This document shows positions 1 through 59,012 of a stretch of 59,012 nt of DNA, one piece after another. The notes beneath the pieces were generated by a model. That model was not told the origin of the DNA. It saw only the letters and a program-made list of their open reading frames with translations, and ran no database searches. Made by a program: the position numbers and the translations under genes. The number at the start of each line of letters is the position of its first letter. The first letter of the stretch is position 1. The stretch comes from a virus: the IMG/VR virus record IMGVR_UViG_3300048999_000041, positions 1-59,012 of that record. One strand, 5' to 3'.

Positions 1-127
1 CAAAAAATGCCCCGGGGGATGATTTTCTGGAGACAATCCGAAACCATACTCGTTGGAAGGGGTCGTAAACCCCCTTAGATCATTTCTAAAGCGTTCAGCA
101 AGCCGTATAAACTTTTCTTTTGGGGGA
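1..127. repeat. Exact 127-bp terminal direct repeat (left copy)
   Basis: Bases 1-127 are identical to 58886-59012. An exact length of 127 matches a common maximum k-mer of short-read assemblers, so this is more likely the overlap of a circular assembly graph than a biological terminal repeat. It contains the palindromic GCCCCGGGGG followed by ATGATTTTCT. It lies just upstream of the first gene and the terminase region, where a cos or pac site would be expected. Confidence 0.95.
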
Positions 128-130
128 ACC

Positions 131-358
131 ATGGATATTACTAAAGAAGATCTTGACCGCAGGTTTAATTATCACCAACCACAGAACCAAGAGACGCTTG
201 ATTCTCACGCGCGCGTGCGTGAAGTATGTTGCATCGCAGCCGAGGAGATTGTTGCAGTCACTGGTTCTCCTTCTCGAGAGCAGTCTAGTGCGATTACCAA
301 GCTCGAAGAGGCAATGTTCTGGGCGAACGCCGCTATCGCCCGAGGTCGTAGTGTTTAG
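131..358 (+). CDS. acb2: Acb2/Tad1-hairpin family protein, putative anti-CBASS cyclic nucleotide sponge
   Basis: This 75-residue protein resembles the Acb2 family of phage anti-CBASS proteins (Acb2/Tad1 hairpin domain). Acb2 oligomers sequester the cyclic di- and trinucleotides made by bacterial CBASS defence, so the effector is not activated. Seen here: an N-terminal segment RRFNYHQPQNQE, a mid-protein helix (AAEEIVAVTG), and the signature SREQSSAITKLEEAMFWANA followed by AIAR near the C-terminus. Known members have the same SRE-S-A-TKLEEA-MWANAAIAR pattern. I chose ATG 131; an in-frame upstream start at 53 would add 26 residues that lie in the terminal-repeat region and look non-coding. It is the first gene after the genome end. 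The family assignment is from memory of the motif; binding activity is inferred. Confidence 0.78.
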   Translation: MDITKEDLDRRFNYHQPQNQETLDSHARVREVCCIAAEEIVAVTGSPSREQSSAITKLEEAMFWANAAIARGRSV

Positions 359-369
359 ATAGGAGAGTC

Positions 370-1251
370 ATGAGCGCAAGTCATAGTCATTGGGAATACT
401 CGACGCCTATTGATACTTGGGAGGATTGGGACGCGTCACGTGTTGACGGCCGTTCTGATGTTAACAATCACTTCCTATCAATTGTAAGAGGTGGTACTCA
501 AGTAGACGACGTGTTGCTGATCACGATGATGATGTACATGCCTTCTGGAGATACTCCGTATCTCGCTCTAGGCCGGTGGCCTACTGGGGCGCCTAGTTTC
601 ATAGACGAAACCTCTCAATGGGCTTCTCTGCCAGATTTCCGAGCGAATGACATTTATGTTCGATCGTGGTGGAAAAGAGCAGACTTAGACACGATCAACA
701 ATGGCGGCGTGAATGTAGATCTCTACAACTTCGATGCGCCAATAGGTAGCCCTAATCCGGGTAGCACCGAAGGCGGCACGTTGTTCATGAATATTTTCCG
801 ATCGGACGGAGATCCAGAGATCGCTTATCAGCAAGGGAGCGTCTCGGACATGCCGGTCACACCAGACCCAGGGACAGAAGCGATTTTACATCAGTTCTTT
901 GCTCAGCGATCTTTTGTTATTGATGAGAGCATTCATGGTGTCGTCGCCGTTACTCCGGGATATCCAACGGGATATGAGGGTACTGGTTCTACCGCTCGAC
1001 CTTGGATGACAACGGCTCTAGAAGATAATGGCGTGTGGAATGCGGCATTAGGTGGTTTTGACAACCAAGATCTTTATGCTATTGGGTTTTATTGGGGCGG
1101 AGACGCCCTTGGCGCTATAGGTAGCGATTATGGACCGGTTACTTGGGATCTGTCAACGCCGGGTCCTTTTGCGGAAGCTTTTGGGCCTGCTGGAGCTATA
1201 CAGCAAGGAATCAAGTTTCTTGATGGTGGACCAATAATTACTTTTGTATAA
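370..1251 (+). CDS. Hypothetical 293-residue protein, possibly a surface or tail protein
   Basis: Not recognised. The product is rich in Gly, Asp, Trp, Tyr and Pro and low in Lys, like beta-rich secreted or virion-surface proteins. It has no signal peptide, membrane segment or obvious catalytic motif. ATG 370 has an AGGAGAG Shine-Dalgarno sequence close upstream and starts 11 nt after the Acb2-like gene, so both probably share a transcript. It sits at the left end ahead of the packaging genes, where accessory virion proteins are common. A capsid or tail decoration role is only a guess. Confidence 0.75.
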   Translation: MSASHSHWEYSTPIDTWEDWDASRVDGRSDVNNHFLSIVRGGTQVDDVLLITMMMYMPSGDTPYLALGRWPTGAPSFIDETSQWASLPDFRANDIYVRSWWKRADLDTINNGGVNVDLYNFDAPIGSPNPGSTEGGTLFMNIFRSDGDPEIAYQQGSVSDMPVTPDPGTEAILHQFFAQRSFVIDESIHGVVAVTPGYPTGYEGTGSTARPWMTTALEDNGVWNAALGGFDNQDLYAIGFYWGGDALGAIGSDYGPVTWDLSTPGPFAEAFGPAGAIQQGIKFLDGGPIITFV

Positions 1252-1268
1252 AAGAAAGGAGAGTCGCT

Positions 1269-1613
1269 ATGGCACGACAAGTCACTACCAGACGTCGTAG
1301 ACCCGCGACGTCTCCTGAAGAACGCGAGATGCAGCTTTCCGATGCTGCGTATGATTTAGCAGAAGAGCAGATCACATCGGGTACCGCATCATCGCAGGTC
1401 CTTACCCATTTTCTTAAGATGGGCTCGACTCGTGAGCGTCTTGAGCAGGAGCGTATGCGTCACGAGGTGGAGTTGATGGAGGTCAAGAAGGAGCAGCTCG
1501 AGGGCCAGAAGCGGGTCGAGGAGCTTTACATCAATGCTCTAGAAGCTATGCGTGGATATTCTGGCCTGGGACAGGGCTCAGGTATGGTTGACGGTGAGTT
1601 CATTGAGGAGTAG
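1269..1613 (+). CDS. Putative terminase small subunit
   Basis: This 114-residue basic and helical protein begins with an Arg/Lys-rich stretch (TTRRRRPATSPEEREMQ). It continues with a helical segment reading DLAEEQITSGTASSQVLTHF and then LKMGSTRERLEQER, followed by a charged coiled-coil-like helix. The ATSPEERE...LAE...GTASSQV.THFLK.GSTRE pattern recurs in small phage proteins encoded beside HNH nucleases and large terminases, where it is thought to be the DNA-recognising small terminase. The next gene is an HNH nuclease, and terL lies 4 kb downstream, which supports the role. A strong AAAGGAGAG precedes ATG 1269. The assignment rests on pattern and position. Confidence 0.6.
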   Translation: MARQVTTRRRRPATSPEEREMQLSDAAYDLAEEQITSGTASSQVLTHFLKMGSTRERLEQERMRHEVELMEVKKEQLEGQKRVEELYINALEAMRGYSGLGQGSGMVDGEFIEE

Positions 1614-2046
1614 AAGGTATCGTGAACTTCGTCGATTAGAAACTTTTGAAGAGCGCTTTGAATACTTAAATCTTCGTGGAGAAGTTGGTAGGACTACTTT
1701 CGGATTTGATCGATGGGTCAATCAGCAGTTCTATCGGTCTGCGCAATGGCGACGTGTTCGTGATATTGTCATCGTCCGAGACAATGGCTGCGATCTAGGT
1801 ATTGAGGGTTATGAAATTCATAATCAACTGATGGTCCATCACATGAACCCCATTACCGTAGAGGACATAGAAAACGGAGTTGATTTGATTTTGGACCCGG
1901 AGTACCTTATCACGACAACGCACCGTACACACAACGCAATTCATTATGGTGATGCCAGTCTACTTGCTAGGGTACCTATCGAAAGGCGACCTAGGGACAC
2001 TACCCCTTGGTCACCCGTTTCCACTTCAATCCAAGGAGACTCGTAA
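1552..2046 (+). CDS. HNH endonuclease, packaging-associated
   Basis: Contains FYRSAQWRRVRDIVIVRDNG, then MVHHMNPITVED, then THRTHNAIHYGD: the paired-His and C-terminal H..H/N arrangement of HNH (beta-beta-alpha metal) nucleases. The zinc-binding CxxC pairs of longer HNH proteins are absent. HNH nucleases adjacent to terminases help cut packaging sites in many phages. The start is uncertain. The open frame begins at GTG 1552 inside the preceding gene; GTG 1594 is another option. The best Shine-Dalgarno (GAGGAG, 1607-1612) is not followed by an in-frame start at normal distance. The gene overlaps the putative small terminase in another frame, implying translational coupling. Confidence 0.8.
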   Translation: MDILAWDRAQVWLTVSSLRSRRYRELRRLETFEERFEYLNLRGEVGRTTFGFDRWVNQQFYRSAQWRRVRDIVIVRDNGCDLGIEGYEIHNQLMVHHMNPITVEDIENGVDLILDPEYLITTTHRTHNAIHYGDASLLARVPIERRPRDTTPWSPVSTSIQGDS

Positions 2047-2047
2047 C

Positions 2048-2845
2048 ATGAGAAACCTAACTGGCCCCGATAAGGGAGACGACGTCAAACGACTGCAACA
2101 GGCGATTAATAAAAGGCTCAAAGCCCGCTCTGCTCTGCATCATCTGATCAAGGTTGACGGCGTCTTTGGTCCTAGTACCAGAGCTTCACTAGCCTACGCG
2201 TGTTATTTGTTGGGCATGAACAAGCACAAGATCGACACGCACATCAAGCATGGTAGTATCTCACCGGCAGAGCAGAATTTCGTTATTTATCCGAATCGGC
2301 GTACCCCGGAGGAGAAAGAGCTAGGACGCAAGCGTGTCGCTGCTCATCGCCTGGCCTTAAAGAAAGCGGAGCAGAAGGCGGCCGCAGCTAGTAGCGATCG
2401 TAAGAAGATTGTTGCTGTCTGGAAGCAGGCGGCGCATAATTACCGCAATAACCCGGGGGCATATCATTATCTCGCTGGTGGCATTGCTAACACCGAGATC
2501 ATGAAGCCGACGCCGAACAATTGGCGTTCGGATTGTTCGATGTTCGTCGCGTCTGGTTACAAGGACGCTGGCGTTCTGAGCCCCGCTGCGCCGTTAGAGC
2601 ATAAGTGGGCATCAACGTCGTCGATTGTCAGGTCGCCGCACGCACGTATCACTACCGACCCGAAGCCGGGTGACCTCGGTATGTACGGAGATCGTACCGG
2701 ACCTTTGGCTTCTCGTTACACCCATCACGTTGAGGGATATGTCGGAGAGCCCGGGGTCAAGTTCATTGGTCACGGTTCGCCGCCTATGGACTCGCTTACT
2801 CCGGGTGAGCCGGACTTCTACGTCACCTTTGACTTCCTTCACTAG
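2048..2845 (+). CDS. Endolysin: peptidoglycan-binding domain plus NlpC/P60-like peptidase
   Basis: This is a 265-residue cell-wall hydrolase. The N-terminal ~75 residues resemble a PG_binding_1 domain (DDVKRLQQAINK ... VDGVFGPSTRASLAYA). An Ala/Lys-rich linker with coiled-coil character follows. The C-terminal ~130 residues look like a cysteine peptidase of the NlpC/P60 or CHAP type: nucleophile Cys163 in RSDCSMFVASG, a KPGDLGMYG turn, TRYTHH-like and VEGYVG histidine strand, and a final GHGSPP. It would cleave peptide bonds of the wall at lysis. ATG 2048 has AAGGAGAC upstream. It is far from the holin genes at 25-26 kb, so lysis functions are split. The catalytic roles of individual His residues are inferred. 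Confidence 0.85.
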   Translation: MRNLTGPDKGDDVKRLQQAINKRLKARSALHHLIKVDGVFGPSTRASLAYACYLLGMNKHKIDTHIKHGSISPAEQNFVIYPNRRTPEEKELGRKRVAAHRLALKKAEQKAAAASSDRKKIVAVWKQAAHNYRNNPGAYHYLAGGIANTEIMKPTPNNWRSDCSMFVASGYKDAGVLSPAAPLEHKWASTSSIVRSPHARITTDPKPGDLGMYGDRTGPLASRYTHHVEGYVGEPGVKFIGHGSPPMDSLTPGEPDFYVTFDFLH

Positions 2846-2854
2846 GAGAACTAT

Positions 2855-3025
2855 ATGACTGACGAACAGCAGACACCTCCTCCGGGATTTATTCCCCAGC
2901 AGGATCTCTCTCCGAATCAGAAGCCGGGGATCGAGGAGCGTGATAGTGATCTTATCGCTGATGCCGAAGCCGTTGTTGGCGAGGCCAATGACGCTGACGG
3001 TGTCGCCGATGATGACGACGATTAA
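2855..3025 (+). CDS. Small acidic protein, unknown
   Basis: A 56-residue, very acidic, Pro/Gln-rich product ending in five Asp residues, probably disordered. AGGAGAAC lies just upstream of ATG 2855. It sits between the endolysin and the Gln-rich repeat protein and resembles the latter in low complexity. Possibly a scaffold-like or DNA-mimic accessory protein, but there is no direct evidence. Confidence 0.65.
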   Translation: MTDEQQTPPPGFIPQQDLSPNQKPGIEERDSDLIADAEAVVGEANDADGVADDDDD

Positions 3026-3072
3026 ATAGAAATAGTTTAAAAACCAAAACAACAAAAAGGAGGCGATTCTTC

Positions 3073-3555
3073 ATGGAGGCATCGCAGACCCCACAGGGAG
3101 ACGGTTCGCCGGATCAGTCTCAGACGGCTCAGGAGACCCAGGATCAGTCTCAGACGGCTCAGGAGACCCCGGATCAGTCTCAGACGGCTCAGGAGACCCC
3201 GGATCAGTCTCAGACGGCTCAGGATGCCCCGCAGCCGGACCCGCAGGAAGAGAGCCAGGCTGCTGATGCAGCTCCGGCTCAGGCCGAGGAGCAGCAGTCG
3301 GCTCAGCCTACGCAGGATCAGTCTGCTCCGGATCCGGTGGATCAGGATGCTCGTCAGGCTCAGCGTGATACCGAGCGCGAGGAGCAGCAGCGTGAGCACA
3401 ACGAGCGTACTGGTGGTGGCCCGGTCAACGCGGGAGAGGTTCAGGCGGCTCGGGATCTCCACAATGCACGTACGGATGCTGGAGTTCCTCGGCCGACTGA
3501 GGCTGAGGTTCAGGCCGCACGTCAGGACGACGCGAACGGCCAAGATCAGGCCTAG
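3073..3555 (+). CDS. Low-complexity Gln/Ala/Asp repeat protein
   Basis: This 160-residue, acidic, probably disordered protein carries four near-perfect 10-residue repeats (consensus DQSQTAQETP) near its N-terminus, followed by Gln/Ala/Glu-rich sequence and a more helical C-terminal part with two GEVQAARDLHNART-like units. AAAGGAGG precedes ATG 3073. No enzyme motif is present. Its position before the connector and portal genes is compatible with a scaffold or capsid-accessory role, which I infer only from context. Slippage at the 30-bp DNA repeats probably varies its length between relatives. Confidence 0.75.
   Translation: MEASQTPQGDGSPDQSQTAQETQDQSQTAQETPDQSQTAQETPDQSQTAQDAPQPDPQEESQAADAAPAQAEEQQSAQPTQDQSAPDPVDQDARQAQRDTEREEQQREHNERTGGGPVNAGEVQAARDLHNARTDAGVPRPTEAEVQAARQDDANGQDQA
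3112..3231 (+). repeat. Four tandem 30-bp repeats inside the Gln-rich gene
   Basis: Units starting at 3112, 3142, 3172 and 3202 each begin GATCAGTCTCAGACGGCTCA. The first unit ends CCCAG, the middle two CCCCG, and the last diverges (GATGCC). The in-frame unit length of 30 bp keeps the coding frame when copy number changes. Confidence 0.95.
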
Positions 3556-3573
3556 CTGAAAGGAGGTGGGAGA

Positions 3574-3984
3574 ATGGCTTTTGAATTAAGCATTCTCGAT
3601 AGCACTAAGAAGATTCTGAATGTTGATCCAACGGATGATTCGTTCGATCAGGACATCATCACGCAAGTCAACACGGCCTTCTCCCACCTTCAGCAGCTGG
3701 GGATTGGGCCAACCGTCGGCTTTGTGATTGACGACAACTCTAAGCTGTGGGAGGATTTTCTTCCTGCTCCGGATTCCGACATCATAGACGAACGATACCT
3801 GGCCATTCTCAGTGCGGTGAAGACCAATGTTTATCTTCGAGTACGTTTGTTCTTTGATCCGCCAATTGTGTCTTATGTTCTGGCTGCGTTACAACAGCAG
3901 CTTGCCGAATCAGACGCTCGTCTCAGTATGATGCGGGAGGCCAACGATTGGTCGATCCCAATCCGCCCGACATCACCGACCTAG
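3574..3984 (+). CDS. Head-tail connector (adaptor) protein, gp6-like
   Basis: This 136-residue protein fits the small phage connector family: ILNVDPTDDSFDQDIITQVN, then GPTVGFVIDDNSKLWEDF, and a C-terminal VRLFFDPPIVSYVLAALQQQ helix. Such proteins form the ring joining portal to neck. A consensus AAAGGAGGTGGG lies upstream of ATG 3574. It is encoded well before the portal gene, whereas the other neck proteins follow the capsid gene, so the usual order has been rearranged. The family call rests on pattern recognition. Confidence 0.7.
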   Translation: MAFELSILDSTKKILNVDPTDDSFDQDIITQVNTAFSHLQQLGIGPTVGFVIDDNSKLWEDFLPAPDSDIIDERYLAILSAVKTNVYLRVRLFFDPPIVSYVLAALQQQLAESDARLSMMREANDWSIPIRPTSPT

Positions 3985-4016
3985 TGGCCTAATCAATTCC
4001 GACCGGGAGGTTCAAA

Positions 4017-5615
4017 ATGAGTAGTAACCTCGTCATTGTGGCCATTCCGGCACGCGATGAGAAAGTTTGGAAAGTCTCAAGTGAACAGGTGCCGCATCTG
4101 ACACTGTTGTTTTTGGGAGAGAACACGGAAGATGTAGACAAGCTGGAACGTATCGTCGAGTTTGTCGATCATGCGGTTACTATGAGCGAGCATGGCCCGT
4201 TCATGATGGACGTTGATGAGCGCGGAACGCTTGGTCCCGACACCGCTGATGTGCTCTTTTTCCGCAAGGATTACAGTTCGCGATGGATTACCGGGTTTCG
4301 CAATCAACTTCTTCAGCAGAACGATATTCGCACGGCATATGACTCGGCGCTACAGTTTCCCGAGTGGCAGCCGCATCTGACTTTGGGGTATCCGGCGACC
4401 CCAGCTAATGAAGATGAGATCCCCGAGCATGGGCTTAATTGGATTACCTTTGATCGCATTGCCGTGTGGACCCAGGATTTCGATGGGCCTGAGTTCAAGC
4501 TTCATTGGCCTGATAGAGAGTTAGAGTCGTGTATGGCTATGGCTGGTACTAATAATGTTCGCAAGGCGATAGGTCTTGATACGTTAGTCAAAGAGTTAGA
4601 GATCCCCGTTGAACATCATGGTATCAAGGGTATGCGGTGGGGTGTTCGTAAAGAGAACGTAACTGGTGGAGTTAAGAAAATTGGTCGTGCGATTGGTAAG
4701 GTTGCTAGTGATGTTCAGTTTGAGAACATGGCTCGAGATGGTCGTGCCGCCGACCATATTGAAAACAAAGGTCATGCCGACTTTCGCAAAATAGATTTAC
4801 CTAAGATTAATACCAAGCCGGAGTACCAGGCGGCTAGGAAATTGCGGACACGCCTGAGAAATCCTCGAGACCCAGTGGTAAAGCAATATCGGAAAGAAAT
4901 TAAGACAACTTACATACAGCGTATGGAAAAGACGGCTAACTCGCTCACCAATAAGTCGGGTACTCGACAGTACACTATTCGTGAGCGCGGTTGGGATCTT
5001 CCGTCAGAGGGTGGAAATCTTCCTACAAGTAAGCATATTTGGGAGGTTTCTACACGCACAGTTCAACACGACGACAGTACGACTAAGCCCTTCTTTGTCG
5101 AGCTTATTCTCGACCAGGACGGCTTTGTTACTGACATTAATCAGATTAATCCGTCCGATTTTACTCAGCATACCGCAGAGTTAGGCGCTGAATTCATCGC
5201 GCATTACGGTATCAAAGGTATGCATTGGGGCATTCATACTAGGCAGTCTACTCGATCTACCCCGTCTCCGGTAGCTCCAAAGGCGACGTCTCACGTGCCG
5301 AGTGGAGCTAAGCGCAAGACTAAACTCCAGGTTGAGGGCGGTCAAAATCACCCGGCGCACGAAGACGCAATTAAGGTGGCTTTGGCTAAGGTTAAGCTTA
5401 AGAAAAGCGGTGTGGCCGCGCTGTCTAATCAGGAATTGCGGGATGTGGCCAATCGTGTGCAGCTGGAGAATCAGGTCTCATTGCTTACGTCGCACAAGGG
5501 TAAGCGGTTTGTGACCCAGCAGTTGCAGAACGAGGGCCAGAACCTCGCCCGCACTGGTGTGAAAGTTGGTGTCAAGCGCGGCATTAAGAAAGCGGGAATT
5601 GCCGCGTTAGCATAG
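4017..5615 (+). CDS. 2H phosphoesterase-like domain fused to HHGIKGMRWG-motif virion-type protein
   Basis: Residues ~1-165 resemble a LigT/2H phosphoesterase: two HxTx motifs, PHLTLLFLG (His27, Thr29) and PHLTLGYP (His120, Thr122), about 93 residues apart. 2H enzymes hydrolyse cyclic phosphates or 2'-5' bonds; the Acb1 anti-CBASS nuclease and 2',5'-oligoadenylate-degrading proteins use this fold. The rest is not an enzyme I recognise. It contains the motif HHGIKGMRWGV at ~200-210 and again as HYGIKGMHWGI near ~396-406, each followed by a basic segment. That motif recurs in many phage proteins encoded among head genes, with unknown function. GGGAGGTTC precedes ATG 4017. The gene is followed directly by terL. 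A virion-carried nucleotide-cleaving protein is an attractive but untested inference. Confidence 0.72.
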   Translation: MSSNLVIVAIPARDEKVWKVSSEQVPHLTLLFLGENTEDVDKLERIVEFVDHAVTMSEHGPFMMDVDERGTLGPDTADVLFFRKDYSSRWITGFRNQLLQQNDIRTAYDSALQFPEWQPHLTLGYPATPANEDEIPEHGLNWITFDRIAVWTQDFDGPEFKLHWPDRELESCMAMAGTNNVRKAIGLDTLVKELEIPVEHHGIKGMRWGVRKENVTGGVKKIGRAIGKVASDVQFENMARDGRAADHIENKGHADFRKIDLPKINTKPEYQAARKLRTRLRNPRDPVVKQYRKEIKTTYIQRMEKTANSLTNKSGTRQYTIRERGWDLPSEGGNLPTSKHIWEVSTRTVQHDDSTTKPFFVELILDQDGFVTDINQINPSDFTQHTAELGAEFIAHYGIKGMHWGIHTRQSTRSTPSPVAPKATSHVPSGAKRKTKLQVEGGQNHPAHEDAIKVALAKVKLKKSGVAALSNQELRDVANRVQLENQVSLLTSHKGKRFVTQQLQNEGQNLARTGVKVGVKRGIKKAGIAALA

Positions 5616-5628
5616 GAAAGGAGGCATC

Positions 5629-7380
5629 ATGGGACTGTCCAACACCGCAGTGCCTAAGTACTATGGCCAGTTCCGCGATGCTGTTGTTCGTGGTGAGATT
5701 CCGGTAAACCGGGAAATCTCTATGGAGATGAATCGCGTTGATGCGCTTATCGCTAACCCGAACATCTATTACGACGAAGAGGCGGTTGAGGGGTTCGTTC
5801 GGTTCTGTGAAGGGGAGATGACTCTCACCGACGGAGCGGACCTCCATCTCTTGTTTACCTTCAAGCTGTGGGGCGAGCAGATTTTTGGTTGGTATTACTT
5901 TGTGGATCGATCGGTCTATGTTCCATCTGCTGGCGATCATGGCGGTCACTATGAGAAACGCACAGTCAAAATCCGTCTGACCAAGAAGTTCTTTCTTATT
6001 GTCGCTCGAGGTGCCGCCAAGTCGATGTTTGCTTCATTGGTTCAGGCATATTTTCTGACAGTCGACACATCGACTACCCATCAGATCACTACGGCGCCGA
6101 CGATGAAACAGGCGGAAGAGGTCATGTCGCCGTTTCGTACGGCTATCACGCGCGCGCGAGGCCCATTATTTAGATTTCTTACTGAAGGTTCTCTGCAGAA
6201 TACCACCGGTAGTCGAATGCTTCGTCAGAAGTTGGCGGCGACCAAGAAGGGTATTGAGAACTTTCTTACTGGGTCCATACTAGAGATCCGGCCGATGACC
6301 ATCAACAAGCTTCAGGGATTGCGTACGAAGATATCTACGGTTGACGAGTGGCTTTCTGGTGATCTCCGCGAGGATGTTATTGGTGCTATTGAGCAGGGTG
6401 CGTCTAAGCTTGATGATTATCTGATTATTGCCATCTCTTCTGAAGGTACCGTTCGTAATGGTTCCGGAGATACCATCAAGATGGAGTTGATGGATATTCT
6501 CAAGGGTATTTATCATGCACCGCATGTGGGAATTTGGCATTATAAGCTTGATGAGCTTGAAGAGGTGGGCGATCCAGCTACATGGCTTAAAGCCCAACCT
6601 AACTTGGGTCAGACAGTTACCTACGAAACTTATCAGTTAGACGTTGAGCGAGCTGAGAAAGCTCCGGCGGCGCGAAACGATATTCTCGCTAAGCGTTTCG
6701 GTATCCCGATGGAGGGTTACACGTACTTCTTTACCTACGAAGAAACCCTTCCCCACTTTGTCCGCCCGTTTGCCTATAACGGTTTACGAGCGGCGCTGGG
6801 TATGGATGCTTCGCAGGGCGACGACTTCTGGGCCTTTACTTTTCTCTTTCCACTAGGCGGAGATCGTTACGGTGTCGTGACTCGGTCTTATATTACTGAG
6901 CGTACTCTTATGCGTCTACAAGCAGCTATGCGCCAGAAGTACGAGGAGTTCATTGTTGAAGGCTCGTTGCATGTCATGAACGGCACGATTCTTGATTGGG
7001 AAGAGATCTTTGATGATGTCGATGCGTTCATTATTGCCAGCGAATTTGATGTGGCATGCTTTGGTTATGATCCATACAACGCCAAAGAGTTTGTCAAACG
7101 CTGGGAGCAGGAGAACGGACCCTTTGGAATTGAGAAAGTTATTCAGGGCGCTAAGACAGAATCGGTTCCTCTGGGTGAGTTAAAGAAACTTTCCGAAGAT
7201 CGTAATTTGTTATTTGATCAGTCTTTGATGTCGTTTGCTATGGGTAACGCGATAACGCTGGAAGATACTAACGGTAACCGTAAGCTGCTTAAGAAACGAC
7301 AGGACGAGAAGATTGATAACGTGGCTGCGCTTATGGACGCCTATATTGCGATGAAAGCCAATAAGGAGGCGTTTGAATGA
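5629..7380 (+). CDS. terL: Terminase large subunit
   Basis: The 583-residue packaging motor pairs an ATPase and a nuclease domain. The Walker A variant is ARGAAKS (residues ~126-132), typical of TerL enzymes that replace GxGKT. The Walker B region is TVDEWL with Asp239-Glu240. The nuclease domain starts near LGMDASQGDD (Asp393) and continues with acidic DVACFGYDP. It couples ATP hydrolysis to DNA translocation through the portal and cuts the concatemer. AAAGGAGG precedes ATG 5629. The stop overlaps the next start (ATGA). Length and motifs are normal, with no truncation. Confidence 0.92.
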   Translation: MGLSNTAVPKYYGQFRDAVVRGEIPVNREISMEMNRVDALIANPNIYYDEEAVEGFVRFCEGEMTLTDGADLHLLFTFKLWGEQIFGWYYFVDRSVYVPSAGDHGGHYEKRTVKIRLTKKFFLIVARGAAKSMFASLVQAYFLTVDTSTTHQITTAPTMKQAEEVMSPFRTAITRARGPLFRFLTEGSLQNTTGSRMLRQKLAATKKGIENFLTGSILEIRPMTINKLQGLRTKISTVDEWLSGDLREDVIGAIEQGASKLDDYLIIAISSEGTVRNGSGDTIKMELMDILKGIYHAPHVGIWHYKLDELEEVGDPATWLKAQPNLGQTVTYETYQLDVERAEKAPAARNDILAKRFGIPMEGYTYFFTYEETLPHFVRPFAYNGLRAALGMDASQGDDFWAFTFLFPLGGDRYGVVTRSYITERTLMRLQAAMRQKYEEFIVEGSLHVMNGTILDWEEIFDDVDAFIIASEFDVACFGYDPYNAKEFVKRWEQENGPFGIEKVIQGAKTESVPLGELKKLSEDRNLLFDQSLMSFAMGNAITLEDTNGNRKLLKKRQDEKIDNVAALMDAYIAMKANKEAFE

Positions 7381-7784
7381 TGCGTAAGATGCGCATTAGA
7401 GGAGATCTTCAGGTCGATGGAGATATCGTTGACAAGCAGGGTGATCCAATTAGTGGCGGAGGATTTGTTATTGGCGATTGGTTCTTTCGTCCGGATGTCT
7501 CAACAATTGCCGCCTTAGGTAACGATGCATATTTTGAGATTGTTCCGCATATCGTTGATAAGCCGTTTGAGGTTCAAGTTACATTTTCTCCTGGAGCTAC
7601 CGCTTCTCGGTTCTTTGTTGGTTCATACGACGGTGATTCCTCTGTAGAAGCGTTTGTAGTTCCAGAACTTGCCGGAAACGCAATATCGGCGAACCTTATG
7701 CTCAAACCTAATGAGACATACTATATTCAGTGGGATGCAGCAGATGCTACTCCTATCGTGATTCGAGAGCGCTCTCTCGCTTAA
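7377..7784 (+). CDS. Small virion-surface-type protein with QVDGDIVDKQG N-terminus (copy 1)
   Basis: The 135-residue product begins with a conserved leader, RGDLQVDGDIVDKQGDP, shared with the products at 7835 and 22316. A beta-rich domain follows, ending NETYYIQWDAADATPIVIRE. The three proteins share the leader and the C-terminal pattern (aromatic-Tyr strand ... I-I-E) but differ between, like a common attachment segment carrying variable heads. It overlaps the terL stop as ATGA. I infer a capsid or tail decoration role from the context of collagen-like fibre genes; no homology to a named family is recognised. Confidence 0.75.
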   Translation: MMRKMRIRGDLQVDGDIVDKQGDPISGGGFVIGDWFFRPDVSTIAALGNDAYFEIVPHIVDKPFEVQVTFSPGATASRFFVGSYDGDSSVEAFVVPELAGNAISANLMLKPNETYYIQWDAADATPIVIRERSLA

Positions 7785-7834
7785 GTGCTTACCGATTAAA
7801 ACGGAGCAATGACGGCTAACAAGGAGGTGTTTAA

Positions 7835-8254
7835 ATGAATCACAGAGCGCATTTTAAGGGTGATATTCAGGTTGATGGGGATATTGTCAAATCGGATAAT
7901 CAGCCGGTTATCTGTGGTTATTTGCCAGATTACGCCAATCAGAGCTTCCCGGATTATCAGGGACTCGACGATGGCGCGGCGGACAACGCGGAGATTGATG
8001 CTACGTTCACTCCAGTTGCTATAGACAAGTGGGTTGAAGTAAAGGTCACCGCCAGGCTCGAGGCAGGACAGAATTCCTGGGCCGCAATTAATCCAGAGAC
8101 AGTGGGTATTGGCTCACGCATTAATGGTCTTGGCGCCACCCAGCCCCGTCAGGAGGCACAGTTTGCTTTACTAATTCCGCCAGGAGAGAACTATGTCATC
8201 ACGGTGTTTGACCAGGCATGGGTTACGCAAATTGTTGAGACGCCTTCGCTTTGA
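7835..8254 (+). CDS. Small virion-surface-type protein with QVDGDIV N-terminus (copy 2)
   Basis: The 139-residue paralogue of the 7377 and 22316 products starts MNHRAHFKGDIQVDGDIV, nearly identical to the 22316 protein start, then a divergent beta-rich domain with EVKVTARLEAGQNSW and a C-terminal GENYVITVFDQAW strand. AAGGAGGTG lies upstream of ATG 7835. Lying between terL and the collagen-like fibre, it probably belongs to the same surface assembly. Function unknown. Confidence 0.75.
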   Translation: MNHRAHFKGDIQVDGDIVKSDNQPVICGYLPDYANQSFPDYQGLDDGAADNAEIDATFTPVAIDKWVEVKVTARLEAGQNSWAAINPETVGIGSRINGLGATQPRQEAQFALLIPPGENYVITVFDQAWVTQIVETPSL

Positions 8255-8311
8255 TGCATTTAATGCGATTTTACTAGACACGACATACGAGCTTTAGAAA
8301 GGGGGTGGCAT

Positions 8312-9424
8312 ATGAGCTTTCTCAGTAAGATTTATCATCCGGATCTAAACGAGGCGAACCATACAATTCAAGCAGTCATTGATCCTAGCGCAGAGTTTAA
8401 AGAGGGTGGTCATCCGTGGAGAATAGCATTCTTTAATGCTGATGGTTCGGCGATTGGCGTTGGCGGTGGAGAAATTGGACCAATGGGTCCACAAGGACCT
8501 GCTGGCCCAGACGGCCCCCAAGGTATTCGCGGGGTTAAGGGCGATACCGGCGATCAAGGTATTCAAGGTAATGCCGGAGCTATTGGCCCAAAGGGTGATC
8601 CGGGAGATCAAGGCATCCAAGGAGTTAAGGGCGATCAAGGTATTCAAGGGGTTAAGGGCGATACCGGCGATCAAGGTATTCAAGGGGTTCAAGGTAATGT
8701 TGGACCTCAAGGGATTCAAGGTAATGTCGGAGCAGTTGGACCAAAAGGCGACCAAGGAAACGCAGGACCTGCTGGAGCGCAAGGAGTTAAAGGCGATACC
8801 GGTGCTGTGGGTGCAACGTTTATTGGCGCATGGTCAAACGCGATTGCTTATACCGCGCGAGATGTTGTTAATTACAACGGCAGCTCATATGTCGCTTTAG
8901 CAAATCGTCCTGCGGGTAGCGCAAATCCTAAGACAGATGCAGCGAATTGGTTAGAGCTGGCTCATGGTGGTGGGGAAATTGCTCGTGCAGAATATGTTGC
9001 TGGAGCGGCTTTGGGTCCTGCGGCAGGAAATACGCAGTTCAATGTTCCAGGTATGAATATTGTAGTTCCAGCTGGTAGTGGTCCATTTCTGTTAGAAGCC
9101 GTAATCTCTTGCCAAGTAGTGTTTTCTGCAGCGGCAGTAGCTGCGGATAGTGCGGTTTTTCGAGCAATAATTATGGACGAGGCTAATATTATGGTTACGC
9201 AAGGCGTATTTAAATCTGTCGCTTCGCCATCGATTTCGATTATACAAACACTTAATCCCAAGCGCGTGATTCCAGGCCCACTTGCCGCCGATAAAACCTA
9301 TAGATTAGTTCTTTTGATTGATGCATTTACACACATTACCCAAACCGCTTTCTTTGGCGATCCTGGAGTAGGTGCCACATCTGCGTCAGTTGGTCCTGCT
9401 ACACTTCAAGCAACGGCTCGATAA
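8312..9424 (+). CDS. Collagen-like fibre protein with chitin-binding-like module
   Basis: This 370-residue protein is a probable virion fibre. Residues ~1-55 form an N-terminal attachment domain. Residues ~58-168 are a nearly unbroken Gly-X-Y collagen-like repeat (GPMGPQGPAG, GVKGDTGDQGIQG). Residues ~170-215 (GAWSNAIAYTARDVVNYNG, then SYVAL and NWLEL) look like a CBM5/12-type carbohydrate-binding module common on phage tail proteins. The last ~150 residues are a beta-rich globular head. Collagen-like trimers make rigid shafts that present receptor-binding tips. GAAAGGGGGTGGC precedes ATG 8312. The stop overlaps the hydrolase start, implying coupled expression. Confidence 0.85.
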   Translation: MSFLSKIYHPDLNEANHTIQAVIDPSAEFKEGGHPWRIAFFNADGSAIGVGGGEIGPMGPQGPAGPDGPQGIRGVKGDTGDQGIQGNAGAIGPKGDPGDQGIQGVKGDQGIQGVKGDTGDQGIQGVQGNVGPQGIQGNVGAVGPKGDQGNAGPAGAQGVKGDTGAVGATFIGAWSNAIAYTARDVVNYNGSSYVALANRPAGSANPKTDAANWLELAHGGGEIARAEYVAGAALGPAAGNTQFNVPGMNIVVPAGSGPFLLEAVISCQVVFSAAAVAADSAVFRAIIMDEANIMVTQGVFKSVASPSISIIQTLNPKRVIPGPLAADKTYRLVLLIDAFTHITQTAFFGDPGVGATSASVGPATLQATAR

Positions 9425-10161
9425 TGGCTTTTGTGAGTTTATATAGTATAAGCGATTATTTAGTTGGCGAATCATTTTTGCTAATGCGTCCAAAAACTAC
9501 CCCAAAAGGAATAATTATTGCGTTGCATGGGCATGGTGCTTCGTCATTACAATTTATTCCGTATGTTGATTCACAAATTTCTGGTCCAGGCTATCATGTG
9601 TGGAAACTTGTAGAAGCTGGCTATCTTGTTTGCGCAATTGATGCTGGCGGGCCACTTACTTGGGGCAATGCGTCGTCTGTCGCTGCGGTTTCTTCGGCAA
9701 TAACTTGGTTAAATACTAAGGGATACGACGTGTCGAAGGTAGGAATAATGGGTTGGTCAATGGGGACGGCCGTTGGTTTGAATTGGATTAAGCGTAATCC
9801 AACTAAGGTATTTTCTGCATTACTTTGGGCAGTAATGCCAAATCTAGATTGGGCAAGAAATAATAGTTCAGCTTGGGCTACTGAGCAAGACGCGGCCTAT
9901 GGTAATAACTATGCTCTTAATTCTCCGGGTTATAAAATTGCTGATGAACCAGCTTCTTTTAGAAATATTTGCCCAATTAAGATTTATCATGGTGACGCTG
10001 ACGCAACTATTCCAATTTTACAGGCACAAGAATTTGTTGCCGATGTGAATGATCCTTTGGTTTCGTTAACGACTGTAGCAGGGAAAGATCATTCAACGGT
10101 TTTCGGCGGAGTAACAGCTCAATCTGTTATACAATTCTTTAAGCAGAACTGGTTCGTTTAG
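9424..10161 (+). CDS. Alpha/beta hydrolase, putative virion-associated esterase
   Basis: This 245-residue serine hydrolase has the nucleophile elbow GWSMG (Ser112), an oxyanion strand IIIALHGHGAS, an acid-bearing loop KIYHGDADATIPI and a late histidine in GKDHSTVFGG, giving a complete Ser-Asp-His triad. The fold matches dienelactone-hydrolase/prolyl-oligopeptidase-type esterases. Its ATG shares the last A of the stop codon of the collagen-like fibre gene, so the two are translated together, and the enzyme may act on cell-surface polymers or lipids during adsorption. It lacks a signal peptide. The substrate is unknown. Codon use here is AT-richer than in the neighbouring portal and capsid genes, which hints at separate acquisition. 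Confidence 0.85.
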   Translation: MAFVSLYSISDYLVGESFLLMRPKTTPKGIIIALHGHGASSLQFIPYVDSQISGPGYHVWKLVEAGYLVCAIDAGGPLTWGNASSVAAVSSAITWLNTKGYDVSKVGIMGWSMGTAVGLNWIKRNPTKVFSALLWAVMPNLDWARNNSSAWATEQDAAYGNNYALNSPGYKIADEPASFRNICPIKIYHGDADATIPILQAQEFVADVNDPLVSLTTVAGKDHSTVFGGVTAQSVIQFFKQNWFV

Positions 10162-10175
10162 AAAGGAGGTGACAT

Positions 10176-11510
10176 ATGGGGATCACTGATCGGCTTAAAC
10201 ACGCTTGGAATGCTTTTACCGATAGTGACAGTGCACAAAATAAGCCGTTCGGTGGCGGGGGAAGTGGTGGCAGGATGTTTAGCCGCCCCGATCGCAGTTT
10301 TCCAAGGTTTGCCAACGAGCGATCTATCATCTCCTCGATCTATACTCGAATTGGTATCGATGTAGCCGCCGTTCCAATGGTGCACATTCGCACCGATGAT
10401 CAGAATCGATATTTAGAGACTCTCGACAGCGGTTTGAATCGCTGTCTGAGTGTGGGGGCTAATGTCGATCAGGCGGCACGTGCTTTTCGGCAGGATGTTG
10501 TCATGACAATTCTTGATGAAGGTGTTGCGGCAATTGTTCCGGTGGATACTACTATTTCTCCGGAAGACTCTGGCGGTTACGATATTAAGACTATGCGTGT
10601 TGGGCGAATCGTAGATTGGTTTCCTCAGGACGTTCGAGTTAGTCTTTACAACGAAAATAGTGGAGTTAGAGAAGAACTTACACTGTCTAAAAAAGTTGTC
10701 TCTATTATAGAGAATCCTCTATATTCGGTAATGAATGAGCCAAACTCTACGCTTAAAAGACTGATTCGCAAGTTGTCGCTTCTTGATGACGTAGATGATC
10801 AATCTGCGTCTGGTAAGTTGGACATTATCATTCAACTTCCCTACGTGATCAAATCGGAATCCAAACGACAGCAAGCAGAACAGCGACGATCCGATATCGA
10901 GTTTCAGCTCAAAGGCAGCAAATACGGTATTGCTTATTCGGACGCGACTGAGAAGATTACGCAGCTGAACCGACCAGTCGAGAACAATCTTATGCATCAA
11001 GTCGAGTATTTAACAAATTTGTTATATTCGCAACTTGGTCTTACACCCGAAATTATGAACGGTACGGCGGATGAGAAAGTTATGCTTAATTATAACGCTC
11101 GCACGGTCGAACCGCTTCTTGATGCTATGGTTGAAGAGATTCGGCGTAAGTTTCTTACACAGACGGCGAGAACTCAGGGTCAGTCTATTATGTATTTCCG
11201 AGATCCGTTTAAGTTTGTCCCGATTGGCGGCATCGGTGGGATTGCTGACATCGCTGATAAATTCTCTCGTAACGAGATTACTTCGTCGAACGAGATTCGC
11301 CAAGCAATTGGTATGAAGCCACGTCCGGAGCCTAAGGCCGATGCGTTGATCAACGCTAATATGCCGCAAGCTAAGACCGGAGTGGATCTTGGCACACAGA
11401 CCGATCCGTCTGGTGTCGCTAATCAGGCAGCTGATCCTGGTGCTGCTACATTGATCAATGATTTGGGTAACACCAATGCGGAAGTTGATGCAGCTTTGGC
11501 AGGTGGATAA
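10176..11510 (+). CDS. Portal protein
   Basis: The 444-residue product has the size and layout of a siphovirus portal: an N-terminal wing (MGITDRLKHAWNAF, Gly-rich loop), a conserved RIGIDVAAVPMVHIRTDD strand region, a stem/clip region, and the hallmark C-terminal segment YSQLGLTPEIMNGTADEKVM with NEIRQAIGMKP further on. Portals form the dodecameric DNA channel and dock the terminase. AAAGGAGGTGAC precedes ATG 10176. The stop overlaps the next start by one base. The Ala/Gly/Asp-rich tail is probably flexible. Confidence 0.88.
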   Translation: MGITDRLKHAWNAFTDSDSAQNKPFGGGGSGGRMFSRPDRSFPRFANERSIISSIYTRIGIDVAAVPMVHIRTDDQNRYLETLDSGLNRCLSVGANVDQAARAFRQDVVMTILDEGVAAIVPVDTTISPEDSGGYDIKTMRVGRIVDWFPQDVRVSLYNENSGVREELTLSKKVVSIIENPLYSVMNEPNSTLKRLIRKLSLLDDVDDQSASGKLDIIIQLPYVIKSESKRQQAEQRRSDIEFQLKGSKYGIAYSDATEKITQLNRPVENNLMHQVEYLTNLLYSQLGLTPEIMNGTADEKVMLNYNARTVEPLLDAMVEEIRRKFLTQTARTQGQSIMYFRDPFKFVPIGGIGGIADIADKFSRNEITSSNEIRQAIGMKPRPEPKADALINANMPQAKTGVDLGTQTDPSGVANQAADPGAATLINDLGNTNAEVDAALAGG

Positions 11511-12082
11511 TGAAGCCTCTTACCGATCTCGAACGCGAAGAATTGATTCATCAGTATGATCCGGCAAAGGCACATGAGTATTACCTTAGAACGCGGCAGT
11601 TAAAAGGTCGAAAGCCCGCCGTGCTAGAAGCGGTGCCAACACCGAAGCATAAACAAGCTAAAGCTACCGTTAATCATCGAGCTCATCAACGTAAAGCGTT
11701 GTCTGCTTTGATTAATACTCTGCAAGTTAAATTGCAGAAATTGGATGCTTTGATTAAACAGCGGGAACAAGAAGAAGCGTCCACAAATCGTAAGCATAAG
11801 GCTAGAAAAGAGCGGGCAGCCAAAGAGCATCTCAAGCCGAAAACTGCCGCGGAAAAAGCTAAGATCAAACGCGATAACAAACAATATCGTGATAAGCACA
11901 AGCAAGCGCTGAAGACTAAAGCTAGACAAAATCATACTAAATCTGGTAAGTCTGCTTCCGGTAGTGCTTCTGGTAGTGCTTCCGCGGCAACGCATAAGCA
12001 TTCTCTTTCTGAACTTAAAAATTTGGCAATAAGGGTTCGCGGTCAGATTCAAGTGGCCAAGCAAAAATTAGCTGCGCTCTGA
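11510..12082 (+). CDS. Lys/Ala-rich coiled-coil protein, scaffold-like
   Basis: The 190-residue, highly basic helical protein opens with YDPAKAHEYYLRTRQLKGR, a pattern I have seen in short proteins next to portal and capsid genes of phages with the HHGIKGMRWG motif. Long Lys/Arg/Ala helices and a Ser/Gly/Ala linker follow. Scaffold proteins are usually helical and coiled coil, which fits the position between portal and the protease-capsid fusion. The strong positive charge is unusual for a scaffold and could instead indicate DNA contact inside the head. The role is inferred. Confidence 0.7.
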   Translation: MKPLTDLEREELIHQYDPAKAHEYYLRTRQLKGRKPAVLEAVPTPKHKQAKATVNHRAHQRKALSALINTLQVKLQKLDALIKQREQEEASTNRKHKARKERAAKEHLKPKTAAEKAKIKRDNKQYRDKHKQALKTKARQNHTKSGKSASGSASGSASAATHKHSLSELKNLAIRVRGQIQVAKQKLAAL

Positions 12083-12122
12083 GAGCGCCGAAGCGCCATA
12101 ACATACGAAAGGAACATTCAAA

Positions 12123-14207
12123 ATGGGAGATACATCCCGACTGGACTTCGGTGACTCTTCGCCGGAGAATAGTCTGATGCACTCCGACAGTACTCAGGAG
12201 CCGGATTTCAGCGGCTGGGCCACCAAATTCGGCCTTAGGTGTACTGACGGACGCACGATTCTGCCGGGCTCTTTCGAGCATCAGGATGCTCAGCGAGTCC
12301 CGCTTGTCTGGCAGCACGGACATGGGTCTCCGGAAAACGTCCTTGGGCATGCGATTTTACATAATCGATCTGACGGCGTGTATGCTGATGGGTTTTTCAA
12401 TGAGACCAAGCAGGCAACTAACGCGAAGGTTCTGGTTCAGCACGGAGATATTTCCGCGCTGTCTATCTTTGCCAACTCGCTCGTCGAGCGCGCAAAGCAG
12501 GTTTCGCACGGAGTTATTCGCGAGGTTTCGCTGGTTCTGGCTGGTGCCAATCCTGGAGCCTTGATTGACAATATCTCCATCGTTCACGCCGATGGTGAGG
12601 AAGAGATTCATGTGGATGAAGCCATTATCTACACGGGTCTTGAAATAGAGCATGGTAATAGTTCGTCGTCCACTTCGGAGACGGCTCCCCCCGCAGAAGA
12701 GTCTGCATCTGCGGACGCTACGTCGGATGAGTCTACGTTCAACGATGTCTATAACTCGTTTTCCGACGAGCAGAAGGAAGTTGTTCACTACATGGTTGGG
12801 GCTGCGCTTGAGAGCGTTACCACTTCCGATACCGATACCAAAACCGAGACCGATACCTCCGATTCGGAGGCGTCTGTCACTCACGAGGAAAAGGACGATA
12901 AGAACATGGGACGTAACGTCTTCGAGAAGGAGGGCGGCTCGACGACGGAGCCTAAGCACGTGCTCTCCCACGACGCAATGCAGGAGATCGCGGCAGACGC
13001 TGTTCAGCGAGGCTCCTTAAAACAGGCCGTTGAGCACTATGCGTTTGCGCACGGTATCGACAATATCGATGTCCTGTTCCCGGATGCCCGTAACATCACG
13101 GATACGCCGGACTTCGACAAACGGCGCACCGAGTGGGTCTCTGAGGTTCTGAACAGCGTTCGCAAGAGCCCGTTCTCTCGGATCAAGTCGCTCGTGGCCG
13201 ATCTAACGCACGAAGAGGCTCGCGCGCGTGGCTACATCAAGGGCACGTTAAAGAAGGAGGAGTTCTTCGGGCTCACCCGCCGCGTCACCACCCCGTCGAC
13301 GGTCTACAAGAAGCAGCAGCTCGATCGCGACGATATCCTCGACATCACCGATTTCGATGTCGTCCTGTGGCTGAAGGGCGAGATGCGTCTCATGCTCGAG
13401 GAAGAGCTCGCGCGTGCGGTTCTCATCGGCGATGGGCGAGCGGCAGATGACGCGGACAAGGTCAAGGATCCGGCCGGGTCGAACGAGGGCGCAGGCCTTC
13501 GCTCGATTCTCCATGACGACGACCTCTACGCGGCAACGGTGTTCATCGATGTCGATGGCGATCTCAAGGACACTGGAGTTGTCGACGAGGTCCTGGCGTC
13601 CATGCAGTTCTACAAGGGCTCGGGCGTTCCGACGTTCTTCACGACTCTGCCGACTATGACGCAGATGCTGCTGGCCCGTGACGCGATGGGCCGTCGCTTC
13701 TACCGCACCGCCTCTGAGCTGGCTTCCGAGCTGGGTGTCAGCAAGATTGTCGTGGTCGAGCCCATGGAGGATGAGGTCGATTTGGTTGGCATCATTGTCA
13801 ATCTGCAGGATTACACGCTGGGTGCCGATCGCGGTGGCGAGGTCTCGATGTTCGATGACTTCGACATCGATTACAACCAGTACAAGTACCTGCTGGAGAC
13901 GCGCTCCTCTGGAGCGCTGACCAAGATCCGGTCGGCGATTGTCATTCGCCAGGCCGCTGCCGGGGCTACGTTAGTGACCCCGACAGCTCCGGCGTTCGAT
14001 CCTGACACGTCGCATGTCACGATTACGGATACCGCCGGTGTCACGTATCGCCGTTCGTCGGATAACTCCGCTGTCACTGCGGCGGGTTCCCCGTACACCA
14101 TCGCTCCGGGCGTCGACGAGACGATCTACGCTGTGTCGAACGCCGGGTATTACTTCCGCAACAACGTCGAGGACGAGTGGACGTTCCGCGGCGTCGTTCC
14201 GGCGTAA
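12123..14207 (+). CDS. Fused prohead protease and major capsid protein (HK97 fold)
   Basis: This 694-residue product joins two functions usually encoded separately. Residues ~28-185 resemble the HK97-type prohead serine protease (WATKFG..., VPLVWQHGH with His65, DISALSIFA with Ser111/Ser114). Residues ~190-260 are an acidic Ser/Thr/Glu linker. From Met262 (MGRNVFEKEGG) onward it looks like an HK97-fold major capsid protein: helical delta-like region, RVTTPSTVYKKQQLDRDDI (E-loop and N-arm region), and SGALTKIRSAIVIRQ near the end. Residues ~612-694 add a small beta-rich domain ending YYFRNNVEDEWTFRG. AAAGGAAC precedes ATG 12123. ATG 12906 has GAGGAAAAGGA about 10 nt upstream, so a separate capsid-only product is possible. 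Autocleavage would release capsid subunits. Confidence 0.85.
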   Translation: MGDTSRLDFGDSSPENSLMHSDSTQEPDFSGWATKFGLRCTDGRTILPGSFEHQDAQRVPLVWQHGHGSPENVLGHAILHNRSDGVYADGFFNETKQATNAKVLVQHGDISALSIFANSLVERAKQVSHGVIREVSLVLAGANPGALIDNISIVHADGEEEIHVDEAIIYTGLEIEHGNSSSSTSETAPPAEESASADATSDESTFNDVYNSFSDEQKEVVHYMVGAALESVTTSDTDTKTETDTSDSEASVTHEEKDDKNMGRNVFEKEGGSTTEPKHVLSHDAMQEIAADAVQRGSLKQAVEHYAFAHGIDNIDVLFPDARNITDTPDFDKRRTEWVSEVLNSVRKSPFSRIKSLVADLTHEEARARGYIKGTLKKEEFFGLTRRVTTPSTVYKKQQLDRDDILDITDFDVVLWLKGEMRLMLEEELARAVLIGDGRAADDADKVKDPAGSNEGAGLRSILHDDDLYAATVFIDVDGDLKDTGVVDEVLASMQFYKGSGVPTFFTTLPTMTQMLLARDAMGRRFYRTASELASELGVSKIVVVEPMEDEVDLVGIIVNLQDYTLGADRGGEVSMFDDFDIDYNQYKYLLETRSSGALTKIRSAIVIRQAAAGATLVTPTAPAFDPDTSHVTITDTAGVTYRRSSDNSAVTAAGSPYTIAPGVDETIYAVSNAGYYFRNNVEDEWTFRGVVPA

Positions 14208-14223
14208 GCTAGACGATAATCTG

Positions 14224-14547
14224 ATGGCGAAGTTTCACGGTAAGATCGGATACGCTCAGACCACGGAAACAGCACCTGGTGTGCATGAGGAAACCATCGT
14301 CGAGCGAGTCTATTATGGCGACATTGTCCAAAATAGAAGACTGCTCAACGCTGGTGATCAGGTAAATCCGGATCTCTCCCTCGGTAATTCGATCAGTATT
14401 GTGGCTGATGCATATGCTCATGTGCATTTCTTCGCCATTCGTTATATTGAGTGGGCGGGGGTACGTTGGACTGTGTCAGATGTGGAAGTCCAGCGCCCCC
14501 GTCTCCTCTTACGTTTGGGGGAGGTGTATAATGGGTTCACGCCTTGA
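14224..14547 (+). CDS. Head-tail connector / head closure protein
   Basis: The 107-residue product matches the neck stopper-type proteins placed after the capsid gene: KFHGKIGYAQTTETAPGVHE, then ERVYYGDIV, SISIVADAYAHVHFFAIRYI, and a final RLGEVYNG. ATG 14224 is the only start that fits after the capsid stop at 14207. No strong Shine-Dalgarno is visible, so translation may be coupled to the capsid gene. It overlaps the next gene by 17 nt. Confidence 0.78.
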   Translation: MAKFHGKIGYAQTTETAPGVHEETIVERVYYGDIVQNRRLLNAGDQVNPDLSLGNSISIVADAYAHVHFFAIRYIEWAGVRWTVSDVEVQRPRLLLRLGEVYNGFTP

Positions 14548-14839
14548 GCTACAAACGCTTTTCGAAAGCTTAATGGGTCCTGACCCAAATGTATATTATC
14601 AGGCACCGACAAATTCTCAGATGCAATATCCTTGTATTCTGTATAATAGAGATAATTCTCATTCTGAATTTGCTGATAATCTTCCCTATTCGCGCACTAA
14701 AAGATATTTAGTAACGGTTATCGACCGTGATCCCGATAGCGAACTTCCTGACAAAGTGGAGGATCTGCCATGTTGTTCGTTTAATCGATTCTATTCGGCA
14801 GAGAATCTTAATCACTTTGTTTTCACTCTCTTCTTCTGA
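14531..14839 (+). CDS. Tail terminator / tail completion protein
   Basis: The 102-residue product has the pattern YYQAPTNSQMQYPCILYNRD, YSRTKRYLVTVIDRDPDS and a C-terminal LNHFVFTLFF strand, which I associate with the short proteins that cap the tail tube at the neck. GGGGGAGGTG lies upstream of ATG 14531. It overlaps the previous connector and precedes the tail tube protein by 18 nt, the usual head-neck-tail order. Confidence 0.75.
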   Translation: MGSRLELQTLFESLMGPDPNVYYQAPTNSQMQYPCILYNRDNSHSEFADNLPYSRTKRYLVTVIDRDPDSELPDKVEDLPCCSFNRFYSAENLNHFVFTLFF

Positions 14840-14857
14840 GAAAGGCGATAAAAACGA

Positions 14858-15742
14858 ATGACAGTCCTTACCTGGGACGACGTCGGTGAGCGTCTGTATG
14901 AGACAGGCGTTGATCGCGGTGTCCTTTATCTTCCGGACAATACCGGAGAATACAACGAGGGACATGCGTGGAATGGTCTGACGACCGTCACCGAGTCTCC
15001 CGCTGGTGCAGATTCCAACCCGCAGTATGCAGACAACATCAAGTACCTTAACCTTCTGTCCGCTGAGACGTTCGGCGGCACGGTTGAGGCCTTTACCTAT
15101 CCGGACGAGTTCGGGCAGTGCGACGGGACGATCGAGCCGTCACCCGGCGTCTTTCTCGGTCAGCAGGGTCGTCGAGCCTTCGGCCTGTCTTACCGGTCGC
15201 GTGTTGGTAACGATCTGGATGGTACGGAGCATGGTTACAAGCTCCATCTCGTGTATGGCGCGCTGGCTTCTCCGTCCGAGAAGGCTTATGGCACGATCAA
15301 CGATTCCCCTGCGGCTATTGCGTTTTCGTGGGCGATCTCCACGACTCCGGTTTCGGTCGCTGACCACAAGCCTACGGCGCTTCTGGTCATTGATTCCACC
15401 AAGGTGCCTGCGGACAAGCTGTCTGCACTACAGGATATCCTGTGGGGGACGGATGCGGATGATCCGCGTCTACCTCTGCCGGACGAGATTATCACGCTGT
15501 TTACTACTGGTGAGGTCGACGTTGATCTGAGGCCTCTGGCCAATCAGCCGACGTTTGTGGAGGGCACGGGCGTTATTACCCTGCCTGTTGTCGCTGGCGT
15601 GCAGTGGAAGGTCAATGGTGCCAATCGGGCAGCTGGAGCACAGCCCGCAATTGCGGCGGGTGCGACTGCCGAGGTCGAGGCCGTTGCGCAGGATGGATTC
15701 AACCTCGTTGGCGACGATACGTGGACGTTCGAGCGTCCGTAG
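14858..15742 (+). CDS. Major tail (tube) protein with C-terminal Ig-like domain
   Basis: The 294-residue product lies exactly where the tail tube protein is expected. Residues ~1-210 form the tube domain (WDDVGERLYETGVDRGVLYL, EAFTYPDEFG, RRAFGLSYRSRVGNDLDGTE, HLVYGA). The tail protein at 16453 is a clear paralogue. Residues ~220-294 are a beta-rich Ig-like module (FVEGTGVITLPVVAGVQWKV ... DTWTFERP). It resembles the C-terminal domain of the capsid fusion at 12123, which ends EDEWTFRG. GAAAGGCGA is a weak upstream Shine-Dalgarno. High expression is suggested by frequent use of preferred C/G-ending codons. Confidence 0.85.
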   Translation: MTVLTWDDVGERLYETGVDRGVLYLPDNTGEYNEGHAWNGLTTVTESPAGADSNPQYADNIKYLNLLSAETFGGTVEAFTYPDEFGQCDGTIEPSPGVFLGQQGRRAFGLSYRSRVGNDLDGTEHGYKLHLVYGALASPSEKAYGTINDSPAAIAFSWAISTTPVSVADHKPTALLVIDSTKVPADKLSALQDILWGTDADDPRLPLPDEIITLFTTGEVDVDLRPLANQPTFVEGTGVITLPVVAGVQWKVNGANRAAGAQPAIAAGATAEVEAVAQDGFNLVGDDTWTFERP

Positions 15743-15891
15743 GGAATTGAGTGAAATGCGGTCGAGACTTCCGGGTAAGAGTCCGGGGAAGAATTGCGCT
15801 CATAGGCCCTTACTCTCCGGGGCTGTTTGCCAATTTTTGGAAGGCATCGTAACCGGACCACCGCATAAGATGGATGAAAGGAGACCAGGGA

Positions 15892-16440
15892 ATGCTTACT
15901 TTAGTGCTTGGCGCTACCGAAGCCTATAATGAAGAAACACAAGCGTTTACAAAACAAGGCGGATTTACACTTCAGCTCGAGCATTCCTTGGTTTCTCTTT
16001 CAAAATGGGAGGCAATTCACGAAACACCTTTTCTTGGCGAAGGTGAAAAGACTGCGGAAGAAATTACTTCCTATGTCGAATGTATGCTTTTGACCAAAAA
16101 TCCCCCGGAGGATTTTCTAGATAGTCTATCGTCTGAAAATTATGCCGAGATAGAAAACTATATCTCTAAAAAGATGACAGCAACTTGGTTCTCTGAGTAC
16201 CCTGGAGCTCCTAGGCCACGCAATTCAGAGATTGTTACATCTGAGTTGATTTATTACTGGATGACGGCGTTTAAGATTCCTATTGAATGCGAAACATGGC
16301 ATTTAAATCGTTTGTTTACTCTAATTCGAATTTGCAATCTTAAGCAAGAAACGCCACAGAAGATGAGTCGTGCCGAGATAGCTCGTCGAAATAAGGAGTT
16401 AAACGAACGGCGCAAAGCCCAACTTGGAACTAAGGGGTAG
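15892..16440 (+). CDS. Tail assembly chaperone
   Basis: The 182-residue product matches the widespread tail assembly chaperone pattern: FTLQLEHSLVSLSKWEAIHE, PFLGEGEKTAEEI, SKKMTATWF, SELIYYWMTAFKIPIECETW, and a terminal LNERRKAQLGTKG. Chaperones keep the tape measure soluble and load tail tube subunits. ATG 15892 is chosen because AAAGGAGA sits just upstream; ATG 15874 would put that site inside the gene. Many phages make two forms by frameshifting; I do not see an obvious slippery run and downstream extension here. Placement between two tail-tube paralogues is unusual. Confidence 0.8.
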   Translation: MLTLVLGATEAYNEETQAFTKQGGFTLQLEHSLVSLSKWEAIHETPFLGEGEKTAEEITSYVECMLLTKNPPEDFLDSLSSENYAEIENYISKKMTATWFSEYPGAPRPRNSEIVTSELIYYWMTAFKIPIECETWHLNRLFTLIRICNLKQETPQKMSRAEIARRNKELNERRKAQLGTKG

Positions 16441-16452
16441 AAAGGAGGATGC

Positions 16453-17082
16453 ATGACGAGAGTTGTCTGGGACAATATAGAAGAACGAGTGTACTTTGCT
16501 GGTGTCGATCGCGGCGTCATCTATCTTCCTCCCGATAATGCGTTTGCCGCGGTTTGGAATGGCCTGATTTCGGTTACCGACTCGGAACAATTAGAACTAA
16601 AGAAATACTATTACGAAGGACGCACGGCGCTTACTCGAATTGTCCATTCGGAATACAGTGGAAAAATTGAAGCAATTACTTATCCACCGTTCATTGAGGC
16701 GCTTGCTGGTGCGGTTTCATGGGCTCCAGGAATAAATGTGCATAATCTTTTGTCCGCCGATTTTCATATGACGTATCGAACAAAAATTGGTGATTCGAAT
16801 GACGGAACAGATCATGGGTATGTAATACATTTACTTTATTATCTTAAAGCTAGTTTTGATGACGTTGAGCACAAGACATTAGGCGAAACTATAGAACCAA
16901 CGACTTTTTCTTGGACTATCAACGCTACAGAGCGTTATGTCAAGAACAACTATCCTATTACGCACGTATCTATAGATTCGCGAGAGGTCGATCCTGGGTT
17001 CTTAGCCACCCTTGAGGATCAGCTATATGGTACAGATGCTACTGCACCATTTATTCCAGATCCAACTGGATTAATTCCATGA
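16453..17082 (+). CDS. Second tail-tube-like protein (paralogue of 14858 product)
   Basis: The 209-residue product aligns along its length with the major tail protein: VVWDNIEERVYFAGVDRGVI vs LTWDDVGERLYETGVDRGVL, WNGLISVTDS vs WNGLTTVTES, TYRTKIGDSNDGTDHGYVIH vs SYRSRVGNDLDGTEHGYKLH, FSWTINAT vs FSWAISTT. It lacks the C-terminal Ig-like domain and uses AT-richer codons. It could be a minor tube component, a tail-tip or initiator ring, or a distal adaptor. AAAGGAGG lies upstream of ATG 16453. The stop overlaps the next start (ATGA). Confidence 0.82.
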   Translation: MTRVVWDNIEERVYFAGVDRGVIYLPPDNAFAAVWNGLISVTDSEQLELKKYYYEGRTALTRIVHSEYSGKIEAITYPPFIEALAGAVSWAPGINVHNLLSADFHMTYRTKIGDSNDGTDHGYVIHLLYYLKASFDDVEHKTLGETIEPTTFSWTINATERYVKNNYPITHVSIDSREVDPGFLATLEDQLYGTDATAPFIPDPTGLIP

Positions 17083-17459
17083 TCAAAGTTCAAGTCAAAG
17101 GATCGTTTAACAAAACGCAAACGTTTTTGCACAGAATGCAAAGACGAGAACAATTCCGAGGACTTGAACGTTATGGTGCGAAAGGAGTAGCTGCTTTGAA
17201 AACGGCCACTCCGGAAGATTCGACACAAACCGCTAATTCGTGGTCTTACGAGATAGTTAATAAACCCGGATATTTTGCCATTCATTGGTTTAACTCAAAT
17301 CTCGACGTTCCAAGAAAAACACCGATTGCCGTATTACTTCAATACGGACATGGTACTCGCAATGGTGGGTACGTTGAGGGACGAGATTACATAAACCCAG
17401 CCTTACAGCCTATATTTGACCAGATAGCAACGGAAATGTGGAAGGAGGTGACCAAGTAA
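17079..17459 (+). CDS. Tail completion / HK97 gp10-like minor protein
   Basis: The 126-residue basic protein has the pattern typical of HK97 gp10-like or tail completion proteins: a basic helix followed by YGAKGVAALKTATPEDSTQTANSW (residues split by a Gly turn), NSNLDVPRKTPIAVLLQYGH, and GRDYINPALQPIFDQI. These act at the head-tail interface or tail terminus. It is flanked by ATGA and TAATG overlaps, so it is translated together with its neighbours. Finding it after the chaperone rather than before the tube gene is atypical. Confidence 0.72.
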   Translation: MIKVQVKGSFNKTQTFLHRMQRREQFRGLERYGAKGVAALKTATPEDSTQTANSWSYEIVNKPGYFAIHWFNSNLDVPRKTPIAVLLQYGHGTRNGGYVEGRDYINPALQPIFDQIATEMWKEVTK

Positions 17460-20400
17460 TGCCGAGCATTGACGAACGAATTGTTTCTATTGCCTTTGAG
17501 AATCGCAAGTTTGAATCAGCAGTTAATGAAACTATGCGAACTCTTGATAAGTTAGAGTCAGCGTTGCAGAAAGTTGGAGCTAAGAATTCGCTCGCAGACA
17601 TAGAGAAATCGGCAAACAAGGTCACTTTAACCCAGCCGATGTCTGCTCTGGACAAACTGAAGACTCGCTTATTTGGCGCAGGCAGTGGTGCATCCAAAGG
17701 GATGAGCGATATTGAGAAAGCTGGTGGCAAAGTCACTTTGTCGCAGCCTCTTTCTGCATTGGGTAGGATTCGATCAGAAAGCGCGCAGGTTGGTAGTGAT
17801 GCGGCAAGAGGTTTTGGAGAGATAGAACGATCTTCGGGTAGAATAACTTTATCTAATCTTACCGGCGCACTGGATTCTGTAACCGCGAAGTTCTCAATTC
17901 TTCGTGGTGCCGCCGCGGTTGCGTTAGGTAATATTGCTACACGAGCTATCGCTACAGGAACACAAGTTCTCAAGTCTTTGACGTTAGCTCCGGTTATGGA
18001 GGGTTTCCATAACTACGAAACCCAGATTAACGCGGTTCAGACGATCATGGCCAACACCGGATTGACCGGTAAGAAGGGGTTAGGCCAGGTTCAGAAGGCT
18101 CTGAACAATCTGAATACGTACGCTAACAAGACCGTTTATAACTTCTCCGAGATGGCTAGAAACATCGGTACGTTCACCGCGGCTGGTGTTGATCTTAAGA
18201 CTGCTGTTGGATCCATTAAGGGTATAGCCAACTTGGCCGCCCTTTCTGGGTCAACTTCGCAGCAAGCATCTTCGGCAATGTATCAGCTATCACAGGCTAT
18301 TGCCGCAGGTCGAGTCAATCTTCAGGACTGGAACTCGGTGGTCAACGCTGGTATTGGCGGTAAAGTATTCCAGAAGGCATTGGCTAATACCGCTGTCGCC
18401 ATGGGTACGCTGAAGGACGGTTCGGTCAAGATGGTTGGGCCGATGAAGAAGCTCAATGTCCAAGGCTTAACGTTTAGGCAGTCGATCCAGTCAAAGCCTG
18501 GTAAGAATTCATGGCTTACTTCTGAAGTGTTAACCAACACACTTAAGCAGTTTACTGGCGATATGTCAAAAGCACAGCTTAAAGCGCAAGGCTTTACCGA
18601 CGCCCAGATTGGCGATATCCAGAAGCAGGGCAAGGTAGCGACCGACGCGGCGACGAAGATCAAGACGATCACGCAGCTCATGCAAGCACTCAAAGAAGAG
18701 GTTGCTAGCGCATGGGCCACAATCTTCAAGACGATCTTTGGTAACATTTTCGAGGCACGAAAACTGTTTTCGAAATTGCATAATGTTGTACAGAACGCTC
18801 TTACTAAGCCGATTTATGCCATGAACCGGGTGCTTCAAGGTTGGGTGAAGTTGGGCGGTCGGATTCAGCTGCTCGACGCACTTAAACAAGGTGCTAAAGA
18901 CATCGGAGCGATCATCAAACCGATTAAGGCCGCTTTCCGAGACATCTTTCCTCCGACTACGGCAAGGCAGCTTTTCTCTATTACCAAGAGATTCCATGAT
19001 CTTATGGAGAGGCTCAAAATAGGACCTAAAACTGCGGATAATTTGCGAAGAACTTTTCGAGGTTTCTTTGCTCTTCTTGATGTTGGACGTAAAATCATCT
19101 CGGGAATCGTCGGGGCTTTTCTTCATATGTTCGGAACTCTTGGACATGGCGCCGGAGGATTTTTATCGTTTACCGCTACTGTCGGAGATGCTCTGGTAGT
19201 GTTTCGAGATTGGCTTACACAAGGTGATAGGCTTAAGAAATTCTTTGCCACTCTTGCTACGGTGCTTGCTGCGCCAGCGAAGCTCATATCTGGACTACTT
19301 CATGCGTTGGGCAAATTCTTTAATTCCGATATCGGAAGTAATACCGCCGATTCTCTGAACAAGTTAAACACGGCACTAGATCCCACAGCAAGACTGGCTC
19401 AGGTGGCGCAAAAAGCGTGGTCTGGATTGACCGCGATCTTAAAGACCGTTGCCAAGTTCCTCCATCCGGTTATCCAAGCCGTGGGCGATGGGCTGTCCAA
19501 AGTAGGCCATCTTATTGCCAATGCCTTTAATTCTGGTAATGTTGATAAGTTGCTGGCTGGCGTGCAAGTAGGCCTTATTGGTGGTATATTCCTGGCCATT
19601 AAGAAAGCTATTGGCGGAGGAGTTGGATTTAACTTTAAAGCCGAAGTGGGTGGACTTTCTAAGGCTTTGGGTATCATGACGACTTCGCTTACGTCTATGC
19701 AGCGAGCCGTTCAGGCAGCTACTTTGTTGGAGATTGCCGCAGCCGTTGGGCTTCTGGCTATCTCTGTGGCGATCTTAGCCAAAATAGACGATAAGAAAAT
19801 TGCTTCATCAATGACCGCCATGTCTATAGGTTTAGGCCAGCTTGTCGGAGCTATGTACATTCTGGGTCGGACTTCTGGTAAGGGTGTTGGGTTTGCTAAA
19901 TTGCCCGTTATTGCCGCGGCAATGATTTTATTGGCTACGGCCCTTGGTATATTGACGACGACAATGTTGATTATGGCACAGATGGATTGGCAACAGATTG
20001 GCAAAGGATTAGCTGGGGTTACCGGCCTTCTCTTTGGGCTTTCTATAGCGGTTCAACCGTTGTCGAAAGCTAGTCCCACTCTTGTTCTCACCAGCACAGG
20101 GTTGATTGCTGTGGGCGCTGCGCTAGTAATTATTGCTGGGGCAATGAAGATATTTGCTACGATGCAATGGGTTGATATAGCCAAAGGTCTCGCTGGAGTC
20201 GCTGGTGGTTTGATAGCTATTGGTGTCGGAATGAAACTTCTAGGCCCACAAACGTTGTTGATTGGGCCGGGTCTTATTGCCGTGTCAATTGCTCTAAATA
20301 TTCTGGCGGCATCGATGAAGATATTTGCCACGATGAAGTGGGAGGATCTTGCTAAGGGCGTCGCGGCTATTGCTGGATCTTTGGTAGCTATTGGGTTGGC

Positions 20401-22231
20401 TATGAGTTTAATGCCGATTACGCTGCCGATTACAGCGGCGGGTCTTATTATCTTGGGCGTTGCTTTAACGTCTCTCTCCGGTGTGATTGCTATCTTAGGC
20501 CACATGAAGATCGGTACTCTGGCTAAGGGTATTATTGCTATAGGAGCGGCCTTAGGCGTTCTTGCTCTTGGGCTTACGCTGATGAGTGGCTCACTTCCTG
20601 GTGCTGCCGCGTTATTGGTGGCCGCTGGGGCGTTAGCTATATTTGCGCCGACGTTGGCCGTTCTGGGCAATCTTAAGTGGGGAACGATTGGTAAGGGCTT
20701 ATTGGTAATTGCGGCCTCTATGGTGGTAATTGGCGTTACCGGTCTTGTCGCAGCTCCAGCGCTTATTGCTCTGGGTGTGGCATTAGCTATTCTTGGCGTA
20801 GGCGTTCTTGCTGTCGGAGCTGGAGTCAAGCTCATGGCCAGCGGATTTGCTTTGCTAAGTGATTCTGGAAAAGGCTTAGCCATTTTCTTGGCTTCCTTTA
20901 CAGCGTTTATCGCACTTATTCCTAAGATCATCATCGAATTTGTCAAGGGGCTTGTTGATATAGCAGATAGTATAGTTAAACTTGCTCCGCCGTTGATCAA
21001 AGCACTTGGCGAGATTATTACCATGCTTATTGCTTTGGTGATCAAAGAAGTACCGAAGTTTGCCCACGCGATCGCTATCTTTATCGGCGCGTTTACCAAC
21101 TTGATCATCAAGGAAACCCCGCGTATCGTTGCCGCGGGTTTCGGTCTTATTCTTGGGTTGTTACGCGGTCTCGATAAGAACATAGACGAGGTTACTACTC
21201 GTGCGCTAAGCATATTGACGAAATTCTTAAAGGCCTTTGCTGATGGAGCGCCTCAGCTTGTTGATGCTGGGGCTAATCTAATAGTTAAGTTCTTAGAGGG
21301 TTTTGCTAAGCATATTTCCGAGATAGCAACCAAGGGTCTGGATATTGTTTCGCAGCTTATCATCGGTATTGGCAACGGGACAGCCGATTTGATTAGAGCT
21401 GGCGGCATGATGCTCGCTCTTATAAGTCAGGGTATTGGCGAAGCGGCTTTCCATGTTATTAAGGCAGCATTTGATACCGCGACTACATTTATTAATAATG
21501 TAGTCGCCGAAATTCCTAGGCAAGTCGATAAGGTGGCCACTGGAGTAATCCGGATGATCAATCGACTGGCTAAGGTGGTTAGGAAACGAGAGCCTGAATT
21601 TATAGGTGCTGTGTTTAATGTTGGTATAGCAATTGCTGAAGGAATTATTTCCGGTCTGGCTAGATTACCGAAAATGCTGCTTGATAAGGTAAAGCACGCA
21701 TTGAGTTTCTTGCCTGGACCGATTAAGGATTTCTTTCATCTAAATCTAGATTCTCCAGATAAGGCTGATAATAGACTTCTTAACCTTCCTTCGAAGCCGA
21801 TAAGCCCATTTAAGCCACCATCTGGTTTAGGCAAATTGCCGCCACCAAAGAAGAGCACTAGAGCAGTTAAATCGTCAATTGAGGCAGTTAAATCGGCATT
21901 CCCCGACCTTAGAAATCTACAACCAACGATCACTCCAGTTCTGGATCTAAGTTCGGTTCACAAAGAAGCTAAGAAAATGCCGCGCATGGTGGCTCCGACT
22001 GGACTATCTGCTGACGCTACACTTCGTCATGCCCGGGCTATATTGGCCCAGACAGAACTTGCGGCTAAAGTGCGTGCCGAAGCACCTAAGAAGGCGGCGA
22101 CCCCCTCGGTCAGTTTCGTACAGAACAACCACTCTCCGGAGGCGTTGTCTGAACGCGAGATCTATCGACGGACACAGAATCAGCTCTCTAAGATAAAGAA
22201 AGAGATGCGAAAGCATCACGCAAAGAATTGA
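17459..22231 (+). CDS. Tape measure protein
   Basis: At 1590 residues this is the longest gene; it sits after the tail chaperone and before the baseplate genes, as tape measures do. Near the N-terminus three degenerate repeats carry a pattern like IEK-x-x-x-K/R-VTL-x-QP-x-SAL. A mid region has conserved tape-measure helices (GFHNYETQINAVQTIMANTG, ASSAMYQLSQAIAAGRVNLQ, NAGIGGKVFQKAL). Residues ~770-1180 are a string of hydrophobic Gly/Ala/Ile repeats of about 70 residues built around MKIFATMxWxDLAKG, probably membrane-inserting. It sets tail length (roughly 0.15 nm per residue in known cases) and helps DNA cross the membrane. ATG 17459 has AAGGAGGTGACC upstream; an in-frame ATG at 17438 would bury that site. 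Confidence 0.93.
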   Translation: MPSIDERIVSIAFENRKFESAVNETMRTLDKLESALQKVGAKNSLADIEKSANKVTLTQPMSALDKLKTRLFGAGSGASKGMSDIEKAGGKVTLSQPLSALGRIRSESAQVGSDAARGFGEIERSSGRITLSNLTGALDSVTAKFSILRGAAAVALGNIATRAIATGTQVLKSLTLAPVMEGFHNYETQINAVQTIMANTGLTGKKGLGQVQKALNNLNTYANKTVYNFSEMARNIGTFTAAGVDLKTAVGSIKGIANLAALSGSTSQQASSAMYQLSQAIAAGRVNLQDWNSVVNAGIGGKVFQKALANTAVAMGTLKDGSVKMVGPMKKLNVQGLTFRQSIQSKPGKNSWLTSEVLTNTLKQFTGDMSKAQLKAQGFTDAQIGDIQKQGKVATDAATKIKTITQLMQALKEEVASAWATIFKTIFGNIFEARKLFSKLHNVVQNALTKPIYAMNRVLQGWVKLGGRIQLLDALKQGAKDIGAIIKPIKAAFRDIFPPTTARQLFSITKRFHDLMERLKIGPKTADNLRRTFRGFFALLDVGRKIISGIVGAFLHMFGTLGHGAGGFLSFTATVGDALVVFRDWLTQGDRLKKFFATLATVLAAPAKLISGLLHALGKFFNSDIGSNTADSLNKLNTALDPTARLAQVAQKAWSGLTAILKTVAKFLHPVIQAVGDGLSKVGHLIANAFNSGNVDKLLAGVQVGLIGGIFLAIKKAIGGGVGFNFKAEVGGLSKALGIMTTSLTSMQRAVQAATLLEIAAAVGLLAISVAILAKIDDKKIASSMTAMSIGLGQLVGAMYILGRTSGKGVGFAKLPVIAAAMILLATALGILTTTMLIMAQMDWQQIGKGLAGVTGLLFGLSIAVQPLSKASPTLVLTSTGLIAVGAALVIIAGAMKIFATMQWVDIAKGLAGVAGGLIAIGVGMKLLGPQTLLIGPGLIAVSIALNILAASMKIFATMKWEDLAKGVAAIAGSLVAIGLAMSLMPITLPITAAGLIILGVALTSLSGVIAILGHMKIGTLAKGIIAIGAALGVLALGLTLMSGSLPGAAALLVAAGALAIFAPTLAVLGNLKWGTIGKGLLVIAASMVVIGVTGLVAAPALIALGVALAILGVGVLAVGAGVKLMASGFALLSDSGKGLAIFLASFTAFIALIPKIIIEFVKGLVDIADSIVKLAPPLIKALGEIITMLIALVIKEVPKFAHAIAIFIGAFTNLIIKETPRIVAAGFGLILGLLRGLDKNIDEVTTRALSILTKFLKAFADGAPQLVDAGANLIVKFLEGFAKHISEIATKGLDIVSQLIIGIGNGTADLIRAGGMMLALISQGIGEAAFHVIKAAFDTATTFINNVVAEIPRQVDKVATGVIRMINRLAKVVRKREPEFIGAVFNVGIAIAEGIISGLARLPKMLLDKVKHALSFLPGPIKDFFHLNLDSPDKADNRLLNLPSKPISPFKPPSGLGKLPPPKKSTRAVKSSIEAVKSAFPDLRNLQPTITPVLDLSSVHKEAKKMPRMVAPTGLSADATLRHARAILAQTELAAKVRAEAPKKAATPSVSFVQNNHSPEALSEREIYRRTQNQLSKIKKEMRKHHAKN

Positions 22232-22235
22232 AAAA

Positions 22236-22288
22236 GCTCAAAAACCCCGGGGGATGTTTTCTAACAAACATTCTTCGGGGGGCTGAGC
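22236..22288 (+). terminator. Large stem-loop after the tape measure gene
   Basis: GCTCA at 22236-22240 pairs with TGAGC at 22284-22288. Inside, CCCC and ATGTTT pair with AAACAT and GGGG across a short loop. No long T run follows, so it could be a weak terminator, an mRNA end-protecting hairpin or a regulatory element. It contains CCCCGGGGGATGTTTTCT, also found in variant form at the genome ends and at 26904. Confidence 0.6.
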
Positions 22289-22315
22289 GGGTCTAAGCCG
22301 AGAGGAGGTGTTTAC

Positions 22316-22708
22316 GTGAATCATAAAGCACATTTCAAAGGCGGCATTCAGGTTGACGGGGATATTGTTGATAAGCAGGGTGCATCTTTAGTTTCTTCTG
22401 GTGGTGGAGCGTTAACGGTTGGCGATCCTAGCTATCCGGATCCAGCAGCGACAGGACAAGTAAATGGCACGGATCGTTTTGATGTGGGCGATAAGCCAGT
22501 GATGGTCTATATTTACTGCGGAGGGTTGGCGATGACCTTGGCGATGTCAGAGTCATCGGATGTTGGATACGGAAACATTTTTGCAGTCGGTAACGGAGGC
22601 CCAACACGTGATATCGTGAGTTTTTTCGTTCCCGCTGGTGGTCGGTACTGGGTGGGCGTTGAGGGAGGTTTTGCAAACTATACCGCAATTGAGATTCCGA
22701 TTGGGTAG
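22316..22708 (+). CDS. Small virion-surface-type protein with QVDGDIVDKQG N-terminus (copy 3)
   Basis: The 130-residue third member of the family with products at 7377 and 7835. It starts NHKAHFKGGIQVDGDIVDKQG-like sequence from GTG 22316 (GAGAGGAGGTG upstream), then has its own beta-rich domain and ends GGRYWVGVEGGF...IEIPIG. Its location among baseplate genes, 15 kb from the other copies, suggests the shared leader docks different heads onto the same kind of virion site. Function unknown. Confidence 0.75.
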   Translation: MNHKAHFKGGIQVDGDIVDKQGASLVSSGGGALTVGDPSYPDPAATGQVNGTDRFDVGDKPVMVYIYCGGLAMTLAMSESSDVGYGNIFAVGNGGPTRDIVSFFVPAGGRYWVGVEGGFANYTAIEIPIG

Positions 22709-22765
22709 TTGTGAAAGGCTACGAGTTCGATTTACACTCAATCGTAAAAGAAAGGAGGCAATATT

Positions 22766-23674
22766 GTGTTAACTCAAGTAGTCAATTTCGGCCCGCCTGA
22801 TTTGGGCCTAGCCGGTTACGTAATGCCTGTGTTGTCTCCTGGTGAGAACGGTATGTTTATCGATCATATCGATGGGCTAGGTCCGGTAGACGACAATATT
22901 ATCACCAAGGCGTTTGGTAATGGTTCGGGTGAGTATTTTGTCGGAAGACAGCGTGGTAAGAGAAATATTGTCTTGCATTTTGGTTTCGAATCTCGTGGGC
23001 ATGATGTTGCCGCCGCTCGTAACGAGCTGATTAGAACTTTTTATACTGTTGGTAGTACCACATCCTTACTTCGATTTATATTTGATGATGGGGCTTCGGT
23101 AGACATTGAAGGATATTTAGAGACCGAAGAAAGCGATATGTTCGCTTCAGATTCGGAATGCACCCTTTCGATAATCTGTCCCAAACCGAATTTCCGTTCA
23201 ACGACAATGTCGTTAGCTACTGGTGTTACCGATCACGACCCGGATCTGACTGATTTAACAAACTTAGGTAATCGTGAAACAGGTATTGCCGTTAGACTTA
23301 TTCCTCTTGTTGGTCATGAGGATTTGTTTGCTAATGATGTAATTTACGAAACAAAAATTGCTACGGCAACTCCTGGGGTATTTCATACCATAAACCGATT
23401 GCATATAAACGCGCAAACTTCAGATTTGCCAGACCCTATGCAACCTGGCGAAGAGTTCTGGATTGATACTCGTTTAGGTAAGAAGAGCGTTTATATTTAC
23501 ACTCCGTCAACGGGTGCGGTCAGAAATGCTATGCGAGGGATGACTAGCGATTCGACTTGGCCTAAGCTGTATCCTGGTACCAGTAAATTTAGCGTCGCTA
23601 TTGATTACTGGGCCCAAGGAGTCCACCCAATGGACTGGACGGCTTACTGGTATGATGAATATGGGTCAATCTGA
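22766..23674 (+). CDS. Distal tail protein (Dit-like)
   Basis: The 302-residue product directly follows the tape measure region. Its pattern fits phage tail proteins of the distal-tail type: VGRQRGKRNIVLHFGFESRG, a long helical AAARNELIRTFYTVGS, RFIFDDGASVDIEGYLETEE and CTLSIICPKPNF. Dit hexamers form the baseplate hub linking the tube to the next protein. The start is GTG 22766, with AAAGGAGGC upstream. The C-terminal half probably carries an inserted beta domain. The stop overlaps the next ATG. Confidence 0.8.
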   Translation: MLTQVVNFGPPDLGLAGYVMPVLSPGENGMFIDHIDGLGPVDDNIITKAFGNGSGEYFVGRQRGKRNIVLHFGFESRGHDVAAARNELIRTFYTVGSTTSLLRFIFDDGASVDIEGYLETEESDMFASDSECTLSIICPKPNFRSTTMSLATGVTDHDPDLTDLTNLGNRETGIAVRLIPLVGHEDLFANDVIYETKIATATPGVFHTINRLHINAQTSDLPDPMQPGEEFWIDTRLGKKSVYIYTPSTGAVRNAMRGMTSDSTWPKLYPGTSKFSVAIDYWAQGVHPMDWTAYWYDEYGSI

Positions 23675-25275
23675 TGTTACTTTATCCTCTTGATCCAATT
23701 ACGTTTGATAGAATCGCGGTCATCGAAGAGTATGAATCGTGTGTCTGGACGGAAAGATTTATTGAAGCGGGAGACTTTACTCTGGTTCTCGCCGAAGTTA
23801 ATCCTCACGCAGCATTATTACGTGGCGGAACCGTGATCGAGAATGGGGATTCCGAGTTTCCCATGCTCATTGAGGGAATAGAACGGGCAGATGGTTCTCT
23901 TACGATTACTGGACGAACTATCGAAACGTTTTTTAATGAAATAAGTCTTAGTCCGAAAGACTATGATGGCGAAGACCCCTCAGCCGTCTATTTCTATGAG
24001 GGGTCTACCGGAGATACGCTTATACATTTTGTTCATTTACTGCAGAATGATGATGCGGCTCTTGAGTTTCCTGGGTTCTTTGTTTCGACGACAGAGCTCG
24101 ATCAAGCCGACGACGGCAGTACAGTAGATGGCAAAGTGATCGACCGAGAGTATGGTCACGACTTATTACTTCGCCTTGCTCATCGATACAATGTCGATAT
24201 TTACATCAAACGCGTTGAAGACCTTAGTAATGAAGCAAACGGGCCAGGCACGTACAAGTTTGCTTGGGGCAGCAGAACCTCGGTAAACCGAAGCACTACG
24301 GACACGTTGGGAAGCGTTGAGGTACGTTTTTCTCCGGAAGACGACAATTTGATTGACGTCCAAGAGGCCTATGACGCTACCGCAGACGTTTCGGCCATGG
24401 TCGTTAGAGTTCCCGAGCACTTCACCAAAGAGGGAAGTATTGGTGATGGCGTTTCTACGGTAATGTATGGATATAGGCCGTCTGTTGGACACAACGATTT
24501 CTTGATCTCCTTAGCTAGTTTGCAAAAACCGCCCCTTGAGATACGAATCAAGGAGGCCGATAGCGAGAAATTAACCGTTGAATATCTACGAGATCAGCTT
24601 TGGCGATATTACCCAGGAGATACCCGGGATGATTGGTCTTCTTTAACCAAGGCAGAAAAGTCAGATGTTCTGTTACAAGAGATGCAGAGACTTGCTATAG
24701 GGGAGTTCAACAAGGCTCAGCGGTTACGAGGGCATGTCATAGATGGTGAAGTTGTGTCTGATACATATACATATGGGGTACATTACAAATTGGGCGATAA
24801 AGTCTCTGTTACCAGCGGCCTTACTCCTAACATCCCGTATAGCGTGACTGAAAAGCAAGTAAACGAGTTCATTCGATCGGTAGACGACACTGGAACTAGA
24901 GCTTATCCTACTCTTGCCCCTATAACTACTGCAGCCCAGTATACCAGTAGCTCGCACGAAATAAACTATCCGAAATCTACGTATGTTGATCATACCTTTT
25001 CTATCAATGGTAAATTACCCGCGACGCTTGGTGTGTTATCGCCACATAAAATAAAAGTTAAAAAGGGTGAAACCAAACAACTCGTAGATATAAGTCAAAC
25101 TGGACCAGACGAAGGCTCGTGTAGCTTAGACTTTCTTCTCAATGGTGACTATATTGACATATCGGATTTGCCTATTACTCTTGCTGATGGCGATCTGATT
25201 ACCATTGATGCGTCGGATCATAGTTCTGATGCCAACAACGTATCCGGCCATTTCACTCTTAGGATAAAAGAATGA
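23674..25275 (+). CDS. Tail-associated protein, ReqiPepy6 Gp37-like
   Basis: The 533-residue product begins LYPLDPITFDRIAVIEEYES and CVWTERFIEAGDFTLVL, and includes LIEGIERADGSLTITGRTIE, the pattern of the Siphovirus ReqiPepy6 Gp37-like family, a hub (Tal-like) protein after Dit in actinophages. The last ~100 residues form a separate domain (KVKKGETKQLVDISQTG). It likely forms the baseplate trimer that closes the tail tube. No peptidase or glycosidase motif is evident. ATG overlaps the Dit stop, so the two are translated together. Confidence 0.82.
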   Translation: MLLYPLDPITFDRIAVIEEYESCVWTERFIEAGDFTLVLAEVNPHAALLRGGTVIENGDSEFPMLIEGIERADGSLTITGRTIETFFNEISLSPKDYDGEDPSAVYFYEGSTGDTLIHFVHLLQNDDAALEFPGFFVSTTELDQADDGSTVDGKVIDREYGHDLLLRLAHRYNVDIYIKRVEDLSNEANGPGTYKFAWGSRTSVNRSTTDTLGSVEVRFSPEDDNLIDVQEAYDATADVSAMVVRVPEHFTKEGSIGDGVSTVMYGYRPSVGHNDFLISLASLQKPPLEIRIKEADSEKLTVEYLRDQLWRYYPGDTRDDWSSLTKAEKSDVLLQEMQRLAIGEFNKAQRLRGHVIDGEVVSDTYTYGVHYKLGDKVSVTSGLTPNIPYSVTEKQVNEFIRSVDDTGTRAYPTLAPITTAAQYTSSSHEINYPKSTYVDHTFSINGKLPATLGVLSPHKIKVKKGETKQLVDISQTGPDEGSCSLDFLLNGDYIDISDLPITLADGDLITIDASDHSSDANNVSGHFTLRIKE

Positions 25276-25312
25276 ACTGGTGTATTCAACATTTCGGGGA
25301 AAGGAGGGCAAT

Positions 25313-25549
25313 GTGAACAAGCAGACTTATGATTCTTGGTCTAGATTTTTAGCATTCCTCCTTAAGCTGATTGGTCTTTTCGGCATCGTGTTCGTGGTTG
25401 CTTTCTGGGCAGCTACCGGAAGAGTAGAATTAGCTTTCTTACCGTTTTTTGGAGCGGTGGCAGGAGTTGGCCAAGGATTAGACGTATTAAAGGAGATTTC
25501 TGAAAATAAACAACCGGCGGCAAAGGAGACGGGGCGATTAACCAAATGA
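25313..25549 (+). CDS. Small membrane protein, holin-like
   Basis: The 78-residue protein has two hydrophobic stretches (FLLKLIGLFGIVFVVAFWA and LAFLPFFGAVAGVGQGL) separated by a short polar turn, and a charged tail. GTG 25313 is chosen because AAAGGAGGGC precedes it; the ATG at 25311 is in a different frame. First of four consecutive membrane-protein genes after the tail hub, so it may be a holin or antiholin partner. Confidence 0.7.
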   Translation: MNKQTYDSWSRFLAFLLKLIGLFGIVFVVAFWAATGRVELAFLPFFGAVAGVGQGLDVLKEISENKQPAAKETGRLTK

Positions 25550-25716
25550 CACCCAGAACACGTTTGCATTTAAGTTTAGCAATCGTTTTTATTTCGATGA
25601 TCTTTGGATTTCTCGTGCTTTGGGAAAGGGATCTTGCCGCCGACGTTGTCCTTTGGTACGTGCCAACGGTTATAACCATGATTCTTTTCATCGACTTATG
25701 GAAACGCGATACATGA
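25546..25716 (+). CDS. Small two-TM membrane protein
   Basis: The 56-residue protein has two hydrophobic helices (LSLAIVFISMIFGFLVLW and LWYVPTVITMILFIDLW) joined by a charged loop. It starts at ATG 25546, overlapping the previous stop (ATGA). Probably part of the lysis or membrane module; the exact role is unknown. Confidence 0.68.
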   Translation: MTPRTRLHLSLAIVFISMIFGFLVLWERDLAADVVLWYVPTVITMILFIDLWKRDT

Positions 25717-26129
25717 CTAAATCCGAACTCAACCGGCGCTCGGGCGACGAGCGCAGAACAGAAATTGCTAAGAAGATTATAGATACGGAAAACACGGCTA
25801 ATCGGGTTTCGCGTCTGGTTGTCTTTTGTCTAGTTTCAGTAATGATGTTAGTTGTTTATGTGTTAGTTACAGAGCATGACGGTCGTCAAAGCGTAGTGAA
25901 CGCAGCTCGGATAGGCTGTGAGCGAGACAAACAAGACCGGATCGCTGCCGTAATCCTCAACGAGGATATTGTCGGTATCTTTCATGAAGCAGAAGGCCGA
26001 GCTCCGACTATTGTCAGTCCAGCGAGGGATAGACTTCTTTCTCATATCCAAACGACCAATAATGGGCTTAAATTTCGAGCTAGAGAGAATTGCGTAAAGC
26101 GTTATCCAGCGGCAAGTTGGTTTCCGTAA
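25713..26129 (+). CDS. Single-TM protein with extracytoplasmic domain
   Basis: The 138-residue product has a charged N-terminus, one membrane helix (residues ~34-55, VVFCLVSVMMLVVYVLV) and an extracytoplasmic C-terminal domain with two cysteines (IGCERDK and RENCVKRYP) that could form a disulfide. Starts at ATG 25713, overlapping the previous stop. The topology resembles spanin- or holin-associated proteins of actinophages, but no lipobox or known motif proves it. Confidence 0.7.
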   Translation: MTKSELNRRSGDERRTEIAKKIIDTENTANRVSRLVVFCLVSVMMLVVYVLVTEHDGRQSVVNAARIGCERDKQDRIAAVILNEDIVGIFHEAEGRAPTIVSPARDRLLSHIQTTNNGLKFRARENCVKRYPAASWFP

Positions 26130-26165
26130 TAAGCAACTTTGGCTAAGTTCAAAATAGGAGAGTAT

Positions 26166-26498
26166 ATGATCACAGGTAAGTTATACGACATGCTTAAGTG
26201 GGTCGCACAGGTGATTTTGCCTGCTATTGCTACCCTATATTTCACTTTGGCTGGTATTTGGAATCTCCCAAATGGCCAGCAAGTGATCGGCACTATAACC
26301 GCGGTAGATTTGTTCTTAGGGCTCATTCTCGGTATCTCTCAGACGAATTTTCAAAAAACCATTGAGGATGGCGGAGAGTTAATCGTACATCCAGACGGTA
26401 AACATGTCTTCTCTATTGACAGCAATGTTGTTGACATGGACAAGATTGGTACTAAAAAAGAAGTGAGATTTAAGGTTAAAAAAGCTCCTTCTAGTTAG
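26166..26498 (+). CDS. Holin (phage r1t-type)
   Basis: The 110-residue product matches the r1t holin pattern: LYDMLKWVAQVILPAIATLY, IWNLPNGQQVIGTITAVDLF, then LGLILGIS, giving two membrane helices, and a soluble C-terminal tail with DGGELIVHPDG. Holins permeabilise the membrane at a set time so the endolysin reaches the wall. ATG 26166 follows ATAGGAGAG; the open frame extends upstream to 26139 without a good site. The endolysin is ~23 kb away at the left end. The next promoter follows after a few bases. Confidence 0.88.
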   Translation: MITGKLYDMLKWVAQVILPAIATLYFTLAGIWNLPNGQQVIGTITAVDLFLGLILGISQTNFQKTIEDGGELIVHPDGKHVFSIDSNVVDMDKIGTKKEVRFKVKKAPSS

Positions 26499-26500
26499 TG

Positions 26501-26526
26501 TTCGCGGGCAAAACGTCGCCTATAAT
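26501..26526 (+). promoter_or_regulatory. Promoter P1 (TTCGCG-N14-TATAAT)
   Basis: TTCGCG at 26501-26506, 14-nt spacer, TATAAT at 26521-26526, followed by GAGACC. One of eleven sites with the same spacer. It lies 23 nt upstream of the 26549 gene. Confidence 0.8.
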
Positions 26527-26548
26527 GAGACCCTAACTAAGGAGCTGT

Positions 26549-26836
26549 ATGTTCGTTAAGAGCCCAAACAACGCGAAGCTGGATCGAGAGATCGCAGCTC
26601 AGTTCGACAAGCTGGAGGAGCTCAGAGATAGCCCAGAAGATTATAACAACGTCGTCGCGCGCATAGCTCAGCTGGAGAAGCTCAAGTCTGATGAAGGACT
26701 GAGGCCTCTCAGCTGGGACACTGTGCTCGTCGTCGGTGCCAACATCTTCGGCATCCTCTGGCTCGCCCGCTACGAGCGTGAGAATGTGATCAAATCGCAA
26801 ACCGCACTTCGCAACGTGATAAAGCCGAGACTTTAG
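26549..26836 (+). CDS. Small protein with coiled coil and one membrane helix
   Basis: The 95-residue product has a charged N-terminal helix (DREIAAQFDKLEELRDSPED, RIAQLEKLKSDEG) followed by a membrane-like helix (WDTVLVVGANIFGILWL) and a basic tail. ATG 26549 follows CTAAGGAGC. It is a complete monocistronic unit: promoter P1 upstream and a rho-independent terminator 22 nt downstream. Similar short coiled-coil/TM proteins are common in phage accessory regions. Function unknown. Confidence 0.78.
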   Translation: MFVKSPNNAKLDREIAAQFDKLEELRDSPEDYNNVVARIAQLEKLKSDEGLRPLSWDTVLVVGANIFGILWLARYERENVIKSQTALRNVIKPRL

Positions 26837-26857
26837 TACCGCCCGAAAAAGGATCAA

Positions 26858-26897
26858 AAAGGGAGATCGTGTTAAATACATGGTCTCTCTTTTTTTG
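26858..26897 (+). terminator. Rho-independent terminator
   Basis: AAAGGGAGATC (26858-26868) pairs with GGTCTCTCTTT (26882-26892) through two G-U pairs, followed by a T run. It ends the P1 cassette. Confidence 0.88.
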
Positions 26898-26936
26898 CTT
26901 TAAAAAAATCCCGGGGGACATTTTCCACAAACTAAA

Positions 26937-26951
26937 AGATACTGATACGCG
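26937..26951 (+). promoter_or_regulatory. AGATACTGATACGCG element upstream of P2
   Basis: The 15-mer AGATACTGATACGCG is also found just at promoter P11 (54539-54553), and its AGATACTGATACG core at 53477-53489. Its position at a promoter suggests an operator or activator site for a phage-encoded DNA-binding protein. Confidence 0.5.
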
Positions 26952-26954
26952 AAA

Positions 26955-26980
26955 CTCGCGCATATTTCATCTCCTATAAT
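26955..26980 (+). promoter_or_regulatory. Promoter P2 (CTCGCG-N14-TATAAT)
   Basis: CTCGCG 26955-26960, 14-nt spacer, TATAAT 26975-26980, then GAGACCC. TCTCCT ahead of the -10 is complementary to the AGGAGA Shine-Dalgarno sequence downstream. Confidence 0.78.
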
Positions 26981-27005
26981 GAGACCCACTATATAAGGAG
27001 ATGTT

Positions 27006-27233
27006 ATGACGAAGTGGTATGCTTTGGAAGTGGCGAAGACCGACCTCCCGCTGCTCAGATTCCTGAATGACGGATCCTTCCCTAAGACCCCGACCGGTAA
27101 ATACTATTTGGTATTTGGCGTGTCACGGGACGGGAAAGAGATCACCACTCAGATTCTGACCAAGAGCGAGATGTTCAAGCGCTACGACATGGCCAACACA
27201 AGCCCATTCCTCATCGCTTTAAAAGAGATCTAA
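27006..27233 (+). CDS. Small cassette protein, unknown
   Basis: The 75-residue soluble protein (TKWYALEVAKTDLPLLRFLN, GKYYLVFGVSRDGKEITTQI) is predicted to be mixed alpha/beta. Not recognised. It has its own promoter (P2), AAGGAGATG ribosome site and terminator, so it is a self-contained accessory gene, probably expressed early. Candidate host-takeover or anti-defence protein purely by position and size. Confidence 0.72.
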   Translation: MTKWYALEVAKTDLPLLRFLNDGSFPKTPTGKYYLVFGVSRDGKEITTQILTKSEMFKRYDMANTSPFLIALKEI

Positions 27234-27236
27234 AAG

Positions 27237-27266
27237 CCATTGCCCCTTCGGGGGCTTTGGTTTTGT
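27237..27266 (+). terminator. Rho-independent terminator
   Basis: GCCCC-ttc-GGGGGC hairpin with flanking CCATT/TTTGG pairing, then TTTTG. It ends the P2 cassette and abuts promoter P3. Confidence 0.8.
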
Positions 27267-27267
27267 C

Positions 27268-27293
27268 TTCGCGCATATTTTATCTCCTATAAT
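27268..27293 (+). promoter_or_regulatory. Promoter P3 (TTCGCG-N14-TATAAT)
   Basis: TTCGCG 27268-27273, spacer 14, TATAAT 27288-27293. TCTCCT before the -10 is complementary to the downstream AGGAGA. Confidence 0.8.
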
Positions 27294-27323
27294 AGAATCC
27301 AACCACATCCAAAAGGAGACCCC

Positions 27324-27551
27324 ATGACCAAGAAGATCAAGCAGATCGCTTCAGCCCCGAAGAGGATCGCTTCCCACGTCTACGTTCGTCGAGGCCGTTA
27401 CGGCGTCGCAGCTGGCATCATCGCCGGTAGCGTCATCGCACGCAACCTCGACAACGAGACGTACAAGGAGGCGATCGCCTTCATCAAGCTGAAGGGACTC
27501 GACGAAGAGTTCTTCAACCCAATGGAGTACGACTGGCAGGACATGGTCTAG
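27324..27551 (+). CDS. Small cassette membrane-associated protein
   Basis: The 75-residue protein has a basic N-terminus (TKKIKQIASAPKRIASHVYV), a Gly/Ala/Ile helix (GVAAGIIAGSVIARNL) likely to touch or cross the membrane, and an acidic C-terminus ending MEYDWQDMV. ATG 27324 follows AAAAGGAGACC. Monocistronic: P3 upstream, terminator 8 nt after the stop. The layout is similar to the cassette protein at 32556. Function unknown. Confidence 0.75.
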   Translation: MTKKIKQIASAPKRIASHVYVRRGRYGVAAGIIAGSVIARNLDNETYKEAIAFIKLKGLDEEFFNPMEYDWQDMV

Positions 27552-27558
27552 TTCAAAG

Positions 27559-27588
27559 TGCGAATCCAAAACCTGGGTTCGCATTTTT
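27559..27588 (+). terminator. Rho-independent terminator
   Basis: TGCGAATCC (27559-27567) pairs with GGTTCGCA (27576-27583) followed by TTTTT. It ends the P3 cassette. Confidence 0.85.
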
Positions 27589-27596
27589 CCCTGCAA

Positions 27597-27622
27597 TTCG
27601 CGTAAAAAACATGTCCTATAAT
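27597..27622 (+). promoter_or_regulatory. Promoter P4 (TTCGCG-N14-TATAAT)
   Basis: TTCGCG 27597-27602, spacer 14, TATAAT 27617-27622. Unlike P1-P3 it is followed by a ~120-nt leader with hairpins and a T-rich stretch before the next good start at 27743. Confidence 0.8.
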
Positions 27623-27742
27623 AGAGGAGAAACCGAAAGGTTTTGAACCGCCTATACTATAGTCTTCCCTTCGAGATTATATTTACAACTGGCGATTTCT
27701 TTTTTCTGTCATCATATTTTAAGATAAGAAAGGTAAGTCCAA
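27623..27742 (+). ncRNA. Structured leader or small RNA downstream of P4
   Basis: The segment contains an AACC-GAAA-GGTT hairpin, a GCC...GGC long pairing and a T-rich TTTCTTTTTTCTG stretch around 27698-27710, then a second AAGAAAGG ribosome site. It may be an attenuator for the 27743 gene or a short RNA. Start and end are inferred from P4 and the T-rich stretch. Confidence 0.4.
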
Positions 27743-27946
27743 ATGGACGTTTATATTCTGACAAACCAAAAACCGGATTGGTCGGCACCCACGGGTGCTC
27801 CTATTTCAGTCCATTTAACACTTGACGGAGCTAAGAACGCTTTCTCAGGCGGTAAGTATTTTGACAAATGGCGTACCAAAGACAACGTACGGTGGAGTGG
27901 ACCGGACGGTTTTGGCTCCATTATCAAAATGGAACTACAAGACTAG
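27743..27946 (+). CDS. Small hypothetical protein
   Basis: The 67-residue protein starts DVYILTNQKPDWSAPTGAPI and ends GFGSIIKMELQD, with several Trp residues; probably a small beta-rich fold. ATG 27743 follows AAGAAAGGTAAGTCCAA. It is encoded after the P4 leader and 8 nt before tRNA-Met, so the tRNA may be processed from the same transcript. Function unknown. Confidence 0.65.
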   Translation: MDVYILTNQKPDWSAPTGAPISVHLTLDGAKNAFSGGKYFDKWRTKDNVRWSGPDGFGSIIKMELQD

Positions 27947-27954
27947 ATCTTTTG

Positions 27955-28026
27955 GGCCTGTAGCTCAATTGGTCAGAGCAGCAGACTCATAATCTGTCAG
28001 ATCTGGGTTCGAGTCCCAGCAGGCCT
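27955..28026 (+). tRNA. tRNA-Met (CAT anticodon)
   Basis: The acceptor stem GGCCTGT/GCAGGCC closes a full cloverleaf. The D arm is GCTC...GAGC, the anticodon stem GCAGA/TCTGT surrounds loop CTCATAA, and the T arm is CTGGG-TTCGAGT-CCCAG. The anticodon is CAT. Elongator Met is the simplest call; a lysidine-modified tRNA-Ile2 cannot be excluded. CCA is not encoded. Confidence 0.93.
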
Positions 28027-28052
28027 ATATTTATACTCAAGATAGGAGACCC

Positions 28053-28382
28053 ATGCCCATTTCCGAAGAGCAGACCATCTGGTATCCCGGTATTTACCGC
28101 GGGTTAGAGGGGGACTACGCCACTACCCTCATAGAGGTGAAGGACGATGATCTCGTTCGTCTAGTTCAGGAACGAGCTGCGATAGATGGTGAGTGGACTA
28201 TCGAGAACTGGATTGTTGGAGATAACAATGAATACTTAATGCGCAAGATGATGGCTTGGGTCAGCGATCCAAAAAACATCCATCAGTGCGCAGAAGCAAA
28301 TTTAGTCATGAACCCCACGATCGACTGGATTTGCCGAGAGCTGGCCAATGCGTCTAAGTGGCTTTTTGACCCGGATTCGTAA
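28053..28382 (+). CDS. Hypothetical protein
   Basis: The 109-residue acidic protein contains WYPGIYRGLEGDYATTLIEV, EWTIENWIVGDNNEYLMRKM and WICRELANASKWLF: Trp-rich and probably compact. GATAGGAGACC lies upstream of ATG 28053, and a TATATTT leader motif precedes that. A branched hairpin with a T tract follows about 50 nt downstream. Not recognised. Confidence 0.7.
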   Translation: MPISEEQTIWYPGIYRGLEGDYATTLIEVKDDDLVRLVQERAAIDGEWTIENWIVGDNNEYLMRKMMAWVSDPKNIHQCAEANLVMNPTIDWICRELANASKWLFDPDS

Positions 28383-28430
28383 ACAAACCAGTTCAGATAT
28401 TAGCTCGCGGAAAATTCCTCCCATTATACG

Positions 28431-28496
28431 AAGAGGCCGGATCGACCCTGTAGAGATCCCAACACCCTTAGCGGTGCACCTCTTTTTCTTTTTTGG
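28431..28496 (+). terminator. Branched hairpin terminator
   Basis: AAGAGG (28431-28436) pairs with CCTCTT (28479-28484). Inside are two small hairpins, GGATC/GATCC and CACC/GGTG, and a TTTTTCTTTTTT tail follows. The three-way shape is more complex than a usual terminator. It runs straight into promoter P5. Confidence 0.75.
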
Positions 28497-28498
28497 AG

Positions 28499-28524
28499 TT
28501 CGCGAAAAAAACATGCCCTATAGT
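28499..28524 (+). promoter_or_regulatory. Promoter P5 (TTCGCG-N14-TATAGT)
   Basis: TTCGCG 28499-28504, spacer 14, TATAGT 28519-28524, then GAGACCC. The -10 deviates at one base. Confidence 0.75.
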
Positions 28525-28605
28525 GAGACCCATAACTGAAGCTATCCCAGCTTCGACTATAATCGCGAGATTGTAGTTGGGTTTCTTCTTTGTCATCTAT
28601 TGAAA
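28525..28605 (+). ncRNA. Structured leader RNA after P5
   Basis: Two consecutive hairpins, GAAGCT-atccc-AGCTTC and CTATAATC-gcga-GATTGTAG, are enclosed by ACCC/GGGT. They are followed by the pyrimidine-rich TTTCTTCTTTGTC. This could be an attenuator or short RNA before the 28616 gene. Confidence 0.5.
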
Positions 28606-28615
28606 GGTTTGGTCA

Positions 28616-28777
28616 GTGCAAGCTAAGACGTCTAAGCGGCTCCATAATGTTGTCATCGAGTTCGCGAACGGCGTTACTCGGACTGTGAAGGTTAAAGCCA
28701 TTTCTCGTGAGCACGCTGAGAATCGCGCGCTTAAATTTCATCCGAATGCGATTGGAATCAAGCGTAATGCGTCGTAG
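28616..28777 (+). CDS. Small basic protein, unknown
   Basis: The 53-residue basic protein (SKRLHNVVIEFANGVTRTVK, SREHAENRALKFHPNAIG) probably forms strand-strand-helix. The start is GTG 28616 with GAAAGG upstream. It overlaps the next gene by 11 nt. Its first half resembles small DNA/RNA-binding or modification-associated phage proteins, but it is not recognised. Confidence 0.65.
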   Translation: MQAKTSKRLHNVVIEFANGVTRTVKVKAISREHAENRALKFHPNAIGIKRNAS

Positions 28778-28910
28778 TCATACGACATATTGCGAAGTTT
28801 GCCCTAAGCCTTACGGCTTCTGGGCATTTATATTTGACTTGTTCATGGTTGCCATCACCGGTGGGTTTTGGCTCATCTGGATATTCGTGAGGGAGATGCG
28901 TCACCGATGA
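28767..28910 (+). CDS. Small membrane protein with CxxC
   Basis: The 47-residue protein has RRSHTTYCEVCPKPYGFW followed by a long hydrophobic helix (AFIFDLFMVAITGGFWLIWI) and a basic tail. ATG 28767 lies inside the previous gene, and its stop overlaps the next ATG. Unknown function. Confidence 0.62.
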   Translation: MRRSHTTYCEVCPKPYGFWAFIFDLFMVAITGGFWLIWIFVREMRHR

Positions 28911-29032
28911 AAGAGTTTATCGGAGTAGTGCTTGCCGTTCTTGACGAGCGCAGAATGGATATTACGATCATCGTCACAACGTGTATTTGCATCGCTGCGG
29001 TATGGGCAATACTTCTCGCCTGGACTCAGTAG
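28907..29032 (+). CDS. Small single-TM protein
   Basis: The 41-residue product is mainly one hydrophobic helix (ITIIVTTCICIAAVWAILLA). ATG 28907 overlaps the previous stop (ATGA). Third gene of a compact run after P5. Confidence 0.6.
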   Translation: MKEFIGVVLAVLDERRMDITIIVTTCICIAAVWAILLAWTQ

Positions 29033-29057
29033 AGTCCACTATATTTTGAAAGGAAAT

Positions 29058-29843
29058 ATGCACATCATCAATGACGCACAGAAGCGAGTTCAGGATTTCG
29101 TTTCTGAGAACTCGTCAACGCTCCTCACTGCCGGTGGGGTTGTCGGCACAGTTACCACCGCGGTTCTGGCTGGTCGTGCCGGATACAAAGCAGCAGAGAT
29201 TGTCGCTGATCACCCGATGTTGCAAGACGTTGGGAAAGACGAAAAAGAGCTTCGTGATCGAACGAGAACCGAAAAGATTCAACTCGTCTGGTCAATCTAT
29301 ATTCCCCCCGTGATCACCGGCGGAGCAACAATCGCCAGCATTATCATGGCAAACAAGATGTCGGCTCAGCGTGCTGCCGCTCTGGCGGCTGCGTACGGTC
29401 TGTCACAGAAGCAATTCGAGGAATACAAGGCCAAGGTGGCTGAGAAGATCACTGGTCCGAAGAAGCAGCAGATCGCCGATGAGCTCGCACAGGAGAGAGT
29501 AGATCGTGCTCCGGGCGCATCGCAGATCGTCATCATCAACGGCGACGATGTTCTCTGCTTTGACGAGCCTACTGGTCGATACTTCAAGAGCTCCATGGAG
29601 AAGATCAATCGAGCGGCCAACTCAACCAACCAAGAGATCATCTCACACGGTCATGCCCGAGCTTCGCATTTCTACGAAGAGCTCGAGCTGCCGCCGACTA
29701 CCTGGTCCAACGACGTTGGTTGGAACCTGGACAACATGCTGGAGCTCGATATCACCACCACACAGGCGGATGATGGCAGGCCATGCTTGTCCATCAACTT
29801 TGCTCGCTTCCCGAACGAGGACTACCACCGCCAGGTGTATTAG
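29058..29843 (+). CDS. DUF6353 family membrane-linked protein (copy 1)
   Basis: The 261-residue product matches the phage DUF6353 pattern: SENSSTLLTAGGVVGTVTTA followed by VLAGRAGYKAAEI, a second hydrophobic segment IPPVITGGATIASIIMANK, AALAAAYGLSQKQFEEYKAK, and a C-terminal globular part (GDDVLCFDEPTGRYF, DVGWNLDNMLELDI). Two hydrophobic helices suggest a membrane hairpin with a cytoplasmic domain. The second copy is at 34440. AAAGGAAATATG start with a TATATTTTG leader. The family is widespread in phages, with unknown function. Confidence 0.8.
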   Translation: MHIINDAQKRVQDFVSENSSTLLTAGGVVGTVTTAVLAGRAGYKAAEIVADHPMLQDVGKDEKELRDRTRTEKIQLVWSIYIPPVITGGATIASIIMANKMSAQRAAALAAAYGLSQKQFEEYKAKVAEKITGPKKQQIADELAQERVDRAPGASQIVIINGDDVLCFDEPTGRYFKSSMEKINRAANSTNQEIISHGHARASHFYEELELPPTTWSNDVGWNLDNMLELDITTTQADDGRPCLSINFARFPNEDYHRQVY

Positions 29844-29991
29844 GAGAGAAACCAAATTTGGGCGTATGAGGATCGACAAAAAGGTATGAGGGCACTTCAT
29901 ATTTTACAAATCGATCGCCCCAGTCCCGGGGAAAGCGGAGCACGTGCGTTTCGCCGCCCAATTATATTTTGTACCAAAAAAGGAGAGTTGT

Positions 29992-30144
29992 ATGTTTAAG
30001 AAGGACAAGCCGGTCTATAAGCGCCTTACTGACATCCGGCCCAAGTCTAAGAAGACCCCGAATAAGAAGCTCGTCGGAGCAAGTGTTGGTGTTGTTACCG
30101 TGCTGCTCGGATTGAGCGCCTTTAAGAACCGGGGACAGAAGTGA
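29992..30144 (+). CDS. Small basic single-TM protein
   Basis: The 50-residue product has a strongly basic N-terminus (FKKDKPVYKRL, KSKKTPNKK), then a hydrophobic helix (LVGASVGVVTVLLGLSAF). AAAGGAGAG precedes ATG 29992. The stop overlaps the next GTG start (GTGA). The preceding ~150 nt (29844-29991) hold no gene that I can support, only a TTATATTTTG leader motif. Confidence 0.68.
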   Translation: MFKKDKPVYKRLTDIRPKSKKTPNKKLVGASVGVVTVLLGLSAFKNRGQK

Positions 30145-30329
30145 TCCGTGGAGCGGTAATTCTAGCCGTGGGGTTCTCCCTCGGCTACGCCAAGGCCATG
30201 CACGATTCAGAAGATATTCGTGCTTTGCTTGCTCAGGCGGTTGATCTACTGCAGGAGCAGCAGCGAAAGTCGGAGGAAGCAGTTGATGGGACGGCAACCG
30301 AGACCCCCGAAGGAGAGACACATGAGTGA
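30141..30329 (+). CDS. Small protein with N-terminal hydrophobic helix
   Basis: The 62-residue product has an N-terminal helix (RGAVILAVGFSLGYAKAM) and a Gln/Glu-rich helical tail. GTG 30141 overlaps the upstream stop. Part of a tightly packed run 29992-31589. Confidence 0.65.
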   Translation: MIRGAVILAVGFSLGYAKAMHDSEDIRALLAQAVDLLQEQQRKSEEAVDGTATETPEGETHE

Positions 30330-30657
30330 CCGAAATGGAGAGGCCGCCGAGCTCGCTGAGCGTGCGGCTAGACAGGGAAAGCAGGCCGGTAAGAACGCCG
30401 CTCGAGCGGCTAAGGCGGTTGCAGAAGACGTGGCTGACACCGTCGTCGACGAGACCCGAGACACCTTGGACAAGCTCGAACAGACTGGAGAGGATGTCAT
30501 GGGCGCAGCTCGTCGTGTGAACCCGAGGACGCTCAGTCGTATCTCTGGTGATACTGGTATGGGCTTCCTTGCCCTGTCCGTGTCTCTATACACCGGAGCC
30601 GTCGCAATTAGCAAGTTCCGCGCAGTCTACGCCGGACGCAGTTCGGTCATCGACTAG
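30322..30657 (+). CDS. Ala-rich helical protein with C-terminal membrane segment
   Basis: The 111-residue product has an amphipathic Ala/Glu/Arg-rich region (LAERAARQGKQAGKNAARAA) resembling LEA- or apolipoprotein-like helices, and a hydrophobic C-terminal part (GMGFLALSVSLYTGAVAI). ATG 30322 follows AAGGAGAGAC. Unknown role in the DUF6353-linked gene block. Confidence 0.7.
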   Translation: MSDRNGEAAELAERAARQGKQAGKNAARAAKAVAEDVADTVVDETRDTLDKLEQTGEDVMGAARRVNPRTLSRISGDTGMGFLALSVSLYTGAVAISKFRAVYAGRSSVID

Positions 30658-30987
30658 ATGGATCGTGACCAATTTGAGAACATCCTGGATGCGCAAATCA
30701 AGCGTGTCCGGGATGTTCTGGTCTTAAAAGCGACCGAATACGCTAACGAAGATCGTCTCGCCAATTTCAAAAAGGCGGCGGTCCTTGCTGGTCGAGGAAT
30801 TCCGCAAATTATTGGTGGGATGATGATAAAACATACTGTGTCCATCTACGACATGATCGAAAGCGGCAAGCCATATTCTATTGATGTATGGAATGAGAAG
30901 ATCACCGACCACATCAACTACCTTATTCTTCTACGCGCCTCTTTGATCGAGAACGCTAATTCAGACCAAGGAACTTTATCTTGTTAA
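30658..30987 (+). CDS. DUF1599-like (Nmad1) protein
   Basis: The 109-residue product has the pattern VLVLKATEYANEDRLANFKK, IIGGMMIKHTVSIYDMI, and a C-terminal KITDHINYLILLRASLI helix. This fits the nucleotide-modification-associated domain 1/DUF1599 family, often encoded by phages near genes for DNA or nucleotide metabolism. ATG 30658 directly abuts the previous stop. Function of the family is not settled. Confidence 0.7.
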   Translation: MDRDQFENILDAQIKRVRDVLVLKATEYANEDRLANFKKAAVLAGRGIPQIIGGMMIKHTVSIYDMIESGKPYSIDVWNEKITDHINYLILLRASLIENANSDQGTLSC

Positions 30988-31589
30988 AGAAAGTCATTAC
31001 CTATACCAACCCGTTCACCGACGAAGAGGTGAGCGAGGAGCATTACTTCCATATTTCCAAGGCCGATCTGGTCGAGATGGAGATGGAGGAGCATAATGCT
31101 ACATACGAGAAAGACGGCGAACAGCTCACCGGCATGCAGGCCAAGCTTCAACGAGTTATCGATTCCGAAGACGGCAAGGCCATTCTTTCAGAGTTTAAGG
31201 ACATCATTCGCCGGTCTTATGGCAAGAAAGACGGAGATCGCTTTATCAAGTCTTCTGAGATTTGGGCGGAGTTCTCTTCGTCCGAAGCGTATTCTCAGCT
31301 CATATTTGATCTGTGCACGGATGCTGAAATTGCTGGCGAGTTTGTCACCGGTATCATTCCCAAGAACTTGGATAAGATCGCTGAAGAGATTAAGTCGCGG
31401 GCAGATGTGGATCAAAGCGAGCCGGAGATCGACACAGCTCCTGATGTCGTTAATAATGCTAATATTTCTACAGCTTGGCCTTCCGACGAGGACTCAATCG
31501 CTCAAATTCTGTCACCCGACGAAGTGGCGGCAATGGACTCTGATGAACTGAAGTCCGGTCTTGCCGAAGGGCGCTACAAGCTCTCCTAG
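30981..31589 (+). CDS. Acidic phage protein of unknown function (tail-chaperone-like)
   Basis: The 202-residue acidic product starts from TTG 30981 (LKKVITYTNPFTDEEVSEEH), overlapping the previous gene. It has a helical core IDSEDGKAILSEFKDIIRRS, YGKKDGDRFIKSSEIWAEFS and EAYSQLIFDLCTDAEIAGEF, and an acidic tail. The pattern recurs in Firmicutes phages, where it is sometimes annotated as a tail assembly chaperone; here it lies outside the tail module. It ends 12 bases before the structured RNA begins. Confidence 0.7.
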   Translation: MLKKVITYTNPFTDEEVSEEHYFHISKADLVEMEMEEHNATYEKDGEQLTGMQAKLQRVIDSEDGKAILSEFKDIIRRSYGKKDGDRFIKSSEIWAEFSSSEAYSQLIFDLCTDAEIAGEFVTGIIPKNLDKIAEEIKSRADVDQSEPEIDTAPDVVNNANISTAWPSDEDSIAQILSPDEVAAMDSDELKSGLAEGRYKLS

Positions 31590-31601
31590 AGAGGGGTCTC
31601 A

Positions 31602-32500
31602 CATAAAAGGGGTATAGGGCGGCTAAAGCGTCTTATATTAAACGACAGCAACGCTCGGTGCAGATGCGGTACTATTCCGTGGAGGGATATGCTCCGTCTG
31701 GTAAGGTAAACCGACGACATGCGCCCCTTTTATGCTCTATATTTCAAAACGTGATGGGACACGCCCATCGCCGTAAGTCCTGACGCTTATTGTACGAAGG
31801 TTTATGTACTAAGCTAAGGTAATCGGCAAACCTTCTGAGTTAGTCGCAGAAGTTGTTGCAAACCCTGGGGTAGTGACCCAGGTACCTGAGGGATCGACTC
31901 CTCGGGTAAGTCTTATCTAGGTGCTAATCGACCTAGAATACTTCGTCGGGAACCCTACCGTTCAAGTACAAGTACCGACGTCGAAAGTATGGTTGGGTCT
32001 GCTAACAAATACCATACTAAAAATAGAACGCGCAAAAAGGGCCCAAGAGCGCGTTCGACAACACAGCAGTTCATGGCAGTAAAACAAATAACTATAGCGT
32101 TCCCGTAACATTGTTCGCTGGTACGGGCTGATTTACATCCATCAGAGCTATAGTTCATAGATCCCATCTCACGGCCGCGACCTCCAGGTAAGAGGCGAGG
32201 GGTGCAAGCGAAAGCCGGACTGGCGCCAGTTTAGGCGGCCGGATAAGCTCTGCGGAGGGATACACAACCTGCCCGCCGTGGGTAGTAAGTAGGCCTGCTC
32301 TACTAATTCAGGAAGTCCGATCCCCCAGACAATTGTGCCCTTCGTCGGTGTACGGTTGATCTGGGGGTAGGCACTTAATCTTAGATAGGTCGAGTATCCG
32401 GTAAAGGCAGGAAGGCGTACATCCAATCGCTTCCACCGTGAGGATAAAATGTCAGTAATAGGCGCGGTAGGGACTTATCAGCCGCCTGCTACCTATCTAT
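31602..32500 (+). ncRNA. Large ornate structured RNA (RNA-A), GOLLD/ROOL-like in size, class unknown
   Basis: About 900 nt with no convincing reading frame, packed with helices. CATAAAAGGGG (31602-31612) pairs perfectly with CCCCTTTTATG (31725-31735). GATGGG/CCCATC is at 31753/31764, CCTGGG/CCCAGG at 31864/31877 and ACCTGAGG/CCTCGGGT at 31884/31900. GAACGCGC/GCGCGTTC is at 32026/32049. CTATAGC/GCTATAG (32092/32147) encloses CCCGTA/TACGGG and CTGAT/ATCAG, a three-way junction. CCCCCAG/CTGGGGG is at 32322/32361. The 31750-31910 section is repeated in RNA-B at 43.5 kb with compensatory changes. Large ornate RNAs of this size (GOLLD, ROOL) are known from phages and often lie near tRNAs, but membership cannot be shown here. 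Promoter P6 follows at once. Ends are approximate. Confidence 0.82.
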
Positions 32501-32501
32501 A

Positions 32502-32527
32502 TTCGCGTAAAAAACTACTCCTATAAT
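32502..32527 (+). promoter_or_regulatory. Promoter P6 (TTCGCG-N14-TATAAT)
   Basis: TTCGCG 32502-32507, spacer 14, TATAAT 32522-32527. TACTCCT ahead of the -10 is complementary to AGGAGTA at the ribosome site. Confidence 0.8.
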
Positions 32528-32555
32528 AGAAGACCCTACCTACAAGGAGTATCTA

Positions 32556-32822
32556 ATGGAAAGCCCTGATTTTACCCCGCGCAATGTCGCGAAGTTCGTA
32601 GTCAAGGCCATTGTTGCCGGAAGAGCTGCTCAGCTCGCCGAAGACGCCATCACCGATTACACGCGGTTCGAGGAAGACGATATGATCGTCGACATCTCGA
32701 CCAGCGTGATCGGCTGGTACGTCTCGGACAAGCTGAAGCCCTACACCGACAAGATGGTCGACAAGACTGCCGACTTCATCGCCGCAAAGCGCGGTAAGAA
32801 GGACACCACAGAGACCCAGTAG
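32556..32822 (+). CDS. Small cassette protein, membrane-associated
   Basis: The 88-residue product (RNVAKFVVKAIVAGRAAQLA, DISTSVIGWYVSDKLKPYTD) has two amphipathic or weakly hydrophobic helices and a basic tail. AAGGAGTATCTA precedes ATG 32556. Complete cassette: P6, gene, terminator. It looks like the 27324 cassette product in size and in the alternating Gly/Ala/Ile helix. Function unknown. Confidence 0.75.
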   Translation: MESPDFTPRNVAKFVVKAIVAGRAAQLAEDAITDYTRFEEDDMIVDISTSVIGWYVSDKLKPYTDKMVDKTADFIAAKRGKKDTTETQ

Positions 32823-32830
32823 CTGGTCAA

Positions 32831-32869
32831 ATGAGGATCTGCCTAATACGCAGGTTCTCATTTTGTTTT
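32831..32869 (+). terminator. Rho-independent terminator
   Basis: ATGAG-ATCTGC pairs with GCAG-TTCTCAT around a short loop, followed by TTTTGTTTT, whose end forms the TTCGCG of promoter P7. Confidence 0.82.
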
Positions 32870-32893
32870 CGCGTTATATTCATCTCCTATAAT
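32868..32893 (+). promoter_or_regulatory. Promoter P7 (TTCGCG-N14-TATAAT)
   Basis: TTCGCG 32868-32873, spacer 14, TATAAT 32888-32893, then GAGACC. It overlaps the upstream terminator T tract. Confidence 0.8.
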
Positions 32894-32922
32894 GAGACCT
32901 ATATCTATCTAAGGAGACCCTT

Positions 32923-33090
32923 ATGGACACCGATCGATTCCTCACCAACCTTCAGCATCAGGCTGAAGACAATCCGGTGCTGGCTCTCGGAGTTGCAGCT
33001 GCGCTGTTTACTTCGCTGAGCAAGCTCCTGAATGCCGCTGCCTGGAAGAAGGAAGTGAGTCGACGGACCCTGAAGGACCGAAAGAAGTAG
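32923..33090 (+). CDS. Small cassette protein with one hydrophobic helix
   Basis: The 55-residue product has NLQHQAEDNPVLALGVAAAL, a membrane-like helix, and a basic C-terminus (KKEVSRRTLKDRKK). TAAGGAGACCC precedes ATG 32923. Its own promoter P7 and terminator make a monocistronic unit. Unknown function. Confidence 0.72.
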   Translation: MDTDRFLTNLQHQAEDNPVLALGVAAALFTSLSKLLNAAAWKKEVSRRTLKDRKK

Positions 33091-33100
33091 TCACCTTATA

Positions 33101-33130
33101 ATGAGAATCCAAAACATGGGTTCTCATTTT
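33101..33130 (+). terminator. Rho-independent terminator
   Basis: ATGAGAATCC pairs with GGGTTCTCAT, followed by TTT. It is nearly the same design as the terminator at 27559. Confidence 0.83.
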
Positions 33131-33133
33131 GCC

Positions 33134-33159
33134 TTCGCGTAAAAAACACTCCCTATAAT
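33134..33159 (+). promoter_or_regulatory. Promoter P8 (TTCGCG-N14-TATAAT)
   Basis: TTCGCG 33134-33139, spacer 14, TATAAT 33154-33159. It transcribes a short structured RNA ending in a strong terminator. Confidence 0.8.
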
Positions 33160-33253
33160 GAGAGAGACAACTGTCGCCGATCCCCGCAAGGGGCAATCCG
33201 TCTGCTGGTTGCGACATAAAAGACTATTACCAGTGTCTTTCTTTTTCTTTTTT
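33160..33253 (+). ncRNA. Short structured RNA from P8 ending in a terminator
   Basis: From P8 the transcript would contain a hairpin CCCC-gcaa-GGGG inside a CAAC/GTTG pairing, then AAAGAC-tattaccagt-GTCTTT followed by TTTTTCTTTTTT (33218-33253), a textbook terminator. With no ORF between, this is either a ~90-nt phage sRNA or an attenuator controlling the gene at 33274. Confidence 0.6.
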
Positions 33254-33273
33254 GCCAAATCTAAAGGATTTTA

Positions 33274-33915
33274 ATGGAAGACTTCCCAGCCAATAGCCAG
33301 AGGGCTAGAGCGGAACAACCGCGAGAGAAGGTCGAGCGGGTTACCTCAGCTGAAGCTGTTAGGCGGAAGCGAGGGCTCGGCCATAAATTCAAGGAGACCT
33401 TTCTCCCTGGAGATACACGCAGCATGACAGAGCATGTGGTTCAGGGTGTGGTTCTTCCCGGAATCAGAGACCTGTTGTTTGATACTATTTCTGACGCAAT
33501 TCATCGTATGTTCTTCGGGGATAGTAATCGTCCGAGATACGGTGGCGGTGCGTCAATGCCATCGAGCTATGGCCGTGTGGATTATCCTCATACACCATAT
33601 AATCGTATGAACACTACCGCAGCTACGCAGCAGCCACAGCAGAGAATGCTGTCAAGAGGGGCTCGAGCTCGTCATAATTTTGACGATCTGATTATTCCTT
33701 CACGCCAAGAAGCAGAAGAAGTTCTCGACCGTATGTATGACCTGTTGTCAAAATATGGCCGTGTTGAAGTATCGGTTCTGTATGAGCTTACCGGCATCCA
33801 AAGTTCTCATACGGATATGAAGTGGGGCTGGACCAACCTCAAGGGGGCTAAGGCGGTAAAGCTTAGAAACGGAGGATTTCTTCTTGACCTGCCTGAACCA
33901 GAGGCCTTTGTATGA
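33274..33915 (+). CDS. Conserved phage protein of unknown function
   Basis: The 213-residue product has a basic N-terminus, a helix around VQGVVLPGIRDLLFDTISDA, a Gly/Pro/Tyr-rich linker, and a C-terminal domain (DDLIIPSRQEAEEVLDRMYD, LLSKYGRVEVSVLYELTGI, WGWTNLKGAKAVKLRNGGFL). This C-terminal pattern is widespread in phages carrying DUF6353 genes; its function is unknown. TAAAGGA precedes ATG 33274. Expression may depend on read-through of the P8 terminator. Confidence 0.75.
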   Translation: MEDFPANSQRARAEQPREKVERVTSAEAVRRKRGLGHKFKETFLPGDTRSMTEHVVQGVVLPGIRDLLFDTISDAIHRMFFGDSNRPRYGGGASMPSSYGRVDYPHTPYNRMNTTAATQQPQQRMLSRGARARHNFDDLIIPSRQEAEEVLDRMYDLLSKYGRVEVSVLYELTGIQSSHTDMKWGWTNLKGAKAVKLRNGGFLLDLPEPEAFV

Positions 33916-34070
33916 GTAAAAAGAAGAGACAACCCAGACGACGTCCCGATATTCAGATGGTTCGTCATTATTTAAAACGAGAAGAATATCAGCCGTGTAA
34001 AACACCTGGTTGTAAGAACGTCGTGTCCAGCAAAAGCGGCCTCATATTTTGTAGCCGCTGTAAAAAATAA
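33912..34070 (+). CDS. Small zinc-ribbon-like protein
   Basis: The 52-residue, very basic product has two cysteine pairs (CKTPGC and CSRC) that could bind one zinc ion. ATG 33912 overlaps the previous stop (ATGA). Probably nucleic-acid binding. Unknown role. Confidence 0.65.
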   Translation: MSKKKRQPRRRPDIQMVRHYLKREEYQPCKTPGCKNVVSSKSGLIFCSRCKK

Positions 34071-34088
34071 CAGAAAGGGGGTCGGACT

Positions 34089-34268
34089 ATGTCCGCCAAC
34101 GATATCGAGAATAAGCGTCAGTTCGTGATTGGTCTATATTCCGGCCCAAGCTGGAAGCGACGGGTGCAGAAGATGTCTGACGTTCAGGTGATTGCTATCT
34201 ACTTGCGCGAGCATAACAAGCCGAAGAAGCCGCCAAAGGAGAGCGACAGTGATCCAGCACCCTTTTGA
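34089..34268 (+). CDS. Small basic protein, unknown
   Basis: The 59-residue product (QFVIGLYSGPSWKRRVQKMS, VQVIAIYLREHNKPKKPPK) has an FVIGLYSG-type start and a Lys/Pro-rich tail. GAAAGGGGGTC lies upstream of ATG 34089. It overlaps the next gene. This short pattern recurs in phage accessory regions. Confidence 0.65.
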   Translation: MSANDIENKRQFVIGLYSGPSWKRRVQKMSDVQVIAIYLREHNKPKKPPKESDSDPAPF

Positions 34269-34443
34269 GTCAGGAGAGAAGCCGGAAGAGGAAGGGGACA
34301 CGCGTCCCATGCCTTGTCCTACGTGCGAAAGCACTAGAGGATATTCTCGAGTGGGAAATTATCGAGTTCAGTGTCTGAATTGTAATTCCTTGCTAAAGAA
34401 CGAAGAAGTCGACATGCAATTTTCCGATCAGGAGCAAAAATGA
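34249..34443 (+). CDS. Small zinc-ribbon protein
   Basis: The 64-residue product has CPTC...CLNC spacing typical of a zinc ribbon (MPCPTCESTRGYSRVGNYRV, QCLNCNSLL). The start is GTG 34249, with AAAGGAGAG upstream, inside the previous gene. Its stop overlaps the next ATG. A DNA or RNA contact role is likely but unproven. Confidence 0.68.
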   Translation: MIQHPFESGEKPEEEGDTRPMPCPTCESTRGYSRVGNYRVQCLNCNSLLKNEEVDMQFSDQEQK

Positions 34444-35366
34444 ATCTAATTCCAACCGCGATCAGTCGCAAGATCTCAGAACAAGGTCTCCTTGCGTCTG
34501 AGCACGCCCCAAAGGTTCTCTTTGTGGGTGGCGTCGTGGGCATGGTCGGCTCGACCGTTCTGGCCTGTCGTGCGACGCTAAAAGTTGAGGGTATCCTCGA
34601 TCGAGTTGATGCTGGCAAGGAACAAGCCGAAGAGGTCTTTGCTGTGGTCAACGACCCAGAGTATATCGGAGAATCTACATATTCTCTGAAGGAGTACAAG
34701 AAGGACCTTCACATCATCAGGGCGCGTGGGCTTGGACAGGTTGTTAAACTCTATGCGCCCTCTGTGATCTTGGGCGCAGCTTCAGTTGCCGCGTTGACTA
34801 AGTCGCACAACATCCTGCAAGATCGAAATCTTGCCCTGGCTGCTGCCTACACGGCGGTTGACAGTGCCTTCGCTCGGTATCGTGAGCGAGTTATCGACAT
34901 GTTCGGTGAAGAGATGGACGACGATATTCGTTACGAGTCAGAGCAGGTTGACGTTGTCGACGAAGAGACGGGTGAGGTCAAGACGATTACTCGCATTGTC
35001 GACGCACCAGGGTCAGCATATTCTCGATTCTATGACGAAGAGTCGTCGAGGAATTGGTCTACTAACCCGGACATCAACATGGCGTTTCTACGCACTGTTC
35101 AGAACTATGCGAATGATCGGTTGAAGATTCGCGGTCACGTGTTTCTCAATGAGGTCTACGACGAGCTGGGACTGTCACATACTAAAGCCGGATCGGTTGT
35201 CGGATGGCGTTGGAATAAGGAGTCCGGAGACGATTACATCGATTTCGGCATCTGGGACGACACAAGTGAGGCGGTAAACGACTTTTTCAATGGTCGTGAA
35301 GGAGCCATCCTCCTTGACTTCAATGTCGATGGCGTAATCTACGATAAGCTTGAGGAGCGGTATTGA
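34440..35366 (+). CDS. DUF6353-related protein (copy 2)
   Basis: The 308-residue paralogue of the 29058 product has the same layout: first hydrophobic helix (APKVLFVGGVVGMVGSTVLA), second hydrophobic helix (LYAPSVILGAASVAALTKSH), AALAAAYTAVDSAFARYRER, and a C-terminal domain with SRFYDEESSRNWSTNP and VGWRWNKESGDDY. It is larger and more divergent. It overlaps its neighbours (ATGA at the start; TTG start of the next gene at its stop). Two copies in one genome suggest a hetero-oligomeric membrane complex. Confidence 0.75.
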   Translation: MNLIPTAISRKISEQGLLASEHAPKVLFVGGVVGMVGSTVLACRATLKVEGILDRVDAGKEQAEEVFAVVNDPEYIGESTYSLKEYKKDLHIIRARGLGQVVKLYAPSVILGAASVAALTKSHNILQDRNLALAAAYTAVDSAFARYRERVIDMFGEEMDDDIRYESEQVDVVDEETGEVKTITRIVDAPGSAYSRFYDEESSRNWSTNPDINMAFLRTVQNYANDRLKIRGHVFLNEVYDELGLSHTKAGSVVGWRWNKESGDDYIDFGIWDDTSEAVNDFFNGREGAILLDFNVDGVIYDKLEERY

Positions 35367-36226
35367 CTACCAAGGACACAGCGAAGGAAATCGCTGAGAT
35401 TGCCGCAGACGGTGTGGCAGACGGCCTGCACATCGTAGGCGAAGAAACTCTGGCTATCGAAGAAGCAACGAGAGCCATTGACCGGGTGGGCCTTGGGTAT
35501 TTTGCCCTTGGCCTTGCCGCTGGTGTCGCTGCTGGAGCATTTTCTGGTTTTGTCGTGGCCTATCGTAAAGCTGAGACAAAGTACAGCGAAATTGCCGCGG
35601 AGGAAATTGCCGAGATGCGACAGCATTATTCCGCCAAGGCTACGGCTCTTGATTCAGAGGCCGGTAAGAAAGATCTCGAGGATATTGTTCGGGAGAGAGG
35701 ATATTCTCCTGAGATCTCAGCCGAGCCGCCGATGGCTGTGTCACCGCCGATCGCTGTGACAGAAGCAGCCGAGGAATCAGACGAAGTTGTCGATCCTGAG
35801 CCTCCTGTGCCTCAAGAGGTTCGCAACGTTTTCGAAGAAAATCAAGTCAAAGACGAGTGGGACTATCACCAGGAGCGAGCTGGACGTTCTCCGATGAAGC
35901 CATACGTTATTCATCTCGACGAACGTGATGATAACGATGCGTACGATGAGGTTACCTGGACATATTACGAAGATGACGACGTTCTTTGTAATGAGCTTGA
36001 CGAGGTCATCTCCGAAGCAGATCGGGAAAGGATCGTTGGCGAGACCAATTTGGAGAAATTCGGCCATGGTTCTGGTGACGCACAGATTGTCTATGTGCGA
36101 AACGACAATCTAGAGATGGATATCGAAGTCATCAAATCGCCAAACTCGTATGCTGAAGAAGTCCATGGTCTAAGCCACTCGAGTAGTCCACGTCGTCGGG
36201 AGAGGATGAGATTCGACGATGAATAA
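35363..36226 (+). CDS. Acidic protein with N-terminal TM, DUF6353-associated
   Basis: The 287-residue product starts at TTG 35363 overlapping the DUF6353 stop. It has a membrane helix (GYFALGLAAGVAAGAFSGFV), a helical stalk, a Pro/Glu-rich linker, and a C-terminal domain (KPYVIHLDERDDNDAYDEVT, WTYYEDDDVLCNELDEVI, IVYVRNDNLEMDIEVIKS). The same gene order after DUF6353 occurs in other phages. The role is unknown; it may anchor something to the membrane. Confidence 0.72.
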   Translation: MTTKDTAKEIAEIAADGVADGLHIVGEETLAIEEATRAIDRVGLGYFALGLAAGVAAGAFSGFVVAYRKAETKYSEIAAEEIAEMRQHYSAKATALDSEAGKKDLEDIVRERGYSPEISAEPPMAVSPPIAVTEAAEESDEVVDPEPPVPQEVRNVFEENQVKDEWDYHQERAGRSPMKPYVIHLDERDDNDAYDEVTWTYYEDDDVLCNELDEVISEADRERIVGETNLEKFGHGSGDAQIVYVRNDNLEMDIEVIKSPNSYAEEVHGLSHSSSPRRRERMRFDDE

Positions 36227-36758
36227 TCATCCTCTGGCTGAGGACTATCTTAACTGGTTGGCCCCTCAGATCAGAGATGAGCATGACGGTAATCCGGATA
36301 AAACATACAGTAATCTAATTGTACTCATGTTCGAGAAGGAGTTTGTCTGGCTCGTCCCCAACGATGATAATCGTTTGGGTGACGGGCTGGGCTTACGTGT
36401 CGAGTTTTGTTATGAGCATCACATTCGTCAAGGATCTTTAGCGCATCTGGGTCCTTGCTCGTTTTTAGAAGTTCTGATTGGGCTGTCTAAGCGATTGGCG
36501 TTTGATATTGGGGGTAATGCTTCCGGTTGGGCGTGGACACTCATCTCTAATCTGGAATTGCATAGAATGTCGGATCCTCTTTCTCAGTATAAAATTGAGA
36601 AAACAAACGATATTCTTGACAGATGTATATGGAGAAATTATGGCCCAGATGGTTCCGGTGGCTTTTTCCCATTAGCGTGGCCAGAAGAAGATCAGAGAAA
36701 GGTGGAGCTATGGTATCAGATGGCCGCGTGGATCAATGAACTCCATCCCGAGCATTGA
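36219..36758 (+). CDS. Conserved phage protein, unknown
   Basis: The 179-residue product contains FEKEFVWLVPNDDNRLGDGL, LRVEFCYEHH, GPCSFLEVLIGLSKRLAFDI and GGFFPLAWPEEDQRKVELWY. This strongly patterned family recurs beside DUF6353 genes. No catalytic motif is evident. ATG 36219 overlaps the upstream stop by 8 nt. Confidence 0.75.
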   Translation: MNNHPLAEDYLNWLAPQIRDEHDGNPDKTYSNLIVLMFEKEFVWLVPNDDNRLGDGLGLRVEFCYEHHIRQGSLAHLGPCSFLEVLIGLSKRLAFDIGGNASGWAWTLISNLELHRMSDPLSQYKIEKTNDILDRCIWRNYGPDGSGGFFPLAWPEEDQRKVELWYQMAAWINELHPEH

Positions 36759-36759
36759 T

Positions 36760-36960
36760 ATGAGTCAAAAACCAAAAGGACACGACGAATCTCCGGCAAT
36801 TATCTCTGATCATGCGTTTGAACCAAGAGGCGAATGGTGGGATTTATGTCGGCATTGTGGTTTAGCCATGGCCAGCCATGAAGAAACAACAATTGACCCC
36901 AAAGATCACATCGCCCCACATGTTAGTATTGAATACTACGGTGACGACGAAGATGATTAA
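36760..36960 (+). CDS. Small acidic CxxC protein
   Basis: The 66-residue product has EWWDLCRHCGLAMASHEETT, i.e. a CxxC plus a nearby His that could bind zinc, and ends in an acidic tail. ATG 36760 starts just after the preceding stop. Confidence 0.62.
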   Translation: MSQKPKGHDESPAIISDHAFEPRGEWWDLCRHCGLAMASHEETTIDPKDHIAPHVSIEYYGDDEDD

Positions 36961-36971
36961 TAAGGAGAAGG

Positions 36972-37199
36972 ATGGCTAAAAGAAATACAGCGGAATTTCT
37001 TCGCCTAATGAATGAAGCCAATAATGCTATCGCAGCACGAGCGGCTCAACCTGTGAAAAATCTAAGAGGCGATCCGGTACGCATCCAACGAGACGCCGAA
37101 CGGCGAGAAAAGGCCGGAGGCCCGCTTAGAGCTCGTGAGCACACAAGAAGTCGGCCGGTAACGGCTCGACACGCCTTTGGACGACCGCAGATGTACTAA
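36972..37199 (+). CDS. Small basic protein, unknown
   Basis: The 75-residue Arg-rich, probably disordered product (NAIAARAAQPVKNLRGDPVR, RAREHTRSRPVTARHAFG) starts at ATG 36972 after TAAGGAGAAGG. It directly precedes the replicase, so it might be a replication accessory factor. Confidence 0.65.
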   Translation: MAKRNTAEFLRLMNEANNAIAARAAQPVKNLRGDPVRIQRDAERREKAGGPLRAREHTRSRPVTARHAFGRPQMY

Positions 37200-37214
37200 A
37201 CAGAAAGGAGGATA

Positions 37215-40200
37215 ATGGACTTCTATCAGATCCGAGTGCACGAGACAAAAGAAGGGCCGCTGGAGCTATATCCCGACTTTATCGTCGGGCGTTCTGAGGA
37301 TCTGATGGTCCAAGGTCGTACTTTCTATGCTATTTGGGACGAAGAGAAGAAATTATGGTCGCAAGATGAGTATGATGTACAGCGACTGGTTGATGAAGAT
37401 CTGCGCCAGGAGGCGAATCGACTACATAAGGAGACTGGACAGAAGTACACTATACGTTCTATGCGCTCATTCGGTTCAAACTCCTGGACGCAGTTTCGTA
37501 AGTTCGTTGCTCATATTTCCGATAATAGTCATCCGCTAGATTCCAAGCTGGTCTTTGCTAACGCCGAGATAAAAAAGGAAGACTATGCCTCAAAACAACT
37601 CCCCTACGCACTGTCTGAGGGGGCCACGCCAGCTTGGGATGAGCTCCTCGCAACTCTCTATGCTCCGGAAGAGCGCGCAAAGATTGAGTGGGCTATTGGC
37701 TCGATTGTTTCGGGGGATAGTAAACGCATTCAGAAATTTCTCGTCTTCTATGGCCCGGCTGGTACTGGTAAGTCGACGATTCTCGGAATTATCGAGAAAC
37801 TCTTCGAAGGATATACCACGACATTCGATGGCAAGGCGTTGGGTAACTCCAATTCGTCATTTGCCACCGAAGCGTTTAAACATCACCCCCTTGTCGCGAT
37901 CCAGCACGATGGGGATCTTTCGCGGATCGAGGATAATACACGCCTGAACTCCATCATCTCACACGAGACGATGACTATGAACGAGAAGTACAAGCCATCA
38001 TATTCAGCAAGAGTTGACGCCATGCTGTTCATGGGCTCCAATCAGCCGGTAAAGATCTCTGATGCAAAATCGGGAATCATCCGACGTCTGATGGACGTGC
38101 ATCCGACAGGTATCAAGATTCCAGCCAAGCACTATCAGACTCTCATGACGCAAATCGGCTTTGAACTCGGTGCCATAGCGCACCGTTGTCTCTCTGTATA
38201 TTTGTCTATGGGTAAGAATTACTACGACGCATATCGTCCGTTGGAGATGATGTTGCAGACCGACGTCTTCTTTAACTTCATCGAAGCACATTTTGATGTG
38301 TTCAAGTCACAAGATCATACCACGCTAAAGCAAGCGTATATCTTGTATAAGGAATATTGCTCGGACAGCGGAATCGAGAGACCTATGCCGCAATACAAAA
38401 TGCGAGAGGAGTTGCGAAACTACTTTGATGAGTTTCACGATCGAGGTGAACTCGACGGCCAACCAGTACGAAGCCTTTACTCCGGGTTTAACGCCAATAA
38501 GTTCAAAGCGCCCAAAGACGATCCGGCGACATTTTCGTTAGTGCTTGAAGAAAAGACCTCTCTTCTTGATGAGTTTTTAGCTGACTACAAAGCACAGTTG
38601 GCTTTGACCAAAGATACCGAGTACCAAAAGGCCGGAGATCCGGAGAGAAAATGGGCTAATGTAAAAACCAAGCTATCAGATATTGATACGCGAAAAATTC
38701 ACTGGGTTAAAGTTCCTGAAAATCACGTGGTGATCGATTTCGATCTGAAGGACAGTAATGGAACCAAAGCTCTCGAGCGAAATCTCGAAGCGGCCAGTCA
38801 GTGGCCACCCACTTACGCTGAGTTGTCAAAATCAGGTTCTGGCGTACATCTTCATTTTAGCTACACCGGAGACCCCGATGAGCTTGCGTCTCAATACGCT
38901 GAAGGCATTGAAGTTAAAGTGTATCGAGGGGAAGCTGCCTTGCGCCGTCGTGTGTCCAGATGTAACGCGGTGCCTATTGCGGAGATATCTACCGGACTCC
39001 CAGTAAAGCCTAGAAAGGACAAGATGCTCAAGGAGAAAACTATCAAGAGCGAACACGGGTTGCGGGAACTGATAAAGAAGAATCTGCGTAAGGAGATTCA
39101 TCCAGGCACCAAATCTTCGGTGGACTTTATCAAGCATATTCTTGATGAAGCGCACGAGTCGGGAATGAAATACGACGTCAGCGATATGCGTAACACGATT
39201 GTCGCGTTCGCCAACAACTCTACTAACCAGGCCACTCAGGCCCTGAAAACGGTTATGAACATGAAGTGGGCGTCTGATGAGCCGGATTCAGAAGGTTCTG
39301 GAGTCAGTGAGCCCGTAGTGGAAGTGGCTGACGATCGACTTGTCTTCTTCGATGTCGAGGTATATTCTAATCTGTTTGTTATTTGTTGGAAGTTTCTTGG
39401 CTCCGAAGAAGTAGTCAAGATGATTAACCCAAAACCTCACGAAGTGGCCGAGCTATTTAAATTGAAGTTAGTGGGCTTCTATAATCGACGATATGACAAT
39501 CATATTCTATATGCGGCGGCTATGGGGGCAACCAACGAAGAGCTCTTTCGTTTAAGCAGTAAGATCATTGAAGGCAATCGCTCGGCTACCTTCGGAGCGG
39601 CGTATAACTTGTCTTACGCCGATATTTGGGATTTCTCTTCGGTTAAGCAGAGTCTGAAGAAGTTCGAGCTTGACCTGGGAATACTTCATATGGAGTTAGA
39701 TATTCCCTGGGATCAGGCGGTGGACGAAAGCGATTGGCAGCGAGTGGTTGATTATTGTGTCAATGACGTTAAGGCAACTGAGAAAGTCTTCGAAGATAGA
39801 AAAGCAGATTTCGTAGCTCGACAGATCTTAGCCGAGTTATCCGGTCTTACGGTAAATGATACCACACAGAATCACACCGCGCGAATCATATTTGGCAACG
39901 ACAAACAAGCCTCTAAGAAGTTTATCTACACCGATCTTAGCGAAGAATTCCCCGGGTATGAATTTAAGCTTGGCAAGAGTTATTACCGCGGAGAAGAGCC
40001 TGGCGAAGGGGGCTATGTCTACGCTGAACCGGGAATGTATGAAAACGTCGCAGTATTAGACGTTGCCTCCATGCATCCCAACAGTATTATCGCCTTAAAT
40101 GCGTTCGGCCCGTATACTCAGAAGTTTGAAGACCTTATTAAAGCTCGTATTGCAATTAAGCGTAAAGATTTTGATGCTGCCGCCAACATGTTGGACGGTA

Positions 40201-41057
40201 AGCTCACTTCGTTTATTACTCTCCCCCACGAAGGCTGGGATGTCGAGGGAGCGGAGAAGCTTGCCTACGCGCTTAAGATCGTGATCAATATTGTCTATGG
40301 TCTCACTTCAGCTAAATTTAATAATCCTTTCCGAGATATTCGCAACATCGATAATATTGTCGCCAAGCGTGGCGCTCTGTTCATGATCGATCTCAAGCAC
40401 GCTCTGCAGGACAAGGGCGTCCAGGTCGTGCATATCAAGACCGACTCGGTGAAGATTCCCAACGCAACACCGGAGATCATCGAGTTTGTCACGGAATTCG
40501 GTAAGAAGTACAGTTACGACTTCGAACACGAGGCAACATATAACAAATTCTGTCTGGTCAACGATGCGGTTTACGTGGCCGGTATGGAGACCGTGCCTTG
40601 GGACGATCCTTCGGTTCCCTTCCCGGGATATTCTTGGACAGCGGTTGGTGCTCAGTTTCAGCATCCCTATGTGTTCAAGGCTCTGTTCTCTCACGAGGAA
40701 ACGGAGTTCAAGGATTTCTGTGAAGGTCGGTCGGTGGTCAAGGGCGCCATGTATCTAGACTTTAGCGAAGAAGTCAATGGTATGGAGCCCGATATTTCCA
40801 AGATGCGTCACGTGGGTAAGACCGGACTTTTCGTTCCAGTGTTAGAGGGTGGAGCAAAGCTCTATCGGTATAATGAAGAGAAATACTATGCTGTGTCAGG
40901 TACTAAGGGACATCTCTGGATGGAGGCAGCGGTTGCCGAGAACAAGGATGATCTGCAGATTGACATGACATATTTCGAGAAGTTAAAGAAAGCAGCAATC
41001 GAGGCAATCCAAAAGTTTGGTGCGTTTGACGATCTTATAAAACCCAAGGAAAGGTAA
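37215..41057 (+). CDS. Helicase-primase-family B DNA polymerase fusion
   Basis: This 1280-residue chain combines three replication activities. Residues ~140-400: SF3/D5-type helicase (Walker A GPAGTGKS at 180-187, acidic VAIQHDGDLSR, sensor LFMGSNQPVK). Residues ~450-610: archaeo-eukaryotic-primase-like domain (IDFDLKD with Asp508/Asp510, SGSGVHLHF at ~540-548, GIEVKVYRG). Residues ~705-1280: proofreading family B polymerase: Exo I DVEVYSN (713), Exo II GFYNRRYDNH, Exo III YCVNDVKATE, motif A DVASMHPNS (Asp949), motif B KIVINIVYGL, motif C HIKTDSVKI (Asp1077). Lys1075 replaces the first Asp of the usual DTDS. It would unwind, prime and extend phage DNA. AAAGGAGG precedes ATG 37215. There is no sign of frameshift or intein. 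Confidence 0.88.
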   Translation: MDFYQIRVHETKEGPLELYPDFIVGRSEDLMVQGRTFYAIWDEEKKLWSQDEYDVQRLVDEDLRQEANRLHKETGQKYTIRSMRSFGSNSWTQFRKFVAHISDNSHPLDSKLVFANAEIKKEDYASKQLPYALSEGATPAWDELLATLYAPEERAKIEWAIGSIVSGDSKRIQKFLVFYGPAGTGKSTILGIIEKLFEGYTTTFDGKALGNSNSSFATEAFKHHPLVAIQHDGDLSRIEDNTRLNSIISHETMTMNEKYKPSYSARVDAMLFMGSNQPVKISDAKSGIIRRLMDVHPTGIKIPAKHYQTLMTQIGFELGAIAHRCLSVYLSMGKNYYDAYRPLEMMLQTDVFFNFIEAHFDVFKSQDHTTLKQAYILYKEYCSDSGIERPMPQYKMREELRNYFDEFHDRGELDGQPVRSLYSGFNANKFKAPKDDPATFSLVLEEKTSLLDEFLADYKAQLALTKDTEYQKAGDPERKWANVKTKLSDIDTRKIHWVKVPENHVVIDFDLKDSNGTKALERNLEAASQWPPTYAELSKSGSGVHLHFSYTGDPDELASQYAEGIEVKVYRGEAALRRRVSRCNAVPIAEISTGLPVKPRKDKMLKEKTIKSEHGLRELIKKNLRKEIHPGTKSSVDFIKHILDEAHESGMKYDVSDMRNTIVAFANNSTNQATQALKTVMNMKWASDEPDSEGSGVSEPVVEVADDRLVFFDVEVYSNLFVICWKFLGSEEVVKMINPKPHEVAELFKLKLVGFYNRRYDNHILYAAAMGATNEELFRLSSKIIEGNRSATFGAAYNLSYADIWDFSSVKQSLKKFELDLGILHMELDIPWDQAVDESDWQRVVDYCVNDVKATEKVFEDRKADFVARQILAELSGLTVNDTTQNHTARIIFGNDKQASKKFIYTDLSEEFPGYEFKLGKSYYRGEEPGEGGYVYAEPGMYENVAVLDVASMHPNSIIALNAFGPYTQKFEDLIKARIAIKRKDFDAAANMLDGKLTSFITLPHEGWDVEGAEKLAYALKIVINIVYGLTSAKFNNPFRDIRNIDNIVAKRGALFMIDLKHALQDKGVQVVHIKTDSVKIPNATPEIIEFVTEFGKKYSYDFEHEATYNKFCLVNDAVYVAGMETVPWDDPSVPFPGYSWTAVGAQFQHPYVFKALFSHEETEFKDFCEGRSVVKGAMYLDFSEEVNGMEPDISKMRHVGKTGLFVPVLEGGAKLYRYNEEKYYAVSGTKGHLWMEAAVAENKDDLQIDMTYFEKLKKAAIEAIQKFGAFDDLIKPKER

Positions 41058-41061
41058 AGAC

Positions 41062-41232
41062 GTGGGAATCGTTAATATCGATATTCTCATGAATGACGAT
41101 GCTGGAGAAGCGGCGCTTAGAGCGCAAGCGGCGCGAGAGGCTAAGCTTATTCTAGCACACCGTCAAGGACAGCATCCTTATGGGTCTATGCGTCGAGACT
41201 GCCCATTATGTCAGGAGCGAGATGGCCGGTAG
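41062..41232 (+). CDS. Small protein with CxxC
   Basis: The 56-residue product from GTG 41062 (AAAGG upstream) is an Ala-rich helix followed by RRDCPLCQERDG, a single CPLC zinc knuckle half-site. It overlaps the next gene. A similar C-terminal MRRDCPLC signature appears in small proteins that follow phage polymerases. Confidence 0.6.
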   Translation: MGIVNIDILMNDDAGEAALRAQAAREAKLILAHRQGQHPYGSMRRDCPLCQERDGR

Positions 41233-41485
41233 TTACAACCACATCATTACCAAAGAAGGTAATCTCGTAAGTAACGAGCGCTTCGTTAATTTTATCGAGA
41301 ATCTCGGAGACGCATACGAGATGGCCGAACAGATGTATGGAATGATCTGGTTTCTGGCCCATATGGGCCCTGAGCCACCGACTACAAGTCCCGAAAATTT
41401 GGTTGAGACAGCTCGCCTACACTACGAAGATGGATTAGTGCTTGCTAAAGCAAATAAAAACAAAGCAAAACATCACGAACGTTAG
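41222..41485 (+). CDS. Hypothetical protein
   Basis: The 87-residue helical product (NFIENLGDAYEMAEQMYGMI, ENLVETARLHYEDGLVLAKA) starts at ATG 41222 inside the previous gene. Not recognised; it is part of the replication operon. Confidence 0.65.
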   Translation: MAGSYNHIITKEGNLVSNERFVNFIENLGDAYEMAEQMYGMIWFLAHMGPEPPTTSPENLVETARLHYEDGLVLAKANKNKAKHHER

Positions 41486-41494
41486 TTCTGCTAA

Positions 41495-41734
41495 ATGAAA
41501 AAGAATAAAAACACTGACTACAAAATTTCGTTCCGGCAGAGCAGAATAATAGGCACGTGGTCTTATATCATCAAGACCCCAGACGGTCGAAGGCTTTATC
41601 CCGTTATTATGGGTACCTTCGCTATGAAGGAATCAGCGGAGAGAGACGCCCTGCGAAGAATAAATCTCGATCGAGCGACATACGAGATGACGGGGACCGA
41701 GCTTGCAACCAAGTACAACAAACAGGAGAGCTAA
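41495..41734 (+). CDS. Hypothetical protein
   Basis: The 79-residue basic product (YKISFRQSRIIGTWSYIIKT, RATYEMTGTELATKY) overlaps the next start by one base. No motif recognised; it immediately precedes the putative ssDNA-binding protein. Confidence 0.65.
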   Translation: MKKNKNTDYKISFRQSRIIGTWSYIIKTPDGRRLYPVIMGTFAMKESAERDALRRINLDRATYEMTGTELATKYNKQES

Positions 41735-42210
41735 TGGCGTCACCAGACCCAAAGCAGTCCGTCCTCATGGAGGGCGTCCGTATCATCTTCCGCAACTTTG
41801 CGGGTAAGGAGGGTAAGTACAACCGAGAAGGCGATCGCAACTTCGGCGTGATTCTGCCACCGGATATTGCTGAGGCTATGTTGGCGGATGGCTGGGCAGT
41901 GAAGTATCTGCAGCCCAGAGAGGACGACGAAGAGCCTCAGGAGACGCCATGGCTGCCGGTTTCGGCAGCCTTTGACAAGGGGCGTCCGCCACAGGTTGTG
42001 TTGATCACTTCTCGTGGTCGGACTAACCTGGATGCCGATACGGTCGAGACGCTTGACTGGGCCGATATCACCAATGTCGACCTGATGGTGCGTCCATATT
42101 TCTGGGACGTTAACGGTAAGACCGGAATCAAGGCCTACCTGCAGTCCATGTACGTCACTATCGAAGAGGATGCGTTGGCGCAGAAGTATGCGGAGATGGA
42201 CTCGCAGTGA
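41734..42210 (+). CDS. Putative ssDNA-binding protein
   Basis: The 158-residue product contains GVRIIFRNFAGKEGKYNREG, DRNFGVILPPDIAEAMLADG, PPQVVLITSRGRTNLDAD and VRPYFWDVNGKTGIKAYLQS, an OB-fold-like phage family I associate with single-strand DNA binding near replicases. Good ribosome site (ACAGGAGAG) before ATG 41734. Codons are more G/C-ending than in its neighbours, consistent with high expression. The stop overlaps the next start (GTGA). Confidence 0.68.
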   Translation: MASPDPKQSVLMEGVRIIFRNFAGKEGKYNREGDRNFGVILPPDIAEAMLADGWAVKYLQPREDDEEPQETPWLPVSAAFDKGRPPQVVLITSRGRTNLDADTVETLDWADITNVDLMVRPYFWDVNGKTGIKAYLQSMYVTIEEDALAQKYAEMDSQ

Positions 42211-42452
42211 CCCATACCTATGCGAGTGTCAATCAGACGACACGCGACATGGTCAAAAAAGACCTAGTTAGGGTATTGAGACAGCCGTCGGAAACAGATG
42301 CTTATTTTCTCCCGGAGGGTCATTATACAGTAATGACTTCAAACGGAGAAAGTAAATGTGAGGGTCCGGTGTGGATTCTTTGGGATACCTCTGGTTTTCC
42401 TTACCCTATTACGCCGGAGGAGTTCAAGAAGCTCTACATAATGAAGGACTAG
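42207..42452 (+). CDS. Hypothetical protein
   Basis: The 81-residue product (KDLVRVLRQPSETDAYFLPE, GPVWILWDTSGFPYPITPEE) starts from GTG 42207 overlapping the upstream stop. Probably a small beta-rich domain. Unknown function. Confidence 0.65.
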   Translation: MTHTYASVNQTTRDMVKKDLVRVLRQPSETDAYFLPEGHYTVMTSNGESKCEGPVWILWDTSGFPYPITPEEFKKLYIMKD

Positions 42453-42502
42453 ACAACCCGTGACACCAATGTGGAACTACCAAACAGAAAGAACCAATAA
42501 TC

Positions 42503-43078
42503 GTGCTTATTGAGACAGAGAAGTATATTCGCAAGCCGCTTTATGTCAACGCTATTCGAGTCACCGAGGAGAACTTCGACTCTGTGTCGACTTGGTGTGA
42601 GGGCACGGTGGAGAAGGAGTCCGGAGGACCGAGGGAGGGAAAGCAGTTCATCAAGGTCAACGTTCACGGAGTGCCCAAGAGCCAGCGTCAGACGAAGGCG
42701 TTTGTTGGTGACTGGCTGCTCCATACCGAGCGGGGTTTCAAGGTCTACACCGATAATGCATTTCGTGCCTCGTTTGATTCCGTTCTCGATTCCGTTCCGG
42801 ATACGGTCGTTTCATCGCTTAATGACATTACCACCAAAGAGACCGATGGGCCGATCAACAACGGAACCGTCGGACATAAGCCGTTTACGCCCCCTGAGGG
42901 GGTCGAGGCAACGATCGAGCGTGCTCCAGTGGTGTCGGACAGTGCCAGCGCTCCGCCTCCGAGCACAGAAGACGGACGTCGCATTCTCACAGAGGTCGAG
43001 CAGCGAGAGATGGATTCGGCGGAGGTCGCCGAATTACTACGTTCGGGGCAGGCGATTCTCGCTCAGGATCTGGTGTAA
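42503..43078 (+). CDS. Phage protein with KYIRKPLYVNAIRVTEEN-type domain
   Basis: The 191-residue product from GTG 42503 has KPLYVNAIRVTEENFDSVST, TWCEG and TKAFVGDWLLHTERGFKVYT. This domain recurs in many phages (VxAVQVTxENM...W..G...GDW) without known function. A disordered acidic C-terminal half ends in a short helix. It directly abuts the mIHF gene. Confidence 0.7.
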   Translation: MLIETEKYIRKPLYVNAIRVTEENFDSVSTWCEGTVEKESGGPREGKQFIKVNVHGVPKSQRQTKAFVGDWLLHTERGFKVYTDNAFRASFDSVLDSVPDTVVSSLNDITTKETDGPINNGTVGHKPFTPPEGVEATIERAPVVSDSASAPPPSTEDGRRILTEVEQREMDSAEVAELLRSGQAILAQDLV

Positions 43079-43420
43079 ATGAGTGGCGTCCTGGAAACGA
43101 AAGTAGAAAATCACGTTCCAGATCGTTCACTTGCGCAGCGTATGGATGCGTTAGAACGAGCAAATGATATTCGTATCTACCGAGCACAATTAAAGCGAGA
43201 TATCAAGGCGGGGCGTAAGCAGATTGTTCATCTTTTAGAGAACCCTCCTGAAAAGATCGAATCGATGAAAGTATTTGATCTTCTTCTCACCGTTCCAAAA
43301 TTGGGACGTATAAAGGTTGACAAAATGATTAAGGTTTGTCGAATGTCTCCGTCGAAAACCGTCGGCGGGCTGAGTGATAGGCAACGAAACGAGCTTGTCG
43401 ACTTTCTTCGTCGACGTTAG
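43079..43420 (+). CDS. Actinobacterial-type integration host factor (mIHF-like)
   Basis: The 113-residue basic product matches mIHF: LAQRMDALERANDIRIYRAQ, LKRDIKAGRKQ, SMKVFDLLLTVPKLGRIKVD, and CRMSPSKTVGGLSDRQRNEL. mIHF is a nucleoid protein of Actinobacteria that binds and bends DNA via a helix-two-turn-helix. A phage copy could assist replication, packaging or transcription control. It is one of the best host pointers in the window. ATG 43079 overlaps the upstream stop region. The structured RNA-B follows directly. Confidence 0.85.
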   Translation: MSGVLETKVENHVPDRSLAQRMDALERANDIRIYRAQLKRDIKAGRKQIVHLLENPPEKIESMKVFDLLLTVPKLGRIKVDKMIKVCRMSPSKTVGGLSDRQRNELVDFLRRR

Positions 43421-43444
43421 TCATATTTAGGTTACGGAGGCAAT

Positions 43445-43712
43445 ACTAGGACCACACCGTTATAAAAGGGGTATTGGCCAATTCCCTTAACCTATATTTC
43501 TTGGCGGATCACGCCCGTCGCCGTAAGTCCCAGCAACGAAACCGCTTGCGGTTAGTAACTGGGTAAGTCGGCAACCGGTCTGAGTTAGTCGCAGGCTGAA
43601 GGGTGGACCATTAGGCGCGTTGCGTCGTCCATTCATAAACCCCGGTTCGTGACCGGGTACCTACGGAGATCGACTCCCGTAGGTCAATTGGCTTATATGC
43701 AAGGGGTTGACT
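43445..43712 (+). ncRNA. Structured RNA-B, short paralogue of the RNA-A domain
   Basis: Shares with RNA-A the order AAAAGGGGTAT, CCGTAAGTCC, GTCGGCAACC-like, CTGAGTTAGTCGCAG, AAACCC..GTGACC..GGTACCT and GATCGACT. Helices are kept by paired changes: GGCGG/CCGTC (vs GATGGG/CCCATC), GTCTG/CAGGC (vs TTCTG/CAGAA), CCCGGT/ACCGGG (vs CCTGGG/CCCAGG), ACCTACGG/CCGTAGGT (vs ACCTGAGG/CCTCGGGT). Extra hairpins: CCCAG/CTGGG enclosing AACC/GGTT, and GTCAA/TTGAC. No ORF fits. It lacks the 3' ~600 nt of RNA-A. Confidence 0.8.
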
Positions 43713-43779
43713 TGTGCCTCTTAAAGGAATCCTGTACATAGCTGAGAACAGAGTAAAGACAAGCAGCGTTAGCATACGC

Positions 43780-43847
43780 AGAAGTACGGTGGTGGGGTCT
43801 CCACGGGGGTCTGGGCTTAATCGCCTGGGCCCCCGTGCCTTACTTCT
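43780..43847 (+). ncRNA. Strong GC-rich hairpin downstream of RNA-B
   Basis: AGAAGTA (43780-43786) pairs with TACTTCT (43841-43847), enclosing CACGGGGG (43802-43809) and CCCCCGTG (43830-43837). It may be the 3' domain of RNA-B, a terminator lacking a T run, or a leader element for the 43876 gene. Confidence 0.55.
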
Positions 43848-43875
43848 AATAACAATATCGAAAGGCTTGCATAGC

Positions 43876-44259
43876 ATGTCCGAGTTAACTTTACCAGTTG
43901 ATATCAAATCCCCCTCAGGAAACGTGGTTGCCCGTTTGGAGATGGGCGCAGCAGAGGGCTCAGAATACGTCACTTTACGAATCTTTGATGGTGATATCAT
44001 CAATGTTCGAAATGTGCAGGGAGGTACGACTGATAACCCCAATCTCGATCTAGGCGCTGGTGACTCAGGGGCTCATCGCGGATCGGTTGTTGTCAATTGG
44101 GATGTCGGTAATGAGTTTGCTGTGTTCAACGGTCGTAAAGTCCGAGCTTTTGATGTCAATCGAGATAACAAAGGCATTATCAACTCCCGACAGCCACATC
44201 GATTTTATCACGGCGCTCTTATACCCGACGGTAAGGGTGGTTGGAAGCGTTTAACCTAA
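43876..44259 (+). CDS. Hypothetical beta-rich protein
   Basis: The 127-residue product (LPVDIKSPSGNVVARLEMGA, GSEYVTLRIFDGDIINVRNV, HRGSVVVNWDVGNEFAVFNG) looks all-beta. ATG 43876 lies after the RNA-B region with only GAAAGGCTT upstream. The open frame extends back to 43714 through the hairpin, but that part is RNA-like. Not recognised. Confidence 0.68.
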   Translation: MSELTLPVDIKSPSGNVVARLEMGAAEGSEYVTLRIFDGDIINVRNVQGGTTDNPNLDLGAGDSGAHRGSVVVNWDVGNEFAVFNGRKVRAFDVNRDNKGIINSRQPHRFYHGALIPDGKGGWKRLT

Positions 44260-44276
44260 GAGACCAAGGAAAAATA

Positions 44277-44426
44277 ATGACTGCGAAAGAACTGATCCAA
44301 TATTTACAAGGTGAGACCGAAGCGGAAGTACTTATCCACGATGACATAATCGACAAGGATGTACCGATCGGTCGGGTCGAGATGAAATATGGCCAGCCGA
44401 TTGTGCTGCATTTCGAAAACAATTAG
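44277..44426 (+). CDS. Small acidic protein
   Basis: The 49-residue product (TAKELIQYLQGETEAEVLIH, GRVEMKYGQPIVLHF) follows CAAGGAAAAATA. The TAKELIxxLQGxxxxAEVLI pattern recurs in short phage proteins. Unknown function. Confidence 0.65.
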   Translation: MTAKELIQYLQGETEAEVLIHDDIIDKDVPIGRVEMKYGQPIVLHFENN

Positions 44427-44431
44427 AGTTA

Positions 44432-44584
44432 ATGTCTAAACCACAGACCCTAGAAGATCTCAAGCGACGTGAATCGGCGTTGCTAAAAAAGCTGTCTGAT
44501 AGTTCATTAAAGCGGCAGGGTAAGCGCTATAACAAACGTGCTTTGGCACGAATTCGTAAACAAATTAAGGAGATGAGCCCGTGA
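44432..44584 (+). CDS. Small basic helical protein
   Basis: The 50-residue product (LEDLKRRESALLKKLSDSSL, ARIRKQIKEMSP) is charged and helical. Its stop overlaps the GTG start of the secreted lysozyme-like gene. Confidence 0.62.
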   Translation: MSKPQTLEDLKRRESALLKKLSDSSLKRQGKRYNKRALARIRKQIKEMSP

Positions 44585-45060
44585 AGAAGATATTACTGAT
44601 TATTATCGTATTGTCATTTATCTATACCTCTACAGCTTCAGCCGACTGGCGCTGGTCCTCTCCTCAGTTAAAGAAACAAACCGCGGTCTATCATTGCAGT
44701 ACGTTTAAGTGTATTCGTAAGACATATCTCTCGCAACGAAAGCGACTTAAGCATCGTATCTATAAGTACAATACTCGCCGATTGGTTGAGTGGAAGAAAT
44801 GGATTTCCGCTCCCATTGCGGACTGTACTTGGGCCGGGGAGTCATCACCCCCGGGGGATTATACTGGACAGTTTGCTTCATATCGGTACACTGTACTCAA
44901 TTCTCAAGGCTCAGACGCTCGAGGTAAGTATCAGATGATGCCGGATACATATAGTTCTTACGCCAAATACGGCGATTGGTCTCCGCTTGATCAAGAGATT
45001 GCTGGACATAAACTTTACGCAGACCAAGGAATATATCCTTGGAAATCTTGTACCGGATAA
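44581..45060 (+). CDS. Secreted lysozyme/Rpf-like transglycosylase
   Basis: The 159-residue product from GTG 44581 has a clear signal peptide (MKKILLIIIVLSFIYTSTAS, then A; cleavage predicted near residue 21), a basic linker, and a C-terminal lysozyme-like domain: CTWAGESSPPG with Glu87 as candidate acid, DARGKYQMMPDTYSSYA, DQEIAGHKLYADQGIYPWKS, and a final Cys that may pair with the first. Rpf/transglycosylase-like folds cleave glycan strands. Export by the host Sec pathway without holin would be unusual for a phage muralytic enzyme. GGAGATGAGCCC is the ribosome region. It lies far from both lysis loci. Confidence 0.8.
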   Translation: MKKILLIIIVLSFIYTSTASADWRWSSPQLKKQTAVYHCSTFKCIRKTYLSQRKRLKHRIYKYNTRRLVEWKKWISAPIADCTWAGESSPPGDYTGQFASYRYTVLNSQGSDARGKYQMMPDTYSSYAKYGDWSPLDQEIAGHKLYADQGIYPWKSCTG

Positions 45061-45069
45061 GGAAATAGA

Positions 45070-45234
45070 ATGACCTATTTGTATATTCTAGCAGGCATCT
45101 GGACGTTCCTTGCTATGAGCTGGTCGGTTGCCTTTCTGCAATCAGATGGCGAAGCAGGTAAACCGTCTAAGCTCGAGCGATTTATTCGTTCTAAGGAGGA
45201 GCTGGCCGCAGCGTATAAGAATCATGAAAGCTGA
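45070..45234 (+). CDS. Small single-TM protein
   Basis: The 54-residue product has an N-terminal hydrophobic helix (YLYILAGIWTFLAMSWSVAF) and a charged cytoplasmic tail. ATG 45070 follows GGAAATAGA. It overlaps the metallopeptidase-like gene. Neighbour of the secreted lysozyme; possibly functionally linked. Confidence 0.65.
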   Translation: MTYLYILAGIWTFLAMSWSVAFLQSDGEAGKPSKLERFIRSKEELAAAYKNHES

Positions 45235-45643
45235 TTTCATCATCACCGTTCATGAGGCACGGAAGCCTTTGGCGGTGCGGGTCAAGGTCTATGACAATCC
45301 CGTAAATCTTCGACGCGCGATAGTACGTTATACCAACAAATTCAATACCCGAAAGAAACACAAAAGTAAACTCTCAGATTTCTCAGACGTTTTGGGCATT
45401 TGTCATCGATTTCATATGGAGAGCGATCCTGTCTGCGCCATTGTCAGAGTGTCGGAGCCTAATCTAGGTATAGGGCTCATATCGCACGAACTGACGCACG
45501 CCGCGGTGGAGATGTGGAACATTCACCATAAATTTGAGGACGTACCTTTAAACGACACGAACGACGAATGGTTTTGCTGGGTACTGGGTGAGTTGGTCCG
45601 CCAGACGACAGTTAAGTTCATTGAGAAGGGAATCTATACATGA
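45224..45643 (+). CDS. Putative zinc metallopeptidase (HELTH motif)
   Basis: The 139-residue product has a gluzincin-type HELTH motif (His88, Glu89, His92) in SHELTHAAVEMW and a downstream acidic DTNDEWFCWVLGELVR that could supply the third ligand. The size fits minimal SprT/ImmA-like peptidases encoded by phages. The target is unknown; ImmA-type enzymes cut repressors and SprT-like ones act on DNA-protein crosslinks. ATG 45224 lies inside the preceding gene. Confidence 0.75.
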   Translation: MKADFIITVHEARKPLAVRVKVYDNPVNLRRAIVRYTNKFNTRKKHKSKLSDFSDVLGICHRFHMESDPVCAIVRVSEPNLGIGLISHELTHAAVEMWNIHHKFEDVPLNDTNDEWFCWVLGELVRQTTVKFIEKGIYT

Positions 45644-45783
45644 AGGTCGTTCTCTTTATTCAAGTAATTACGTTTGTTGTTCTTGGCGTGTATTATTTGA
45701 CAGTAAATCAATGGCGGCTTGGGGTAGCTCAGTTGTTGTTAGCCGCGGTTCAAGCTGTTATCTATAGTGAGGGATTTTCTTAA
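45640..45783 (+). CDS. Small two-TM protein
   Basis: The 47-residue product is two short hydrophobic segments (VVLFIQVITFVVLGVYYL and GVAQLLLAAVQAVIY). ATG 45640 overlaps the upstream stop. Confidence 0.6.
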   Translation: MKVVLFIQVITFVVLGVYYLTVNQWRLGVAQLLLAAVQAVIYSEGFS

Positions 45784-45792
45784 GGAGAAATA

Positions 45793-45897
45793 ATGCCGTG
45801 GTATCTCGTTAAGTTTTATGGAACATTTAAAGACGATAATCGAACAATCCTCGTAACCCACGAAGTTTGGGACAAAACCCAATCCACGCCGTTATGA
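45793..45897 (+). CDS. Very small protein
   Basis: A 34-residue product (PWYLVKFYGTFKDDNRTILV). AAGGAGAAATA precedes ATG 45793, a good ribosome site that supports translation despite the length. Confidence 0.5.
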   Translation: MPWYLVKFYGTFKDDNRTILVTHEVWDKTQSTPL

Positions 45898-45980
45898 AAC
45901 TAGACCAAAAATTACTTCTTCCCGATCCAGAAACCTCAAAACAGCTTTCAGAATTATCTTTGTCTGTTAAAGAATTTTAA
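45894..45980 (+). CDS. Very small protein
   Basis: A 28-residue product starting at ATG 45894, overlapping the previous stop (ATGA). Only the coupled overlap supports it. Confidence 0.35.
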   Translation: MKLDQKLLLPDPETSKQLSELSLSVKEF

Positions 45981-46005
45981 TTGGTGCCAGCCATAAAATA
46001 ACTTA

Positions 46006-46088
46006 GCCCGAGTGGCGGAATGGTAGACGTAGAGGACTTAAAATCCTTTGGTGGCAACACCGTGTGGGTTCGACTCCCACCTCGGGTA
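46006..46088 (+). tRNA. tRNA-Leu (TAA anticodon)
   Basis: Acceptor GCCCGAG/CTCGGGT, class II long variable arm (TGGTGGCAACACCG), anticodon loop CTTAAAA with TAA, and T arm GTGGG-TTCGACT-CCCAC. It decodes UUA, a rare leucine codon in high-GC actinobacteria. Confidence 0.93.
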
Positions 46089-46112
46089 TTATAACGAAAT
46101 GGGAAATCAAAC

Positions 46113-46241
46113 ATGCATAGACATAGCTGGGTTGAGCAGACGGCTTGGCGGGGTACGTTTCGGAGCCGATTTATTTGCTCTCATTGTGGTAAAGTGAAAT
46201 GGAAACGATTTGGGTGGGGAATAATATGGCGAATAAGATAA
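46113..46241 (+). CDS. Small basic CxxC protein
   Basis: The 42-residue product ([31 protein letters not shown]) has one CSHC pair and many Arg/Lys/Trp. It starts 24 nt after tRNA-Leu. A half zinc-ribbon, function unknown. Confidence 0.52.
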
Positions 46242-46269
46242 GCTTCCTCAACAACAAGGAGATCTAAGA

Positions 46270-46554
46270 GTGAGTCTGTCCGAACAATCGCGCAAAGATG
46301 CCCGGAAGTGGATTGAACGGCAACTTGTTAACGGCACGCGCGTTCACGAGCTGCACGAATTGATTGACAATACTATGCAGTCTGTTTTTAACCGCGTCAA
46401 TTCGGAAGAGAGGATCGAGCGAAATAGAGCCAACCAACTCGAGTTTGAGAGAGACTTGATCGCTGCGGAGTTACACGAGCTTCGTTCGGGCGTCGCTCGA
46501 TTACAGGAGGTCGGTTTGCTTCCTCAGCCTAACTCGGGTATAACGCAACACTAG
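46270..46554 (+). CDS. Coiled-coil protein
   Basis: The 94-residue, nearly all-helical, charged product (RKDARKWIERQLVNGTRVHE, LEFERDLIAAELHELRSG) starts from GTG 46270. AACAAGGAGATC lies upstream. Unknown function; helical heptads suggest oligomerisation. Confidence 0.65.
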   Translation: MSLSEQSRKDARKWIERQLVNGTRVHELHELIDNTMQSVFNRVNSEERIERNRANQLEFERDLIAAELHELRSGVARLQEVGLLPQPNSGITQH

Positions 46555-46561
46555 GGAACTT

Positions 46562-46741
46562 ATGGATTCTTTAGAAGCAACGACACTAGCTCAAGGTCAC
46601 GCCTCGCGTGCTGAAAAACATCTAATAGAGGTTCAACTTAGTGGAAGTAATCGAGAAGCAAATCTCGGAAAGATCCATGCTCTTCTTGCTATTTATTACC
46701 AACAAGTAGCTATCAAATCAAATCCACCTAGGAGAATTTAA
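46562..46741 (+). CDS. Small helical protein
   Basis: The 59-residue product (SLEATTLAQGHASRAEKHLI, GKIHALLAIYYQQVAIKS) resembles in layout the paired helical proteins at 53563 and 53806. ATG 46562, no strong ribosome site. Confidence 0.58.
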   Translation: MDSLEATTLAQGHASRAEKHLIEVQLSGSNREANLGKIHALLAIYYQQVAIKSNPPRRI

Positions 46742-46742
46742 A

Positions 46743-47096
46743 ATGGAAGATTTGCTGGGGCGCGTCGTAGTTCTCCCAAGTGGCGAACGTGCTGCAGTTA
46801 TTAGTGTTGAGCACGAGTATGATGATGGGACGACTCTACGCTATCTTGACGGTCCATATAAGGATAGTACGACGATGCGTGATACTTTCCTTATTCGTTC
46901 CTATCTAAAAGGAGTTCTCTGTCAGAAATGCAAAAAGCGAATTGCCTCGGTGCGCTGGGGCGACGTCCGTCATAGTCGAATATCACGTTGTCAACGCTGC
47001 GCCACAGGAGAACAATTACGACACGCAGCCAATCGCTTTGGCGCTATACCAAAATTAACAGTTAGCTATCTATGGGCTGTTGTACGCAACGTCTAA
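46743..47096 (+). CDS. Hypothetical protein with two CxxC pairs
   Basis: The 117-residue product has an SH3/KOW-like beta start (LLGRVVVLPSGERAAVISVE), then CQKC and CQRC in a basic segment, a probable zinc-binding knuckle. CTAGGAGAATTTAAA lies upstream of ATG 46743. Nucleic acid binding is plausible. Confidence 0.65.
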   Translation: MEDLLGRVVVLPSGERAAVISVEHEYDDGTTLRYLDGPYKDSTTMRDTFLIRSYLKGVLCQKCKKRIASVRWGDVRHSRISRCQRCATGEQLRHAANRFGAIPKLTVSYLWAVVRNV

Positions 47097-47110
47097 AAGG
47101 AGAATTTAAA

Positions 47111-47194
47111 ATGATATCAAAACTGCTTAACTGGCTACTTGATCGAGTGTTAGGCGCTCCGATCAAACCAGAGGACGTATATTTTGATGGCTGA
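47111..47194 (+). CDS. Very small protein
   Basis: A 27-residue product (ISKLLNWLLDRVLGAPIKPE) with AAAGGAGAATTTAAA ribosome site identical in style to the upstream gene. It ends 9 nt before tRNA-Lys. Confidence 0.45.
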   Translation: MISKLLNWLLDRVLGAPIKPEDVYFDG

Positions 47195-47203
47195 CAAAAT
47201 TAT

Positions 47204-47276
47204 GGGGGCGGAGCTCGGTTGGATGAGCAGCGGACTTTTAATCCGTAGGCCCAGGGTTCGAGTCCCTGCGCCCCCA
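47204..47276 (+). tRNA. tRNA-Lys (TTT anticodon)
   Basis: Acceptor GGGGGCG/CGCCCCC, D arm GCTC/GAGC, anticodon stem GCGGA/TCCGT with loop CTTTTAA (TTT), T arm CAGGG-TTCGAGT-CCCTG. The promoter P9 begins in the base after its discriminator. Confidence 0.93.
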
Positions 47277-47302
47277 TTCGCGTAGTAAACATCTCCTATA
47301 AT
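47277..47302 (+). promoter_or_regulatory. Promoter P9 (TTCGCG-N14-TATAAT)
   Basis: TTCGCG 47277-47282, spacer 14, TATAAT 47297-47302. CTCCTATA (47293-47300) is a perfect inverted repeat of TATAGGAG (47317-47324) containing the Shine-Dalgarno. Confidence 0.82.
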
Positions 47303-47330
47303 GAGACCCAAACTACTATAGGAGTATTGA

Positions 47331-47513
47331 ATGCCCTCAATTGTACACATGCAATCTGAGAGAAAGTATGATACACCTGGGACCCCAATCCATCGCCTCT
47401 GGACCAAGTGGCATGGTGACCCCCATTTTCATACTACTCTCAATAAATCGCAAGTGACGTGCAAGACGTGCCTTCGTATGCTTAGTAGTCCGAAAATCGA
47501 AGAGAAGTCCTAA
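47331..47513 (+). CDS. Small cassette protein
   Basis: The 60-residue His-rich product (PSIVHMQSERKYDTPGTPIH, VTCKTCLRMLSSPKIEEK) has a CKTC pair and several histidines that could bind metal. ATAGGAGTATTGA precedes ATG 47331. Its stop codon sits in the loop of its own terminator. P9-driven monocistronic cassette. Unknown function. Confidence 0.72.
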   Translation: MPSIVHMQSERKYDTPGTPIHRLWTKWHGDPHFHTTLNKSQVTCKTCLRMLSSPKIEEKS

Positions 47514-47529
47514 CCCGGCTTCTCTTTTT
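47501..47529 (+). terminator. Rho-independent terminator
   Basis: AGAGAAG (47501-47507) pairs with CTTCTCT (47519-47525), then TTTT. The T tract runs into the TTCGCG of promoter P10. Confidence 0.85.
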
Positions 47530-47553
47530 CGCGCATATTTCATCTTGTATAAT
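47528..47553 (+). promoter_or_regulatory. Promoter P10 (TTCGCG-N14-TATAAT)
   Basis: TTCGCG 47528-47533, spacer 14, TATAAT 47548-47553. CTTGTATA (47544-47551) pairs perfectly with TATACAAG (47563-47570), covarying with the equivalent dyad of P9. Confidence 0.82.
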
Positions 47554-47578
47554 AGAACCTACTATACAAGGAGTATAC

Positions 47579-47758
47579 ATGTTTACCAAGCTGTTTAATC
47601 GCAACGACCCGGTAGAGATCGAAACGACCGAGCCCGACCCTCTGTTCAAATCGTGGATAAACCACCTCCGGAACCCCAATTCCGAGGATGCCTACGAAGC
47701 GTACATGGAAGAGGCTCATCGTGAAGACCTCCACCAGTCCATGCGTCAAGCCGTATGA
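47579..47758 (+). CDS. Small acidic cassette protein
   Basis: The 59-residue acidic product (FTKLFNRNDPVEIETTEPDP, EDAYEAYMEEAHREDLHQSM) is probably helical at the C-terminus. ACAAGGAGTATAC precedes ATG 47579. Own promoter P10 and terminator. Unknown function; small acidic early proteins may mimic nucleic acid, but that is speculation. Confidence 0.7.
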   Translation: MFTKLFNRNDPVEIETTEPDPLFKSWINHLRNPNSEDAYEAYMEEAHREDLHQSMRQAV

Positions 47759-47787
47759 CCAAGTAACCCCAAAAGTAGTAGCCCAAA

Positions 47788-47819
47788 GAGAGAATTCACT
47801 AATCCTGGATTCTCTTTTT
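47788..47819 (+). terminator. Rho-independent terminator
   Basis: AGAGAATTC pairs with GGATTCTCT (one G-U), followed by TTTTTA. It ends the P10 cassette. Confidence 0.82.
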
Positions 47820-47843
47820 ATCTCATATTTTAGGAGCACAATT

Positions 47844-48038
47844 ATGACTCGCCACGCCTTATTTCATTTCTTAGCCTATACTATTCTCATCGGAGCGTTG
47901 TTTTTATGGTTGATCGATGCTTTGGGTGAGCTTAACATAGTGTGGGCGCTGCGTATCAAATGGAGTCTGCTGTGGTATGCTCTACGATATTTGTTTGGCA
48001 TGTGCTCAATCGTCCTCGCTCTTGACGTCATATTTTAG
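47844..48038 (+). CDS. Two-TM membrane protein
   Basis: The 64-residue product has two hydrophobic helices (FHFLAYTILIGALFLWLI and WYALRYLFGMCSIVLALDVI). A CATATTTTAGGAG leader precedes ATG 47844. Unknown function. Confidence 0.65.
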   Translation: MTRHALFHFLAYTILIGALFLWLIDALGELNIVWALRIKWSLLWYALRYLFGMCSIVLALDVIF

Positions 48039-48046
48039 GAGACCAT

Positions 48047-48289
48047 ATGAGCAGCAGAGAAGTTGAGTTGGCTTGGCTAGTAAGTAAAGTTCAACGAGAT
48101 GCTGAGTTTATCGAGAGACTACGGGAGTATTATAATAGCAATAGCCCTAGGTGGTCTGCGGGTATGGAGGCCGCGTTTAGGGATTACATCGAGCGAAAAA
48201 CCGACCAGTATCTCTATGAATACTCGCGGATGGAGAAATTGGGGTTTCTTATTGCCAGCGGACGAGAACACATCAAGTTAGACATCTAA
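48047..48289 (+). CDS. Hypothetical helical protein
   Basis: The 80-residue product (REVELAWLVSKVQRDAEFIE, FRDYIERKTDQYLYEYSRME) is charged and helical. A CATATTTTAGGAGACC leader identical in style to the previous gene precedes ATG 48047. Confidence 0.62.
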   Translation: MSSREVELAWLVSKVQRDAEFIERLREYYNSNSPRWSAGMEAAFRDYIERKTDQYLYEYSRMEKLGFLIASGREHIKLDI

Positions 48290-48323
48290 GTCTTTTTTTG
48301 CTTTCAGATATTAGAAAGGGAAC

Positions 48324-48491
48324 ATGATAAAACCAAACCCAAGACATCTACACCCACGGTGTCCACATTGTGGGAGCATTGCCCCCTACGGCGATCCGAG
48401 GCTTACGTGGCTTTCTATGCATATTGATAGTCGGATGCATCGCTGGTGGTGGAGGATTAGAAAACTATTTGGTAAAGGATGGACGGCATGA
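48324..48491 (+). CDS. Small CxxC protein
   Basis: The 55-residue basic product has RCPHCGSIAPYGDPRL and a Trp-rich tail (HRWWWRIRKLFGKGW). AGAAAGGGAAC precedes ATG 48324. Zinc knuckle or membrane-surface peptide. Unknown. Confidence 0.58.
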   Translation: MIKPNPRHLHPRCPHCGSIAPYGDPRLTWLSMHIDSRMHRWWWRIRKLFGKGWTA

Positions 48492-48553
48492 CAGAGTTAT
48501 CTAAAATACTTTTAAGCAAACTAAAATGGTTAAAAATTAAAGGAGAACGATAA
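48488..48553 (+). CDS. Very small basic peptide
   Basis: A 21-residue peptide (TELSKILLSKLKWLKIKGE), amphipathic, overlapping its neighbours at both ends (ATGA and TAATG). Supported only by the tight overlap. Confidence 0.35.
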   Translation: MTELSKILLSKLKWLKIKGER

Positions 48554-48780
48554 TGGATCAACCGGCGGGCCCCATCGTTTCAGACGCCATGATCAAATCG
48601 CGTCTTGAGGGCTATCAGAATCACGCAGCCAAGCGCGTTCATTCAATTCTCGATGGCGTTGGCGAAGAGCTTAACATGTCGGTTACTCGGCTTATTACCG
48701 ACGCCTATCTTAAAGGACTGGCTGACGGATTTTCTCAGCGGGTCTACGCCGATGGATTAGAAGATGGCGAGACCTCGTGA
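48553..48780 (+). CDS. Hypothetical protein
   Basis: The 75-residue product (DAMIKSRLEGYQNHAAKRVH, LITDAYLKGLADGFSQRVYA) is helical with repeated YLKGLADG/YADGLEDG turns. AAAGGAGAACG precedes ATG 48553. Confidence 0.62.
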   Translation: MDQPAGPIVSDAMIKSRLEGYQNHAAKRVHSILDGVGEELNMSVTRLITDAYLKGLADGFSQRVYADGLEDGETS

Positions 48781-48953
48781 ACTGCTCTAAGTGCGATAAC
48801 GACGCCAAGCATTCTATCTTAGTGAGGTTGGGTGAGCTGCCCGATCCGCTTGACCCGAAGTTAAAAGACAAAGATAAGTCCGAAGTGCACGTCGTGCGGT
48901 TCTGTGAGACCCATTGGGGCGATGTCAAGACCCTTATTCCACAGATTGGATAG
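48777..48953 (+). CDS. Small zinc-finger-like protein
   Basis: The 58-residue product from GTG 48777 has CSKC and a downstream CETH, a CxxC...CxxH set that could bind zinc. GTGA overlap with the previous gene. Confidence 0.58.
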   Translation: MNCSKCDNDAKHSILVRLGELPDPLDPKLKDKDKSEVHVVRFCETHWGDVKTLIPQIG

Positions 48954-48961
48954 GAGGTAAC

Positions 48962-49237
48962 ATGAGCACGACCAACAAGGTGGCCAAGAACCCGCAGGCC
49001 TTCCGAATCGCCATAAATTCCCACGACCGTGAGAATCCCGACCACCCACCCGCATATGGTATCGAGATCAGCACGTTCGACGCTGAGCGCCTGGGGTTTG
49101 AGGATGGCGAAACCCTGTGGGAGGGGTGTACACTTCATACCAATTCTGAGCGTCCTAACAACACTTTCGGTGCTCTATGCGATTACGAGGAGCTTCGTGC
49201 AATGCGTGCCGTCTCTGAGCATCCGCTGGAGGTCTAA
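48962..49237 (+). CDS. Hypothetical protein
   Basis: The 91-residue product (QAFRIAINSHDRENPDHPPA, YGIEISTFDAERLGFEDGET) has no recognised motif. ATAGGAGGTAAC precedes ATG 48962, one of the best ribosome sites in the region. Codons are more C/G-ending than in its neighbours. Confidence 0.65.
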   Translation: MSTTNKVAKNPQAFRIAINSHDRENPDHPPAYGIEISTFDAERLGFEDGETLWEGCTLHTNSERPNNTFGALCDYEELRAMRAVSEHPLEV

Positions 49238-49238
49238 T

Positions 49239-49355
49239 ATGCGTAGTATGTATAAAGATGCTATAGCTGCTATGATGCTTAAAGCAACTCTTCGAGAGCT
49301 TAAAATGTTAAAGATCTATGGTGCTTGCTGTAAATGCGAAGGCATGGGGGTTTGA
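49239..49355 (+). CDS. Very small Cys-containing protein
   Basis: A 38-residue product (YKDAIAAMMLKATLRELKML then CCKC) with an amphipathic helix and a CCKC cluster. ATG 49239 directly follows the upstream stop. Confidence 0.45.
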   Translation: MRSMYKDAIAAMMLKATLRELKMLKIYGACCKCEGMGV

Positions 49356-49357
49356 GA

Positions 49358-49477
49358 ATGCATGGAACAATCACCGAATCACACGAAGTGCATCTCCGCG
49401 GTTGGAAGTGGTTTGTTGCCCTTTTTCGTAGGCAGCCACGAAGATATTTAGTCATTGACAAGATTGATTGGGGGTGA
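49358..49477 (+). CDS. Very small basic protein
   Basis: A 39-residue product (HGTITESHEVHLRGWKWFVA, RRQPRRYLVID), nearly contiguous with its neighbours; no strong ribosome site. Confidence 0.42.
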   Translation: MHGTITESHEVHLRGWKWFVALFRRQPRRYLVIDKIDWG

Positions 49478-49481
49478 TCTG

Positions 49482-49658
49482 ATGTACCAATACAAAACAG
49501 TAAATGCTTCTTATCATCCTTCGGTAGAAGACGCATGTAACTTTTGGGGGCGAGAAGGTTGGCGTGTAGTTGCCGTTATACCTCCGCCCGGTCCTGGATA
49601 TGCCCATACTTTGGTTATTGAGCGAGATCGAGGAATAATCACGAACACTGAGGAGTGA
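49482..49658 (+). CDS. Small protein, DUF-type stress-fold-like
   Basis: The 58-residue product (QYKTVNASYHPSVEDACNFW, GREGWRVVAVIPPPGPGYA) has the strand-helix-strand pattern of short DUF4177-like domains. GGGGTGATCTG precedes ATG 49482. It overlaps the next gene. Confidence 0.55.
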   Translation: MYQYKTVNASYHPSVEDACNFWGREGWRVVAVIPPPGPGYAHTLVIERDRGIITNTEE

Positions 49659-49765
49659 TGAGGATCAAATATTACAATTGCAAATACGGATGCTGGCATC
49701 TCCGTGGTATCAAGTGTGAATGCGGGTCTAAGCCAGTGAGCTTTTCGTCGAGGAAGTGTCATTGA
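49658..49765 (+). CDS. Very small Cys-rich protein
   Basis: A 35-residue product with five cysteines (YYNCKYGCWHLRGIKCECGS), a candidate zinc knuckle. GAGGAGTG precedes ATG 49658, which overlaps the previous stop. Confidence 0.5.
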   Translation: MRIKYYNCKYGCWHLRGIKCECGSKPVSFSSRKCH

Positions 49766-49890
49766 TGGATGACAAAACCACGCACCTGATTATCCATGTA
49801 TCAGCGGTAAGGCTTTGTCTGATCTTGACCTTTTTTGCTGGTATTATATGGGGTATTGCTATCGCCGTATTGGTGGTAGTCAGTGTCTAA
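49765..49890 (+). CDS. Small single-TM protein
   Basis: A 41-residue product dominated by one hydrophobic helix (LCLILTFFAGIIWGIAIAVL). It overlaps both neighbours. Confidence 0.52.
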   Translation: MDDKTTHLIIHVSAVRLCLILTFFAGIIWGIAIAVLVVVSV

Positions 49891-50143
49891 TGTTCGGTAT
49901 TATCCTATGAAAGGAATTGTTGTGGATACGGACGAGCATACCGTTTTCACCAAAGAAGTGCTCAAGGCACAAGACGGTAAAGAAGTCCCACTTACTTTAG
50001 AAACCGGTGGCCCGGTAATTGGTAAAGCCACCCTGCATTATCACGAAGAGTCTGGTGAGCTACGAGCAGACTTTGAAATCACCGATCCGAAAGTAAAAGA
50101 GTTTTTGGAAAACGACTTAAATCCACGCGGGTTTGAAGGATAG
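49883..50143 (+). CDS. Hypothetical protein
   Basis: The 86-residue product from GTG 49883 (YYPMKGIVVDTDEHTVFTKE, GKATLHYHEESGELRADFEI) is probably beta-rich; its last half resembles short phage proteins with the AxLHYHEESGELRADFxIxD pattern. It overlaps the small TM gene. Confidence 0.62.
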   Translation: MSNVRYYPMKGIVVDTDEHTVFTKEVLKAQDGKEVPLTLETGGPVIGKATLHYHEESGELRADFEITDPKVKEFLENDLNPRGFEG

Positions 50144-50155
50144 AAAAGAGAATGT

Positions 50156-50368
50156 ATGCACAATACCATTTGTATTGGCTGCCAACACGGTGAGCATCAT
50201 AGTACCGACGTTATCCAAAACCCGCCCAAGGGGGCTCTAGGGGGTTCACGCTGCCGCTGTGAAGGCGAATGTGTGGACGGTCGTTATATCCCTCCGCAAT
50301 TTAAGAAGGTTATTAAAGCGTTTAAAGACGCATTAGAGAAGGAGGTTAGACATGGAAGATCATTATAG
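50156..50368 (+). CDS. Small Cys/His-rich protein
   Basis: The 70-residue product has CIGCQHGEHH and CRCEGEC clusters, a likely zinc-binding N-terminal half, and a basic helical tail. AAAAGAGAATG precedes ATG 50156. Confidence 0.6.
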   Translation: MHNTICIGCQHGEHHSTDVIQNPPKGALGGSRCRCEGECVDGRYIPPQFKKVIKAFKDALEKEVRHGRSL

Positions 50369-50675
50369 AAAAGCTATAGAAGAACATCGTCTCAATTGGC
50401 AAGAAACCAATGGTGACAGAAACGATACGGCCCGCCCAGCAGATCTCAAACTCTGGAATTCTCTATCAACAAAAAGGGACGATATGGGAGAAGTAGAACA
50501 GTATCGTATGAAAACGCCGGGTACTGGCCAGATAGACACATTAACTTTCGAACCTAATGCCGACGTAGAACAAGCTCTTATTCGATCTTTGGAAAGTGCT
50601 TTGGGCAATTTGCTCTCCTATTTAAAACGCAAACAAGATTACGAAAACAAGATAGAGGAAAGTAAGAAACTATGA
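50352..50675 (+). CDS. Hypothetical protein
   Basis: The 107-residue charged product (HYRKAIEEHRLNWQETNGDR, ADVEQALIRSLESALGNLLS) starts at ATG 50352 after GAAGGAGGTTAGAC. Helical ends, no motif recognised. Confidence 0.62.
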   Translation: MEDHYRKAIEEHRLNWQETNGDRNDTARPADLKLWNSLSTKRDDMGEVEQYRMKTPGTGQIDTLTFEPNADVEQALIRSLESALGNLLSYLKRKQDYENKIEESKKL

Positions 50676-51280
50676 TAGACCAAGACTATTGCGGCTCAAT
50701 AAGTTATGAGCCTGGTTACATAGCATGTCTTTTGCCTTTAGGTCACGATGGGCCATGTGTACACGAGTGGGCTAATGAGTCCTGGATTCACAACCGGAGA
50801 ATTTGGTGGGTCTTGTTCGGAGCATTCCTGTCGCCTATGACTCGAGTTCGGGCTTTCTGGCATTACATCATAAAGAGACATGAGTATGAGATCTGCATGG
50901 CCTGTGGCCGCCCGGTGGGCCGCTTTTACGCCAATTGCTCGTATTGGAGCACTGATGACGACCTGTGGCTGCGTGTCACAGGAGACCCTACCAGTATCCG
51001 TTGCCCTGCCTGCTTCAGCATTGAGGCTGGCGCTAAGGGGCTTCATATTCGGTGGGAAGCTATAGAAGGGATTAGGTCGGTGACAAAAGAAGACCCGCAC
51101 GATACTATTAAAATTGATCACGAGAGTCTAAGGGCGGCTAAGCAGAAGTACAGAATGGTAGTGATACAGTTAGAAGAAAGACGGCACCCAGACGATGTTC
51201 TTCACCCAGCATACAAGCTAGGACAATTTCTCACCGAGGCACTAGGATCAGCTTGGGCCGACGCAGACGAAAAGAGGTGA
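50672..51280 (+). CDS. Cys-containing protein with two CxxC-type sites
   Basis: The 202-residue product has an N-terminal CLLPLGHDGPCVHEWAN (a pattern common in small phage zinc proteins), a Trp-rich hydrophobic segment, then CMACGRP and CPACFS pairs, and a helical C-terminus. It may bind two zinc ions. ATG 50672 overlaps the previous stop. Unknown function. Confidence 0.63.
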   Translation: MIDQDYCGSISYEPGYIACLLPLGHDGPCVHEWANESWIHNRRIWWVLFGAFLSPMTRVRAFWHYIIKRHEYEICMACGRPVGRFYANCSYWSTDDDLWLRVTGDPTSIRCPACFSIEAGAKGLHIRWEAIEGIRSVTKEDPHDTIKIDHESLRAAKQKYRMVVIQLEERRHPDDVLHPAYKLGQFLTEALGSAWADADEKR

Positions 51281-51283
51281 CTA

Positions 51284-51634
51284 ATGAGAATTGAAGATCC
51301 CGGGCACATATACTTTGTGCAGAACGTGGATGGTTCGGGAGAACAGAGAATTCGGTTTGTTCGCCGACGCGACTCAAACGCTGAGCTTCTAAAGACAGAT
51401 AGTCGTGAAGAAGGTATTTTAGCTCAAGAGTTAGTTCGTGTTCTAATTGACAGGACGTTGTATCTCAATGCTGAAGCTCCGTGTGTGGAAAATGTGTCTA
51501 TTGTCAACGATCTTCGTAATGTTCTAGTAAATTTCGAAGCTCGAGCTGCGCGTCGCACTATAGAAAAGAAGTCTATGCCAGAGCGGGCCACTGTGTGCCG
51601 AACATGTCAGCATATATTATGTGATCATAAGTAA
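51284..51634 (+). CDS. Hypothetical protein
   Basis: The 116-residue product (PGHIYFVQNVDGSGEQRIRF, DSREEGILAQELVRVLIDRT) ends in CRTCQHILCDHK, a CxxC...CxxH zinc site. ATG 51284 comes after GAGGTGACTA. Confidence 0.62.
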   Translation: MRIEDPGHIYFVQNVDGSGEQRIRFVRRRDSNAELLKTDSREEGILAQELVRVLIDRTLYLNAEAPCVENVSIVNDLRNVLVNFEARAARRTIEKKSMPERATVCRTCQHILCDHK

Positions 51635-51652
51635 GTAGAAAGGAGGTGACGT

Positions 51653-51883
51653 ATGCCATCTAAATTAGAAGAAACTTGGCAGCATAATACTGCCGATAAT
51701 ATGATTGTTTATGTTTGCCCTGGCCCATCAGACGAATCAGAGGAGTGTACGTTTTGGATGACGGGGCCGGGCTATTGTATGTATCATCCACATATTGATC
51801 TAGTGCCCAAACCTATTCGGCATACTACAGTACCTCCGGATCTAAATCTACCAAAACCGAGCGAAAGATACGACGACTTTTAG
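51653..51883 (+). CDS. Hypothetical protein
   Basis: The 76-residue product (WQHNTADNMIVYVCPGPSDE, ECTFWMTGPGYCMYHPHIDL) has three cysteines. AAAGGAGGTGAC precedes ATG 51653, a full consensus ribosome site. Confidence 0.63.
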   Translation: MPSKLEETWQHNTADNMIVYVCPGPSDESEECTFWMTGPGYCMYHPHIDLVPKPIRHTTVPPDLNLPKPSERYDDF

Positions 51884-51894
51884 AAAGGAGGAAA

Positions 51895-53115
51895 ATGCAT
51901 ATTCATCCTGATCTGGCTCCGCATCAGCTAACCGCCGTAGGCAAGCTGTCTGATGGCAAGATCCTCGTTGGCGGCGTTGGATCAGGGAAGTCGCGGGTGG
52001 GTCTGGCCTATTACGCATTAACTAAGGGTCATGAGGATATCTACGTCATCACCACCGCTAAGAAGCGAGACAACCTCGACTGGGAGAAAGAGGCGGTCAA
52101 GTTCGGTATCGGTAAAGAGCGTGACGCTACGCTATACGGCGTGCTGCACGTAGACAGCTGGAACAACATCGCCAAGTACGTTGACATATCCAACGCCTTC
52201 TTCATATTCGATGAGCAGCGAGTAGTAGGCTCGGGTAAATGGGCTAAGTCATTTTTAAAGATCGCTCGTAACAATAGGTGGATCATGCTATCAGCGACCC
52301 CCGGAGACACTTGGTTAGACTACATCCCGGTGTTCATCGCCAACGGGTTTTACCGTAATCGCACCGAGTTCAAGCGCGAACACGTCATCTATAACTCGTT
52401 TACCAAGTTTCCCAAGGTTGAGCGTTACGTGGGCGTGGGCAAGCTGTTAAAGCATAGAAACGACATATTAGTCTCTATGCCCTACGCCAAGCAGACCACC
52501 CGGCATGAGAAGATCATATGGTGTGATTATGATGAAGAGGCGATGAGAAGAGTTGCTCACGGCCGCTGGAACATATACAAAGACGAACCGATCCGAGACA
52601 TAGCTGAACTGTTTGGCGTGATGCGAAGAGTGGCTAACTCTGATCCCAGTCGTGCTCGAGCCATAGGAAAGCTGATCAAGCTAAACCCCAGATTGATCTT
52701 ATTTTATAACTTCAACTACGAGTTAGACATCATCAGAGAGCTGTGTGGACCCCTTTGGAAGTCTTCGAAAGTGGCGTTTGCCGAGTGGAACGGGCATAAG
52801 CACGAGGAGATTCCCGAGAGTCCTAAGTGGGTCTACGCCGTGCAGTATGTCGCCGGTTCTGAAGGGTGGAACTGCGTGTCTACCAATGCAACGTGCTTTT
52901 ATAGCTTGCCCTATTCGTATAAGATGTTCGAGCAGGCCCACGGTAGAACCGACAGACTGAACACACCATATTTAGATCTGTATTACTATGTTATGAGGTC
53001 AAAAGCAGACATTGATCACGCTATCTGGCGCTCGCTTAAGGCGAAAAAGGCCTTCCAGGTCGATCATTTCGACATGACCAACGCAGAATTTGCCGACTTT
53101 TCGATCGAGAAATGA
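51895..53115 (+). CDS. SF2 DEAD/SNF2-type DNA helicase
   Basis: The 406-residue product has Walker A GGVGSGKS (residues 26-33), Walker B FIFDEQR, motif III LSATPGD, and motif VI QAHGRTDRLN near the C-terminus, a full SF2 set in a compact two-RecA-lobe protein. Such short SNF2-like helicases are common in actinophage and other phage replication modules, where they act in recombination or replication restart. AAAGGAGG precedes ATG 51895. It is followed by the AT-rich repeat region that I propose as origin. Confidence 0.85.
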   Translation: MHIHPDLAPHQLTAVGKLSDGKILVGGVGSGKSRVGLAYYALTKGHEDIYVITTAKKRDNLDWEKEAVKFGIGKERDATLYGVLHVDSWNNIAKYVDISNAFFIFDEQRVVGSGKWAKSFLKIARNNRWIMLSATPGDTWLDYIPVFIANGFYRNRTEFKREHVIYNSFTKFPKVERYVGVGKLLKHRNDILVSMPYAKQTTRHEKIIWCDYDEEAMRRVAHGRWNIYKDEPIRDIAELFGVMRRVANSDPSRARAIGKLIKLNPRLILFYNFNYELDIIRELCGPLWKSSKVAFAEWNGHKHEEIPESPKWVYAVQYVAGSEGWNCVSTNATCFYSLPYSYKMFEQAHGRTDRLNTPYLDLYYYVMRSKADIDHAIWRSLKAKKAFQVDHFDMTNAEFADFSIEK

Positions 53116-53562
53116 GGAGAGATTTGCCAAGAATGTTTAAGGGGGTCTATGAAAAAAGTGCTCCCAGTATCTAAAACGTCAGATATTGGCGATTGTTAAA
53201 CTTGAATTTGAGGGGGTCAAAAATGGTCGTTTCAGAGAGCTCAAAAAGGCCGAAATCAGATACTGAGACGGGTAATTTTGGTTGAGCGTGAGAACAACGT
53301 TGGCAAATCTTGGCAAAATAATGATCAATTTGTCCGGAAAATGCGGGGTTTTACGGGTCAGTATCTGCCAAGAAAACAGAGGTTAAAAACTTTTATATAA
53401 TCGCTTCCCAATATCTGTATATGTCATATATGCCTATATCTCTATACTCTATCTACGCGCGAGATAATATAAAAGCAGATACTGATACGTGTTTTATAAA
53501 AACTTTTTCATAAACGTTTTTGGCAAGATACTGGGAATCGGGTCTATCACAAGGAATGAGGC
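53116..53562. other. AT-rich repeat-bearing region, candidate origin or operator
   Basis: No ORF fits. AGATACTG or its complement occurs at 53165, 53258, 53359, 53477 and 53526, with variants at 53180 and 53409. TTGGCAA or its complement occurs at 53124, 53300, 53310 and 53520. Two sites are composite: TTGGCAAGATACTG (53520-53533) and CAGTATCTGCCAAG (53359-53372) in opposite orientation. A very AT-rich stretch spans ~53385-53520. Iterons next to an AT-rich segment and beside a helicase gene fit a replication origin; a repressor-binding region is the alternative. Confidence 0.6.
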
Positions 53563-53802
53563 ATGTCGGTACAAATAACACACCCAATCAAATCTGTTGA
53601 TGCTCAACTAGCAGAACACCTCCTGAGAGCCGAGGAGAGCCTCATAGCGGCCCTTGAACTGTTTTCTAAGGGTAAGCGTCCAGAACGGCCTTCTGAGTAC
53701 TTAAAACGCCTTACAAGAGCTCAGGAGCTAGTTACGTCGATATATCGCGAAGAATTAGTGAGAAAGCGTGGTCCAATTAGGCTTAGGCCGAAGAAAGGAT
53801 AG
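53563..53802 (+). CDS. Small helical protein (pair member 1)
   Basis: The 79-residue product (AEHLLRAEESLIAALELFSK, RLTRAQELVTSIYREELVRK) is a helical hairpin similar to the next gene's product (LVRAEYHARKAHDLLY, SRAQSLLMTLWIREMNRR). Located directly after the repeat region, it may bind there, but no HTH is clear. Confidence 0.62.
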   Translation: MSVQITHPIKSVDAQLAEHLLRAEESLIAALELFSKGKRPERPSEYLKRLTRAQELVTSIYREELVRKRGPIRLRPKKG

Positions 53803-53805
53803 ATA

Positions 53806-54042
53806 ATGGATGATTTTGATGTTCATGATCCGAATGTAGTTATTGATGCGTTTAACAACACGACCGACGAGCTTTACTTTCATCTCGTTCGCGCCGAGTA
53901 TCATGCTAGAAAAGCGCACGATTTGTTGTATAAGGAAAACGCCCCACGACGTAGCATATGGTATCGAATGTCTGTTAGTCGTGCACAAAGCCTTCTTATG
54001 ACTTTATGGATTCGGGAGATGAATCGAAGGAATAAATCATGA
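53806..54042 (+). CDS. Small helical protein (pair member 2)
   Basis: The 78-residue paralogue of the 53563 product by pattern. ATG 53806 follows GAAAGGATAGATA. The stop overlaps the next gene (ATGA). Confidence 0.62.
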   Translation: MDDFDVHDPNVVIDAFNNTTDELYFHLVRAEYHARKAHDLLYKENAPRRSIWYRMSVSRAQSLLMTLWIREMNRRNKS

Positions 54043-54536
54043 CCGTAGAAGAGTGGGTTGCGGTAGAAGGGTTTCCTGGATATAGCGTAAACCCCTTTGG
54101 TCAAGTTAAGAAAGACTCTACCGGTCGTGTGCTGCATACTAGAGTAAATCAGTATGGCGTTCCTTATGTTGGGCTTATGCGAGGTTGGAAACAGTGTATT
54201 CGTTCGTTACCTCGTCTGGTCGCTTCGGCATTTATTCCACAACCGAACGAAATTTTTGATACACCAATCAATCTTGATGGAGATCGTAGTAATTGTTGTG
54301 TCGATAATCTTCAGTGGCGGCCTCGATGGTATGCGGTTCATTATAACAACCAATTTAAAGATAGATATTCTACTCCCATAGACGGTAAGATAAGAGATAG
54401 TGCTTCCGGTGCAGTGTTTCCTAATTCCTTTGTTGCTGCTTGTAGTTTTGGGCTTTTGGAGCGAGAAGTCGTATTATCGATTTTAAATAGGACCTTAGCT
54501 TGGCCCACATATCAACAATTTGAGCTTGCAGAGTAA
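54039..54536 (+). CDS. HNH/NUMOD4-like homing endonuclease-related protein
   Basis: The 165-residue product starts with a NUMOD4-like segment (EWVAVEGFPGYSVNPFGQVK), has QYGVPYVGLMRG, LPRLVASAFIPQP, and PINLDGDRSNCCVDNLQWRP, the usual NUMOD4-HNH arrangement where the HNH His-Asn pair would be H.D...N..NL. Here the first His is replaced (INLDGD), so nuclease activity is doubtful. It could be a degenerate homing nuclease used as a DNA-binding protein. It ends just upstream of the P11 operator. Confidence 0.65.
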   Translation: MTVEEWVAVEGFPGYSVNPFGQVKKDSTGRVLHTRVNQYGVPYVGLMRGWKQCIRSLPRLVASAFIPQPNEIFDTPINLDGDRSNCCVDNLQWRPRWYAVHYNNQFKDRYSTPIDGKIRDSASGAVFPNSFVAACSFGLLEREVVLSILNRTLAWPTYQQFELAE

Positions 54537-54538
54537 TC

Positions 54539-54573
54539 AGATACTGATACGCGTGCTTTTCGCGTCGTGTAAT
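54539..54573 (+). promoter_or_regulatory. Promoter P11 with AGATACTGATACGCG operator
   Basis: AGATACTGATACGCG at 54539-54553 overlaps the upstream hexamer TACGCG (54548-54553). A 14-nt spacer leads to TGTAAT (54568-54573). This drives the nuclease and RNA polymerase operon. The same 15-mer precedes P2. Confidence 0.68.
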
Positions 54574-54644
54574 AGAAGGGAGTAGTGTATCCCGTTTTTA
54601 TTGTCGTATTTTTTTGCTTTATAAAGACTGGAAAGGAGGATTTC

Positions 54645-54962
54645 GTGACTGAGAACAAATATCAGGCCAAGCTTATCAAGAAGCTTTATGATATGTTTCC
54701 TGGTTGCGAGATTCTTAAAAACGATGCCGGGTATAAACAAGGTATTCTTGATCTAACCATTTTTTTTGAGAATCGTTGGGCGATGTTGGAGCCTAAAGCT
54801 TCGGCTAAAGCATCAATAAGGCCTAATCAAGAGTATTTTGTTAAAAAGCTCAACAAGATGTCCTTCGCTTCGTTCATCTTTCCTGAGAACGAGAAGGAGG
54901 TGTTATCTGCGCTTCAGAAAGCACTCTCACCTCGAAGGGCAACACGCGTTTCTAAGTCCTAG
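54645..54962 (+). CDS. VRR-NUC-like / Holliday-junction-type nuclease
   Basis: The 105-residue product from GTG 54645 (GAAAGGAGG upstream) has the minimal PD-(D/E)xK core: KLYDMFPGCEILKNDAGYKQ, GILDLTIFF (Asp36), MLEPKAS (Glu49, Lys51), and RPNQEYFVKKLNKM with the conserved Gln. It would cut branched or single-strand DNA in replication-recombination. The open frame extends upstream to 54585, but the first 20 residues are hydrophobic and lie before the ribosome site. Confidence 0.78.
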   Translation: MTENKYQAKLIKKLYDMFPGCEILKNDAGYKQGILDLTIFFENRWAMLEPKASAKASIRPNQEYFVKKLNKMSFASFIFPENEKEVLSALQKALSPRRATRVSKS

Positions 54963-55464
54963 TTCCTATCATTGGATTAATTACGACGAAGAAAAGTTAG
55001 CGTTTCGATATAAAACGCTTCGTGCTGCTTTAGAAGGCGTAGAACAACATCGATACGCCGCGATTTGTATCGAAGAAGGGATAGTCCAAGATGATGAAAC
55101 AACTACTATCGGTATGTACATCAATCAGTGTATACAGTATAAGATGTCTCCCGAAATTGTGTTGTTTTATTCACCAAACGCCTTCGGGACGGTCGACGCG
55201 ATCGCCTATCGGTATCGACGCCTTAGAATCAGCGACCTCAAGACCGGAGTTTCGCGAACCTCTGAACATCAGTTAGAAGTATATGCTGCGTTGTTCTGTC
55301 TTGAGTATGAGCTCGATCCGTTTTCTATGGATATTGAACTCCGTATTTATCAGGATGGCGGTGTACGACAATACATCGGCGATCCGTATTTTATTAAGGG
55401 GATCATGGACAAAATTATGAAGTTTGATCAAATTCTTAATACACTTCGAGAGGAGGTGTCGTAA
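54907..55464 (+). CDS. RecB/Cas4-like PD-(D/E)xK nuclease, apparent CTG start
   Basis: The ~185-residue product has HLEGQHAFLSPSSYHWINYD near the start, then GTVDAIAYRYRRLRISDLKT with Asp97, Asp110 and Lys112, and HQLEVYAALF (Gln122): the core of the RecB/Cas4 nuclease family. It probably processes DNA ends in replication or recombination. The start is odd: AAGGAGG (54894-54900) is ideally spaced for CTG 54907, and no ATG, GTG or TTG lies in frame nearby. The only listed alternative is TTG 54838 inside the upstream gene, giving a non-conserved Arg/Ser-rich N-terminus. It overlaps the previous nuclease gene by 56 nt. Confidence 0.78.
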   Translation: MRFRKHSHLEGQHAFLSPSSYHWINYDEEKLAFRYKTLRAALEGVEQHRYAAICIEEGIVQDDETTTIGMYINQCIQYKMSPEIVLFYSPNAFGTVDAIAYRYRRLRISDLKTGVSRTSEHQLEVYAALFCLEYELDPFSMDIELRIYQDGGVRQYIGDPYFIKGIMDKIMKFDQILNTLREEVS

Positions 55465-58352
55465 TGCAAATTGAGGAAGAAGCTTATCTCGCTCATTACG
55501 GCATCCTTCGTAAGTCTGGCCGTTATCCTTGGGGGTCTGGAGCAAACCCTAGTCAGCGTAGTAAGTCGTTTCTTGATATTGTTGACGGACACAGAAAATC
55601 TGGTCTGTCGGATGCAGCAATTGCAGATTTGTATCAGCCGAGAGATGCGAATGGTAAAAAGATTCCTCCTTTCTTTACCACTAGTGATCTTCGAGCTCTT
55701 AAGTCTCGTTCGGTTAATATGCAGAAGCAGGAACAGATTCGTCGAGCCCAGACTCTGAAGGATAAGGGATATGGCGAGTCTGAGATCGCCAGGCAGATGT
55801 CATCACCCGAGAAGCAAATTAATGAATCCACGGTTCGTTCGCTTCTTGCTCCTGGTCGTAAGGAACGTCTTGATATTCTGAACGAAACCGCAGACATGCT
55901 TAAGCGTCAGGTAGAGGAAAAAAATATGATTGACGTTGGTTCTCATGTGGAGTTAGGTCTTCCGTTGGGAATGAACGAAGTACCAGTTGCAATTTCTAAA
56001 GATAAGTTCAATACTGCTTTGTCTATGCTTAAGGAAGAAGGATATTCGGTTGTAACGTTTAAGGCAAAACCGCAGGTGGGAACAGGAGAGCAGACCACCC
56101 GTAGAGTTTTACTTAAGCCCGGTCTAACACAAAAAGACGCGTTTCTCAATCAAGAGAAAATTCAGTTGATTTCAGAGAAGACTACCGACGGCGGTCGTTC
56201 ATACCAAGATGCACTATTTAAGAAGCCGTTGTCTATTGACCCTAAGCGCGTTGCGGTTAGATACGCTGAGGAAGGTGGGCGTGACGCAGACGGTGTAATT
56301 TATGTCCGTCCTGGTGTTCATGATGTTTCTTTAGGTAAATCGCAATATGCTCAGGTTCGTATTGCTGTTGGTGATACGCATTTTCTTAAGGGCATGGCTG
56401 TCTACAAAGACGATCTTCCTCATGGTGTGGATCTTATGTTCAACACCAATAAGTCTAATACGGGTAATAAGCTTGACGCTTTGAAGCCGCTTAAGACGGA
56501 TCAACACGGAAACGTTGATTGGAAGAATCCTTTCGGCGCATTTCCTAAATTAATTGGTGGTCAGCTCCTAGACGAACACGGAAACGTTAAATCGTCTATG
56601 AACATCTTAAACGGACAAGGCGACTGGGACAAGTGGGCTAATACACTTTCTAGTCAGATGCTTTCAAAACAGCAGCCTAAATTAGCGGAATCTCAACTCA
56701 ATTATACCTACGATCGTCGTAGGCAAGAATTTGAGAAAATTAAGGAACTTACTAATCCGTTAATTAAGAAAACACTACTTGAGACATTTGCGGACGAAAC
56801 CGATTCTTCGGCCGTGCATTTAAAAGCGGCAAATATGCCACGTCAGGCAACAAAGGTGATTCTTCCAGTTTCGACCTTGAAGCCCGACGAGGTCTTTGCG
56901 CCAACGTTTAAAGATGGCGAGAAAGTCGCTCTTATTCGATTTCCACATGCTGGAACTTTCGAGATTCCTGAACTTACGGTTAACAATCGTAATAGAGAAG
57001 GAAGAAGGCTTTTCAGTAATGATGGAAAGAAGATTGAAGCTCCTGATGCTATAGGTATTCACCCTAAAGTAGCGGAGCATCTTTCTGGTGCTGATTTTGA
57101 TGGCGATCATGTTGTGGTTATTCCTAACAATCGTGGGCTTATCAAAAATAGCCCACCTTTGGAAGGACTTAAGGGCTTTGATCCGCAAGCTAAATATCCG
57201 CCATATGATGGTATGAAGACCATTACTAGTGGTATATACAATGCTAAAACGGGAGAGGTTGATCACGGAACCTTTCCGGATGGGCGTAAACGTCCGCCCA
57301 AATCTAATAATAAGGGTACTGAAATGGGTAAGATCACTAATCTCATTTCGGACATGACTGTTAAAGGGGCCACAGACAGCGATCTTGCTGCAGCTGTTCG
57401 CCATTCTATGGTGGTCATCGATGCAGAGAAACACCATCTCGATTACAAGGCATCAGAACGCGAAAATGGAATTCTTGCTCTTAAGAAGCGTTATCAGGGT
57501 GTAAATGAGCAAACCGGTCAAGTTCGTGGTGCTTCGACATTGACAACGAGGGCTACTTCAGAATTACGTGTACCTAAACGTAAAGATGCGTTAATTCGTC
57601 CAGGCCTTGCTCGCTTATCTAATGCAACAGTAGACATTAAGACAGGCGCCAAAGTCTATGATTTAACTAATGAGAAGGATAAGCAAGGCAACATCAAGAA
57701 GTTTAGGTCTAGGAAATTGGCCGAAACTAATGATGCGTTCACGCTTGTCTCTGATCATGGTGGCCGTCCTATTGAGCGAATCTATGCTGAGCATTCGAAC
57801 AAGCTCAAGCTATTGGCTAATGAAGTACGTAAGGAAGCCATCTCTGTTCCTAAGTTCAAGCGTTCTCCATCTGCGGCTAAGATCTATGAGCCAGAAGTAC
57901 AGCAGTTAAAGGCTAAGCTTCGGGTGGCGTTGAAGAACGCGCCATTAGAGAGACAAGCACAGTCTCTTGCTAATGAGATCATAGGTCAGCGACGTAGAGC
58001 TAATCCCGACATGGAGAAGTCTGAGCTTAAGAAGATAAGAGGCCAGGTGTTGGAAGAGGCTCGTACACGTACTGGCGCTAAGAAGCATCGTGTGGATATA
58101 ACCGATCGCGAATGGGAAGCCATTCAGGCTAGAGCTGTCTCGGCCGAAACATTAGGGAAGATTCTACGAAATACCGATGTAGACAAGCTTAGAGAGCGAG
58201 CTACCCCTAAGGCTAAGCCGGTTATGGATTCATCTCGTATGAGTCTAGCTCGGGCGCTGCTTAACTCTGGTGCTACTCAAGCAGAAGTGGCAGATCGTTT
58301 GGGCGTCTCTATCTCAACACTGAAGTCTAGTCTTGCGGATGGAGGTGGATAG
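55464..58352 (+). CDS. Single-chain DNA-dependent RNA polymerase (YonO-like, DFDGD)
   Basis: The 962-residue product carries the beta'-type catalytic motif LSGADFDGDHVVVIPNN (DFDGD at 544-548) preceded by LIRFPHAGTFEIPELTV, and later LAAAVRHSMVVIDAEKHHLD, the layout of single-subunit double-psi-beta-barrel RNA polymerases such as SPbeta YonO and crAss-like enzymes. Three HTH-like segments occur at ~43-75 (GLSDAAIADLYQP), ~95-130 (GYGESEIARQM) and ~930-958 (GATQAEVADRLGVSISTLKS). The N-terminus has HYGILRKSGRYPWGSG, similar to the HHGIKGMRWG motif of the 4017 protein. AGAGGAGGTGTCGTA precedes ATG 55464. It could transcribe phage middle or late genes. The polymerase call is from motif recognition. 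Confidence 0.8.
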   Translation: MQIEEEAYLAHYGILRKSGRYPWGSGANPSQRSKSFLDIVDGHRKSGLSDAAIADLYQPRDANGKKIPPFFTTSDLRALKSRSVNMQKQEQIRRAQTLKDKGYGESEIARQMSSPEKQINESTVRSLLAPGRKERLDILNETADMLKRQVEEKNMIDVGSHVELGLPLGMNEVPVAISKDKFNTALSMLKEEGYSVVTFKAKPQVGTGEQTTRRVLLKPGLTQKDAFLNQEKIQLISEKTTDGGRSYQDALFKKPLSIDPKRVAVRYAEEGGRDADGVIYVRPGVHDVSLGKSQYAQVRIAVGDTHFLKGMAVYKDDLPHGVDLMFNTNKSNTGNKLDALKPLKTDQHGNVDWKNPFGAFPKLIGGQLLDEHGNVKSSMNILNGQGDWDKWANTLSSQMLSKQQPKLAESQLNYTYDRRRQEFEKIKELTNPLIKKTLLETFADETDSSAVHLKAANMPRQATKVILPVSTLKPDEVFAPTFKDGEKVALIRFPHAGTFEIPELTVNNRNREGRRLFSNDGKKIEAPDAIGIHPKVAEHLSGADFDGDHVVVIPNNRGLIKNSPPLEGLKGFDPQAKYPPYDGMKTITSGIYNAKTGEVDHGTFPDGRKRPPKSNNKGTEMGKITNLISDMTVKGATDSDLAAAVRHSMVVIDAEKHHLDYKASERENGILALKKRYQGVNEQTGQVRGASTLTTRATSELRVPKRKDALIRPGLARLSNATVDIKTGAKVYDLTNEKDKQGNIKKFRSRKLAETNDAFTLVSDHGGRPIERIYAEHSNKLKLLANEVRKEAISVPKFKRSPSAAKIYEPEVQQLKAKLRVALKNAPLERQAQSLANEIIGQRRRANPDMEKSELKKIRGQVLEEARTRTGAKKHRVDITDREWEAIQARAVSAETLGKILRNTDVDKLRERATPKAKPVMDSSRMSLARALLNSGATQAEVADRLGVSISTLKSSLADGGG

Positions 58353-58661
58353 ATGCCAGAGACTGAGCAAAGCAACGCACCTTCAGAGTACATGCTGACC
58401 ACGATTGATAACCCATACGACCCCTTTGAACAGTGGGACGAATGGTATATGTGGGATCTTACTGCTGGATACCATACGCCGGGACTGTTGGCAAGGATCT
58501 CTAAGTCTTCACCTGATCTGTCTGACGTTGATGAATACAACGCTGTGCAAGACGCTATCGAAGAGATAGTTAGAGAGAATGTATCAGGTGTTCATAGGAA
58601 GATACAGCGTGGAGATTTAGCAAAACTCATCGCCACTCATAACGAAGAGGCGAAGGCATAG
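58353..58661 (+). CDS. Conserved acidic phage protein
   Basis: The 102-residue product (TTIDNPYDPFEQWDEWYMWD, GYHTPGLLARISKSSPDLSD, QDAIEEIVRENVSG) belongs to a small acidic family often found next to packaging or transcription genes; its function is unknown. ATG 58353 abuts the RNA polymerase stop, after GGAGGTGG. Confidence 0.75.
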   Translation: MPETEQSNAPSEYMLTTIDNPYDPFEQWDEWYMWDLTAGYHTPGLLARISKSSPDLSDVDEYNAVQDAIEEIVRENVSGVHRKIQRGDLAKLIATHNEEAKA

Positions 58662-58757
58662 ATGTACATGTATAGATGCTAGTAGTGAGAGAGAAGATAG
58701 TACTAGGCGCCTCCCTCTGCCTACCCTATGCCGGGTAGAGGTGAGGTAGTCTAAATA

Positions 58758-58800
58758 ATTCTAAAGTGAATCGCGTTTGATTCGTTTAGAATAAATTTTT
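58758..58800 (+). terminator. Rho-independent terminator at right end
   Basis: ATTCTAAA (58758-58765) pairs with TTTAGAAT (58785-58792), enclosing GAATC/GATTC, then AAATTTTTATTTC. It ends the leftmost-to-rightmost transcription unit. A second GC-rich hairpin (CTACCC/GGGTAG) lies just upstream, near 58715-58740. Confidence 0.8.
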
Positions 58801-58885
58801 ATTTCATTCCATTTACTTTTTGTTTTAAAAGGACCAGGGGGGAGGGGTCAAAAAAATATACCCCCACCCTGAATCGCTCGGCTGC
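58801..58885. other. Non-coding genome-end region, candidate packaging site
   Basis: No gene. It contains AGGGGGGAGGGGT paired with ACCCCCACCCT around an A-rich loop, G runs, and leads into the palindromic GCCCCGGGGG at the genome junction. Position between the last gene and the terminase region is where cos or pac sites usually lie. Confidence 0.45.
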
Positions 58886-59012
58886 CAAAAAATGCCCCGG
58901 GGGATGATTTTCTGGAGACAATCCGAAACCATACTCGTTGGAAGGGGTCGTAAACCCCCTTAGATCATTTCTAAAGCGTTCAGCAAGCCGTATAAACTTT
59001 TCTTTTGGGGGA
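58886..59012. repeat. Exact 127-bp terminal direct repeat (right copy)
   Basis: Identical to bases 1-127. See the left copy: most likely the overlap of a circular assembly, so the unit genome is 1-58885. Confidence 0.95.

Follow-up and report, generated by a model that had tools for sequence, protein, structure and literature searches.

We found that the window, a complete IMG/VR virus record of 59,012 bases and the whole stretch of DNA analysed here, carries two copies of a real, conserved RNA structure on the strand of its genes, a common kissing-loop domain that we call module I. One copy lies within the stretch RNA-A (31751–31909; covariance model R1, 122.7 bits, E = 3.6e-31) and the other within RNA-B (43501–43686; 129.9 bits, E = 3.9e-33); both are on the plus strand, as are the window's helices, modules and flanking genes given below. 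With RNA-B as sole query, a search of the window returns RNA-A at E = 4e-6 (reverse search, E = 3e-6), and a profile HMM of the five copies from outside the window retrieves both (E = 1.5e-23 for RNA-A, E = 1.4e-18 for RNA-B). The earlier note had aligned RNA-B with 31602–31910 and had proposed a unit of ~270 nt; the homology holds, over the shorter extent just given, and the conserved unit is ~160–190 nt. The covariance-model search that the note had suggested, combined with pattern scans, gave five further copies, one each in the related phage records L047, L048, L050, L128 and L130 of IMG/VR. All show covariation, so the outcome that the note had named as refuting did not occur. These copies and a covarying kissing loop, which the note had not seen, strongly support its claim of a selected RNA secondary structure.

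The window's virus is most likely an actinophage, because its DNA polymerase/primase shows ~62% identity to its counterparts in Gordonia and Rhodococcus phages and because it encodes an integration host factor (IHF) of actinobacterial type.

Fold and covariation of module I

In RNA-B, the fold begins with the P1 hairpin (GGCGG/CCGTC, 43503–43519; in RNA-A, GATGGG at 31753–31758 and CCCATC at 31764–31769), which has double changes in 2 of 6 pairs over the seven copies and a loop that is usually ACACG. P2, P3 and P4 occupy 43520–43572. P2 (GCCG/CGGC, 43520–43523 and 43569–43572) is invariant in all seven copies and surrounds both a near-invariant 5 × 5 internal loop, UAAGU facing UAAAU, and P3 (CCCAG at 43529–43533, CUGGG at 43559–43563), whose third pair is CG, UA, AU or GC; the P4 hairpin capping P3 is freely variable and nearly missing in L128. 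Six of the seven pairs of P5 are double-changed (CGGUCUG/CAGGCUG, 43576–43598; loop AGUUAGUCG, consensus AGUUAGYCG). An optional hairpin, P5b, stands between P5 and P6 (43602–43633, from alignment A3); it is present in RNA-B, L047 and L128 and absent from RNA-A, L048, L050 and L130. P6 (CCCGG/CCGGG, 43641–43657) has a middle pair that is CG, GU, AU, UA or UG among the seven copies and a loop of GUAGUG type (GUAGUGA/U), and P7 (ACCUACGG/CCGUAGGU, 43659–43684; loop consensus (A/G)UCGRCU) shows double changes in 3 of its 8 pairs and one-sided changes in another 2.

The loops of P5 and P7 form a kissing loop of 5 bp, in which AGUCG (43587–43591) pairs with CGACU (43671–43675). It is paired in 35 of 35 cells over the seven copies and two of its pairs covary: AGUCG/CGACU in both window copies, AGCCG/CGGCU in L048, L050, L128 and L130, and CGCCG/CGGCG in L047. 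In the aptamers of the purine, cobalamin and lysine riboswitches, too, a short kissing helix holds together two hairpin loops within a single domain; module I differs from them in its helix layout and has neither a conserved downstream gene nor an Rfam match. Two further candidate features were rejected, a pseudoknot between the P1 loop and the 5′ flank (CGTG/CACG), which is not conserved, and P7 as an intrinsic terminator, since no conserved U-tract follows P7 and the one weak match is confined to RNA-A.

The unedited MAFFT alignment of the seven copies has 34 pairs and 97.4% of 227 cells paired; 14 of the 34 pairs are double-changed (7.5 ± 1.5 (sd) in shuffled alignments and 1–3 in slid controls), and the covariation score is 0.394 as compared to 0.03–0.05 when slid. 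The curated core (kissing loop included), from which variable inserts were dropped and which is favoured by having been hand-aligned to the structure, agrees with the unedited alignment (99.2% of 266 cells paired, 15 of 38 pairs double-changed; observed values reached in 0 of 500 shuffles). As common descent alone can make related sequences covary, we also ran a tree-aware null in which the inferred substitutions of each branch were redistributed among helix columns. In 5000 simulations, none of the four observed measures was reached even once, and the simulated maximum of paired cells was 82.3% against the observed 99.2%. Module I therefore shows the covariation above a phylogeny-aware null that is the criterion of a conserved structured RNA. 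The RNA is that of the gene strand, since one-sided changes are G-U pairs there and A-C mismatches on the other strand. Folding energy z-scores are modest for RNA-B (−2.3) and better for RNA-A (−3.1, or −4.1 for the 906-nt stretch).

The two window copies by themselves already show compensation. Over a curated core of 105 columns (76 paired and 29 unpaired), they differ in 19 paired and 4 unpaired columns, and each copy keeps 37 of its 38 pairs. Seven double-changed pairs stay paired (one each in P1, P3 and P6, two each in P5 and P7), which bears out the note's count of at least four helices with paired substitutions by extending it to five. Both helix swaps that it had quoted are correct (CCTGGG/CCCAGG for CCCGGT/ACCGGG, and ACCTGAGG/CCTCGGGT for ACCTACGG/CCGTAGGT), and its three conserved loop sequences are each exact in RNA-A and RNA-B: GCCGTAAGTCC at 31770 and 43520, CTGAGTTAGTCGCAG at 31835 and 43580, and GATCGACT in the P7 loop of both. 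When the same substitutions were placed at random in paired columns, seven compensated pairs arose in 1 of 20,000 placements and 37 of 38 pairs were never kept. A recent duplication or repeat with no selection on the RNA would fit the presence of two copies in one genome with a common flank, the 13-mer ATAAAAGGGGTAT plus CTATATTTC, but this explanation retains practically no probability, having been refuted by the covariation, that is, by the compensated substitutions, by a fold kept in five other phages and by the tree-aware simulations.

That flank is all that the copies have in common upstream of the homologous unit, because RNA-A has an extra module of ~100 nt there. The 5′ flank of RNA-B (AUAAAAGGGGUAU ... 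CCCUUAA, 43462–43490), which shares the 13-mer with the start of RNA-A, is on sequence comparison probably a stripped-down module V.

Further copies and distribution

Among 80 relatives fetched through DNA polymerase similarity, blastn found the copies in L047 and L048, and a profile added the one in L050. A stricter P1 pattern, run over all of IMG/VR, matched five contigs, all true, and added L128 and L130. Searched against 1.75 Mb of relatives, the seven-copy covariance model recovers these seven and nothing else; another 0.78 Mb from further relatives yielded no new copies, the sole match there, L150, being the contig of L130. No new copy of module I came from a P2–P3 pattern scan or from a second DNA-polymerase scan (42 additional loci), and IHF used as a seed retrieved no related loci. 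Module I is narrowly distributed, occurring in six records, and only the window carries two copies among the 46 whole records searched.

Outside this clade, the P1 pattern gave 14 matches in a genome collection of 84,980 species. We regard these as chance, since none of them scores with the covariance model (best E = 1), and no copy in a bacterial genome was found in this way. Among 50,697 cultured phages, blastn with RNA-A and RNA-B as queries returned no match. The 15-mer CTGAGTTAGTCGCAG was tried as a tracer and discarded as a chance match, since none of the 39 IMG/VR contigs that contain it has the remaining domain. With the Rfam 15 covariance models, also at relaxed thresholds, no family matches the tested stretches, and the Rfam matches in the window (tRNAs and two at chance level) lie away from RNA-A and RNA-B. 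A literature search, with subscription journals mostly outside its coverage, found no published description of module I. We file module I as a previously uncatalogued RNA family, of the kind of structured phage noncoding RNAs, in an unusual modular setting.

Modules in RNA-A and in related phages

On comparison with related phages, RNA-A is made up of modules strung head to tail and is not a single indivisible RNA. Its order is V (31603–31746), I, a stretch with no assigned module, IV (32171–32286) and II (32287–32377), and the single 900-nt RNA in which the earlier note had placed the domain gives way to a mosaic whose parts occur separately or in other combinations elsewhere. Between modules I and IV, ~250 nt (31910–32165) have strong predicted helices and no relative that we could find.

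Module V, with which RNA-A starts, has an outer helix AUAAAAGGGG/CCCCUUUUAU and a conserved UUAAACGACAGCAA. The same gene junction holds nhmmer matches to it in L047 (two), L048 and L126, and there are shorter relatives elsewhere; in several compact relatives it is found between the stop codon of the tail-chaperone gene and the promoter that comes next. Many members of the clade have module V, with its near-invariant AAACGACAGC, at the tail-chaperone junction: L047 (4739–4848 and 5132–5247), L062, L064, L066, L083, L087 and L126. The gene-free stretch 3′ of the L047 tail chaperone includes a canonical T-arm-like hairpin (GGAGTTCGAATCTCC, 5040–5085), where ARAGORN calls no tRNA. Module IV (GGCCGYGACCUCCAGGUAA) is found in L053, L126 and L153 as well.

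An H-type pseudoknot, GUAG-GCCUGCU-CUAC-UAAUU-CAGG-AAGUCCGA-helix-UAGGC, makes up module II, which has seven copies: the window, L047 (18716–18792), L048 (18230–18308), L053 (15987–16086), L061 (15639–15725), L133 (387–469, minus strand) and L150 (13573–13650). Both of its helices covary (AGUAG/CUACU to GAUAG/CUAUC; pseudoknot CCUG/CAGG to GCGG/CCGC), and no Rfam family matches it in the tested stretches.

Other conserved gene-free elements belong to the same arrays, namely modules III (L047 17872–17952, L048 18104–18187, two in L133, and L150) and VII (L047 18390–18528, L128, L133, L150 and L049). Module VIII is the most widespread, with 12 copies in 11 contigs (L054 12321–12449; L128 7038–7163 and 8760–8893, minus strand; and L126, L053, L049, L052, L096, L153, L165, L181 and L190), and consists of conserved segments GATCTGCGACC, GGGAGTGCC and GGCAGCTC connected by variable helices. 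A gene-free element common to L149 (8720–8765) and L130 (past module II), CACGCTGGYGAGGCGGAGAGGACATAGCCAGCAT, is possibly another module.

At least seven candidate RNA modules are thus reshuffled among related actinophages, in gene-free gaps that lie shortly 3′ of genes, and they have no phage promoter of their own. Profiles of the seven (I, II, III, IV, V, VII and VIII) find them in 18 of the fetched clade contigs in varying sets and orders, for example V-V ... I-III-VII-II in L047, I-VII-VIII-VIII in L128, IV-VIII-II in L053 and III-VII-II-III in L133. Adjacent modules are often 2–17 nt apart (IV-II in the window, III-VII in L150, I-VII in L128, IV-VIII in L053 and L126). Small ORFs with ribosome-binding sites separate modules in L047, L048 and L053, and because of these ORFs the three arrays would not be one uninterrupted noncoding RNA unless processed.

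Genomic context and possible roles

We found no plausible genes within the RNA-A or RNA-B stretches. RNA-A follows a gene for a phage tail assembly chaperone (Phage_TAC_17, 30981–31589; Pfam E = 5.9e-40) and RNA-B follows the IHF gene (43079–43420; NCBIfam NF041260, E = 2.2e-18, above the cut-off). Across copies, the genes preceding module I are unrelated (the chaperone, IHF, a KPLYV-type small protein and a long secreted protein) and the sequence downstream differs in every copy. All copies are on the coding strand, roughly 2–300 nt past a stop codon, and the L050 copy starts ~2 nt after one. A terminator-like long hairpin of 15 pairs (43802–43837) stands ~120 nt past RNA-B, ahead of the next gene. 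The window's tRNA genes are single ones (27953, 46006 and 47203), none of which adjoins RNA-A or RNA-B; no tRNA was found in L047–L049.

A phage promoter-like motif, TTCGCGTAAAAAACA-N4-CCTATAATGAGACC, has ~10 copies in the window (26496, 26950, 27263, 27590, 28491, 32496, 32865, 33127, 47273 and 47528) and gave 334 matches in a search of 102 contigs, where 331 are on the gene strand. One copy lies right after RNA-A (32496–32540; nhmmer E = 4.8e-9) and drives the next gene. None adjoins RNA-A or RNA-B on the 5′ side, the nearest being 28491 and 33127, respectively. The simplest reading is that module I is co-transcribed with its upstream genes, because it has no promoter motif of its own and nearly abuts the stop codon in L050.

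IHF was considered as an obligatory partner of the RNA and rejected as a requirement. It is present in 7 of 30 records, and in most cases a module comes directly after it; L048, L050, L128 and L150 have module I and no IHF in their (incomplete) records, and L149 has IHF and none of the seven modules. IHF of this family (NF041260) is also encoded in L047, L049, L133, L149, L181 and L190, and in several phages a structured RNA module lies directly 3′ of its gene.

How might these modules act? RNA-B and the middle of RNA-A are two copies of one structured domain, its P1, P2–P3(–P4), P5, P6 and P7 locked by the 5-bp P5/P7 kissing loop, and this domain is one of the seven or more that an actinophage clade carries and reshuffles. 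The modules may be transcribed together with the upstream operon, as its 3′-UTR or as intercistronic segments (in RNA-A the operon of the tail chaperone, in RNA-B that of IHF), and may fold co-transcriptionally. Singly, or in a head-to-tail chain like that of RNA-A, they may then persist as a stable noncoding RNA that would serve as a trans-acting scaffold or decoy, comparable to GOLLD and ROOL. The small ORFs between modules and the narrow distribution of module I count against this reading. By analogy with these two, we tentatively lean towards composite, trans-acting RNAs from 3′-UTR and intercistronic regions, a reading that we hold at slightly under even confidence; it is favoured over a single-gene switch because there is no constant gene, because two sites are occupied and because module I is joined head to tail with other modules.

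GOLLD and ROOL are the nearest precedents, and by the covariance-model test module I belongs to neither. GOLLD is a large phage RNA, often >800 nt, with kissing loops, a conserved and a variable part and unknown function (PMC12286853). RNA-A resembles it in being phage-encoded, large (~900 nt) and structured, with a kissing loop and conserved and variable parts. However, cmscan gave no GOLLD match in 30900–44300 at E ≤ 5, nor at the gathering threshold over the window; GOLLD is often near phage tRNA islands, whereas no such island lies by RNA-A or RNA-B; and the modules here occur separately, in varying orders and with ORFs between them. ROOL, a phage and prophage RNA with several pseudoknots, conserved kissing loops and unknown function (PMC12286853), is likewise a phage RNA with a kissing loop, but there is no Rfam ROOL match here and module I has ~160 nt compared to 659 nt for the solved ROOL.

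The main rival to action in trans is a cis-acting intercistronic or 3′-UTR element, with effects confined to its own mRNA, that would guard the end of the upstream mRNA against RNases, insulate cistrons or determine the cut site in the polycistronic transcript. The position of every copy on the coding strand shortly past a stop codon, the lack of an own promoter motif in the window and the small ORFs with ribosome-binding sites that follow in L047 and L048 all agree with it. However, neither the upstream nor the downstream gene is constant, the loops are conserved far beyond the needs of a simple stability hairpin and modules are stacked directly one upon another in RNA-A, and we consider such an element possible but on balance unlikely.

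It is improbable that module I is a riboswitch-like leader of the downstream gene with the kissing loop as its switch. Ligand-binding RNAs typically have kissing loops and invariant internal loops, and a gene begins soon after module I in L047, L048 and L130; yet the downstream genes are unrelated from copy to copy, with no consistent class of regulated gene, another RNA module comes next in L128 and no Rfam riboswitch matches. Similarly, we see little chance of a self-cleaving or other catalytic RNA that processes the phage transcript. Modules I and II do have compact multi-helix folds with a kissing loop or pseudoknot, and the strand order of module II is, as we take it by eye, pistol-like, but no Rfam ribozyme family matches and no signature cleavage site was recognised.

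What is new is an uncatalogued RNA family that has a covarying tertiary contact, whose fold is well supported and which belongs to a shuffled set of modules. For GOLLD and ROOL, structures are known and functions are not, and the natural recombination of modules offers built-in domain deletions and swaps for testing the parts. The gene-free stretches of actinophage genomes are not empty. More speculatively, this phage clade could be running a modular RNA system of at least seven independently folding domains, exchanged between genomic sites and joined in varying combinations, that would give each phage its own composite noncoding RNA, perhaps evolving against host factors as shuffled protein domains do.
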